From NCBI GenBank assembly GCA_019638595.1, contig JAHBTJ010000036.1, positions 1-42,924 on the forward strand: a stretch of DNA of 42,924 nucleotides. Direction: 5' to 3'. This DNA comes from Chitinophagaceae bacterium (GTDB lineage: Bacteria; Bacteroidota; Bacteroidia; Chitinophagales; Chitinophagaceae). Positions within the stretch are counted from its first letter, which is position 1; each line of letters starts with the position of its first letter. The position numbers and the translations under genes were made by a program. Below the pieces are notes generated by a model. That model did not search any database. It was not told the origin of the DNA and saw only the letters and a list, made by a program, of their open reading frames with translations. Of the stretch, positions 1 to 42,924 are shown one piece after another.

Positions 1-901
1 TTTCCCAGGCGGTGGGCGAATTGCTTATCCATTGCATCATTATCTGGTTATGCCATGTAGCATCCTGCATAAACATGTCGGGCAATTGCTTGGCCCAGTT
101 AAGCAGGTTGCTTTTGGTAACATCGGAAGGGATCTTTTTCCACCTGCTCATGCCGGTGCCTACCGATACCACCAGCAGCTTATCCGCTCCCCATTTCCAT
201 TTAAAGGGAAAGCCCTGCAGCGTAGCTACCATAAGCATTTGCAATGAGGGATTGTTGGACATGCTGACGCCTCCGTCTACAAACGCCGCCTCCCCCATTT
301 TACCTCCTACATCAATGATCTGCGGCAGAAAGTAACTGGGCGCCGCGGAGCTGGCCCTTACCGCTTTCCATAACAAAATATCTTTATTGGTGCCATAAAC
401 GCTGTTAAAAAAGCGCCCTTCGGGATGATTGGTAAGCGGCCAAACACTGTTGGTATCGGCTCTTTTCGCTACAATACACAACCCGGTTTTGATCCCGTCA
501 GGATCGCCCAGCGTAATATCACCAAAAGCTTTTTTCAGCTCATCTTCCAGGGGCTTTTCTTTGTACGTGGCCTTTAAGAGGTCATCTATTTCAAAAATCT
601 TCCACCATTTGTTTTTTTTCGCGAATATCTTCCCCCCCAGCTCCATGTACATGTCTTTTATTTCCTGCACCGACTTTCCTGTTGCCAGGCAGGCGGCAAT
701 GATGGAACCGGTGCTGGTGCCGCCTATCATGTCAAAATAATCGCAGAGCCTGAAATCCTTACTTCCGCCCTGTTGCTTTCGCAATATGTCTTCTATCCGT
801 TGCAGGTAACCCAGCGCCAGCGCCCCGCGAATACCGCCGCCATCAAGGGCAAGCAGGCGTTTGGGACTTGTTTTATTGGATAAATGATCCTGGAGAGTCA
901 T
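1..901 (-). CDS. Patatin-like phospholipase (3' end beyond window)
   Basis: The protein reads from an ATG at 901-899 for 300 codons without a stop and runs off the window edge, so its C-terminus is missing. Patatin-fold lipid acyl hydrolases use a Ser-Asp dyad and all signatures are visible: the oxyanion-hole motif DGGGIRG (residues 20-26), the nucleophile elbow GTSTG with Ser63, and the catalytic Asp in DGG at about 209-211. There is no signal peptide, so it is probably cytosolic or membrane-peripheral. Such proteins remove acyl chains from phospholipids. No nucleotidyltransferase or other CBASS-type partner is seen on the visible side, so a CapV-like defence role has no support here. The family is certain; the substrate is unknown. 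Confidence 0.85.
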   Translation of the reverse strand, partial: MTLQDHLSNKTSPKRLLALDGGGIRGALALGYLQRIEDILRKQQGGSKDFRLCDYFDMIGGTSTGSIIAACLATGKSVQEIKDMYMELGGKIFAKKNKWWKIFEIDDLLKATYKEKPLEDELKKAFGDITLGDPDGIKTGLCIVAKRADTNSVWPLTNHPEGRFFNSVYGTNKDILLWKAVRASSAAPSYFLPQIIDVGGKMGEAAFVDGGVSMSNNPSLQMLMVATLQGFPFKWKWGADKLLVVSVGTGMSRWKKIPSDVTKSNLLNWAKQLPDMFMQDATWHNQIMMQWISNSPTAWE

Positions 902-1167
902 ATAGTAGAGGTTTTATTTGACGGAACAAAATGCAGGGACGGAACAAACGGGTCATTACCTTTTCTTTGCATCACCTTTATGAAAATCGCGACAACAGTA
1001 AAACCGACAGGCTTTCACATCGTTACCCTCTAATGGTGATGCTTGCAGGAATTATAATAGCATATCTGATTAAGCAGGAAGGATTTAAAGAGGATATGGA
1101 GGCAGTGAAAACAGGCAGCAGTATAAAGATAAAATTTTCTTTTGAATGGGGGTCCTATTAAATAATA

Positions 1168-3618
1168 TTAATTAAACACCCGGAAGCCGATGCGGGTGGC
1201 GGAATTGCGGAAGCCATTGCTGCCAAAACCAAAAACATAATCAACCCGCAGGAACTTTAATATGTTTTCGATACCGCCAAAAACTTCGTAATAGTAGTTA
1301 TCCTTGTGTACCACAAAAGCATTGAAGCCGCCCACCAGGTATACATTCAACTTTTTAACGAATGGAATTTTATTGGTAAGAAACCCGTTAAAGTGATGCT
1401 CTACATTGAGCGTTGAATACAATGGTTCCGTAGTAGACCGCGCATAATAAGGCGCCAGTTGAAAGCTGTTAAGATACTCGGTGGCAACCAGCATTTGGTT
1501 ACCATTAAAATGCTGGTAGTCCTGTATCTCTACTTTCCGGTTGTTTAAAAATCCTCCTACAGAAATGTTATAGTCGAATACCCCCAACAGCTTTAAATTA
1601 ATATCATCCTTAACAGAAAACTTCCAGCGGTCGAAATCTATATCGCTTCCCAACACGCCGTTCAATCCTTTTGTATAGCTGGCGGTAAACAGTGGATATT
1701 TCGATCCCAGGTTAATCCTGCGCTCGGGCAACTGTATATATTTTGTACCGGGGCGATAACTTACGGTAATGCTGCCGGTAAGCGCCTGGTGCCGGCTGAA
1801 ATTTTCAGCAACCAGCTCCGTAGGATAGTTGGGTGTTCGCTTCGACAGGTTTTTGGATTTTCCCCAGAAGGTATTGTCTGTATTTTCCAGCGGTATCCTG
1901 TCCTGGTAGCTTATATATGCTTTTATCGTCAATCCTTCACCTACTCCTCTTATATACGAAAGCTCGCTGAACAGCGCTTCATATATCTTTAAAAAATTAT
2001 TACCAAACAACAGTGTATTGTATGTATTTACGATGGGGCGGACAGGAGCTTCATTATTGATCTGAAAAACACGTTTGCCGCCGGCAATACTTATGGAATG
2101 ATGTCCCCGCTTACCGAACGCATATCGCGCCGAAAGATCAGCGTTCAAATGTTTATTGGTAAACCCGTACCTGATGGCAGGCGTAAGCGCCACAGACTGT
2201 GTTTCTGCAAACCGGCGCGAATATGAAGGACTAAAATTGATATTAAAGCCTTCCACCGTATTAAAGTTGGTTACTTCTATCAGCGGGGGATAAGTGAACA
2301 ATGACTTTTTGCTTTGCCGGCTGAAGGTTTGACCAAACAGCAGTACTCCACCCGGTGTAAGCTTATTCTTCCGGCGATCTATGGAGTCCAGGTATTCCGG
2401 ATCGCGGCGCACCAGCTCAAGACTGTCCTTTTTAATATAATCCAGTACCTCATCATCAAGCAGCGGTACGGGTCGCACACTGTCCCAAAAAGCCCGTGGC
2501 TTTTTATTAGAAGCCGAATCGTACTGAAGGACAATATTATCAAAGTAACCCTTCCTGAAAGATGGCTGAAGGTTGTAGTTGGAATACACGGTAACAAAGC
2601 TGCCTGTAGCATCGAAGCCCAGCAATTTAACAGAAGGATAAAGCACCTGGCTATGGATCATCCAAACATCTTTTGTAACAGGCACATACAAATGTTCAAT
2701 ACGAAGCGTGTCGGCAAGCTCCATTTGCGATTCCTTGGTAAGCATTAAATCCACACTGTGTATCCGCCATTCATCTTCCACAATACTGATATATCCCGAA
2801 AACAAAGGTTCAAAGCTTCGCTTTGGTATTACCTGTATGCGGCTGATGGTGCGGCCATTTTCCTGGAAGCTGCCCCTGAACCTGTATTTGTAAAACGACA
2901 ACGCGTTATCGGCAACGGGAGAAATAAAACCCCGTGGATTAAGCGCATTGCTTATTTGTATATTGTTGTCGTAAAAAGTTACAAACCTCGGACTGCTGAA
3001 ACCAAAGCTTTCTGCCTGCCCGCTTACCCTGGTTGAGGTTACTACCGCTTTTTCTTTACCTGGATCCTGAAAAGAGTATTTAGCGATGGTTTCGCTGAGA
3101 TAGATCATTTTCTGCTTGCTGCTGTCCCCGTCAGAAAAATCTACTTTTTGCCCGAAAATGGTGGAGGGATAGTCTTTCAGCTTCAATTGTCCTTTAATGT
3201 ATACTTCGCACTCAAACGCTTTTACCTGGCTTTTATAAAATGGTCGTTTTTTTATAGCCTGTCGTATGATCTCATACGCGGGGTCTTCGGTTTCGTTCCC
3301 GATCACAATCTCCCTGAGTGTTAATTCCTGTATTGAAAGCACAAAATCAACAGTTGCACCGGCGGGCTCCACCATTACTTCCTTTTCAGCCATTTTATAT
3401 CCCACATGCATACACTGCAAAGTATAGCGCCCAGCCGGTAAATTCAGCACATATTTACCCTCATTATTAGCAGTAGTGCCTATAAAGCTGCCCTTTACTA
3501 CAATGGAAGCGAACGCGAGGATATTACCGGCAAAATCCTTGATGGTTCCTTTTACAGGAACAGCCATCGTATACATTCCTGCACTAATTGAAAATAAAAG
3601 AGAAAGGAGTTTTTTCAT
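1168..3618 (-). CDS. DUF5686 / carboxypeptidase-regulatory-like outer-membrane protein
   Basis: An 816-residue protein with a signal peptide (about residues 1-19, ending near MYTMAVP). It is followed by a carboxypeptidase-regulatory-like beta-sandwich at about 23-95, with motif TTANNEGKYVLNLPAG. The DUF5686 region and a long strand-rich C-terminal part follow and end in an aromatic residue (FRVFN), as outer-membrane barrels do. Length and domain order match the usual Bacteroidota DUF5686 family (about 800-850 residues). No enzymatic function is known for the family; a role in envelope biogenesis or transport is only a guess. It is separated by 116 bp from the small membrane-protein gene upstream, so it may have its own promoter. 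Confidence 0.8.
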   Translation of the reverse strand: MKKLLSLLFSISAGMYTMAVPVKGTIKDFAGNILAFASIVVKGSFIGTTANNEGKYVLNLPAGRYTLQCMHVGYKMAEKEVMVEPAGATVDFVLSIQELTLREIVIGNETEDPAYEIIRQAIKKRPFYKSQVKAFECEVYIKGQLKLKDYPSTIFGQKVDFSDGDSSKQKMIYLSETIAKYSFQDPGKEKAVVTSTRVSGQAESFGFSSPRFVTFYDNNIQISNALNPRGFISPVADNALSFYKYRFRGSFQENGRTISRIQVIPKRSFEPLFSGYISIVEDEWRIHSVDLMLTKESQMELADTLRIEHLYVPVTKDVWMIHSQVLYPSVKLLGFDATGSFVTVYSNYNLQPSFRKGYFDNIVLQYDSASNKKPRAFWDSVRPVPLLDDEVLDYIKKDSLELVRRDPEYLDSIDRRKNKLTPGGVLLFGQTFSRQSKKSLFTYPPLIEVTNFNTVEGFNINFSPSYSRRFAETQSVALTPAIRYGFTNKHLNADLSARYAFGKRGHHSISIAGGKRVFQINNEAPVRPIVNTYNTLLFGNNFLKIYEALFSELSYIRGVGEGLTIKAYISYQDRIPLENTDNTFWGKSKNLSKRTPNYPTELVAENFSRHQALTGSITVSYRPGTKYIQLPERRINLGSKYPLFTASYTKGLNGVLGSDIDFDRWKFSVKDDINLKLLGVFDYNISVGGFLNNRKVEIQDYQHFNGNQMLVATEYLNSFQLAPYYARSTTEPLYSTLNVEHHFNGFLTNKIPFVKKLNVYLVGGFNAFVVHKDNYYYEVFGGIENILKFLRVDYVFGFGSNGFRNSATRIGFRVFN

Positions 3619-3734
3619 GGAATGATTTTGCCACGGCGAAAATAAAATTTTGCATGTAAATGAAAAGATAAAACGCCGGTACCGCTGTTAAGGTATATAA
3701 CCATTCAACTTTCCTAAAAAAATCGTGCCTGTAA

Positions 3735-4085
3735 TTAAAACAAACGCCGCATTAACGACCCGGTAAGAGATGCGGCGCCCGCTACCAACGCTCCCGCCAG
3801 CGCCGTAATGAAAATGAGCGTAAAGGGACTGTCGTTTTGCACAACAAGTATGGAAATTTTATGTGCCAGGATATGATTATTGGCCGAACTGATAAACCAT
3901 GCAAGTCCACCCCATAACAAAAGCAAAGCAATAAATCCTGCAGTAAAAGCCAGGTAAGGTTTTTGGAGGATGAAGGCGCCCACCGCAAAAGCCACTACGG
4001 CTATTATCCACCAGGGAAGATATAACGAAGCGACAAAGCTCAGCAACATTACCAATAATACGGAAACTATAAATTTCATGTTCAT
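3735..4085 (-). CDS. Small integral membrane protein, function unknown
   Basis: A 116-residue, very hydrophobic protein with about four predicted transmembrane segments: residues 5-22, 25-42, 46-66 and 90-110. No known motif was recognised. The start ATG at 4085 has a second in-frame ATG two codons later, and either could be used. It begins 24 bp after the stop of the penicillin-acylase gene on the same strand, so the two are probably co-transcribed. Its codon use and composition look like those of its neighbours, which supports a real gene. No function can be given. Confidence 0.6.
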   Translation of the reverse strand: MNMKFIVSVLLVMLLSFVASLYLPWWIIAVVAFAVGAFILQKPYLAFTAGFIALLLLWGGLAWFISSANNHILAHKISILVVQNDSPFTLIFITALAGALVAGAASLTGSLMRRLF

Positions 4086-4109
4086 TCCTTATTGAATACT
4101 ATATTAAAT

Positions 4110-6557
4110 TCACCCCTTTTTAAAAGTCATTTTCCATACCAGCCTTTCATCACTTTTTTCGCCCCTCTTCATAAACCAGGCCTTATAATACTCACCTGCT
4201 GCCCACTTGTCAATAAACTGATCATAATAGGCGCTTCCCGGGTTACCAGACTGTCCGCCAGGGTATACAACATACGCTTCCGGGGTTTCTCCCGCCTGCA
4301 CCACCATTCTCCAACTGGGTCCATGCTTCGATTTGGTTGCGTTAATAATATGCTCCCCTCCTCCTACAGACAGCCCGGCTCTGGCGAACGGCAGCATCTT
4401 TTCACCCAGCAAATGATAAATGGAAGTGTTTTTATATGCTCCCCATGCCAGCTTATTAACAGCGGTTAATGAATCAGCCATTGCCACAGTACGTTGATAT
4501 GCCGCAGCAGCAAGCTCCCGGATGGTTTCTTTTTCGGGTGTATTCACATTATCAATATAAACAAAGCCTGAATCATTCCTGAGCAACGCCTCTGTCAACG
4601 TACTTTCAGACGGACGCAGATCGTTTACGCCTGCTTTTTCAAACTCATCGTTCCATACCAGCTCTTCAAGATTCTTAAACCATATGCTAAACAGGGTGGC
4701 GCCATTTTCACTCACATCGTTGTACAGCGACCAGTTTTTCAGCATTTCAAAATATTTTTTTCCCTGTGCCGACAGGCTGTTTTCGTCAATATACTTTAAT
4801 AACAACGGGCGGGCTGTTTCAGCAAATGTGTTGTAATTATCGTTTTGCAGCTTCATCATATCCGCCGGAGTAATGTTATGCATTCCGGCAAGCCTGCGAT
4901 TGATAGCGATACCACGGTAAAGGTCATACGTTCCATTGATAAAATACGGATAACTGCTGTCTGCCGGGCGTTGGTTGGCGCTGCTTACAAACCCTCTTGA
5001 AGTATCCAGCATATGCGGATTTTCCTGCATGGGTATATATCCCTGCCACATATAGCTGCTGTCTTCTCCCGGCATTACATACAGCCCCTGCCTGTTCCAC
5101 CGCGCGGGAAATATTCCCTGCTGCCAGATCGCTATATCGCCCAACCGGGAGGCAAAAGCAATATTATGACCCGGGCACGTAAAATACTGCAGGGCATTGG
5201 TATAGTCCTGGTAGTTGGCTGCCCGGTCTAAATAATGCCATAACAGCAACTCATTCGAGGCGTCGTGCGCTTTCCAGCGTACAGCCAGCGCATCGGTGCT
5301 TCCTTCAGCAGCAGGAAAACTTTTATCGTACATAACAGGGCCGAATGCCGTATACGCCACCGTATCGTACACAGCAGGCTTATTTTTTATTTTTATTTCC
5401 TCTATTCTCAACCGGGTATCTACCCAGGCGCTGTCAAAATAGTATTGCTTTTTACTGTCGTCCTTCAGCTTCACTTTGTAATAATCCAGCACATCCCTTT
5501 CCGAATTGGTAAATCCAAACGCTATGTTTTCATTAAACCCTATTATAACACCGGGCGCCCCGGGAAAGCTTACACCATACACGTTCATAGAGGGCGTTAG
5601 CAGTTGCAGCTCGTACCAAACAGAAGGCAGTGACAGGGTAAGATGGGGGTCGTTGCAAAGTATGGGCGACCCGCTCTGTGTTTTAGCGCCACTCACCGCC
5701 CAATTGTTGCTGCCATTATTTTTATCGGGCTTTTCAGCTTCCATCAACCTGCCGCCACTAATGGTATCGTTCTGTAAATACAGCGAATCTTTTGACGCAG
5801 GTGCAACAGGCGCCACGGAAGCGGGTGGGAAAACAGTATTGCGGGGAATAACCGGATCAAGTGAATCGGCCACCTGCGGGAACAAAATATGCATGGCTTT
5901 ATCGCCAAAAAAAGCTTTTGCTTTTGACATAGGCAGGTCGTCGGAAAAGCCCGCAAGCGTTTGAGACATCTGCTTTACAAACAATACTGTTTTTAAGTTG
6001 TTCCATTTTTCTGGCTCATATCCCAGCAATTTATATTCTACAGGCAACGCGCTTTCCGTAAGCGATGAAATAAAAGCGTTTACTCCCGCTGTATAGCTGT
6101 CCAGCATTGATTTTGTAATGGGATCAGCTTCCGCTTCTTTCAGCATGTTTTCAGCAGCATACTGCAGTCCCAGCCTCCTCTTTCCTTTATCAAAATCAAC
6201 AGCAATATCTCCAACAATTTCGCTCACTCTCCCCGCCGCCGCGTGGGTTTGAAACTCCATTTGCCATAAACGGAACCGGGCATGGAGGTAACCCTGGATG
6301 AAATAAGCATCTTCATCGCTCTCGGCCACTATATGCGGCACCAGCCTTTCATCAAAATAAACAGCAGCATCCGACTGCAGCGACGAAAACAAAAGCTCAT
6401 CATTAAATTGTTGTTGTACTGGCTCAGCGTTTTGCCATACCCCATGCTGGGGACTTAAAAAACTGCCTAAAGGCAAGGGCAGCCATAACTTTGATCCCAG
6501 TAAAACAACCAGTAAAACGGTAACGCTCAACGAAATAAAAAAACCAACAATTCTCAT
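4110..6557 (-). CDS. Penicillin acylase family protein (Ntn hydrolase)
   Basis: An 815-residue protein with an N-terminal hydrophobic segment (residues 5-22) that serves as signal peptide or anchor. Penicillin acylases and acyl-homoserine-lactone acylases are made as a precursor and cut so that an internal Ser becomes the N-terminal nucleophile. Here that residue is Ser283 in the motif NNGSNNWAVSG. An alpha-subunit-like part of about 280 residues lies before it and a beta-subunit part of about 530 residues after it. The downstream ILCNDPHL segment is also typical. The substrate could be a beta-lactam side chain, an N-acyl-homoserine lactone or another acyl amide and cannot be told from sequence. 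The small membrane-protein gene follows after 24 bp. Confidence 0.88.
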   Translation of the reverse strand: MRIVGFFISLSVTVLLVVLLGSKLWLPLPLGSFLSPQHGVWQNAEPVQQQFNDELLFSSLQSDAAVYFDERLVPHIVAESDEDAYFIQGYLHARFRLWQMEFQTHAAAGRVSEIVGDIAVDFDKGKRRLGLQYAAENMLKEAEADPITKSMLDSYTAGVNAFISSLTESALPVEYKLLGYEPEKWNNLKTVLFVKQMSQTLAGFSDDLPMSKAKAFFGDKAMHILFPQVADSLDPVIPRNTVFPPASVAPVAPASKDSLYLQNDTISGGRLMEAEKPDKNNGSNNWAVSGAKTQSGSPILCNDPHLTLSLPSVWYELQLLTPSMNVYGVSFPGAPGVIIGFNENIAFGFTNSERDVLDYYKVKLKDDSKKQYYFDSAWVDTRLRIEEIKIKNKPAVYDTVAYTAFGPVMYDKSFPAAEGSTDALAVRWKAHDASNELLLWHYLDRAANYQDYTNALQYFTCPGHNIAFASRLGDIAIWQQGIFPARWNRQGLYVMPGEDSSYMWQGYIPMQENPHMLDTSRGFVSSANQRPADSSYPYFINGTYDLYRGIAINRRLAGMHNITPADMMKLQNDNYNTFAETARPLLLKYIDENSLSAQGKKYFEMLKNWSLYNDVSENGATLFSIWFKNLEELVWNDEFEKAGVNDLRPSESTLTEALLRNDSGFVYIDNVNTPEKETIRELAAAAYQRTVAMADSLTAVNKLAWGAYKNTSIYHLLGEKMLPFARAGLSVGGGEHIINATKSKHGPSWRMVVQAGETPEAYVVYPGGQSGNPGSAYYDQFIDKWAAGEYYKAWFMKRGEKSDERLVWKMTFKKG

Positions 6558-6603
6558 TGTTTAAAATTACAGGGTTGAAGCTACAAAAAACAAATTATTT
6601 GAA

Positions 6604-6700
6604 ATTTGAAATTCGAGATTTGAAGCTTGACCGGCTGTTACGGGTTGCAAGTTTCAGGTTGCAGGTTTATGGTCTACATCTCAAATCTCAGATTTCAAAT
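6604..6700. repeat. Imperfect inverted repeat in the acylase-miaE intergenic region
   Basis: The arms 6604-6624 and 6680-6700 pair at 18 of 21 positions (left arm ATTTGAAATTCGAGATTTGA). The 55 bases between them include the near-repeat GTTGCAAGTTTCAGGTTGCAGG. The element lies between two divergent genes and just upstream of the miaE promoter. It looks like a dispersed AT-rich intergenic repeat, but copy number elsewhere cannot be seen. Confidence 0.6.
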
Positions 6701-6722
6701 CCGTCATCCCGTTCCACTTTCT

Positions 6723-6730
6723 TAATTTTG
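6723..6730 (+). promoter_or_regulatory. Predicted -7 promoter element of miaE
   Basis: TAATTTTG is a perfect match to the Bacteroidota -7 consensus TAnnTTTG. It ends 16 bp before the miaE start codon, which predicts a leader of about 10 bases. No clear -33 element is present at the usual distance. Confidence 0.5.
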
Positions 6731-6746
6731 CGGCACAAAACACGTT

Positions 6747-7352
6747 ATGAACGAAGCCGATGTAAAAAATATATTGGGATTGCAACTACCTACCGATCCA
6801 AGGTGGGTTGACCTGGCCAGTATAAGCCTTGAAGATATCCTGACCGATCACGCGTATTGTGAACAAAAAGCCGCTACGACCTGCATATCGCTCATCCAGC
6901 GTTATTCCGATAAAGAAAAATTAATAACAGCCTTAGCCCCCATCGTTACTGAGGAGTGGGGGCATTTCAGGCTGGTGCTGGCAGAACTGCACAAACGGCA
7001 ATTAAAGCTGGGCAAACAGCGTAAGGATGAATATGTAAACAAGCTGATCGAATTTCAAAGAAAAGGTGGTAGCCCCGAAGAGCGTTTTTTAGATCAACTG
7101 CTTACCATGGCATTAATTGAGGCCCGCAGTTGCGAACGGTTCAAACGCCTGAGCGAGGGGCTCAACGATGCTTACCTGCGCAGGTTCTACCGCCGCTTTA
7201 TGGAAAGCGAAGCGGGTCATTATACGCTTTTCATTGATCTGTCCGAAAATTATATTGATAAAGAAAAGGTAAGAAAACGCTGGACAGAATGGCTGGCATA
7301 TGAAGCTGATATAATGCAGCAACTGGAAGTACGTGGCGACCGGATGCATTGA
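6747..7352 (+). CDS. miaE: tRNA-(ms2io6A37) hydroxylase MiaE
   Basis: A 201-residue ferritin-like non-haem diiron monooxygenase. MiaE uses O2 to hydroxylate the isopentenyl side chain of 2-methylthio-N6-isopentenyladenosine at position 37 of tRNAs that read codons beginning with U. The diiron ligands of the four-helix bundle are visible: Glu39 (DHAYCEQKAA), the first ExxH in EEWGHF (Glu70, His73), Glu125 in IEARSCERF, and the second ExxH in SEAGHY (Glu155, His158). The length fits the family. The cytosolic protein starts at an ATG right after a TAnnTTTG promoter. It stands alone; the genes that make its substrate (miaA, miaB) are not in the window. Confidence 0.93.
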   Translation: MNEADVKNILGLQLPTDPRWVDLASISLEDILTDHAYCEQKAATTCISLIQRYSDKEKLITALAPIVTEEWGHFRLVLAELHKRQLKLGKQRKDEYVNKLIEFQRKGGSPEERFLDQLLTMALIEARSCERFKRLSEGLNDAYLRRFYRRFMESEAGHYTLFIDLSENYIDKEKVRKRWTEWLAYEADIMQQLEVRGDRMH

Positions 7353-7496
7353 AAAAACTGTTGACCAGGACAGGCTTACATTTTTCGTACCTCATTGCCG
7401 TCTTCTTCGCTTTTCAGCTTTAACAAACTCCCAGTATAATAATACCTAACTTGCGCACGTTCTTTGTATTAGAACCCTTTTTTCAAACCTCTATTC

Positions 7497-7961
7497 ATGA
7501 AAAAACTTTTATTGTTTTTTGTTTTGGCGCTGGCAACATCTGCAAACGCGCAAACGCAAAAGCCCAAGTCATCTGCTCCGGCAGAACCTGCTATTCCCAA
7601 AGTAACAGTAAGCATTGGCGGATACAAAGGAGGTAATATTACGAGCGATATCCTTTCCGGCATTGTTGATTCCTCTGTAACGGTAAGAGACGGCAAGGGA
7701 ACAACCTACCAGGTGGTTCGCTTCAGGGTATTATATAAGTTCAAAAGCACGTACGACGATCCTGATACCGGCCAGAAGAAAGCATTTGATGACATGCGCA
7801 CCAACGATTTCAGCAACACAGCCGTAATGAGCGAACTATGGCGCCAAAGCATTAAGGACAATGTAAAAAAGGGCGACGAAATGATCTTCGACAATATCAT
7901 AGTGAAGCTGAAGAATGGCACCAGGCTGATGGCGCCCCCGGTTACATTTAAGGTGATATAG
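7497..7961 (+). CDS. Secreted protein with GldM C-terminal-like domain
   Basis: A 154-residue protein with a clear signal peptide (MKKLLLFFVLALATSANA) and then about 120 residues resembling the C-terminal domain of the gliding/type IX secretion protein GldM. The shared features are a GG-x-KGG start (SIGGYKGGNI), a central VVRFRV strand, an NDFS segment, a KKGDEMIFDNI turn and a final strand ending FKVI. It lacks the transmembrane helix and large periplasmic region of true GldM, so it is an orphan domain in the periplasm. No other gliding gene is near. It ends 68 bp from lutA in a tail-to-tail arrangement. The resemblance is read by eye and the function is unknown. Confidence 0.6.
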   Translation: MKKLLLFFVLALATSANAQTQKPKSSAPAEPAIPKVTVSIGGYKGGNITSDILSGIVDSSVTVRDGKGTTYQVVRFRVLYKFKSTYDDPDTGQKKAFDDMRTNDFSNTAVMSELWRQSIKDNVKKGDEMIFDNIIVKLKNGTRLMAPPVTFKVI

Positions 7962-8029
7962 AGCTTTTTAATATAAAATCCAGGCTGATTTCTGGGGTCG
8001 CACAAACCTGCATTATAATGTTACTTTAA

Positions 8030-8776
8030 TCATAGTTTTTCTCTAAGTATCGAATTTTCAGCCCCCGAAATAAGAACATCTGCAATGTGCAAGGTTTGTA
8101 TGAAAAGTTGGTGATGGCGGATATAACCCTCCAGATGCATCAGGCAGGAAAGATCAGTAGAAATGATATATTGTGCCCCTGCTTTTATGGCGTTTAATAC
8201 TTTCTGTTCACCCATAGCCATTGATACCGGCTCGTATTTAACAGAAAAAGTACCGCCAAATCCGCAGCAACGCTCCGCATCTTCCGTCTCAATCAGTTCC
8301 AGTCCCCTAACCTTATTTAACAGTATACGTGGCGCAGATTTAATACCGCATTCCCTCAAAGCGCCACATGCATCATGATACACTGCCTTTCCCTTTAATG
8401 TTGCTCCGGTATCTTCGATTCCCAGGATTTCCGTTAAAAATGAAGTGAATTCATAAAACAGGGGAGCTTTCATTATTACCTGTTGTTCAAGATCAGTTCC
8501 TCCAAATATTTTACTGTAATAATTTCGCACAAAACCGGTACAGGAGCCACCAGGTACCACTACATAATTTTCCCCGGAAAATTCTTTTATAAACTTGCCG
8601 GCAACAACGGCACATTCTTCCATGAACCCTGCATTATAAGCCGGCTGACCACAACAGGTTTGTTGTGTATTGTAAGAAACCTCACAGCCTGCCCGCTCCA
8701 GTATCTGCACCATATTAAAAGCTGTTTGTGGAAACAACTGGTCTATAAAACAAGGTATGAACAGTTCTACATGCAT
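8030..8776 (-). CDS. lutA: LutA-type (Fe-S)-binding subunit of L-lactate oxidation
   Basis: A 248-residue cysteine-rich protein with two CCG-type domains, seen as TQQTCCGQPAYNAG and ERCCGFGGTFS, plus DACGALREC between them. LutA works with LutB and LutC to oxidise L-lactate to pyruvate in the cytoplasm or at the membrane. The start chosen is the ATG at 8776, giving MHVELFIPCFIDQ as in the family; it lies 8 bp after the lutB stop. An ATG at 8803 would add nine residues and overlap lutB, and longer forms reaching 8947 are unlikely. It is the last gene of the operon that begins with the GH29 fusion gene. lutC sits far away at 27554-28183. Confidence 0.88.
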   Translation of the reverse strand: MHVELFIPCFIDQLFPQTAFNMVQILERAGCEVSYNTQQTCCGQPAYNAGFMEECAVVAGKFIKEFSGENYVVVPGGSCTGFVRNYYSKIFGGTDLEQQVIMKAPLFYEFTSFLTEILGIEDTGATLKGKAVYHDACGALRECGIKSAPRILLNKVRGLELIETEDAERCCGFGGTFSVKYEPVSMAMGEQKVLNAIKAGAQYIISTDLSCLMHLEGYIRHHQLFIQTLHIADVLISGAENSILREKL

Positions 8777-8784
8777 CCGCTCTT

Positions 8785-10155
8785 TTATCTCTGCTTTTTC
8801 CATAATTGATTGAACGATTCCGGTGCGAAGCGGGGCAGCTTCCTGTTTTTCCCCCAGGCATTTGCAAACAATAAAGCAGCCACCCTGTTTTTTGTATGAC
8901 CACCTGCCAGGTTTAGCACCCGGCGATGGCTGCATGCCATAGCCCATAATTTCCAGGCAAATTTCTCCGTACGGGCCGCATGTTTAACTGCAAGTTGCCG
9001 GTTATGTAAAAGCAATTGGTGAAGCGGTATACCAACGGGACACACTTCGGTGCAGGCACCACAAAGGGAAGAAGCCTGTGATAAATGCCCGTATTCCTTC
9101 ATTTCCTTAAGATGAGGAGTAATAACAGAACCAACAGGACCTCCGTATGTGCTGTTATAAGTATGCCCGCCGATATTGCGAAAAACAGGACACACATTCA
9201 GGCATGCGCCGCAACGGATGCAATACAGGCTTTCTCTTGCTTTCGGATCGGCAAGCAAACGTGTACGCCCGTTGTCAAGCAATATTACATACATCCTTTC
9301 AGGCCCATCTTTTTCGCCGGATTTCCTGGGTCCTGTAAAAATCGAATTATACACAGTGATTTGCTGACCTGAACCATGTGTTGCAAGCAATGGCCAAAAA
9401 AGGGCCAAATCCCTCACAGAAGGTAATATTTTCTCAATACCGGTAACAGCGATATGAACTTTCGGAAAGCTCGTGCTTAAACGGCCGTTCCCTTCATTTT
9501 CTGTTAATGCAACACCTCCGATATCAGCCAGTAAAAAATTAACGCCTGTGATGCCTATATCTGCCTGCACATATTTTTCCCTTAGGATCTTCCGGGCAAA
9601 CTGCGTGAGCGCTTCCGGGGCCAATCCTTCAGGGGCGCCCAGCTTTTTATGGAACAGATCCGCCACTTCTTCTTTACTCTTATGCATGGAGGGTGCTACA
9701 AGATGATAAGGTGGTTCTCCCGCCAGTTGCTGAATGTATTCGCCTAAATCCGTCTCTACCACTTCTATCCCTCGGGAAAACAGGAATGGATTAAGATGAA
9801 TTTCTTCGGTCACCATGGATTTGCTTTTCACCACAAGCCTGGCGTTTACCTCCTTACATATCCCGGCAACCGCATCCAACGCCTCCTGTGCTGTTGCCGC
9901 CCAAATCACTTTTCCGCCGTTTTGAGTGAAATGTTTTTCAAACCGCAGCAGGTAGATATCCAGGTTTTCAATAGTAGTTCTTTTGATGTGATTGGCTGTT
10001 TTTTTGGCAGACTGCAGGTCAGAGAATTGCGGAATGCCTTTCCGGAAAGCAATATCTGATTGCAGGAGACTATGGTTGATCTTACGGCGGTGTTCCGCAT
10101 CGGAAAACTTTTCCCTGCTTTGCTCAATGAATATTTGTTTACGGGTTTTTAACAC
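8785..10155 (-). CDS. lutB: LutB-type iron-sulfur protein of L-lactate oxidation
   Basis: A 456-residue protein with an LUD domain (about residues 70-300) and then two ferredoxin-like 4Fe-4S sites: Cys312, 315, 318 and 322 (YCIRCGACLNVCPVF), and Cys365, 368 and 372 (LCGACTEVCPVG). This is the LutB layout. It forms the L-lactate-oxidising complex with LutA and LutC and passes electrons to an acceptor that is not seen here. The start is a GTG at 10155 placed 2 bp after the stop of the preceding gene, which suggests translational coupling; no ATG is available near it. Its place at the end of a glycan operon suggests that lactate arises from the sugar released upstream. Confidence 0.92.
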   Translation of the reverse strand: MLKTRKQIFIEQSREKFSDAEHRRKINHSLLQSDIAFRKGIPQFSDLQSAKKTANHIKRTTIENLDIYLLRFEKHFTQNGGKVIWAATAQEALDAVAGICKEVNARLVVKSKSMVTEEIHLNPFLFSRGIEVVETDLGEYIQQLAGEPPYHLVAPSMHKSKEEVADLFHKKLGAPEGLAPEALTQFARKILREKYVQADIGITGVNFLLADIGGVALTENEGNGRLSTSFPKVHIAVTGIEKILPSVRDLALFWPLLATHGSGQQITVYNSIFTGPRKSGEKDGPERMYVILLDNGRTRLLADPKARESLYCIRCGACLNVCPVFRNIGGHTYNSTYGGPVGSVITPHLKEMKEYGHLSQASSLCGACTEVCPVGIPLHQLLLHNRQLAVKHAARTEKFAWKLWAMACSHRRVLNLAGGHTKNRVAALLFANAWGKNRKLPRFAPESFNQLWKKQR

Positions 10156-10157
10156 TG

Positions 10158-12167
10158 CTATGGTTTGATTTCTATAATTGAATATACAGGAACCGGAGGA
10201 ACCTTCATATACAAATAACTATCCTTATACTTAAAAGACAATTTCTTCCCTTCGGGCTGCAATTTTACCGAACCAGGTTTAGATGCAAGATGTAATTTAA
10301 CCTGTAATACATTCGTAGAACTTAGTTCATCATACTGCATGATGGACTTATTAGCATGATCGCCGCCAACATTGATAAGATGCACTAAAGTGGATCTCCT
10401 TTTCCTGGTTAAAACAACATGTACCTTATGTGAACCCTCTACATATAAATCCCGTTCGGGAAGCAGCCTGTCTATAACATCAGCTACTAATTTATTCAAC
10501 ACCGGGGTTTTATACTGCTGATACGCTGAAGAAATATCCAGGTATACCACACCGATAAAACCTTTCCCCAACGGATGTACAGTGGCTACCGGGTATTGAG
10601 TAGCATAACGATAGTCACATTGGGCGTAAATCCGCCCTTCTGTCTCACTTATATTTGACGGGATCACTTTCTGCCACCTCGTTTTCAACCCTGCAATACC
10701 ACCTGCTTTTTCGCTACCTGCGTTCAGCAGTAACAGGCTGTCCCTTCCTTCAAACTTCACCGGCAGCCATGAAGAAAAAGCACGAGAAGCTGCTGCCCCG
10801 ATTACCAGCAGGCGACCGCCCCGTTTTACATAGTCTGAAAGCTGTTGAAGCAGCTTTTCATCAAACTGTTCCCATTCCGGTATCACAATCAAAGAATATT
10901 GTTCCATCTTTTTCTGCAGGTGATGATCCATCAATATTTCCACGCTGTAACGATTGTCCAGCAAAAGAGAAGTAATGCCCTCCATGTGCGACGACCAGCC
11001 ATAGACGCCTTCGTTTTTTTGTTTCCATCCATACAAAGAATACCATATCCCTACCTGGGGTACTACTGCTGCATCTTTACAAAAGGGTTCACGTTGCCTG
11101 CAATATGCTGCCAGTTGCGACATCGCTTCCACATCAATAATCCTGAAGGAAGCATCCCGGTTTTGCTGAAAATATACCTGGAATCCTCCACCCATTGCCA
11201 TTACCTGGGCGGCCTCCTGTTGTAATTGAACAAGAGATTTCGGGCTGTGTATCCCGGCCATAAAATCTATTGGAAAAAAGCTCCAGGCCATCAGGTCCCA
11301 GGGCCGTTGCTGCAATGCCAGGCACCTGGCTTGGAATGCGCTGCTGTACACACAATTCGCGGCCGACACATCCCCCGAAAGAAAGTCAACAGGCACATCT
11401 ACGGGCACTGGCATCATGGAAGAATAAGCCCAGTTACTGGCAATTTGAAATCCCGGGTTATGATGATGGATTGAATCAATATAGGCACGAAGATATGTAC
11501 GATAAGCATCCCTGTTATGATCTGTCCACAACTGATATCCGGGGTCAGATGACTTCTTTGGTACGTAAGAAAGTTTTGTTTTGTTCAGGAACGACTGCAT
11601 ATTGGCAGGTGAATAGTCCAGCCCCGTTGACCAGCAATCTCCATCTATCCATGCTCCATCAATACCGTACACATCTATCATTTCTTTCAATTGCGGTATC
11701 ATCAATTCCGTGCTGTATCCACCTTCATAAGAGGCTTTGGTAGAATCAATATTACCATCCGCATTGATACGCGCCCATTCAGGATGCTCATGGATAGCTT
11801 TGGCATCCCATAATCCCGAATAATGTACATACAGCGGAATATCGAACTTTTGGGTCACAGATCTCCAGATACGCAACGGATCTGATGAAAAGCTGCCTGC
11901 ACTGTATCCTACCTTTGTTGGATAACTGGAATAACCCGGATGTCCTTTGCTGTCTACCTGGATATAATCCGGGCGGGTGCGCCTCAAAAACTCACCCAAA
12001 AGTGTTGTATCAAAATTCTTTCCCAGCTCCCGGTCTTTTTCGGTTGCGTGAAAATCAAAATGAAAGCCGAAAAAACTATCGGCACGTTTTTTATGCTGAG
12101 CAGCGCCTGTCAGGAACAAAAAGAGACTGATCATCACCAATAAACATTCAACTGTTCTTTTCCTCAT
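10158..12167 (-). CDS. Putative glycoside hydrolase: TIM barrel plus beta-galactosidase-trimerisation-like domain
   Basis: A 669-residue protein with a signal peptide (about residues 1-23, ending TGAAQ). Residues 30-340 read as a TIM barrel of the alpha-fucosidase/GHL superfamily: FGFHFDFHATEKD, PDYIQVDSKGHPG, PLYVHYSGLWD, and GIDGAWIDGDCW with a possible acidic catalytic residue. Residues 370-480 resemble the Rossmann-like beta-galactosidase trimerisation domain, with YSLIVIPEWEQF and YVKRGGRLLVIGA. A small beta domain follows. This layout fits GH151-type or hypothetical (GHL6) alpha-L-fucosidases, but the assignment is not certain. It is probably periplasmic. It sits 9 bp after the mutarotase gene and 2 bp before lutB. 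Confidence 0.6.
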   Translation of the reverse strand: MRKRTVECLLVMISLFLFLTGAAQHKKRADSFFGFHFDFHATEKDRELGKNFDTTLLGEFLRRTRPDYIQVDSKGHPGYSSYPTKVGYSAGSFSSDPLRIWRSVTQKFDIPLYVHYSGLWDAKAIHEHPEWARINADGNIDSTKASYEGGYSTELMIPQLKEMIDVYGIDGAWIDGDCWSTGLDYSPANMQSFLNKTKLSYVPKKSSDPGYQLWTDHNRDAYRTYLRAYIDSIHHHNPGFQIASNWAYSSMMPVPVDVPVDFLSGDVSAANCVYSSAFQARCLALQQRPWDLMAWSFFPIDFMAGIHSPKSLVQLQQEAAQVMAMGGGFQVYFQQNRDASFRIIDVEAMSQLAAYCRQREPFCKDAAVVPQVGIWYSLYGWKQKNEGVYGWSSHMEGITSLLLDNRYSVEILMDHHLQKKMEQYSLIVIPEWEQFDEKLLQQLSDYVKRGGRLLVIGAAASRAFSSWLPVKFEGRDSLLLLNAGSEKAGGIAGLKTRWQKVIPSNISETEGRIYAQCDYRYATQYPVATVHPLGKGFIGVVYLDISSAYQQYKTPVLNKLVADVIDRLLPERDLYVEGSHKVHVVLTRKRRSTLVHLINVGGDHANKSIMQYDELSSTNVLQVKLHLASKPGSVKLQPEGKKLSFKYKDSYLYMKVPPVPVYSIIEIKP

Positions 12168-12176
12168 ACCTGTTAA

Positions 12177-12611
12177 TTAATCTGTATGAAATACTTCTTC
12201 CATCTCTGTCCATGTTTCTCCTTTTTGGGCAGCTTCCGGCAGCGGTATCTGGCAGGGCGCTGTTTCCCGCCACCATCGCTGGGTAGTCGTATCCGAAGCT
12301 ATCTTCTTCATATCGGCTTCGTAATCTTTTCCAACGTATTCATAATGGCTAAAGAGATAAAAAGCGGTATCGATCTGTTTCAGGTAGATCGTATAATTCC
12401 GGATATTGGCTTCACTGATCTTTTTCAACACACCTTCCCAGGTAGCTGCATGCAATTCTTTATAATAGGCTATCTTGTCCGGGCGAATGCCAGTAACCAT
12501 ACCCACCCTTTTTACCGGGTTTTGCGGCGGCCCGGCAGGTGGCGCCTGGGATGTACAGCCTGCCAGTAATACAACTGACAACAGCAACAAGCAATATTGA
12601 ATTCTTATCAT
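12177..12611 (-). CDS. RhaM-type sugar mutarotase carried as a lipoprotein
   Basis: A 144-residue protein. Residues 1-19 form a lipoprotein signal with lipobox LLAGC (Cys19), followed by a proline-rich spacer and a RhaM-family domain (PF05336). RhaM enzymes interconvert alpha and beta anomers of L-rhamnose, and some members act on L-fucose. Landmarks include PDKIAYYKELH with the family's Tyr and His, the NYTIYL strand, QRWWRETAP with the Trp pair, and the terminal EVFHTD. The family is normally cytosolic and about 105 residues long, so the lipid anchor is unusual. It would place the enzyme in the periplasm, where sugar is released. It lies between the symporter and a hydrolase gene, with gaps of 20 and 9 bp. 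Confidence 0.8.
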   Translation of the reverse strand: MIRIQYCLLLLSVVLLAGCTSQAPPAGPPQNPVKRVGMVTGIRPDKIAYYKELHAATWEGVLKKISEANIRNYTIYLKQIDTAFYLFSHYEYVGKDYEADMKKIASDTTTQRWWRETAPCQIPLPEAAQKGETWTEMEEVFHTD

Positions 12612-12631
12612 GATGTATTAATTGTTTCAAA

Positions 12632-14284
12632 TCAACCAAAAAGAATGTACAGTACAATCATTACGCATAATAATAGCACAGCCTGTAATTTATAATTGGC
12701 AATACCTTTCCATCCCGGGGCACGCAACGGATCTAACGGATGTCTCCAGAATAAGCTTTTACTTTCTGCCGTATGCACCATCGGAAAAACAAAGGAAAGT
12801 ATTACCTGTATCAACAGGCAGACACACAGCAGGTAAAAAGCCATCATCATAAAAGGTGTTTGTCCAAACCAGCTTTCAGGCAACACTTTATTAAGCGTAA
12901 ATACCAACACACCGAGTGCAGAGCCAATCCAAAGCGTATACTGAGCTGCCCGGGCAGACGCCCTGCCCCAGAAAATACCCAATAAAAAAACGCAGGTAAT
13001 GGGTGGAGCTATATGAGCTATCACATCATTCAAGCCATTGAAAAGGCTCTCATAACTATTCAGCAAAGGCAAAAGCCCAATGGAAAAAACCAGTGCAGCC
13101 AAAACAGATACCCGGCCTAAAAACACCAACCTGCGATCGCCTGCATCGGGACGAAATCTCTTGTAAAGGTCGTAGCTTACCAGGGTAGATATTGAGTTGA
13201 GCGCACCCGCTACCTGGCTCATCAGCCCCGAAAGTAAGGCTGCCACTACAATCCCTACCAGCCCGGTCGGCAACAATTGGGATATCATCAGGGTATAAAT
13301 TCCCTTACTGTTAACTACAGGAGTTCCGTTGGTATCAACAGAAGTTACACTGCTTACATCCAGTATGCCTTTTTGCACCAGCGCATAGGCCAGCAAACCG
13401 GGCACTACAAAAATAAACACAGGTAAAATTTTGATAAACCCGCAAAACAAAGCCCCGGCACGTGCATGGTTTTCATCGCGGGCACCCAACACACGCTGTA
13501 CAATGGTTTGATCGGCACACCAGTACCAGATACCTAGTACGGGGTAACCAAGAAATACGGCATACCACGGCATACCACTACTATCTCCGTGCGGACGCAG
13601 CATAGACAATTTGTCAAGTGCATTATTTTGCTGTAAAGTTTCCACCAGCGTACTCCAATTGCCCAGCCTGGAAAATGATACCCAGGTAATAACAACTGCT
13701 CCTGCAACCAATACTATGGTTTGGACTGACTCTGTAACCACTACAGCCTTCAACCCTCCTACCATTGTATACACCGCCACCAAAACAGCAATAACCGTAA
13801 CACTCACATACATATCAATTCCAAACAGCGTTTCCAGCACAATGCCTCCTGCCAGTAACGAAAAGGCAATGTGAATAATCACTGCCGACACAATTGAAAT
13901 AATAGTCAACCAGTCGCGGCAGGCCTGGTTATATCGCTTTTGCAGAAAAACAGGTAAAGTAGGTACACCCGAACGAATATAAAAGGGTACAAAAAACAAA
14001 GCCAGCAGGATCAGCGTAAAAGCCGCCATCCATTCAAAATTGCCATTCAGCAAACCCGTATCAAAACCCGATTGCGCCAGGCTTACGAGATGGATACAGG
14101 ATATATTGGTCGCAAACAAAGCAAGTCCTATCATTGGCCAGCGCAGCGATTTACCGGCAAGAAAATAATCTTCCGACACGCTGGCAACAACTGCTTTTCG
14201 CTTCCGCAATCCCACCCATAACCCCACACCAACAATCCCTGCAATATAACCAAGACAAATAAGAATATCCGGCGTTTGTATCAT
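12632..14284 (-). CDS. Sodium:solute symporter (SSS/SGLT family), probable monosaccharide importer
   Basis: A 550-residue inner-membrane protein with about 14 hydrophobic segments spread over its length and the SSS fold. Typical parts are SEDYFLAGKSLRWPMIG near residue 38, the region around ATNISCIHLV, GIWYWCADQTIVQRVLGA at about 255, and a late QVAGALNSISTLVSYDLYK segment. Family members move sugars, myo-inositol and other solutes with Na+. Its neighbours, a fucosidase upstream and a mutarotase downstream, suggest that it imports the released deoxyhexose; the substrate is inferred. The gaps are 40 bp to the GH29 gene and 20 bp to the mutarotase gene. Confidence 0.88.
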   Translation of the reverse strand: MIQTPDILICLGYIAGIVGVGLWVGLRKRKAVVASVSEDYFLAGKSLRWPMIGLALFATNISCIHLVSLAQSGFDTGLLNGNFEWMAAFTLILLALFFVPFYIRSGVPTLPVFLQKRYNQACRDWLTIISIVSAVIIHIAFSLLAGGIVLETLFGIDMYVSVTVIAVLVAVYTMVGGLKAVVVTESVQTIVLVAGAVVITWVSFSRLGNWSTLVETLQQNNALDKLSMLRPHGDSSGMPWYAVFLGYPVLGIWYWCADQTIVQRVLGARDENHARAGALFCGFIKILPVFIFVVPGLLAYALVQKGILDVSSVTSVDTNGTPVVNSKGIYTLMISQLLPTGLVGIVVAALLSGLMSQVAGALNSISTLVSYDLYKRFRPDAGDRRLVFLGRVSVLAALVFSIGLLPLLNSYESLFNGLNDVIAHIAPPITCVFLLGIFWGRASARAAQYTLWIGSALGVLVFTLNKVLPESWFGQTPFMMMAFYLLCVCLLIQVILSFVFPMVHTAESKSLFWRHPLDPLRAPGWKGIANYKLQAVLLLCVMIVLYILFG

Positions 14285-14324
14285 ACAATAATCAATCGTT
14301 GTTTAGTTTCCTGCGCATGTTATA

Positions 14325-16685
14325 TCAAAGCGCATATACAGCTAATCGCAACAACGGTATACCCGGTTGCTTTGATGTGATCCGTAGTCTGACCCTATCT
14401 GTATCTACCGGCACAACAGCCTGTATCCTTTTTCTCCCCACACTGCTGCCAGAAGCGATTTCCTTCCAGGCTCCCTCTACCCAGGCATCCAGTTTATAGG
14501 ATTGAATATGCTGTCCTTTGGCAATATCTTCTTCAAGTTCCAGCCAGCCCGGCTTTTTCTTCCCTTTCCAGCTGATAATCCGTTCTTCACCGGTGGAAAT
14601 AAAGGAAAGGGTTAAGAGGGGCGCCCCAAAAGTGCTTTTTATTTTCTTTCCGAAATCTGCCAGTCTCTGTTGTTCGGCGGGCACAATTACTCCACTGGTA
14701 TCCGGTGTCATGTTGATAAGGAGGTTGGCGCCGCGACCGATAGATTCCAGGTATACTTTCATCAAAAAATCCACACTTCTGAGCGTCTTGTCCGAATCAG
14801 GATACCAGAACCATTTATCGCGCGTATGAATATTTGCTTCCGCGGGCAGCCACCCTGTATTTTCAGGGCCTACCCACATAGATGACCAGTTTTGACCAGT
14901 GACAAGATTGGAAAGCGGGTAGTCTGCCCACCCCTGTTCACTGCCCGACCAACGCACATCGGGACGCGTGCCGCCCATGACTACAGCCTGCGGTTGCAAA
15001 TTATTCACCATCGTTCTAATAGCATCGCCATAGCCGGTGCCCAATCGCCGCATCGTTTTACCATCCATAACATCCCATCCAAACGGATCATAAGCGCCAT
15101 CAAACCATAGATAGTCTATCTGTCCGTAGTTGGTTAACAATTCGCGTAGTTGTTCAACAAATTTTGTAAAATAAGCGTTAACGTCTCCCACTATTTTGCG
15201 CTTTCCCATTGGATCCGGTGTGCTGGTACAGTTCTCATTTTTATCGCCTCCCGATACATACAGCCCGGGTTGCACGCCGTACTTCCTGCAGGCAGCAACA
15301 AACTCTGCCACTACATCTCCTTTGCCATTTTTCCATGGCGACTTCCTTACAGAGTAATCAGTGGTTTTGGTAGGCCACAAACAAAAACCATTGTGATGCT
15401 TAGCAGTAAGCACTACATGCTTCGCACCAAATGAAACCGCCGTTTTTACCCACTGCTCTGCATCCAGTTTTGAAGGGTCAAATACACTGACATCAGGAAC
15501 CGTCATAAAATCCGAGGCCATATACGCAGCAGGACCAAAATGTATAAACGCGCCCAATTGGCGTTGCTGAAATTCCAGTTGCTGAGGAGTAGGCTTATCG
15601 GTATGTTTAAACAGCGGGACGTTTTCTTTTGTAACATCTCCATCGGGGGCAATGAGTACAGGCGTCCAGTTGCCCTGGTGAACAGGGGTTTTGTTCACTG
15701 CATTCATATCTGCAAAAAAATGTTCAAATAATTCCCGGGGAGTTCCTTTGTATGTCGCCCACTGCAGATCGCCTGCCGTAGTTTGATCGCTGCCGGTAAA
15801 GTATAATATGGTTTGACCTTTGTAATAACACAACTCAACATCAGACGCATTGCTTTCCGGGGTTCCCGGATCAATCAAAGGTATATTGCGAACAGAAGGA
15901 TCGAAAGTTACAAATGGCCGGCTGGCCGGCGCGTCTTCCCAATTCACCAGATCTTTCGACCGGGTGATCCGGGTTTCGTAACCCATTTTAATGTGTTCAA
16001 GATACAATGTATAATACCATTCTCCTTCATAATACAAGGCAGGTCCTCCTACGTACTTTTCTTTACCATACACAGCGCCGGGAATTTCTTTCCAGTTTAC
16101 CAGGTCATCCGACGCTACATAACGAAAAGTAAAAGGCTTCCAGGTAGGGTCGTTGGTTTCGTACAACAATATAAATTTGTCTTTTCCCCTGCAAACAGTG
16201 GTATTGAAAAAAAACTCTTTTGGATTAGCTTTCAGAACAGTTACCGGCTTACTCCAGTTTGTAAGATCGGAAGAACTGGTCATCGTTATCTCTGTCATTT
16301 GACGCCAGGGTTTACCTTCCCCATAATTGCCGGCAAATATGTATACCGTATTATTGTATACCAGCACCGTTCCAAATCCATGATTTTTCAAAGCAACGGA
16401 AATAAGCTTACCAGTTTCCACATCCCGTATCCTTATCTCATCTTCATGAAAATGATCTCCCGGTTTCGCCCCTTTTACATCCCAGAAACGCTGGTTGCTT
16501 TCCATGAGGTATAACCGGTCATTAAAAACAAAAGGAGATGATTCTACCAGCGGAGAGCCTAAACGCCCTTGCTTAGCAATGGGATTTTTCCAGGTATCCT
16601 GTGCCGTTACACCGGAGACAGTTAAAATACCGAAGCATAGCAGATATATCCATTGTAATCCATTTTTTCGCTTCATATGCGTCAT
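14325..16685 (-). CDS. Beta-propeller / GH29 alpha-L-fucosidase fusion protein
   Basis: This is a 786-residue secreted protein as annotated. After the signal peptide (ending SGVTAQ) comes a five-bladed-propeller-like part resembling GH43/GH32 folds at about residues 32-330, with repeats such as SSSDLTNWSKP, ASDDLVNWKEI and RSKDLVNWEDA. From about residue 370 a GH29 alpha-L-fucosidase follows: LGAFIHFGP, LTAKHHNGFCLWPT, and IDYLWFDGAYDP with the catalytic nucleophile Asp529. A C-terminal beta domain ends the chain. An ATG at 16730 lies upstream of the predicted promoter element at 16708-16717, so the start is placed at 16685; 16676 is also possible. It is the first gene of the operon running down to lutA. 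It should release L-fucose from glycans. Confidence 0.88.
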   Translation of the reverse strand: MTHMKRKNGLQWIYLLCFGILTVSGVTAQDTWKNPIAKQGRLGSPLVESSPFVFNDRLYLMESNQRFWDVKGAKPGDHFHEDEIRIRDVETGKLISVALKNHGFGTVLVYNNTVYIFAGNYGEGKPWRQMTEITMTSSSDLTNWSKPVTVLKANPKEFFFNTTVCRGKDKFILLYETNDPTWKPFTFRYVASDDLVNWKEIPGAVYGKEKYVGGPALYYEGEWYYTLYLEHIKMGYETRITRSKDLVNWEDAPASRPFVTFDPSVRNIPLIDPGTPESNASDVELCYYKGQTILYFTGSDQTTAGDLQWATYKGTPRELFEHFFADMNAVNKTPVHQGNWTPVLIAPDGDVTKENVPLFKHTDKPTPQQLEFQQRQLGAFIHFGPAAYMASDFMTVPDVSVFDPSKLDAEQWVKTAVSFGAKHVVLTAKHHNGFCLWPTKTTDYSVRKSPWKNGKGDVVAEFVAACRKYGVQPGLYVSGGDKNENCTSTPDPMGKRKIVGDVNAYFTKFVEQLRELLTNYGQIDYLWFDGAYDPFGWDVMDGKTMRRLGTGYGDAIRTMVNNLQPQAVVMGGTRPDVRWSGSEQGWADYPLSNLVTGQNWSSMWVGPENTGWLPAEANIHTRDKWFWYPDSDKTLRSVDFLMKVYLESIGRGANLLINMTPDTSGVIVPAEQQRLADFGKKIKSTFGAPLLTLSFISTGEERIISWKGKKKPGWLELEEDIAKGQHIQSYKLDAWVEGAWKEIASGSSVGRKRIQAVVPVDTDRVRLRITSKQPGIPLLRLAVYAL

Positions 16686-16707
16686 CGTTTGTTCGTTCTT
16701 TGATAGG

Positions 16708-16717
16708 TAAAATTCTA
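16708..16717 (-). promoter_or_regulatory. Predicted weak -7 element of the GH29 operon
   Basis: On the coding strand this reads TAGAATTTTA, identical to the element before susC at 27461-27470. In both places it lies at the same distance (17 bp) from the upstream operator. It matches TAnnTTTG poorly, as expected for a promoter that needs an activator. Confidence 0.5.
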
Positions 16718-16734
16718 TTTTCAGTACCATGCTG

Positions 16735-16772
16735 CCAATAGAATATAAGTGGATAAGGATGGATTATCCTAT
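16735..16772 (-). promoter_or_regulatory. Predicted AraC-family operator before the GH29 operon
   Basis: On the coding strand: ATAGGATAATCC, 13 bases, then TATATTCTATTGG. It lies wholly in the gap between the TIM-barrel gene stop (16788) and the GH29 start. It shares its layout and 17 invariant bases with the sites at 27488, 28224 and 29204. The direct repeat ATAATCCAT / ATATTCTAT has a 21 bp period. The last bases contain TTG, which can serve as the -33 element. Confidence 0.75.
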
Positions 16773-16787
16773 GACAAGCAGGCATTA

Positions 16788-18878
16788 TCACGGACCAGAT
16801 ACGATCAGCACCATTTCCCATGGCGCGATTTTGGGTACTACAAACTTCCTGTATACCCCGTCTGAACCGGAGGCTTTTACTTTTACGGCTTCTCCGTTCA
16901 TATCATACAGCAGTGCGATATCGGAATCTGACCTGAGCATGACCGTTAGCTCCAGAGCCGGATCAAATGAACTGTTGGTAACTGCCATTGCTACCTTTCC
17001 TTTTCCTGTATTGCGTATCCAGCAGTTTGCTTTATGAAACGAAGCAATATAGCCCGGCAACCGGTCCCTGCCCAACCACCGGAATATATTCTTAATCTGA
17101 GCAGACTTGGATTGACTGCCCATATAACTCCACGGATAATATCCTGCTACGCATATCCTGCCGCCCAGAGTATTTTCAAATAATCCCATAGTTGCAGAAG
17201 CCTGTTTTTTTCCACTATAATCAACCAGGTAGGCCAGCGTTTCTGCTCCCGGCTGTACCGGACGTAGTCCGTACGCCGCTTCCCTATAGAAAGATTGACG
17301 GTTGTCCCGCTTACGACCGGCAAAAGACATATTGATCGAATGATGCGTGAATTGCTCAATCCGGTCTCTCATGCTGGTATCGCTCACTTCAAAACCTGTT
17401 AGTGCGCCGTAACCTAATTTATTAAGTTGTTCCAGCGCAGGCACATCCATATAAACAGCCCCGGACAAAAGCTTCCGGATAGCACTGTCATTCAGTGTGT
17501 AAATGTTATTCCCTGTAAGCATTGTTATAGTTGCGTTACCGTAGTTATAACAGGCAGGTATGCCTATATCGTATTGTTCGGGCCGTATTACGGGATTTGC
17601 ACTACCCGGCCAATCCTCCTGCAATCTCACCGTTATAAAACTACTCCGGTCCCAAACAACCGAAGCTCCGTCCAGGGGCTTGTCTCCGAGTTCCGCTACA
17701 AGACGATCCAAAAAAGGCCTCGTATTTTTCAATTTTTGAAGCAATGGCTCATATTCGTCCAACGGTTCATCATAAAATGACAATACATTGAAGGCCACCC
17801 CGGTACAACCGGCAGCAATATGCGACGCAGCCTCTAATGCAGTAATAGAAGCAGCTTTCTTAAGGCGCTGATAAGGAAAATTTTCAATCTCAGCCTGTAT
17901 TAGCGATACTTCCGGCGGAAGCATGGCAACCTGTCTTCCGATATCATGAGATTTGCCAGCCAGTTCAGCAGTTTGACCATCCTGATAATAACCGCCCCCC
18001 GGGCGCCACCACACTTTTGCTCTATTATTACCAGACAAGGTACGTGCCCACCTATCGAAATCGTATCCTTCGTAAAACCTGTCACCTGTCATAAATCCAA
18101 GTATCATATCCGGGGCCATGCTATGCACTTCTGATTCTATCAGCAGGAATAACCTGTTAATGGTATTCCGGTTATGGTTCAACCACGCCTCCCGCCAGCG
18201 TAGCTTATCTTTTTGATTACCGCTTGCAAATACTTTTGCTAACTGAGTCCTCGACCATTTCATTTGAGTTTCAGTTTCGAAAATTGACAGGCAGTTATCA
18301 CAAAAACAGGTAAAGCCTACAGGCATGTGCCCGGCTAAGCGAATATCATCATCAATCCAGATATAATCCGGGTTTGCCTGCACTGCGAAACGGTAAATGT
18401 TACGGATATATTCCCTGAACCTCCTGTCATTGGGGCAGTAAGAACCTCTCGACACCCTGCCACTGATATCTGTTACGTATGTATACTGCCCTTGCAGAGA
18501 ATGCTCAAGATTTTCCTCGTGATGTCCTATCGTACTCAAGATATTAATTCCGGTTTGATATCCGCGGGCACGGGTTTGTTCCATACGTTTTTTGAGCAAT
18601 GTCATCCTGTATGAAAAATCTTCGAGACTCAAAGGTGAATGTGTTGAAGAGGAAAAAAATGTGACCTGATCAGTTACTCCCTGATATTTATCCAGTAAAT
18701 TCAAAAGGTCTTCAAACCGCCGGTCCGACATCCATGCATCTGTACCAATGCGAAAGCTGATGCTGGACTTCTGCACAGCTCGTGATGTTTGAGCTATGCC
18801 TATGTTACTGTATATAAAAAGGCTTGCAATTATGCATACACTCGTGTAAAAAAACATTCCTGAACAATGCCTGCGCAT
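16788..18878 (-). CDS. Putative secreted TIM-barrel glycoside hydrolase, family unassigned
   Basis: A 696-residue protein with a signal peptide ending near SNIGIAQ. The N-terminal 380 residues look like a TIM barrel: YQTGINILSTIGHHEE, NPDYIWIDDDIRLAGH with a cluster of acidic residues, and CFCDNCLSIFE, a paired-Cys motif seen in GH42-like and hypothetical glycoside hydrolases. Then come SLIQAEIENFPYQ and a more Rossmann-like C-terminal region with a small beta domain. I recognise no named GH family with confidence. It is the last gene of the susC operon, 3 bp after the GH95-like gene. By location it should act on the same glycan, in the periplasm or at the surface. Confidence 0.55.
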   Translation of the reverse strand: MRRHCSGMFFYTSVCIIASLFIYSNIGIAQTSRAVQKSSISFRIGTDAWMSDRRFEDLLNLLDKYQGVTDQVTFFSSSTHSPLSLEDFSYRMTLLKKRMEQTRARGYQTGINILSTIGHHEENLEHSLQGQYTYVTDISGRVSRGSYCPNDRRFREYIRNIYRFAVQANPDYIWIDDDIRLAGHMPVGFTCFCDNCLSIFETETQMKWSRTQLAKVFASGNQKDKLRWREAWLNHNRNTINRLFLLIESEVHSMAPDMILGFMTGDRFYEGYDFDRWARTLSGNNRAKVWWRPGGGYYQDGQTAELAGKSHDIGRQVAMLPPEVSLIQAEIENFPYQRLKKAASITALEAASHIAAGCTGVAFNVLSFYDEPLDEYEPLLQKLKNTRPFLDRLVAELGDKPLDGASVVWDRSSFITVRLQEDWPGSANPVIRPEQYDIGIPACYNYGNATITMLTGNNIYTLNDSAIRKLLSGAVYMDVPALEQLNKLGYGALTGFEVSDTSMRDRIEQFTHHSINMSFAGRKRDNRQSFYREAAYGLRPVQPGAETLAYLVDYSGKKQASATMGLFENTLGGRICVAGYYPWSYMGSQSKSAQIKNIFRWLGRDRLPGYIASFHKANCWIRNTGKGKVAMAVTNSSFDPALELTVMLRSDSDIALLYDMNGEAVKVKASGSDGVYRKFVVPKIAPWEMVLIVSGP

Positions 18879-18881
18879 ACG

Positions 18882-21566
18882 CTAAAATTGTTTGGGTATT
18901 CCAATCTGCACTTTTCCCGAGGAATGAAACCTGGCTGCCTGACAGGGAAATGGATTTTCTTCTGTTACCTCCCAGTTGATCGTTTCATAAGCCACGGGCA
19001 GCAATAGCAGCCCATCCCCTTTTTTAATTGTGATCTCCAGCATTTCTTCCTCTCCCCTGATTTTTTCTTTCTTTTTCTCACTCCAGCCAAAAGCCCGGGT
19101 CCATGGGTTTTTTATCCGGCATTGTGTTCCCCAGAGACTTTTGACAAAAATCCAGGCAACAGTGCCGCTTTTTATTTCAGTGCTTATCATAAAACCACCC
19201 TCAGCATGCAGGGTACATCGTGCGTTCTGTTTTTCATGCGCAGCAGCGCCTACAACAATTACACCATTGCAACTTTGTACAACAGCTTCATTCATAGCTG
19301 CAGTCATTACACACATTGATTCCATAGACATATGCCTGAAGGGCCACATAGGAAGTGAAAACTTTTCTCTATCCTTAAAGCGCGTATCCGATACTTTATT
19401 GGTCCTGAAAAACATTTCTGCGTCCTTGTTGATCTCACCTTCTACTCCCCAATGTCCCCAACCATTGGGATAGATTTGCCAGCGGGCAGGGAAAACATCC
19501 AGTGTTTTTTGCAAGGCTTCTTTCATTCCCAGTCTTGCCATTACAACCGGTACCGGATCCCAGCCTGTTATGCCCGGGCCGTATAACAACATGGAACTGC
19601 GCATTACATCCATTAAAAATTTTTCTTCCTTTTCTTTGGCTACAGAAAGTTTACCCGATGGGAAAACAGGAGCGCTGGGAACAGAGGGAAATATGCCATC
19701 CAGTAATTTCATTCCAAAATACCTACCCTCGGGATGAGGGCTATATGTGTTTAGCAACCGGTTTTCTTTGATATCCCAGCCTGCGGCCACCACCTGGTCT
19801 GATGGAATTGCAGCACCCTTAAAAAAGCCATAGTCCAATTTTCTTTCTCCGGAAGAACGCTTTAATACATGAGAGGGTACCGAAACTACCGGAAGAGGTG
19901 AAAGGTGATTAATAATATCTTCCCAATGAGCAAGTTTAGGATGTTGCAAACCAGCTTCCTTAAACACATTGATTGCCGTGCGGAAAAGCACATCGGCGTA
20001 TACCAGTTCCGTAAGCCCGTCCCTGAGTAAAATCCATCCCTCATATCCGGAACCTTCGCGGGCATGATACTTCCCATCCGGTTCTTTTACCAACAACGAT
20101 TCATAAAATATGGCAGCTTCTGTAACAAAGGGCACTACCTTATCTTTTAAAAATTGTTTGTCGCCGGTATACCGGTAGTGCCTCCAGAAATCAAGTGCTA
20201 TTTCAGCAACAGGCGTATGGTTGTGGGATTCATTTGTTGAATTAAAGCCACGTCGTTCCGTTACATCAGCTATATACGCACCTGCCGATCTGAACAAACG
20301 TGCAGCATCGGCTTTGGCCTGCGGTAGCGAACGAAACCGGTAATTAAGATAGGGAACTGCCAGATCATGATGCCCTGCGGCTTGCAAAGGCCAATACAAC
20401 TGTTGCTGGTTCCAGTGAAAATAAAAATTCCAGTTTTGCACATCCCTGTTCCATGCCCACAATCCGTTGTTGAACCGTCCCGGATATTTACCACCCTGGC
20501 AGCACAAGCTATAATACATGGTCAGGTGCCAAAGATGGTTAAGATAGGCATCACCATAATCTAAAAAACTGCGCATCCATACATCTTTCCATTTTTTTAT
20601 GTGACGATCCCTCCGGGCATCCGGAGACAGCTGCTGAACCCCGTCCAGTAATAATGCTGCTGCCACCCTGCTATCATCAGCAACCGGAGAGGTAACTGCA
20701 ACGCCTATACGTAAATTAAGTTGCCTTCCTTTGGGAATTTCAATCACACCTCTCCGTGAATGCTCACGTATGTACCGGGTTCCTTCCGGCATTTCGGAAA
20801 GCACCCGTACGATCGTTGTGAAATTCAGATCGTTCAGCTGTTGTGTGATCATTAACCCTTCCTCATCTGCTGTAGTGGAAGTACCGGAAGTGCCAATAAA
20901 CGCATCTCCGTTGATTTGTGAATACCAGTGTGAATAGGTCCGGGATCCAAATCTTTCCAGTGCTATTTCAACCGGGCTGTCTTCCTCAAAATCTGTTTTC
21001 ATGTCTATAAATAATAAACCCGAATCTTTCTCTATAAAAAAATCCAGGTTGATTTTCCCAAAAGGTGAAGAAGCAGTCAACCCCGAACAAGCTTCAGCAA
21101 TGGAAAGCCTTGCAGAAAATTCAGTCAGAAAAAGAGTACTGAACAATGGATATTTGAAATCAATAATAAACCGTCCTGCATGCCGAAGTGTTGTGCTGAT
21201 ATCTTCCTGGTCTTTATTCCAATTGCCGAAAGAACCGAAAGAAGCGTCTTCCCATAAATCTGATTTGTTCAAAGCAATGATGATCTTTGACTCTTCACAC
21301 CATATCAACGCTGTAACCTCACCGTTACCCAGCGCGATTCCCTGTAAGGGATCTACCGGCGGACTTTCATACACAAGGTCATACTGTGAAATCCTGCCGG
21401 GCCATTGAATATACCACACTTCTTTTTGCAAATCAAAACAGGACTGAATGGAGTTTGATTTATTGTTGGGTATTGCGGCGGCCGATAAAATAGAAGGCAG
21501 CGGTATACCGGATGCTACCGCCGCCATCCCCATCAATCGAATAGCCCCTCTTCTTGAAGTTGTCAT
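18882..21566 (-). CDS. GH95-like (alpha/alpha)6-barrel protein with Tat-type signal
   Basis: An 894-residue protein. The start is the ATG at 21566, which gives MTTSRRGAIRLMGMAA, a twin-arginine export signal. A longer form from 21608 would need a TTG and would overlap the previous gene. The N-terminal part has PLQGIALGNGEVTALIW, like the GH95 beta-sandwich. The middle part carries LWAWNRDVQNWNFYFHWN and then YWP, corresponding to the GH95 catalytic-site helix. GH95 enzymes remove terminal alpha-1,2-L-fucose or L-galactose. At the usual Asn-x-Asn pair this protein seems to have His384-Trp-Asn386, so activity or specificity may differ. It is longer than usual (about 750-820). It starts 16 bp after the free propeller gene. 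Confidence 0.6.
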   Translation of the reverse strand: MTTSRRGAIRLMGMAAVASGIPLPSILSAAAIPNNKSNSIQSCFDLQKEVWYIQWPGRISQYDLVYESPPVDPLQGIALGNGEVTALIWCEESKIIIALNKSDLWEDASFGSFGNWNKDQEDISTTLRHAGRFIIDFKYPLFSTLFLTEFSARLSIAEACSGLTASSPFGKINLDFFIEKDSGLLFIDMKTDFEEDSPVEIALERFGSRTYSHWYSQINGDAFIGTSGTSTTADEEGLMITQQLNDLNFTTIVRVLSEMPEGTRYIREHSRRGVIEIPKGRQLNLRIGVAVTSPVADDSRVAAALLLDGVQQLSPDARRDRHIKKWKDVWMRSFLDYGDAYLNHLWHLTMYYSLCCQGGKYPGRFNNGLWAWNRDVQNWNFYFHWNQQQLYWPLQAAGHHDLAVPYLNYRFRSLPQAKADAARLFRSAGAYIADVTERRGFNSTNESHNHTPVAEIALDFWRHYRYTGDKQFLKDKVVPFVTEAAIFYESLLVKEPDGKYHAREGSGYEGWILLRDGLTELVYADVLFRTAINVFKEAGLQHPKLAHWEDIINHLSPLPVVSVPSHVLKRSSGERKLDYGFFKGAAIPSDQVVAAGWDIKENRLLNTYSPHPEGRYFGMKLLDGIFPSVPSAPVFPSGKLSVAKEKEEKFLMDVMRSSMLLYGPGITGWDPVPVVMARLGMKEALQKTLDVFPARWQIYPNGWGHWGVEGEINKDAEMFFRTNKVSDTRFKDREKFSLPMWPFRHMSMESMCVMTAAMNEAVVQSCNGVIVVGAAAHEKQNARCTLHAEGGFMISTEIKSGTVAWIFVKSLWGTQCRIKNPWTRAFGWSEKKKEKIRGEEEMLEITIKKGDGLLLLPVAYETINWEVTEENPFPCQAARFHSSGKVQIGIPKQF

Positions 21567-21582
21567 ATGGCTTTCACAAAAA

Positions 21583-22533
21583 TTAATGTACTGCTGAAAC
21601 CTGCTCAAATTTCGCAGATCCCGGAAAACAGGACTCGAAGAACAGTTTCATATCACCATCAAATAAAGCAACTCTTACCGTACCCCAGGTTTCCTGGTCG
21701 CCGGTGGCATAAAAAAGATACGTTTTTCCATCCACTTCAATCAGGTCAACATCAGAATTATTTTTTCCTTCTCCTTTTCCGGCTTCCAGTATAGGATTGA
21801 AAGGACTTAGCTCCCAGGTCTTCAGATCTTTTGATCTTGCCATGTAAGATATCCATCCGTTGTGTTCGGGAACAGGTGCATGCAAATAGATAACATAATA
21901 CCACGGGGCGAAATACCTGATTACCGGGCAGGCAGCGTACTCCTTTTTACGACCGGTAAACGCAAGTCCTTTTATCTTTTCCCAGTGCCTGAGATCGGTT
22001 GAGCGTGCAAACTTATAACAAAACTGTACCGGGTTATCCGACTCGTAGGCCATGATATAACCTTTGTCGTCTTTACATACTGAAGAATTAAAAAGGCGCT
22101 CCCCGCCTTCGGGTTGTATCGCAACAGCTTGTTTCCATGACTTCAGATCTGTACTATAAAAATGATTAATAGACGAGGAGTTCATGATCCGTCCAAAGTT
22201 TTTAAACTCCAAAGCATATACATGCAGCACACTGTCTTCAGAAAAAGCTGTTACAAAGGAATGTCCCTTCCCAAACCTGGTCACTTCATTTCCATTCTGC
22301 AGATCCTCAATATAGAGATAGGCGTCGTCTCCTTTCGCCTCCGCTCCACCTGGCCTGTAATTAGACACCAGCAACAAAACGGAGTCGAACCATACCGGTG
22401 TATTTTCCATGGGCGTACGGTCAGCCTGTGGAAAAGCAAATGGCAGTTTAGTGAGCCTGGGTGCAGTTTGGGCCTTTACACAATAGCCTGCACTCAAGGC
22501 AAACATTACCAATACATATCTTATCATGATCAT
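21583..22533 (-). CDS. Secreted single-domain beta-propeller (GH43/GH32-like)
   Basis: A 316-residue protein with a signal peptide ending near GYCVKAQ. The rest reads as a five-bladed propeller with blade motifs STDLKSWKQAV, RSTDLRHWEKI and RSKDLKTWELS, and NNSDVDLIEVDGKTYLFYATGD near the end. It resembles the N-terminal half of the GH29 fusion protein, including a NxSDV segment, so the two are probably paralogous. Family members hydrolyse or bind plant and host glycans; the catalytic Asp/Glu set could not be assigned by eye. It lies 14 bp after susD and 16 bp before the GH95-like gene. It is probably periplasmic or surface-exposed. Confidence 0.6.
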   Translation of the reverse strand: MIMIRYVLVMFALSAGYCVKAQTAPRLTKLPFAFPQADRTPMENTPVWFDSVLLLVSNYRPGGAEAKGDDAYLYIEDLQNGNEVTRFGKGHSFVTAFSEDSVLHVYALEFKNFGRIMNSSSINHFYSTDLKSWKQAVAIQPEGGERLFNSSVCKDDKGYIMAYESDNPVQFCYKFARSTDLRHWEKIKGLAFTGRKKEYAACPVIRYFAPWYYVIYLHAPVPEHNGWISYMARSKDLKTWELSPFNPILEAGKGEGKNNSDVDLIEVDGKTYLFYATGDQETWGTVRVALFDGDMKLFFESCFPGSAKFEQVSAVH

Positions 22534-22547
22534 GAACTTTCAATGGC

Positions 22548-24050
22548 TCAATATCCATCATTCTGCTTTAACTCAGGGTTGTTATCCAACTCAGCCTGCG
22601 GAAACGGGAACTTGTAATGCTTTTGTTCAAATACCAGGTGAACTCCTCCCGGATTTACGATAGTGGGCAATTTAGTATGTGCAATGCCCCAGCGCTTGAT
22701 ATCAAAATAGCGATGTCCTTCAAGCGCAAGTTCTACTCTTCGTTCATGCCTTATAAATTCCCGGAGCTTTTCTTTCGTATTATATTTTGCCCGATCTACC
22801 GGAGGCATATTTACGCCGGGCCTTGAACGAATTTCGTCGAGTGCATCATAAATGCCTGCATCGGGGCCAGTGTCTTCGTTCTTAGCTTCCGCATACATTA
22901 GCAGCACATCTGCATAACGGATGGAAACCATATCCTGGTCAGAATCAGTTTTGGCATAACTGAAAGGCGCATGTGAAAAATCGGCATACTTTCTCATTAC
23001 ATAACCAGTCTGTCCCGGATGCTGCGGTTCCGGCCAGGCTTCTTCGGCTACACGGCGCATATTCAAAACCAATCTGGGGTCTCTGTTAGCGAAAGGCGTC
23101 GTCGGGTTGTATAGCGGGGACTCTGATATACTCAGTCCGTCAGTACACTCAAATTCATCTACCAAATCCTGGTAAGGATTAATACAACCATACCAGCCAA
23201 TTTGAACGTCCATGCTTTCGGTAAAAGCAGTGGGATTGGTAGGTCCAAGGTATTGTGTAGAAAAAATGATCTCGGGATTACCGCCCTGTGTTGCCGTTAA
23301 GAATATTCCCAGGTAATTATCCGCGATCGAAAACTTACCCGACTGTATTGTTTGAAGCGCATACGAAGCGGCTTCCGGCCATTTTTGCTCGTATAAAAGT
23401 ACTCTTGATTTAAAAGCAGTAGCACTGCCTTTAACCGCATGCCCCGCATAAGCCACCTCGGGCAGCGAACCGATCGCTGCATCAATATCTTCGTGAATAA
23501 ATGCCAGCACTTCTGCTTTGGAGCTCTTTGCGATCTTTGCTGCGTCCGCACTTTCAGGAGTCTCCCGGTAAAGGATCACATCTCCAAAAAAATCTACCAG
23601 GTCAAAATACATCATCGCTCTTAAAAATCTGACTTCTCCCTTGTATACTGCTATCTTATCTGCTTCTATCGGAACCTTATCAACATTTTCCAGGAAGTAG
23701 TTACAATTAGCTATTCCCCGGTAAGGTGTATAATAAGCCATATTCACGGCTCCTCCTGAAGTTGGACTGGTCACCCCTATCGTCATAGCCGGCATATTAA
23801 AATATCCCCATTCTGCGAATGCATTATCAGAAAGACAATCCAGCCATACCCGGCGGTAGCTTAAAAAATCGGACTGTAATTGCCTGTAACACCCGGCTAA
23901 GGCCATTTTAACGTCGTCTTCGGTTTGCCAGAAAGTGCCACTTGATATCTGATCCAAAGGATTGCGATCCAGGAAGCTCTTTTTGCAAGCCGTAAAGGAG
24001 ACCAGCAACGCAATCGCTATTATCATCCGCATCCTATATAAAAGTTTCAT
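22548..24050 (-). CDS. SusD/RagB family glycan-binding lipoprotein
   Basis: A 500-residue protein with a lipoprotein signal and lipobox SFTAC (Cys22), then KKSFLDRNPLDQISSGTFW, the standard SusD N-terminus. TPR-rich helices follow, with AYMTPYRGIANCNYF-type and VRFLRAMMYFDLVDFFG segments. The C-terminal SusD signature is GHRYFDIKRWG. SusD sits on the cell surface, captures oligosaccharide and lids the SusC barrel. It starts 19 bp after susC, so the two are co-transcribed and form one uptake complex. Downstream hydrolases suggest a fucosylated ligand. Confidence 0.95.
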   Translation of the reverse strand: MKLLYRMRMIIAIALLVSFTACKKSFLDRNPLDQISSGTFWQTEDDVKMALAGCYRQLQSDFLSYRRVWLDCLSDNAFAEWGYFNMPAMTIGVTSPTSGGAVNMAYYTPYRGIANCNYFLENVDKVPIEADKIAVYKGEVRFLRAMMYFDLVDFFGDVILYRETPESADAAKIAKSSKAEVLAFIHEDIDAAIGSLPEVAYAGHAVKGSATAFKSRVLLYEQKWPEAASYALQTIQSGKFSIADNYLGIFLTATQGGNPEIIFSTQYLGPTNPTAFTESMDVQIGWYGCINPYQDLVDEFECTDGLSISESPLYNPTTPFANRDPRLVLNMRRVAEEAWPEPQHPGQTGYVMRKYADFSHAPFSYAKTDSDQDMVSIRYADVLLMYAEAKNEDTGPDAGIYDALDEIRSRPGVNMPPVDRAKYNTKEKLREFIRHERRVELALEGHRYFDIKRWGIAHTKLPTIVNPGGVHLVFEQKHYKFPFPQAELDNNPELKQNDGY

Positions 24051-24069
24051 ACTTTACTTTTTAAAAGAT

Positions 24070-27000
24070 TTAGAATTTAACATCAATACCAAAATTCAAA
24101 ATGCGAACCTGCGGGAACTGAGCATACCGCCCCCAACCGCCGATCGTACTACCTGTTCTGGACAATGTTTCAGGATCCGCTCCTTCAAATTTGGTAAAGG
24201 TGAGCAGGTTATCTCCGGAAACATATACAGTGACGCCTTTTGACCATATCTTATCCGTTACACGCTTAGGCAATGTATAAGACAGGTTTACATTTTTCAA
24301 ACGCAGGTAGGAAGCATCCTGCAGATAATAGGTAGATGGATAAGCCGATACTCCTCCATAGGTCCACGACTCGTATATAGCGGGAACAGTATTGCTGGGA
24401 TTGGTAGGGCTCCATGCATCCCTGAACTTTGTAGTGGGTGGAGTACCCTGGATAAAAGGATCAATCCCCCATCCGTTCAGCGGCATTTTGTTACCTTTCG
24501 TACCCTGGAAAAAAGCACTAAGCGCAAACCCTTTCCAGGAGGCATTCACTCCGAAGGAATACGTAAAATCGGGGAATATTCCCTTGATCGTTTTGCGATC
24601 CTCTGCATTTACAACACCATCTCCATTCTGATCTTTTATTTTCAGATCACCGGGACTTGGAGGAAAAAACGGTTGTTCGGGAGATTTATCAATATCATCC
24701 TGGCTTTGAAAAATCCCAATCCACTCATACATGTAATAAGATCCATAAGGTAACCCTACTTCATTCACTCCTTTAGTGGGTACTCTTATTTTCAGCAGCT
24801 TATTTTTAAATGTGCTGAACAAAACATAAGCGCCATAATTGAAATCACCGACCTGGTTGTTGTGACGTAACTGGACTTCCCAACCTATATTTTGCAGCTT
24901 CCCGTCATTAGTAACCGGGCCACTTAATCCAAGACTTCCGGGAACAGGCTGAGAAGTAAGAATGTCAAATGTATTTTTCTTAAACCAATCAAGGGTGAGC
25001 CCAAACAAGCCCCTTGCTACTTCCAGGTCCATTCCAACATTAACTACCCGCGTAGACTCCCATTTAATATTCTTGTCTGTTAAGCGCGTTACAACAGTTG
25101 CCGCCTGCAAGGCAGATCCGTAAGGATATTCAGAAAGTGTGAGAATATCCTGGTAAGGATATAACCCGATCTCCTGGTTACCCAGTGTACCCCAGGAAGC
25201 ACGGATCTTCAAATCATCCAGCCACTTCACATTATCCTGAACAAATGATTCTCTTGAGATCCTCCATCCGGCTGAAACCGAAGGGAATGCACCCCAACGG
25301 TTATTACTGGCAATCCGGGAACTTCCATCATAACGTAAATTTCCTTCCAGCAAATATTTTCCATTGAAGTCGTAGTTAATTCGTCCAAAATAGGACCGTA
25401 ATGCCCACTCGGTAGCCGTACCCGAAAGACTCTGGCCTGTAGGAGACCCCGCATTGATCTCTGCCAAAGAGGGTGTAGGGAAAGTAAGCCGTCCTCCCTG
25501 CAAAAATTGAGTTTTGAATGACTGCTGCTCGTAACCTGCCAATACCTTCAGGTTGTGGTATTTTTCTAAAACGGTTTCGTAGTTAAGCGTAGAAAATACA
25601 GAAGGAAGTACATTTTGGGAATAGCGATCGGTTACACCGCCGCTTTTCCCGCCATCGTCAATATAAGGATAATCCGTAGCGCCCTCCGGCTTGAGATAAG
25701 CATATTGGTTTACTACCTGCTGATGGCTCTTATATGTTTCTCCATTATAGTTAAATCCTCCTTTTACCTGCCAAACCAATCCCTTCAGCAGTTGTACATC
25801 TATGTAGCCCTGTGCATTTATGCCATGCAAATTGGTGTGCTGATAATTGCCGGGATGTAAATCTGTTTCGGGATTTCTGTTATGTCCTTCGTTTGCATAT
25901 GCATAACGCGCTATACGTCCGCTGCCATCGGGAAGAAAAGGCATAAAATTAGGTGAGCCCTGGTATACCAGCAGAACAACATCACTGTTCACATTCCTCG
26001 GCTCTGCAATTCTTTTTTTCACCATATTAATAACAGTACCCACTTTCACCCTTTTGTTTACCAGGGAATTTATGTTGATAATGGCATTGTATCTTTTATA
26101 GTTAAATACTGGCAATACACCGTCCTGGTCGAGATATCCGAGAGATATGCTGTAGTTGGTGCGCTCGTTACCTCCTGAAAACCGCAGGTTGTGATTAATA
26201 ACCGTAGCAGGATTGAAATAGTGATCTGTCCAGTTGAAATTAGGATACTGAACAGGATCAGAAGGATTTTTGTATGCATCAATCTGCTCCTGCGTGTACA
26301 GGGGCGGTAAACCCACCCTTTCTTTCGCCGCATTGTACATTGTCATATATTCTACAGAATTGTATATAAAGTCTGGTAACCTCGTAGCAGTATGTGAACC
26401 GATATCCACACGATATTCCAACAGCGGAGCACCTTGTCTGCCGCGTTTGGTGGTCACCAGTATCACTCCGTTAGCAGCACGGGAACCATAGATAGCAGCC
26501 GAAGCGGCGTCTTTTAATACGGACACACTTTCAATATCATTTGGATTCAGGTTAGTGATCGATCCTATCAAGCCATCTACCAACACAAGCGGATTGGATG
26601 ATGCGCCAAACGAGCCCAATCCTCTTATCTGGAATTGCGGGTCGTCGCGCCCCGGAGAAGCAGTAGGTTGAATCACCTGCAATCCGGTAACCCTTCCCTG
26701 TAAAAGATTCGCGGCGTTGGTAGCCGGCCGTTCCACGAGTGTACTTCCTCCTACCGTAGCTACTGAGCCTGTAAGGTTGATTTTTTTCTGTGTTCCATAA
26801 CCTACCACCACCACATCAGACAAAGTACCCTGCTCCTGTTTAAGCTCAACAATCATAATGCCTGAAGCCGGTACCTGCCGTTCCAAAGTTTGCATCCCTA
26901 TGTAGCTAAACACCAGCACCGCACTGCTACCGGGAACATTTATACTAAATGACCCGGTTGCATCTGTAGTAGTATAAGTAGTTTGCCCCTTAACCTGCAC

Positions 27001-27264
27001 CGTAACACCTTCCAAAGGCAGGCCTCCTTCATTGGTTACTTTGCCTGTTATAGAAAGATTGGATTGCATTTGTTGTAAAATATATTTACCTGTAGCGTCA
27101 TTGCCATTTGTAAAAGCTGGTAATAACAATAATGTAGGCAAAGCAATAAAAGTAAATGATATAGCAAGCCCTCTCAGTATACGGGTAAAACAACAGTCGG
27201 CAAACCGAAGACAGGAATGTGAAAAAGGACCTGTCAATTTTTGATTAAGAAATAAATTCTCCAT
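24070..27264 (-). CDS. SusC/RagA family TonB-dependent outer-membrane transporter
   Basis: A 1064-residue protein. A hydrophobic signal lies at about residues 32-55. It is followed by a carboxypeptidase-regulatory-like domain (SITGKVTNEGGLPLEG, about 70-145), a TonB-box-like stretch DVVVVGYGTQKK, the plug domain (DDPQFQIRGLGSF, ESVSVLKDAASAAIYGSRAANGVI) and a 22-strand-type barrel ending FGIDVKF. It imports oligosaccharides across the outer membrane using TonB energy, together with SusD. It is the first gene of a five-gene operon reaching 16788. It is preceded by a leader of about 190 bases and the operator at 27488-27525. It is clearly similar to the second SusC at 39872. Confidence 0.96.
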   Translation of the reverse strand: MENLFLNQKLTGPFSHSCLRFADCCFTRILRGLAISFTFIALPTLLLLPAFTNGNDATGKYILQQMQSNLSITGKVTNEGGLPLEGVTVQVKGQTTYTTTDATGSFSINVPGSSAVLVFSYIGMQTLERQVPASGIMIVELKQEQGTLSDVVVVGYGTQKKINLTGSVATVGGSTLVERPATNAANLLQGRVTGLQVIQPTASPGRDDPQFQIRGLGSFGASSNPLVLVDGLIGSITNLNPNDIESVSVLKDAASAAIYGSRAANGVILVTTKRGRQGAPLLEYRVDIGSHTATRLPDFIYNSVEYMTMYNAAKERVGLPPLYTQEQIDAYKNPSDPVQYPNFNWTDHYFNPATVINHNLRFSGGNERTNYSISLGYLDQDGVLPVFNYKRYNAIININSLVNKRVKVGTVINMVKKRIAEPRNVNSDVVLLVYQGSPNFMPFLPDGSGRIARYAYANEGHNRNPETDLHPGNYQHTNLHGINAQGYIDVQLLKGLVWQVKGGFNYNGETYKSHQQVVNQYAYLKPEGATDYPYIDDGGKSGGVTDRYSQNVLPSVFSTLNYETVLEKYHNLKVLAGYEQQSFKTQFLQGGRLTFPTPSLAEINAGSPTGQSLSGTATEWALRSYFGRINYDFNGKYLLEGNLRYDGSSRIASNNRWGAFPSVSAGWRISRESFVQDNVKWLDDLKIRASWGTLGNQEIGLYPYQDILTLSEYPYGSALQAATVVTRLTDKNIKWESTRVVNVGMDLEVARGLFGLTLDWFKKNTFDILTSQPVPGSLGLSGPVTNDGKLQNIGWEVQLRHNNQVGDFNYGAYVLFSTFKNKLLKIRVPTKGVNEVGLPYGSYYMYEWIGIFQSQDDIDKSPEQPFFPPSPGDLKIKDQNGDGVVNAEDRKTIKGIFPDFTYSFGVNASWKGFALSAFFQGTKGNKMPLNGWGIDPFIQGTPPTTKFRDAWSPTNPSNTVPAIYESWTYGGVSAYPSTYYLQDASYLRLKNVNLSYTLPKRVTDKIWSKGVTVYVSGDNLLTFTKFEGADPETLSRTGSTIGGWGRYAQFPQVRILNFGIDVKF

Positions 27265-27460
27265 ATACAGTTAAATTTTTAGTGAAAAAATTTTCCATCC
27301 ATGCCTCGTAAAGGCACAGAACTTCGTAATACGGCTATCAATAGTCGGTAAATTCAGTTCATTGATGGTGTAGCATGAAATCCGGTTGCTATAGTTCCCT
27401 GAAGGCAACCGCTTTAAAATTCATTACATGTAAAGAAATATTCCTGCCGTGGCTATGAAG
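27265..27460 (-). other. Long untranslated leader of the susC operon with hairpins
   Basis: From the predicted promoter element (27461-27470) to the susC start there are about 190 bases without a gene. They contain an inverted repeat CGGTTGC/GCAACCG (27383-27389 and 27405-27411, 15-base loop) and a short hairpin TGCCT/AGGCA at 27302-27316. The other operator-linked genes have leaders of about 10-30 bases, so this one stands out. No known riboswitch was recognised. Confidence 0.4.
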
Positions 27461-27470
27461 TAAAATTCTA
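27461..27470 (-). promoter_or_regulatory. Predicted weak -7 element of the susC operon
   Basis: It reads TAGAATTTTA on the coding strand, the same ten bases and the same 17 bp distance to the operator as before the GH29 operon. Confidence 0.5.
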
Positions 27471-27487
27471 CAATTGAAACCCGGTAA

Positions 27488-27525
27488 CCAATAGAATATA
27501 TGCTTATCTTACTGGATTATTCTAT
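27488..27525 (-). promoter_or_regulatory. Predicted AraC-family operator before susC
   Basis: On the coding strand: ATAGAATAATCC, 13 bases, then TATATTCTATTGG. The second half is identical in all 13 bases to that of the GH29 site, while the 13-base spacers differ, as expected for a bound motif rather than a copied sequence. It lies between the lutC stop (27554) and the susC leader. Confidence 0.75.
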
Positions 27526-27553
27526 TATCGTATTTTTTTACTCATTTATTCAT

Positions 27554-28183
27554 TCATTCTTTTATCAGCAATACAAACACGTCTTTAGGTCCGTGTACGC
27601 CCATTACCAAAGTTTTTTCTATATCGCCTGTACGGCTGGGGCCAGCGATGAAGTGTAATGAGGATGGCAGGTTGTCTTCATATTTTCCCTGCAAAAAAGA
27701 AATAGCATTTCCGGTATCATATAGCAATTGACTAACATTGGCTATCACTATATGAACCGGGGCGTATACAGGCAGCGCCCGGCCTGATGATTGCCCAGCA
27801 CTCAGTACAACAGAGCCTGTTCTTGCAACCAGGCATTCACAATCGGTTAAGGCTACCTCAGCCTGCAACACATCGTTTACCAGCGAAATGCCTGCCTGCT
27901 GAAGGACCGGGATAAGCTCCGGAACCGTGCAATACCATTGACCGTGCAGTAAGGATGGCGGAAATTGTGTTAAAAAATCTGGCACACTATTCATATTGTT
28001 ACAACTAAAAAAAACTCCCTGCAGCCGGGTAAAAGACCGTTCGAACAATTCGACATTTGAGCCCGGTTCCCGGATAAAAAAATCACCGGTTGTACCAGTG
28101 TAATTAATTTCCGGCTCTGCCTCATTTTTATTTGTGAGGGCGGCTTTTATTAATTCTAATACCAGATCGCGGGAATCGCTCAT
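27554..28183 (-). CDS. lutC: LutC-type LUD-domain protein of L-lactate oxidation
   Basis: A 209-residue protein made up mainly of one LUD domain. Landmarks are DCECLVARTGSVVLSAGQSSGR, the VYAPVHIVIA strand and LHFIAGPSRTGDIEKTLVMG near the C-terminus, followed by VHGPKDVFVLLI. LutC is the third component of the L-lactate oxidation complex LutABC. It stands apart from lutAB (8030-10155), with two glycan operons in between, but all are on the same strand and share the operator motif. The start ATG at 28183 lies 14 bp after a GAACTTTG -7 element. A gap of 289 bp to susC contains a further operator, so lutC is probably its own transcript. Confidence 0.9.
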   Translation of the reverse strand: MSDSRDLVLELIKAALTNKNEAEPEINYTGTTGDFFIREPGSNVELFERSFTRLQGVFFSCNNMNSVPDFLTQFPPSLLHGQWYCTVPELIPVLQQAGISLVNDVLQAEVALTDCECLVARTGSVVLSAGQSSGRALPVYAPVHIVIANVSQLLYDTGNAISFLQGKYEDNLPSSLHFIAGPSRTGDIEKTLVMGVHGPKDVFVLLIKE

Positions 28184-28197
28184 ACAGAAACTTTACG

Positions 28198-28205
28198 CAA
28201 AGTTC
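28198..28205 (-). promoter_or_regulatory. Predicted -7 element of lutC
   Basis: It reads GAACTTTG on the coding strand, a near match to TAnnTTTG. It lies 18 bp after the end of the operator at 28224-28261, and its distance to the ATG predicts a very short leader. Confidence 0.5.
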
Positions 28206-28223
28206 TCCAATAACAGGTATAAA

Positions 28224-28261
28224 ACAATGGAGTATTGCCCATCAGCAATGGATAATCGTAC
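28224..28261 (-). promoter_or_regulatory. Predicted AraC-family operator before lutC
   Basis: On the coding strand: GTACGATTATCC, 13 bases, then AATACTCCATTGT. It lies in the 96 bp gap between the araC stop (28280) and the lutC start. Its second half is almost the same as in the SDR site (GATACTCCATTGT), with a fully different spacer. It is the most divergent of the four in its first four bases. Confidence 0.7.
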
Positions 28262-28279
28262 GATTTTGCACGTTGATCT

Positions 28280-29197
28280 TTATCCTTTATTCGTCTTTCT
28301 GTATTCAGATGGAGACGTTCCAATGATTTTATTAAAGATGCGGTTAAAAAAATAAGGATCCTCATACCCTACAAAAACAGCAATATCTTTTACCTTCATT
28401 TCAGTAAGGTCGAGTAACTGACAGGCCTTTTGCATTTTTAAATGAATAAAGTAATCCAGGGGAGCAAAGCCTGTTTGTTTCCTGAATAAGCTTGAAAAAT
28501 GAGAGGCGGAATAAGAAAACTTTCCCGCAATATCATCTATCCATAATCGCTGCCCGAGATTTTCACGCATATATAATATAGCCTGCGTAATGATATTATC
28601 ATCTTTTTTCTGGAAGCTGGAAAAATTATGATTGCGAAATATAAAAGAAGCAATGAAATGGTAAAGGCAAAAATTAGCGTAACTCAGGTTGTCCAGGCTG
28701 TAACCCATCTCAAGGGTGTTGTACATTTCTTCCCATAAGCTGATCCTCCTTTCATCAGGGCGTAGAACAGTAGGAGTTAAAAACTGATCCAATTCATATA
28801 CGCGGTTGAAATGTGGAATTTGCGTACCGCAAAAATGAACCCAGTACAAAGACCATGGATCGTCGGCATTCGCTCCATAACGCAGATACTTATCCGTAGC
28901 AGGTAAAATAACAAACTCATTAGCCTTTATTTCGCAATACCCCGACTTGTTTTCGTACCATCCTTTACCATCAATACAGTAAAATAGAATATTGTCATTG
29001 CATCCCCATCTGCGCTCTCTATAATGGTAAGATGCTTTAGGAAAATACCCGATCAGGGTGATGTAAAGATTGTTAAGCAAAGGGTCATTTTGTATCCGCT
29101 CTCTCAACAATTTCTCGGGCAATATAATTTGCTTCTCCCCGGTAAAGCCGTCGCGTTTTCTTATGGCAAGTCCTTTATATCTTTTTTCAGCGATCAT
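28280..29197 (-). CDS. AraC-family transcriptional regulator of the fucoside locus
   Basis: A 305-residue protein with an N-terminal AraC-type cupin sensor (about residues 50-170: CIDGKGWYENKSGYCEIKAN, LYWVHFCG) and a C-terminal double helix-turn-helix (about 210-303: LWIDDIAGKFSYSASHFSSLF, then VKDIAVFVGYEDPYFFNRIF and SPSEYR). Such proteins bind a small sugar and activate transcription from direct-repeat sites. Four matching sites lie nearby, two of them directly flanking this gene (28224-28261 and 29204-29241). The latter starts 7 bp from its own start codon, so it may also control itself. L-fucose or a related product is the inferred ligand. It is divergent from the SDR gene. Confidence 0.93.
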   Translation of the reverse strand: MIAEKRYKGLAIRKRDGFTGEKQIILPEKLLRERIQNDPLLNNLYITLIGYFPKASYHYRERRWGCNDNILFYCIDGKGWYENKSGYCEIKANEFVILPATDKYLRYGANADDPWSLYWVHFCGTQIPHFNRVYELDQFLTPTVLRPDERRISLWEEMYNTLEMGYSLDNLSYANFCLYHFIASFIFRNHNFSSFQKKDDNIITQAILYMRENLGQRLWIDDIAGKFSYSASHFSSLFRKQTGFAPLDYFIHLKMQKACQLLDLTEMKVKDIAVFVGYEDPYFFNRIFNKIIGTSPSEYRKTNKG

Positions 29198-29203
29198 ATA
29201 ATA

Positions 29204-29241
29204 ATAGGATTATCCATTAAAGTAAACTGATACTCCATTGT
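29204..29241 (+). promoter_or_regulatory. Predicted AraC-family operator between araC and the SDR gene
   Basis: It reads ATAGGATTATCC, 13 bases, then GATACTCCATTGT on the strand of the SDR gene, so its orientation toward the SDR gene is the same as at the other three promoters. It ends 19 bp before the GTACTTTG -7 element. It also lies next to the start of the divergent araC gene, where bound protein could block araC transcription. Confidence 0.75.
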
Positions 29242-29260
29242 TTTCAGACGGTCAATAAAA

Positions 29261-29268
29261 GTACTTTG
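29261..29268 (+). promoter_or_regulatory. Predicted -7 element of the SDR gene
   Basis: GTACTTTG resembles TAnnTTTG and sits 19 bp after the operator. It predicts a transcript starting about 10-12 bases before the ATG at 29287. This argues against a longer coding region beginning at the TTG at 29266. Confidence 0.5.
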
Positions 29269-29286
29269 TTTCATAAACGATATGAA

Positions 29287-30051
29287 ATGTTGCTTAAAGA
29301 TAAAGTATTATTTCTCACAGGCGGGTCAAGTGGCATTGGACTGGAATGTGCAAAAGCTTACACAAAGGAAGGCGCAATACTTGCAATAGCAAGTAACAAC
29401 CAGAAAGAACTGGACAGATTGGCGCAGGAGCTGGATAACCTACGCTATATTCCCCTGTATTGTGATGTATCCTCGGAAACAGATGCGCAAAATGCAATAC
29501 AAAAAACACTTGATATGTTCGGGAAGCTGGATGCCATCCACAACAATGCAGGCATCGTTACCCCTTCGGCTATGCTGCATGAAACCACTACTGAAGAGTG
29601 GCACAGGCTTATGGATGTTAATCTTAAAAGTATTTATTTAACAACAAAATATGGACTCGAAGCCCTGCGTAAAACCGGGGGAAGCATTTTGAATACAAGC
29701 AGCCTGGCAGGACATATTGGCCAGGAAATGCATGCAGCATATACTGCCACAAAAGGGGGGATCAGCGCGCTTACCAAATCCATGGCGCTGGACTACGCGA
29801 AATACCGGATACGGGTAAACGCAGTTTGCCCGGCCTGGGTAAAAACTCCTGCCGTACAATCCTGGGTTGAAGATCAGGAAGACATCCGGTCAGCAGAAGC
29901 CTATATAAATTCCATTCATCCTCTGGGATACTGTCCAGAAGGGGATGTAATAGCAGACGCATGTGTATTTTTATTATCCGATAAGGCACGTTTTATTACA
30001 GGATGTACCATGCCGGTAAGCGGCGGCGCCGAGCTTGGGTACAGACGATAG
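29287..30051 (+). CDS. SDR-family dehydrogenase, probable L-fucose or 2-keto-3-deoxy-fuconate dehydrogenase
   Basis: A 254-residue classical short-chain dehydrogenase/reductase. It has the nucleotide-binding motif TGGSSGIG (11-18), NNAG (86-89), and the catalytic Ser139, Tyr152 and Lys156 (YTATKGG), and uses NAD(P)H in the cytoplasm. In the non-phosphorylating L-fucose pathway, SDR enzymes catalyse both the first step (L-fucose to the lactone) and the oxidation of 2-keto-3-deoxy-L-fuconate. The last route ends in pyruvate plus L-lactate, which would explain the linked lut genes. Which step, or another substrate, cannot be told from sequence. It is divergent from araC and has the same operator as the glycan genes. 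Confidence 0.8.
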   Translation: MLLKDKVLFLTGGSSGIGLECAKAYTKEGAILAIASNNQKELDRLAQELDNLRYIPLYCDVSSETDAQNAIQKTLDMFGKLDAIHNNAGIVTPSAMLHETTTEEWHRLMDVNLKSIYLTTKYGLEALRKTGGSILNTSSLAGHIGQEMHAAYTATKGGISALTKSMALDYAKYRIRVNAVCPAWVKTPAVQSWVEDQEDIRSAEAYINSIHPLGYCPEGDVIADACVFLLSDKARFITGCTMPVSGGAELGYRR

Positions 30052-30174
30052 TTTAAGCTTCCTGTTTGAATTAATAAAAGATTAAATCATCAATTACCCC
30101 TGCAAAACCGGTTCTGGAATTACCGGCTATTGTCAACTCAAAAATATTTACAGGTAGTACAAAGTTCATATCAT

Positions 30175-30199
30175 TTTCCGGTGTATATTTCCGGTGTAT
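30175..30199. repeat. Two tandem copies of a 12-base repeat at the SET gene start
   Basis: TTTCCGGTGTAT occurs at 30175-30186 and 30188-30199. The second copy runs into the start codon of the SET-domain gene (30198), so the repeat covers the position of a ribosome site. Confidence 0.6.
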
Positions 30200-30626
30200 G
30201 AAACACATGGTTAATGAAGATGATCTTGAAGTAAAGCAATCAGGAATTCCCAACGCGGGGAATGGATTGTTTACACGTATATTTATTCCTGCAGGCACAA
30301 ACATTGTTGAGTATACGGGCGTAATTACAACCTGGAATGAAGCAAAAAAAGAATGGGACAACGGATACATTTATTATATATCCAGGAATAGGGTTATAGA
30401 TGCCAAACCTCACGTGCATGCGCTTGCGCGATATGCTAATGATGCCGCAGGGCTTGAAAAGGTAAAACGGCTAAAAAATAATTGCGTGTATAAGCCCAGG
30501 GGCAAAAGGATTTTTATCCATACGGTAAGAGATATTCAACCGGGAGAAGAAATACTGGTGGAGTATGGAAAAGAATACTGGGACACGATCCGTGAAAATA
30601 TACGAATAGAGAACATGAGAGGCTAA
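30198..30626 (+). CDS. SET-domain protein (putative protein lysine methyltransferase)
   Basis: A 142-residue protein made almost entirely of one SET domain: SGIPNAGNGLFTR (SET start, AdoMet-binding N-terminal motif), GTNIVEYTGVI, then a divergent ALARYANDAAG and LKNNCVY in place of the usual NHxC segment, and GEEILVEYGKEYW carrying the terminal aromatic residues. SET enzymes transfer methyl from AdoMet to lysine. Compact single-domain forms occur in bacteria and viruses; the target here is unknown. Its stop lies 1 bp from the end of the convergent MBL-fold gene. Confidence 0.85.
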   Translation: MKHMVNEDDLEVKQSGIPNAGNGLFTRIFIPAGTNIVEYTGVITTWNEAKKEWDNGYIYYISRNRVIDAKPHVHALARYANDAAGLEKVKRLKNNCVYKPRGKRIFIHTVRDIQPGEEILVEYGKEYWDTIRENIRIENMRG

Positions 30627-30627
30627 A

Positions 30628-31464
30628 TCAAAACAATGTTAACTGTTGGGGAAGAGCGGGAACGCTCTGTTGAACAGCCGGTATAACAAGCTGTTTGCTG
30701 CCATCAATGCAATACACTGCGGTTTCCCTGTATCGCGACGCCACCACAATTTCGGTTTCTCCAGCTATCTCTTTAAATATAGATTCAACCAGCTCGGGGG
30801 TATTATTATTTTTAGAAAGATGCGAAAGAATAAGATGTGAAAGTCCTGTGCCTCTGTGCCGGGTAAATAAATCAAGCGCCTCCCTGTTGGAAAGATGCCC
30901 CCTGCCACCGCTGATCCTTTTTTTAAGATGCCAGGGATATGATCCATTCATCAGCATATCTTCGCAATAGTTGCTTTCTAAAAAAACGGCATTACATTGT
31001 GAAAAATACCCTGCTACTTTTTTACAAACGTTTCCTATATCTGTCAATACGCCCACCCGTACAGCATCTTCTGTTATCACAAAACTATATGGGTCGCTCG
31101 CATCGTGATGCTTAACAAAAGGAACTACATTAAGGCTGCCGATAGAAACAGGCACATCGGGTATAAATTCATATACCAGCTCATTGTCAACAGGTATACC
31201 TGCTGCATGAAGCGTTGAACGGGTAATATAAACCGGCAGCCTGAATTTTTTAGACAAAGCGGGGATACCTGTTATATGATCGCCATGCTCATGGCTTACA
31301 AAAATCGCTTTTACCCTGTTCATATCCAGCCCCAGCCTGTTCATCCGCTTTTCTGTTTCCCTGCACGAAATCCCTGCATCAACCAATACCGCCTCCCGGT
31401 GGTTTCCAACATAATAACAATTTCCGTTGCTGCCCGAATTTAATGATGCGATATAAAGCGGCAT
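30628..31464 (-). CDS. MBL-fold metallo-hydrolase of the YycJ/WalJ type
   Basis: A 278-residue metallo-beta-lactamase-fold protein with the metal motif SHEHGDH (His58, His60, Asp62, His63) and the N-terminal SLNSGSNGNCYYVG found in the YycJ/WalJ group. Further possible ligand regions are VGVLTDIGNV and LSHLSKNN. Characterised relatives are nucleases (5'-3' exonuclease-like). It is cytosolic and has no signal peptide. Its start is 14 bp from the predicted TATTTTTG promoter element read on the minus strand at 31479-31472. The gene ends 1 bp from the convergent SET gene, which leaves no room for a terminator between them. Confidence 0.85.
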   Translation of the reverse strand: MPLYIASLNSGSNGNCYYVGNHREAVLVDAGISCRETEKRMNRLGLDMNRVKAIFVSHEHGDHITGIPALSKKFRLPVYITRSTLHAAGIPVDNELVYEFIPDVPVSIGSLNVVPFVKHHDASDPYSFVITEDAVRVGVLTDIGNVCKKVAGYFSQCNAVFLESNYCEDMLMNGSYPWHLKKRISGGRGHLSNREALDLFTRHRGTGLSHLILSHLSKNNNTPELVESIFKEIAGETEIVVASRYRETAVYCIDGSKQLVIPAVQQSVPALPQQLTLF

Positions 31465-31471
31465 AAGTCCT

Positions 31472-31479
31472 CAAAAATA
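31472..31479 (-). promoter_or_regulatory. Predicted -7 element of the MBL-fold gene
   Basis: It reads TATTTTTG on the minus strand, a perfect TAnnTTTG match, 7 bp before the ATG. This predicts a leaderless or nearly leaderless transcript. No clear -33 element was found. Confidence 0.4.
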
Positions 31480-31501
31480 AGCAAACACCGGCACTGTTGC
31501 T

Positions 31502-31972
31502 CTATGTTAACATGGATTCTTTGATATCAACAACATAGGTTTTACTCCATTTGTCGTGCCAGGGGTAGCAGGGCGAGCCCAATGCGCTAAAAACTTCGAA
31601 CGGAACCAGCCTTATAAAGCTTCTTGAAAAAGCATCGGCTGCAGTAATAGGACTTCCATCTTCCTGCACAGCCCTTGTACCTGTAATTAATTTACCCAAA
31701 GACCTCCCTTTACCGGCTATTTCTATTAAAGCCATACCACCGCCAAATAACAGAATATTGATAAGCAAGCTTGTAAATGCACCAGCAGTGCTGTCAGAGT
31801 TCAGCCATAATGAAATGCCAGGAGCCAGCAGTTCTATCATTGCATAAACAATTACCACTATTATATTCAACACAATCATATCTATCAAGGCATTAACGAA
31901 TCTTTTACCATGAGAAGCCCGGACAAGCCGTATTTCCATGCCGGTAAGCAGGTCAACATTTTCTTCAGTCAT
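31502..31972 (-). CDS. RDD-family membrane protein
   Basis: A 156-residue inner-membrane protein of the RDD family with hydrophobic segments at about residues 25-48, 65-85 and 110-130. It has the ASHGKRFVNALIDMIV start and the GRSLGKLITGTRAVQEDG loop that are typical of the family. RDD proteins are thought to take part in transport or envelope processes; no substrate can be assigned. It lies 33 bp downstream of the rhomboid gene on the same strand, so the two may share a transcript. Confidence 0.82.
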   Translation of the reverse strand: MTEENVDLLTGMEIRLVRASHGKRFVNALIDMIVLNIIVVIVYAMIELLAPGISLWLNSDSTAGAFTSLLINILLFGGGMALIEIAGKGRSLGKLITGTRAVQEDGSPITAADAFSRSFIRLVPFEVFSALGSPCYPWHDKWSKTYVVDIKESMLT

Positions 31973-32005
31973 TTTTTTTATTTTAAAGATAACGGATGAT
32001 GCTCT

Positions 32006-32836
32006 TTATTGTTGTTGCCTGGAATACTCATCCAGTATTTCACGCTCCCGTTGTGTAAGGCTTTTTATCCCTTTCTGATGAATTTTTTCCAGTATCTTAT
32101 CTACCCTTTTCTGCACATCCATTTTTTGAGCATTGTAGGAGTGATCTATGGAATAGAAATTCCTGTTGGTGCGATAAAAATGGTTATCAATATACAACAG
32201 GTGCGGCCGTGTGAGAATAATATAGACGAATATGGAAGAAGGAACAAAAATGAGCAGGATGGTAACATAATTTGTCAGCAATGCTGAGGGTTCCATTATA
32301 ATGGCTATGATCAATCCTGCCAGGGCGCCACCCAGGTGCGCCTCATGACCAATATTCTCTTTACGTGAACGGATGGCGTAAATGGAATACAAAACAAATA
32401 CGATCCCGTATATCCATGCGGGAATAGGGATAAAGAATAAGCCAATATTGAGCCCCGGGAACAAAGCTATTGCCGCGAAAATAATACCACACACCGCGCC
32501 CGACGCTCCTACCGAACTGTAGCTGTTGTGATTCCTGTGCACAAATAATGAAAAAAGATTACCGCACACAAGGCTTCCAAAGTATATGATCAGGAAGTTT
32601 AACACGCCCAGGTAAGACTCCAGCCCCCCGCTAAAAAAATAAAGGGAAAGCATATTGAAGATAAGATGCATCCAGCTTACATGCAAAAACCCCGAAGTAA
32701 TGATACGCTTATAATCTTTATAGATCAGTATCTTGTCTACTTCAAAGGAGTACCTGTCCAGAAAATCATGATCGCGAAACCCCTTGTAGGATACGATAAT
32801 GTTAACCGCGATAAGTATCCAGGTTACGATTTCCAT
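32006..32836 (-). CDS. Rhomboid-family intramembrane serine protease
   Basis: A 276-residue polytopic membrane protein. Rhomboids cleave transmembrane substrates within the membrane with a Ser-His dyad. The nucleophile is Ser112 in SSVGASGAV, the His is 167 in GHEAHLGG, and the upstream HLIFN motif (His57, Asn61) completes the oxyanion region. The C-terminal 60-70 residues are hydrophilic and charged (LTQREREILDEYSRQQQ), a tail common in Bacteroidota members. A TTG at 32839 lies just before the ATG at 32836; the ATG is preferred. The RDD gene follows after 33 bp. Confidence 0.92.
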   Translation of the reverse strand: MEIVTWILIAVNIIVSYKGFRDHDFLDRYSFEVDKILIYKDYKRIITSGFLHVSWMHLIFNMLSLYFFSGGLESYLGVLNFLIIYFGSLVCGNLFSLFVHRNHNSYSSVGASGAVCGIIFAAIALFPGLNIGLFFIPIPAWIYGIVFVLYSIYAIRSRKENIGHEAHLGGALAGLIIAIIMEPSALLTNYVTILLIFVPSSIFVYIILTRPHLLYIDNHFYRTNRNFYSIDHSYNAQKMDVQKRVDKILEKIHQKGIKSLTQREREILDEYSRQQQ

Positions 32837-32946
32837 CAATATTTGCTTTTAGAACGTTTGCTTGGCGCCATTACGTAGCTGAACCAATTTAGTAATTATT
32901 TCACAAAAACAAATCCGGGACTTACCGTTTTTATAATTTGATATTT

Positions 32947-32954
32947 TAGATTTG
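32947..32954 (+). promoter_or_regulatory. Predicted -7 element of the MutS-like gene
   Basis: TAGATTTG matches TAnnTTTG exactly. The distance to the ATG at 32992 gives a leader of about 30 bases. No TTG was seen at the usual -33 distance. Confidence 0.4.
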
Positions 32955-32991
32955 TTGCCGCACTCCTGCTCACACCATCGCTTATTGTTGT

Positions 32992-34272
32992 ATGACCAAT
33001 GTAAAGGATCTGTATTTTAAAGAAGATGTACTGCCACTGCTGGATTTTCTTAACAACGATCATTCGCTGGCAATATTGATATCTCTTTTCAGCAGCATTC
33101 CACCCACGCTGGATGAAATAAAAGAAAGGCAGTACATACTAAAAGGCTTTATCGCTCAGAAAAAAAAACCTTCATTACCGGTTTATGGCAGATCGGAATT
33201 TGGTGAAGTATACCACTATACCAGCCGGCTCAGCAATACAGGAGCAAACCGGGATAGCCGGCTTCATTTACTACTGAACAAAAGAAAGCGATATACCGAA
33301 GCAGGCAGGCTGGCACAAATGGTTATTTTACTTAACAAGATCAAAAAAAGCTATTTTGATTTCCTGGACATATCTGTTTTTCCTGAAAACTTCCGGCAAA
33401 AAATAAATGCCACAGCGGCTTTTTTGAACAGCCTGCCGCTGGATGCCTGCGAACAACTTTCCAGGGAAAAGGGATTAGGTGTACAAGCCATCATACAGCT
33501 CAAAGCTGCTATCCGTTCCAATACCGTAAATGGCGCCTGGAAGGTATTTTGGGATGACCTGTTCATCATAGAAGCATTCATGTCTGCCGCGGCAGGCATA
33601 CATAAGAATGGGTTTCGCTTCCCGGAATTTACAACGACCGGCTTTGAGATACAGGAGCTCTATCATCCCTTGTTGAAGGACCCTGTAAAAAACAATTTTC
33701 CGCTACAAAAAAACATATCGCTTCTTACCGGGCCTAACATGTCGGGCAAATCCACGCTATTAAAGTCCATCGGGCTTTGTATATACATGGCGCACCTGGG
33801 ATTGGCTGTGCCGGCCGGTTCCTGTAAAATCCCCTATTTTCAAAGCATCTCGGTCGCGATCCACCACACAGACGATATTAAAAAAGGCTACAGCCATTTT
33901 ATGGCTGAAATAAAAACCTTAAAGCAGGTAGTACTGGATGCCGCTGAAGGGAAAAGCTGCTTTGTCATTTTTGACGAACTGTTTTCCGGCACCAGCATTG
34001 AAGACGCGATACATATTTCCATACAAACTTTGCAGGGGGTGGCTCAATTTAAAAAGTCATACTTTGTCATATCCACTCATCTTCACCAGTTAAAAGACTT
34101 TGCGTCAGCTAATGCTTCCTGTGTAGAAGCCTGTTATATAGAGTATGCTACAGCGGGTGAAACTCCCGGTTATACATACCTGCTAAAAAAGGGATGGTCT
34201 GATCTGAAGCTGGGCAAAATTATTTTTGAACAGGAAGGGTTGCATACATTACTGGGGAAGCAAGAGAGCTAA
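32992..34272 (+). CDS. MutS-related ATPase (lever/core plus ATPase, no mismatch-recognition domain)
   Basis: A 426-residue protein with an alpha-helical core (about 1-215) and a MutS-type ABC ATPase. The Walker A is GPNMSGKST (247-255), a signature-like segment is KGYSHFMAEI, the Walker B is CFVIFDELFSGTS (Asp328, Glu329), and the H-loop is STHLHQL. It is half the length of MutS and lacks the N-terminal mismatch-binding and connector domains, so it cannot be the canonical repair protein. It resembles the short MutS-like proteins common in Bacteroidota, whose role (recombination or nucleic-acid structure binding) is not settled. It stands alone on the plus strand. Confidence 0.85.
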   Translation: MTNVKDLYFKEDVLPLLDFLNNDHSLAILISLFSSIPPTLDEIKERQYILKGFIAQKKKPSLPVYGRSEFGEVYHYTSRLSNTGANRDSRLHLLLNKRKRYTEAGRLAQMVILLNKIKKSYFDFLDISVFPENFRQKINATAAFLNSLPLDACEQLSREKGLGVQAIIQLKAAIRSNTVNGAWKVFWDDLFIIEAFMSAAAGIHKNGFRFPEFTTTGFEIQELYHPLLKDPVKNNFPLQKNISLLTGPNMSGKSTLLKSIGLCIYMAHLGLAVPAGSCKIPYFQSISVAIHHTDDIKKGYSHFMAEIKTLKQVVLDAAEGKSCFVIFDELFSGTSIEDAIHISIQTLQGVAQFKKSYFVISTHLHQLKDFASANASCVEACYIEYATAGETPGYTYLLKKGWSDLKLGKIIFEQEGLHTLLGKQES

Positions 34273-34276
34273 TACG

Positions 34277-34345
34277 ATCTCATTTCACGCTGTCGTAGCG
34301 GAACAGCGATCTGTAACATCTGCATCATTCAATGAGATTGTTTTC
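34277..34345 (+). terminator. Possible terminator-like stem after the MutS-like gene
   Basis: ATCTCATT (34277-34284) pairs with AATGAGAT (34331-34338). It encloses an inner hairpin CGCTGT/ACAGCG (34288-34293 and 34303-34308) and is followed by TGTTTT. The large loop and weak T-run make termination only possible. It could instead be part of the repeat-rich region that follows. Confidence 0.25.
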
Positions 34346-34387
34346 CCGCTACAGGACGGAAGCGGAATTTGCCGCAGCGTGATGCGT

Positions 34388-34700
34388 ACTGCGACAATTT
34401 GAACTTTTTTCACTGAGGCAAATACCAGGGATTTCGCTTTTAGAAAAAAATAATGGAAGAAGCTATCTCAACTTTCGGGTAAGCTGGAGCAATGTTACGG
34501 CGGGAGCTTGTCCGCCGGGGCGGGAAGCAATCCTCGTGTGTATACATAGCGGATGCTTTTTATTATGAAACCTTCTTTTATTGCTTAACCAAATGATATT
34601 GTTTTTTGAGTATAAAATATTTTAAAAGCGAAATCCCTGGGCAAATGCACCGGGTGCATTCCAGATTGTCGCAGGCGGGTGACGACACCCGCCTGTAGCG
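34388..34700. repeat. Inverted pair of a structured intergenic repeat
   Basis: The 18-base arms CCAGGGATTTCGCTTTTA (34425-34442) and its exact reverse complement (34623-34640) face each other. Outside the arms, similarity continues with spacing kept: GCGACAATTT at 34391-34400 answers AGATTGTCGC at 34663-34672. The right copy holds two perfect hairpins: AATGCACC/GGTGCATT (34644-34660) and a 10 bp stem with 4-base loop at 34672-34695 (CAGGCGGGTG/CACCCGCCTG). No reading frame of note lies in the 180 bases between the arms. Confidence 0.65.
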
Positions 34701-34776
34701 TCCGCTACCGGTCGGTGTCTCACCATAGGCGTCAACTTAAAAAATATGAACCTCCCAATATGTGCCCGTGTGGTAT

Positions 34777-34817
34777 CTTTTTGATATAACCAGGGTAGCG
34801 CCTATGGCGCATTATTG
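34777..34817 (+). repeat. REP-like unit 1
   Basis: The head CTTTTTGATATAACCAGG is followed by GTAG and a hairpin GCGCC-TAT-GGCGC (34798-34810), then ATTATTG. Confidence 0.55.
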
Positions 34818-34826
34818 AAAATTATC

Positions 34827-34867
34827 CTTTTTGTCTACAAACGGGTTGTGCCCATGGCACAGCAAAT
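34827..34867 (+). repeat. REP-like unit 2
   Basis: The head CTTTTTGTCTACAAACGG is followed by GTTG in place of GTAG and a hairpin TGTGCC-CAT-GGCACA (34847-34861). It starts exactly 50 bp after unit 1. Confidence 0.55.
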
Positions 34868-34942
34868 CCGGTATGCCCAACAGCATTTTATACAGTGGAG
34901 TAACTGACTAAGCGTATTTCATTCCCCCCAGGTTACGTATCT

Positions 34943-34979
34943 GCAATATGCCGCATAGCGGCTACCTGTTTGTAAAAAG
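34943..34979 (-). repeat. REP-like unit 3
   Basis: On the minus strand the head CTTTTTACAAACAG is followed by GTAG and a hairpin GCCGC-TAT-GCGGC (34950-34962), then ATATTGC. Confidence 0.55.
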
Positions 34980-34992
34980 AATGCCGGACGCT

Positions 34993-35030
34993 TTATTTGC
35001 CCGCCGCGGCGGGCTACCCTTCATATAAAG
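34993..35030 (-). repeat. REP-like unit 4
   Basis: On the minus strand the head CTTTATATGAAGG is followed by GTAG and a perfect 16 bp palindrome GCCCGCCGCGGCGGGC (34999-35014), then AAATAAAG. It ends 51 bp beyond unit 3. Confidence 0.55.
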
Positions 35031-35159
35031 TGATCAGGCTTAAGTTGACGCCTATGCCCGTCGCGACGAAAACGTGCCATCGGCCCGATCATATGTTCCT
35101 GTGTGGGATGTAAATCCCATGCAACAAAAAAACCGGCAGGTTTCTCTTTATCGTCCTGC

Positions 35160-35188
35160 TTTGCTTACCTGTTCTTTCTTTATTTTTG
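35160..35188 (+). promoter_or_regulatory. Predicted complete promoter of the D-lactate dehydrogenase gene
   Basis: TTTG at 35160-35163 and TATTTTTG at 35181-35188 are 17 bp apart, a good Bacteroidota -33/-7 pair. The -7 element ends 4 bp before the ATG at 35193, so the transcript should be leaderless. Confidence 0.55.
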
Positions 35189-35192
35189 AAGC

Positions 35193-36191
35193 ATGAAGAT
35201 TACCTTCTTTTCTGCCAAGCCTTACGATAAAGATTTTTTCAACCGGTTTAACCGGGAATATGGATTTGAGCTGGAGTTTTTTGAAACACATCTTGGCCCG
35301 CATATTGTAAATGTGATAGATAAAACAGATGCAGTATGTGTATTTGTAAATGACAAAGTGAACGCAGAGGTAATAAAGGTACTGGCGCAAAAAGGAGTAA
35401 AGGTGATTGCCCTGCGTTGCGCCGGCTTTAACAACGTAGATATCGAAGCCGCAAAGCAATACGGTATTAAGGTATGTCGTGTTCCCGCTTATTCGCCCGA
35501 GGCCGTAGCGGAGCACACGCTTGCCATGATCCTTGCGCTCAACCGGAAAACACATAAGGCATATAACCGGGTGCGGGAGCAGAACTTTTCTCTCAATGGA
35601 TTGCTGGGCTTTAACCTGCATGGAAAAACCGTGGGTGTAATAGGCACCGGGAATATAGGAAAAGCGTTTTGCCGTATTATGCTCGGATTAGGATGTAAGG
35701 TGATAGCATACGATGTATACGAAGACCCGGAGATGCTGGCTAAAGGCGTAACCTATCACGCTATTGACGAACTTTTGCCTGAAGCCGATATCATATCATT
35801 GCACTGCCCGCTTACAGAACAAACACATCACCTGATCAACGCTACCGCTATTGCCGGGATGAAAAAGGGCGTAATGCTGATCAACACAAGCCGGGGAAAG
35901 CTGGTGCATACAGCCGCGGCTATTGAAGCGCTTAAATCGGGGCATATCGCTTACCTGGGTATTGATGTGTACGAACAGGAAGAAAAGCTGTTTTTTAAAG
36001 ACCTGAGCGAAAGTATTATTGAAGATGATACCATACAACGCCTGATGAGCTTTCCGAATGTGCTTGTTACCGCGCACCAGGCGTTTTTTACCGAAGAAGC
36101 GCTGGAGCAGATAGCCACAACCACTTTGCAAAACGTGCAGTGCCTGCTGGGCGATCGTTTACCTGCAAACAACAATGCCATAGTGGCTTAA
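35193..36191 (+). CDS. ldhA: D-lactate dehydrogenase family 2-hydroxyacid dehydrogenase
   Basis: A 332-residue NAD-dependent D-2-hydroxyacid dehydrogenase. The family reduces pyruvate to D-lactate with NADH, or the reverse, in the cytoplasm. It has the dinucleotide motif GTGNIG (151-156), substrate-site Arg234 in NTSRGKL, acid Glu263 after DVYEQE, and catalytic His295 in TAHQAFFT. The length and the LRCAGFNNVD and VPAYSPEAVAEH motifs match the fermentative LdhA group rather than phosphoglycerate dehydrogenase. Its promoter lies at the start codon. The SBF-like transporter gene follows after 45 bp. It acts on the opposite lactate enantiomer to LutABC. Confidence 0.9.
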   Translation: MKITFFSAKPYDKDFFNRFNREYGFELEFFETHLGPHIVNVIDKTDAVCVFVNDKVNAEVIKVLAQKGVKVIALRCAGFNNVDIEAAKQYGIKVCRVPAYSPEAVAEHTLAMILALNRKTHKAYNRVREQNFSLNGLLGFNLHGKTVGVIGTGNIGKAFCRIMLGLGCKVIAYDVYEDPEMLAKGVTYHAIDELLPEADIISLHCPLTEQTHHLINATAIAGMKKGVMLINTSRGKLVHTAAAIEALKSGHIAYLGIDVYEQEEKLFFKDLSESIIEDDTIQRLMSFPNVLVTAHQAFFTEEALEQIATTTLQNVQCLLGDRLPANNNAIVA

Positions 36192-36236
36192 CCATAGAAC
36201 GGACCGGCTTATACAGGTTTGTTAGTTAACCGGAAT

Positions 36237-37265
36237 ATGCTAAAAACAAAGACTGATATTTTTTCCATACTGAAACGTGCCGGGATAGATGGCTTCCAGT
36301 TGGCTATTATGGCGGCGGTTATAGTTGCCTGGCTTTTACCGCAGCCCGGAATTGCTAAAGGATCTTTTTCGCCCGAAGCGCTGTCTACCTATGGCTTATC
36401 ATTTATTTTTTTCTTTTACGGGTTGAAATTAAGCCTGCATAAGCTGCGGTCGGAATTAGTGAACTGGCGTATGCATATTATCGTGCATCTCAGCACATTT
36501 GTTTTATTTCCCCTGATAGGGCTGCTCATTATGCCCCTTTTTAGAGGAGAGAGTCATATCGTGTGGCTGGGCATATTCTATCTATGCGCGTTACCCTCCA
36601 CGGTTTCTTCATCGGTGGTAATGGTTTCAATTGCCGGTGGCAATTTACCCGCGGCAATATTTAATGCCAGCTTATCAACGCTTGCCGGCATCTTTATTAC
36701 ACCCTTATGGATGTTGCCTGTATTGGAAGCAGGCGGCGGATCCCTGCATCCCGGTGATATTATGCTTAAGCTTTTTTTGCAGGTATTGATGCCCGTTACA
36801 ATAGGGTTATTATTAAACCAAAAGCTGGGCTGGTTTGCCGACAAATATAAAAAGCAGTTGAGATTTTTTGACCAGGGCGTTATAGTGCTTATTATTTATA
36901 CGGCTTTTTGTCATGCTTTTTATGAAAAAGCCTTTGCAGGCTTTAGCCTGTATACTATACTGATGATCGCGGTGGGAATGTCGGCATTGTTTTTCCTGGT
37001 ATTAATATTGCTGAAAAAGCTGTGTAGTGTTTTAAAGTTCAACCGGCGCGATAGCATTACTGTTTTGTTTTGCGGATCAAAAAAATCGCTGGTGCACGGA
37101 ACCGTTATGTCTAAAGTATTATTTCCTGCATCGGCTGGAGTGAGCGTTATTTTATTGCCATTAATGATATATCATGCCCTGCAGCTTATTTTTGTAAGTG
37201 TGATCGCTCAAAAAATGGCTAACTCCGAAAAATTGAAGAACCTGCCTTCCGGCATAAAACAATAA
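36237..37265 (+). CDS. SBF-like (bile acid:sodium symporter superfamily) transporter
   Basis: A 342-residue inner-membrane protein with about ten hydrophobic segments. It matches the SBF-like group (PF13593, YfeH-like): FFFYGLKLSLHKL, LCALPSTVSSSVVMVSIAGGN near residue 120, and FCGSKKSLVHGTVMSKVLF near residue 280. Such proteins are presumed Na+-coupled organic-anion transporters; the substrate is unknown. The ATG at 36237 is preferred over a TTG at 36219. Only 3 bp separate its stop from the MscS gene, so the two are co-transcribed, probably together with the dehydrogenase gene upstream. Confidence 0.85.
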   Translation: MLKTKTDIFSILKRAGIDGFQLAIMAAVIVAWLLPQPGIAKGSFSPEALSTYGLSFIFFFYGLKLSLHKLRSELVNWRMHIIVHLSTFVLFPLIGLLIMPLFRGESHIVWLGIFYLCALPSTVSSSVVMVSIAGGNLPAAIFNASLSTLAGIFITPLWMLPVLEAGGGSLHPGDIMLKLFLQVLMPVTIGLLLNQKLGWFADKYKKQLRFFDQGVIVLIIYTAFCHAFYEKAFAGFSLYTILMIAVGMSALFFLVLILLKKLCSVLKFNRRDSITVLFCGSKKSLVHGTVMSKVLFPASAGVSVILLPLMIYHALQLIFVSVIAQKMANSEKLKNLPSGIKQ

Positions 37266-37268
37266 CAG

Positions 37269-38294
37269 ATGACATTTGATGAACTGATATACTTTTCCAT
37301 TTTTGTAGGTTGTGGTATTATAATGGGGCTGCTTGTTTACAGGCTCGTTCTCCCCCTGGTAAGGCGTGCCGTAGTGCGTACCCAATGGCTTGCCGACGAT
37401 TTGATTGTAGAAAGTATTGGCAAGTGGGTGATACCCTGGTTTATAGCGCTGGGTTGTTACCTGGGTTGGCAAAAGGTAGAAATGTTGCCCAAATATCATT
37501 TGTGGCTGGAGCGGGCGCTGTTCATCTTTTATACCTTTTCCATTACCTGGATAGCGGCGCGGGTATTATCCGGTATGACGCAAATTAAATCGGCGAAGAG
37601 CCGGGAGGCTGCGGTATCTTCTTCTATTGTCAGCAACATTATTAAAGTGCTTGTTTATTGCATGGGCGCTTTGGTGGTATTGCAGTTTTTCGGGGTTTCC
37701 ATCACCCCTATTCTCGCCGGTTTGGGTGTAGGTGGTTTAGCCGTTGCGCTGGCATTGCAGGATACCTTATCGAACCTGTTTGCAGGCATCCAGCTCATTG
37801 CCACTAAGAAAATAAATCCCGGCGACCTGGTAAGGCTCGAATCAGGACAGGAGGGATTTATTGAAGACATCAGTTGGAGGTATACTACCATCAGAACCGG
37901 CGATAATAACAACATTATTATACCCAATTCAAAGTTATCGGGGCTGATCGTTTCAAATTTTTTTACACCTGATAAAGAAGTCGTTTTTAGTATTCCTGTT
38001 GGTGTTGACTATAACAGTGATCTTGATAAGGTAGAACGTATTGTTACGGAAGTAATGAAAACATTGCAGGAAGACATAGAAGAATGTGTGCCGAATTTTA
38101 ATCCTTTTGTGCGTTACCAGCAATTCGGTGCCAGCAGTATAGATCTGAAAGCGTTCATACGGGTGCGGGAGTTTGGCGCCCAGTCTATCGTAAAGCATGA
38201 GTTCATTAAGCGTATACAAAAGCGTTTTCGTGAAGAAAACATTAATATTCCTTTTCCTGTTCAAACGGTTTTGCTGCAAAAGCCGGAGGAATAA
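37269..38294 (+). CDS. MscS-family mechanosensitive ion channel
   Basis: A 341-residue membrane protein with three to four N-terminal hydrophobic segments (about 5-27, 55-72, 84-104 and 120-150). The MscS pore helix and beta domain follow: ILAGLGVGGLAVALALQDTLSNLFAGI at 152-178 in overall register, then INPGDLVRLESGQEGFIEDISWRYT and IIIPNSKL. MscS channels open under membrane tension to release solutes after hypo-osmotic shock. It is translationally close (3 bp) to the SBF-like gene before it. Confidence 0.93.
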   Translation: MTFDELIYFSIFVGCGIIMGLLVYRLVLPLVRRAVVRTQWLADDLIVESIGKWVIPWFIALGCYLGWQKVEMLPKYHLWLERALFIFYTFSITWIAARVLSGMTQIKSAKSREAAVSSSIVSNIIKVLVYCMGALVVLQFFGVSITPILAGLGVGGLAVALALQDTLSNLFAGIQLIATKKINPGDLVRLESGQEGFIEDISWRYTTIRTGDNNNIIIPNSKLSGLIVSNFFTPDKEVVFSIPVGVDYNSDLDKVERIVTEVMKTLQEDIEECVPNFNPFVRYQQFGASSIDLKAFIRVREFGAQSIVKHEFIKRIQKRFREENINIPFPVQTVLLQKPEE

Positions 38295-38303
38295 TATTTT
38301 ATG

Positions 38304-38311
38304 TACCTTTG
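38304..38311 (+). promoter_or_regulatory. Predicted -7 element of the MFS gene
   Basis: TACCTTTG is an exact TAnnTTTG match directly after the MscS stop codon. It gives a leader of about 30 bases to the ATG at 38350. A TTTTG lies upstream but at 30 bp, too far for a standard -33. Confidence 0.45.
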
Positions 38312-38349
38312 CGTTTTCTTTTACAGATTGCTGCCATTCAAACCATTGA

Positions 38350-39534
38350 ATGATGAACAGCAGAATTCCCATCAACTTTTCTCTTTCTTTTCCCGTACAG
38401 CGGTATTACCGTATAGGCGTAAGTGTATTCTTTTTTATACAGGGACTCACATTCGCTACCTGGGCAAGCCGCATTCCAGATATTAAAAGCGCGCTGCATT
38501 TAAGTGATGCCATGTTAGGCGCGGTGTTGTTTGCGCTTCCGGTAGGGCAGCTTACCGCTATGGGACTTTCAGGATACCTGGTGAGCCGATTTGGCAGTAA
38601 AAACACGTTGACAGTAGCGGCATGTTTATATCCCGCAGGACTGGTTTTGCTGGGAACTGTAACGTCTTTATGGCAATTGGTGGCCGCGCTGTTTTTCTTT
38701 GGCATTTGTGGTAATCTTTCCAATATATCGGTCAATACACAGGGAGTGGGGGTGGAAAGATTATACAGGAGAAGCATCATGGCTTCCTTTCACGGCGTAT
38801 GGAGCCTGGCAGGCTTTACGGGTGGCATCATCAGCACGTTCATGGTAGCAGATCATGTTCCACCGTTCACTCATTTTTGTATAGTATACGCCATTGGTTT
38901 CCTGCTGATGCTGTCTGCAAGAAAATTCATGCTGCCACGCGATGCCTCCGCCGCTTCTAAAGAAAAAAAGAAAATCTTTGTGAAGCCCGACCGGTACATC
39001 ATTACCCTCGGCATTATTGCTTTTGCCTGTATGATATGCGAAGGCACCATGTTCGACTGGAGTGGTATTTATTTTGAGAAGGTGATACACGCGCCTGTTG
39101 AGTTAACCCGGCTGGGATATGTGGCTTTTATGTTTACCATGACAGCAGGCAGGTTCGCGGCCGACTGGCTGATCACAAAATTTGGAGTGGAACCCATCCT
39201 TAAAACAAGCGGTGTGTTCATTTTAACAGGTATGCTGATCGCCACTTTATTTCCAACAGTAACCCTCGCTACCATAGGCTTTTTGCTGGTGGGCATTGGC
39301 ACTTCTTCTGTTGTGCCGATGGCTTACAGTCTTGCCGGGCGCTCAAAAAATATGCTGCCGGGGGTAGCGCTCGCCGCTGTTTCTTCTATAGGCTTCCTCG
39401 GTTTTCTTTTAGGACCGCCCATCATTGGCTTTATTTCAGAATTTACCAACCTCCGCTTTTCTTTCGCTCTGGTAGCCATCCTGGGCCTCGGAACAACCAT
39501 CATGGCAGGAAGGATAAGGCAGGGATGTATATAA
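38350..39534 (+). CDS. Major facilitator superfamily transporter (YbjJ-like)
   Basis: A 394-residue inner-membrane protein with about 12 transmembrane segments and MFS features: FFFIQGLTFATWASRIPDIK at the N-terminus, the loop motif GYLVSRFGSKNT, and a second half starting near IITLGIIAFACMICEGTMFDWSG. The ATWASRIPDIK and EGTMFDWS segments are typical of the YbjJ-like group. The substrate is unknown; this group is not the same as the fucose permease FucP. Two adjacent ATGs start the gene (38350 and 38353). It has its own -7 element, so it can be expressed apart from the mscS operon. Confidence 0.85.
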   Translation: MMNSRIPINFSLSFPVQRYYRIGVSVFFFIQGLTFATWASRIPDIKSALHLSDAMLGAVLFALPVGQLTAMGLSGYLVSRFGSKNTLTVAACLYPAGLVLLGTVTSLWQLVAALFFFGICGNLSNISVNTQGVGVERLYRRSIMASFHGVWSLAGFTGGIISTFMVADHVPPFTHFCIVYAIGFLLMLSARKFMLPRDASAASKEKKKIFVKPDRYIITLGIIAFACMICEGTMFDWSGIYFEKVIHAPVELTRLGYVAFMFTMTAGRFAADWLITKFGVEPILKTSGVFILTGMLIATLFPTVTLATIGFLLVGIGTSSVVPMAYSLAGRSKNMLPGVALAAVSSIGFLGFLLGPPIIGFISEFTNLRFSFALVAILGLGTTIMAGRIRQGCI

Positions 39535-39871
39535 AGTGATCAGAATTACCACTTCAAATACTTCTCTCAATTATTACCCATTTCCACGCTGCCCGAGCCT
39601 ACGTATAATGTTATAGCAGTAGTATAGAAAAAAATACCCAATAAATGATATCAGACCATATTTTTTGGATATTCCACTAGTGGTTTTTAGGTATAAGCTA
39701 GTTTAATTTTACTCTAAATGTAGCCTACAGTTTTTACTGATTCTAATTATCATCTACAACCAAAATTAAGATTGCCAATGACTGCAGAATACCTTTAATT
39801 CAATTAGTTTTTTTAAACAGATGCTATTCTAGCAATTTAATTTTTCCAAACAATATATAAAAAATTGCCAT
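39535..39871. other. Gene-free, AT-rich region upstream of the second SusC
   Basis: No reading frame of note. It contains a perfect 10 bp palindrome CCACTAGTGG (39674-39683). About 18 bp further on lies TTTAATTTTAC (39702-39712), similar to the TAGAATTTTAC promoter elements of the fucoside locus. The 38 bp AraC-type operator of that locus is not present. No exact TAnnTTTG match was found. Confidence 0.4.
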
Positions 39872-42800
39872 ATGCGAAAGATGTTTCATCTTCGAAAGTA
39901 CAGGTATATACTTGTGCACCGGGAATCACTTTATTTAAATTTTACATTTCTGTTTTTGTTTGTTGTTTTTGCTGGTTCGGGGGTGTATGCAAAAACTATA
40001 TCAATAGCAAATAAGATAGTCCTTGATCGTGTGGCTTCTGGACAGGTTACTGACGGTGACGGTCAACCGCTTGAAGGTGCCAGCGTGATGGTAAAAGGAA
40101 AGTCTGGCGGCACCATGACCGATCGTAACGGAAGATTTTCCCTACAGGTATTGGATACTGATAAAATACTTGTTATATCCCTGGTGGGATATAAAACGAT
40201 AGAAACCAGCGTGGGTCAAGACCTGAAAATATCACTCGAATCGGACATAGTGGGATTAACAGATGTGGTGGTAGTAGGTTACAGCACTCAAAAGAAAATT
40301 AATCTCACTGGCGCGGTAGCCTCCGTAAATGCCAAAACACTGAATGCAAGCTCGGTTCCCAACTCCGCCAACCTGCTGCAGGGGCGGCTTCCCGGATTGG
40401 AAGTTATTCAGCCCTCCGGTAAACCTGGTAATGATGATCCCATGATCCGCGTCAGGGGATTAGGATCCTTTGGCGCATCGTCTGCACCACTCATACTGAT
40501 TGATGGTGTAATTGGCAACATCACCACCATTGCACCAAACGACATCGAATCGGTCACCGTACTCAAAGATGCCGCATCGGCTTCTATATATGGAGCCAGA
40601 GCTGCCAACGGAGTTATCATCGTTACTACCAAACGTGCTAAAAAAGGCGGTGCATCTTTGGAATATCATATAGACTATGGCATTCAAAACGCAACTGCTG
40701 TAAAAGAATTGATATGGGACTCGGGTGAGTATATGGAGATGTACAATGCTGCCAGGCTAAGATCGGGGCTCACTCCTTTTTATACTGAACAACAGATTAA
40801 CGATTATAAGAACTCAACCGATAAAACGCTTTACCCAGATTTTAATTGGCCGGAACATGTTTTTAAAACAGCAAACATTATCAATCATTCTCTTTCTTTT
40901 TCTAACACTACCGAAAAAAGCAGGTTCAGATTGGGTTTGAACTATACCGACCAGGATGGTATCATGCCTGTGTTCAACTCAAAACGATATACTGTAAATA
41001 TCAATTACGATAACCAGGTATTGAAAGCCGTTAGGGTAGGTACTGTTATCAATTTTTTTAAGCGGGATAATATAGAACCCCAGGGGAATGGTGACCTTGA
41101 CCTGGCAAGGGCTATATATGGACGCACCCCCATGGCAGGGCCTTTTCTGCCGGATGGCAGAAAATCTTCGGGTCGCGCTTACGCGGCTGAACCATTCAGT
41201 GTATTTGCTCCTATTGCTTTTACCAATGGCAGCAGAACGAATAATGCTTATTCGGTAAGAGCACAGGCTTTTGTAACTGTTGACATTATAAAAGGATTGC
41301 AATGGGATACGAAGGCTGCCTATAATATGGATTACTTTTTCAGAAAGGCACACAGTTATTCCACCCCTGGTGAGTTCTATTTTTATCAACCGGTGAACGG
41401 TGAATATGTGCTCGACCAGGCTGTAGGTAACCCGGCCACACTGGGCGTAACAGATTATACAAATTTTTCTACCACTCCTACTGTTTATTCTACATTAAAA
41501 TACAACACGGTCATAGGCAAACATACTATTGACGCGTTGGCAGGATATGAAAATCAGTCCAACGACTATCGTGAGCTTACCGGCACCATGTTAAGATTTC
41601 CTGCTGCCTCCCTGGCACAACTAAATGCAGGAAGCCCGGATGGCCAGGCGCTCGGTGGAACCGCCAACCAATGGGCATTGCAATCTTATTTTGCAAGAGT
41701 GGCTTATAACTTCAGCGAAAAATATTTGCTGGAAGCCAATTTTAGGTACGACGGAACATCACGTGTTCAAAAAGATCACCGGTGGGGCGCATTCCCCTCC
41801 GTATCAGCGGCATGGCGATTATCGGAAGAAAGTTTTATCAAAAACAATGCAAGCTGGATCAATAATTTGAAATTACGTGCCTCTTACGGTCTTTTAGGCA
41901 ACCAGGAGATTGGTCTTTACCCCTACCAGGATATTTTCAGCTATGCCAACTACAGCTACGGTACTGCCGTAACCCAGGGAGTACGGTTAACAAGAATGAC
42001 CGACAAAAATCTGCAGTGGGAAAAAACAAAAGTATTTGATATCGGAGTAGACATCGACGCCTTTAACGGTCTGTTCGGATTGAGCTTCGACTGGTTTAGA
42101 AAGAATACTTACGATATTCTTACCACCCTTCCGGTACCCGGCAGCGTTGGATTAACAGGTGCCATTACAAACGATGGTGCGTTAAAAAACACGGGGGTAG
42201 AGCTGGAGTTGCGTCACTCCAACAATATAGGTAAGTTGCGATACGATGCTAACTTCCAGATATCAGGTTTCAAAAACGAACTGGTATCTATAGTAACCCC
42301 TACCCTGGGAGTAAGGGAACCAGGGCTGCCTTATAACTCTTTTTTCCTCTACGAGTGGGCCGGCATATTTCAAAGCCAGGATGATATTGATAAATCGCCA
42401 GAGCAGGTGTACAATAATCCCAAGCCCGGTGATCTAAAAATCAAGGATCAGAATGGAGATGGCGTGGTGGATGCCGACGACAGGGTGAGTTACAATCCTT
42501 TCCCAAAATTCAATTACTCCTTTAATCTGAATGTAGCCTACAGTCGTTTCTCACTCTCTGTTTTTTTGCAGGGCGTACAAGGTTCACATATATTACTTTC
42601 CGACTGGAGCTCGCTGCCGTTCAGGGAAGGCATTCCTCCAAAAGCAGAATTCCGTGATGCGTGGACGCCGGAAAACCCCAGCAATACTGTTCCTGCCGTG
42701 CACGAATTTTCCTACGCGGGAGTTTATGGTTACAGTTCAACTTACCTGTTAAGAAGTACTTCGTACCTGCGCCTGAAAAATGTACTGCTTTCTTATTCAG

Positions 42801-42924
42801 TTCCTGAAAACTTACTGAAAAGGCTACGCGTAAAACAATTGTCCTTGTATGTATCTGGCAACAACCTGTTAACCTTCACAAAATTCAACGATGGCGATCC
42901 GGAAGTACGTGAAGGTTCTACGCT
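39872..42924 (+). CDS. Second SusC/RagA family TonB-dependent transporter (3' end beyond window)
   Basis: The gene reads from ATG 39872 for 1017 codons without a stop and is cut by the window end, near the C-terminus to judge by the length of the first SusC. A signal peptide (ending near GSGVYA) is followed by a carboxypeptidase-regulatory-like domain (ASGQVTDGDGQPLEGASV). Then come TonB-box-like DVVVVGYSTQKK, the plug (DDPMIRVRGLGSF, ESVTVLKDAASASIYGARAANGVI) and most of the barrel. It is strikingly like the SusC at 24070-27264, with shared stretches such as LGNQEIGLYPYQDI and QSQDDIDKSPEQ, so the two may import related glycans. A SusD gene is expected just beyond the window. Confidence 0.95.
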   Translation, partial: MRKMFHLRKYRYILVHRESLYLNFTFLFLFVVFAGSGVYAKTISIANKIVLDRVASGQVTDGDGQPLEGASVMVKGKSGGTMTDRNGRFSLQVLDTDKILVISLVGYKTIETSVGQDLKISLESDIVGLTDVVVVGYSTQKKINLTGAVASVNAKTLNASSVPNSANLLQGRLPGLEVIQPSGKPGNDDPMIRVRGLGSFGASSAPLILIDGVIGNITTIAPNDIESVTVLKDAASASIYGARAANGVIIVTTKRAKKGGASLEYHIDYGIQNATAVKELIWDSGEYMEMYNAARLRSGLTPFYTEQQINDYKNSTDKTLYPDFNWPEHVFKTANIINHSLSFSNTTEKSRFRLGLNYTDQDGIMPVFNSKRYTVNINYDNQVLKAVRVGTVINFFKRDNIEPQGNGDLDLARAIYGRTPMAGPFLPDGRKSSGRAYAAEPFSVFAPIAFTNGSRTNNAYSVRAQAFVTVDIIKGLQWDTKAAYNMDYFFRKAHSYSTPGEFYFYQPVNGEYVLDQAVGNPATLGVTDYTNFSTTPTVYSTLKYNTVIGKHTIDALAGYENQSNDYRELTGTMLRFPAASLAQLNAGSPDGQALGGTANQWALQSYFARVAYNFSEKYLLEANFRYDGTSRVQKDHRWGAFPSVSAAWRLSEESFIKNNASWINNLKLRASYGLLGNQEIGLYPYQDIFSYANYSYGTAVTQGVRLTRMTDKNLQWEKTKVFDIGVDIDAFNGLFGLSFDWFRKNTYDILTTLPVPGSVGLTGAITNDGALKNTGVELELRHSNNIGKLRYDANFQISGFKNELVSIVTPTLGVREPGLPYNSFFLYEWAGIFQSQDDIDKSPEQVYNNPKPGDLKIKDQNGDGVVDADDRVSYNPFPKFNYSFNLNVAYSRFSLSVFLQGVQGSHILLSDWSSLPFREGIPPKAEFRDAWTPENPSNTVPAVHEFSYAGVYGYSSTYLLRSTSYLRLKNVLLSYSVPENLLKRLRVKQLSLYVSGNNLLTFTKFNDGDPEVREGST

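Follow-up and report, generated by a model that had tools for sequence, protein, structure and literature searches.

A putative local AraC-type regulon joining a SusCD/fucosidase locus and lactate-oxidation genes in a Chitinophagaceae bacterium

Introduction

Direct repeats beside a promoter are the usual layout for activators of the AraC family. At the araI1–araI2 pair of E. coli, the half-sites have a 21-bp spacing, overlap the −35 element, and contain a TCCATA box; AraC at pBAD touches RNA polymerase and starts transcription. Activation from araI1/araI2 is described as arabinose-dependent (PMC4760080). In Bacteroides, HTCS regulators are reported to have an AraC-type DNA-binding domain and direct-repeat motifs averaging 21 bp, and to control susCD loci (PMC3878776); the 21-bp geometry is already published for this genus. 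The promoter boxes published for Bacteroidetes are TTTG and TAnnTTTG. PMC5507952 assigns to Algoriphagus marincola HL-49 (Bacteroidetes) parts of the oxidative L-fucose pathway, without the dehydratase FucD. A literature search, with most subscription journals outside its scope, found no earlier paper on the regulon considered here.

Gene Content of the Locus

The window, i.e., the whole analyzed stretch of 42,924 nucleotides (contig JAHBTJ010000036.1) from a bacterium described as soil-type, contains the features collected in Table 1. All three subunits of the LutABC L-lactate oxidation complex are encoded, as seen from the CCG domains, TIGR00273 over its cut-off, and the LUD domain; lutC stands apart from lutBA, in a separate predicted transcription unit, and its protein has no match in NCBIfam at E ≤ 0.001. 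Comparison of the window with Rfam at gathering scores yields 0 matches to RNA elements, and the 201-base stretch 5′ of susC folds slightly better than its shuffles (z = −2.11; 7/200 as good).

Table 1. Genes and sites of the locus, in order of position in the window.
Feature	Coordinates	Strand	Evidence and remarks
lutA (cysteine-rich CCG domains)	8030..8776	-	PF02754; start by inspection of sequence
lutB iron-sulfur protein	8785..10155	-	TIGR00273 456.3 bits, cut-off 444.8
Distant alpha-L-fucosidase-like protein	10158..12167	-	PF01120 28.2 bits, cut-off 25.2
rhaM-type sugar mutarotase	12177..12611	-	PF05336 89.5 bits
Sodium:solute symporter	12632..14284	-	PF00474; TIGR00813 over cut-off
Alpha-L-fucosidase-like GH29	14325..16685	-	PF01120 140.2 bits; start by inspection, ATG 50 bases 3′ of site
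Site 1	16736..16772	-	5′ of GH29-SSF-rhaM-GH-lutB-lutA operon; exact pattern match
696 aa protein of unknown family, final gene of susC block	16788..18878	-	No Pfam family at E ≤ 0.001
GH95-like protein	18882..21608	-	PF22124 55.5 bits, cut-off 27
GH43-like protein	21583..22533	-	PF04616 27.7 bits, under its cut-off 32.2
susD-like glycan-binding protein	22548..24050	-	PF07980 164.2 bits
susC-like TonB-dependent receptor	24070..27264	-	PF07715, PF13715
Site 2	27489..27525	-	5′ of susC operon, ~224 bp before susC ATG; exact pattern match
lutC (LUD domain)	27554..28183	-	PF02589 82.1 bits
Site 3	28225..28261	-	5′ of lutC; exact pattern match
AraC-type regulator, 305 aa, AraC_binding domain + double HTH	28280..29197	-	Pfam PF12833, PF00165, PF02311 over cut-off
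Site 4	29204..29240	+	5′ of SDR gene; left edge 6 bp from AraC start codon; exact pattern match
SDR dehydrogenase	29287..30051	+	Pfam adh_short_C2; start at ATG conserved among relatives

Four Sites and Their Exclusivity

The four sites are real. A search with the 24-base pattern RTASRATWATCCA-N13-ATAYTCYATTG confirms them at the positions originally predicted and in the same orientation relative to the next gene, with four matches in the window against an average of 0.00 over 100 shuffles. The tally of 17 invariant positions out of 25 is reproduced from the original consensus; the A of TCCA (the next base) and a T two bases 5′ of the motif are also invariant. A direct repeat with a 21-bp period had been claimed for every site; the TCYAT–21 bp–TCYAT repeat is exact in three of the four, while the far half of the susC site reads TCCAG.

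The genome scan proposed as a check returns just these four sites among 7,056,364 bases at up to three mismatches, all confined to one 12.5-kb stretch, and no equally good matches at random places (reversed-pattern control, 0). A looser 19-base core finds the same four at 0 mismatches, none at one or two, and 23 at three (control total, 9). One match of the looser core, on contig C40, adjoins an AraC paralogue. With no further site of the full pattern at ≤3 mismatches, a wider regulon in this genome is rejected.

The Regulator and Its Association With the Sites

The protein encoded between sites 3 and 4 has a C-terminal double HTH (PF12833, 70.5 bits versus a cut-off of 33.6; PF00165 in two stretches) and, by a weak match, an N-terminal sugar-binding/dimerisation domain (PF02311, 25.6 bits versus 21.1). 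Compared with 2k9s, the E. coli AraC DNA-binding domain, it scores 47 bits. Only AraC domains are found in its 305 residues by Pfam; no periplasmic sensor, histidine kinase, or receiver domain is detected there. The double HTH, the N-terminal domain, and tandem half-sites about 21 bp apart follow the AraC/XylS one-component plan.

Over 30 AraC loci, TCYAT pairs peak at a distance of 21 bp (13, where other distances average 1.1). The 21-bp TCCAT repeat with ≤1 mismatch, facing away from the regulator gene within the 350 bp on its 5′ side, occurs at 9/30 loci versus 0/3000 coding control windows, the repeat core having been drawn up after sites had been seen in some of those loci. At two mismatches the test is weak: 14/30 loci have the repeat pointing away and 2/30 the other way, and 8.9% of control windows pass. 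Presence of the repeat follows the regulator tree (3 changes versus 9.6 in shuffles). Among the AraC loci that fall outside the siteless clade, 14 in all, five (L036–L040) do not have it at ≤1 mismatch; the genus count of the siteless clade is 15.

We also searched 147 sampled genomes of the family for the full pattern, the reversed control giving five matches over all genomes. Outside the genus there are 47 matches, six with a listed AraC relative no more than 10 kb away and 41 without; for matches with two mismatches the proportion is three of six. In genome G124, whose AraC relative is 50% identical, two sites with two mismatches are present, one 5′ of an SDR gene with GH29 behind it and the other 5′ of a GH3 gene. 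In G103 (AraC relative, 48%), a two-mismatch site lies 5′ of susC and a four-mismatch site 68 bp before a GH95 gene; behind that gene come a fuconate dehydratase-like gene, an SSF gene, and an SDR gene. A fourth match with two mismatches is in G030, on a 6.5-kb contig that also contains an AraC-like fragment (66 residues at 41%); G121 has two two-mismatch sites and no AraC relative at E ≤ 1e-40. The remaining matches outside the genus are chance or unexplained. Because the 50% relative has near-copies of the site, and because the upstream repeat is found at 9/30 AraC loci, the neighbouring AraC-type regulator is the best candidate reader of the four sites.

AraC paralogues (41–42%) with similar operators are encoded on contigs C6 and C40 of the same genome, hence, cross-talk is possible. 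One of these paralogues, or an unlinked factor, might instead read the four sites, given that the paralogue operators are built on the same 21-bp plan; however, the paralogue sites have AA in place of SR at positions 4–5 and a different proximal half, the paralogues have loci of their own, and the window's sites and regulator occur together in 6/6 genomes of the group (five found via the regulator, so the count is not independent), all of which makes a different reader improbable.

Conservation in Relatives

Site 4 is found 5–7 bp from the AraC start in five relatives (L082–L086) with 0–2 mismatches; the lutC site has 0–3 and the susC site 0–1 mismatches in five relatives. The GH29 site is present in L082, G123, and G028 (0–1 mismatches), the sequences of L085 and L086 not covering that region. 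In five relatives, as far as their sequences extend, the sites stay 5′ of the same genes while the surrounding genes change. In each of two congeners, four of the five pattern matches are inside the cluster, and the two outside matches have three mismatches, as does the lutC site of G028, which is inside the cluster. Spacers differ from site to site, yet are largely kept from genome to genome.

This pattern bears on the proposal that the sites serve repression instead of activation, or are functionless copies left by a recent duplication. By covering the −33 element, an operator could indeed block the polymerase, and site 4 lies right beside the start codon of AraC; however, duplication alone does not explain spacers that vary among sites and are kept among genomes, or sites that outlast gene turnover, and promoter-adjacent direct repeats are, as said above, typical of AraC activators. 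We consider this proposal improbable.

Probable Overlap With Promoters

In 20/20 non-redundant sites, the TTT core of the putative −7 box starts 22–24 bases 3′ of ATTG. Compared with the sigma-A boxes (−33 TTTG/TTG, −7 TAnnTTTG), the TA is poorly kept, and its T, the first of the −7 box, is missing in all four window promoters. The closing ATTG of the site probably doubles as the −33 promoter element. That the shared sequence is mainly a −33/−7 promoter class of one sigma factor, as the agreement of ATTG and TTT at this distance with the published boxes might suggest, is very improbable, since the conserved bases 5′ of ATTG with their 21-bp repeat exceed a promoter, and a sigma class is expected to match genome-wide, whereas only four matches are found.

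Fucose Catabolism Genes

The original prediction held that the missing fucose-catabolism genes should carry the site, and this did not stand: there is no fifth site in the genome at ≤3 mismatches. An oxidative fucose-like cluster on contig C1, including fuconate dehydratase-like, amidohydrolase, and MocA-type genes, has no match under six mismatches in 51,001 bases, and matches at 6–7 mismatches only. FAA hydrolases are encoded at four places in the genome, one with an internal stop; scanning three of the four neighbourhoods (L130, L131, and L132) gives no site under six mismatches. For the fucose isomerase route, PF07881 has 0 matches in this genome versus matches in 3/14 control genomes.

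Discussion

Taken together, we favour, with a probability of roughly 0.85, a local, pBAD-like AraC regulon that would switch the three lactate-oxidation genes jointly with the SusCD/fucosidase locus, where we infer binding, inducer, activation, operon extents, and autoregulation from the sequence. Good support for the predicted scheme, in which one AraC regulator reads four sites (5′ of the GH29-to-lutA and susC operons, lutC, and the SDR gene), comes from the exclusivity of the sites, their conservation, and the link between site and regulator clade; the scheme's reach to distant fucose genes is not supported.

Under this local AraC regulon, the four sites would be operators of the regulator encoded between two of them, bound by a dimer on tandem half-sites 21 bp apart and on the same DNA face. 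The proximal half closes with ATTG, which probably serves as the −33 element too; the TTT core of the putative −7 box follows 22–24 bases on. From the −33 side, the regulator would contact RNA polymerase and initiate transcription, much like E. coli AraC at pBAD. We infer a sugar as the ligand and activation as the effect: the N-terminal AraC-type domain may sense a sugar that the fucosidases release, with L-fucose or something closely derived from it as the likeliest candidate. Outer-membrane uptake by susCD, the glycosidases, the symporter, the mutarotase, the SDR, and the complete lutABC set would then be expressed from the four promoters. Since site 4 is 6 bp from the regulator start codon, its occupancy probably also damps the regulator gene.

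A Chitinophagaceae-wide plan can be suggested tentatively, as somewhat less than an even chance: an AraC subfamily running SusCD glycan loci, with an operator that lies directly beside the regulator start codon, faces away from the regulator, and merges with the −33 element in its proximal half, paralogous regulators kept separate by small half-site changes, and operators fixed while the hydrolase cassettes between them swap. Comparison across the wider set of loci could reveal how paralogous glycan regulators avoid cross-talk. The predicted coupling would tie hydrolysis of fucose-bearing glycans to lactate oxidation, and would fit a pathway ending in pyruvate and lactate.

Among the known systems, oxidative L-fucose (fuconate) loci share the SDR with this locus; they differ in that here the fuconate dehydratase-like, amidohydrolase, and MocA-type genes are on another contig without the site. 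The AraC-family RhaR regulons of Bacteroides, Bacillales, and Enterococcus, compared here by their targets, control rhamnose catabolism, whereas the present targets are fucosidase-type hydrolases, SusCD, SDR, and lutABC. HTCS of Bacteroides polysaccharide loci resemble the window regulator in the AraC-type domain, direct repeats of about 21 bp, and susCD control, but the latter is a protein of 305 aa with no sensor, kinase, or receiver domain by Pfam. E. coli AraC at pBAD is likewise a one-component regulator with the same domain plan, tandem half-sites, and the proximal half at the promoter; the window protein is distant from it (47 bits, DNA-binding domain) and has other target genes. Relative to these systems, the locus provides a candidate operator, resolved to sequence level, through which a one-component AraC protein outside Bacteroides would control glycan genes; the promoters form an exact, testable set of four, and no others were found in the genome.

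Sites in the window and in the genome

The original prediction of four matching sites holds: all four fit RTASRATWATCCA-N13-ATAYTCYATTG without mismatch, and no match is seen in 100 shuffles of the window. Across the searched genome (7,056,364 bases in 52 contigs, the window being the entire contig C30), the scan yields four matches at ≤3 mismatches, that is, the window sites only, and none in the reversed control. The looser 19-base core sharply sets these four apart from other matches: genome-wide, four matches are exact, 1 or 2 mismatches give none, and 3 mismatches give 23 (control, 9). Since lutC lies behind site 3 and lutB-lutA behind site 1 (see table), LutC is separated from LutBA; the site is present ahead of both units.

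The four sites with predicted operon extents (from strand and small gaps), and other features
Feature	Location	Remarks
Site 1		GH29-symporter-mutarotase-fucosidase-like-lutB-lutA
Site 2		susC-susD-GH43-like-GH95-like-unknown
Site 3		lutC
Site 4		SDR dehydrogenase
AraC gene	between sites 3 and 4	
lutC	window 27554-28183	diverges far more than neighbours (L084, L085, L086)
susC leader	window 27265-27465	predicted, about 190 nt; folds slightly better than shuffles (z -2.11 over 201 nt)
696-aa protein	window 16788-18878	no Pfam match; conserved, 51% in G123, 74% in G028
Small SET-domain protein	window 30198-30626	adjoins regulon
Extra genes between lutC and susC site	L062:14788-18030; L064:15490-18420	differ (GH2-type; 976-aa)
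Second, fuller fucose-like cluster (L129)	G000:C1:274000-293900	paralogous SDR, symporter, two GH95 genes; two MaoC-like genes close by

AraC paralogues are encoded on contigs C6, C40, and C7 of the same genome. C6 and C40 carry related sites (4-5 mismatches): the C6 site precedes susC, and the C40 site adjoins the regulator gene. In these sites the far ATCCAT half is retained, and the departures fall at positions 4-5 and within the proximal half. Both kinds of site occur within one locus of genome G028.

Promoter geometry

Of 26 sites (nine sources, selected at ≤3 mismatches), 20 are non-redundant; TTT starts 22-24 bases after the motif in 20/20 of these, compared with 0-7 of 20 for three-base windows not overlapping the TTT window. 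Taken with the published Bacteroidetes promoter boxes, TTTG at -33 and TAnnTTTG at -7 (PMC2483708, PMC9723704), this spacing indicates that ATTG probably doubles as the -33 element and part of a half-site. The final G of ATTG reads T in some sites of the relatives' stretches L085 and L086. The first position of the -7 box matches poorly, a weakness that would fit an activator-dependent promoter. With ATTG as the -33 element, leader lengths derived from the ATG offsets would be short for three of the four genes and about 190 bases for susC.

Conservation among close relatives

The closest matches of the regulator in named genomes are from Chitinophagaceae bacteria ACE_BAC13 and ACE_BAC12 (98%) and Sphingobacteriales 44-15 (94%), followed by Agriterribacter humi YJ03 (88%) and an uncultured bin (87%). 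The source of the window is probably Agriterribacter or a close relative of it. The SDR, lutC, and susC sites are retained with 0-3 mismatches in 6/6 group genomes, the window counted (in L086 the SDR gene falls off the contig), and the GH29 site in 4/4 genomes whose sequence spans that stretch, as L085 and L086 end before it. The gene order GH29-symporter-mutarotase-GH-lutB-lutA is kept in genomes G123 and G028. The intervening genes vary: ACE_BAC13 lacks the GH43/GH95/unknown block that separates susD from site 1 in the window; genes for a GH2-type and a rhamnosidase-like protein are additional in G123; and in G028 lutC is followed by a gene for a 976-aa protein with a weak TIM-barrel match. 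The sites outlast the gene cassettes lying between them. LutC identity is 62% for 44-15 and 41-44% for A. humi and the bin; AraC identity across these three is 87-94%. The pattern looks like replacement of lutC behind a retained operator.

Linkage of the site and the regulator beyond the genus

Genome G124 (regulator 50% identical) has two 2-mismatch sites, one preceding a GH3 gene and overlapping the earliest possible start of its frame, and the other preceding an SDR gene (63%) and then a GH29 gene. Genome G103 (regulator 48% identical) has a 2-mismatch site ahead of susC and a 4-mismatch site 68 bp from a downstream GH95 gene; beyond the latter lie genes for a fuconate dehydratase-like member of the enolase superfamily, a symporter (69%), and an SDR (58%).

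In a sample of 147 genomes of the family, AraC relatives at E≤1e-40 occur in 44 and number 68, of which 30 were taken as loci. In these 30, TCYAT pairs occur 13 times at 21 bp (six of these from the window's own genus), whereas the other distances from 8 to 60 average 1.1 (sd 1.2). The TCCAT-21-TCYAT core, with ≤1 mismatch in 14, occurs within 350 bp upstream of the regulator and directed away from it in 9/30 loci, compared with 0/30 in the opposite orientation and 0/3000 coding windows, a test that is partly circular because the core was picked after some of these loci had been seen. At 2 mismatches, the respective values are 14 loci, 2 loci, and 8.9% of coding windows. The core begins ≤20 bp from the estimated start in 7/9 loci.

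In a 34-row tree of the regulators (the 30 loci, L085, and three own paralogues), rows labelled as site-bearing cluster, with 3 changes versus a shuffled mean of 9.6 (0/500 as low), although near-copies among the rows add to the clustering. L085 and the C40 paralogue were marked as having the site from the site listings; the C6 paralogue, with a 5-mismatch site before susC, was not. No row of a strongly supported 16-row clade has the site (0/16 versus 9/14 outside, Fisher p 0.00014; by genus, 0/15 versus 6/11, p 0.0020). In the first recognition helix, three aligned rows of this clade have Arg (SPSRF or SVSRF), whereas 14/15 other aligned rows have His (e.g., SASHF); this difference may matter.

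Predicted reach to fucose catabolism

The expectation that fucose-catabolism genes elsewhere in the genome would carry the site was not borne out: in the 51,001 bases scanned around a cluster on contig C1, matches appear only at 6 or 7 mismatches. The regulon of the window is therefore local, and the fucose-like pathway on C1 is probably under other control. The cluster encodes an amidohydrolase, a RhaT-type transporter, a MocA-type oxidoreductase, two GH95 proteins, a symporter (67%), an SDR sharing 56% identity with that of the window, and an enolase-superfamily protein sharing 70% with its G103 counterpart, domains suggesting that it degrades fucose; the fucose isomerase domain PF07881 was not found in this genome. 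Upstream of the cluster there are two further AraC-like genes, whose products share 24-28% identity with the window's regulator across the DNA-binding end.

Comparison with known systems

The motif, the gene set, and the promoter fusion were not found in the literature searched, most subscription journals lying outside its cover. The 21-bp geometry is not new, since direct repeats averaging 21 bp have been published for 16 Bacteroides HTCS regulators (PMC3878776), and a 21-bp periodicity for AraC-family rhamnose regulators (PMC3870299).
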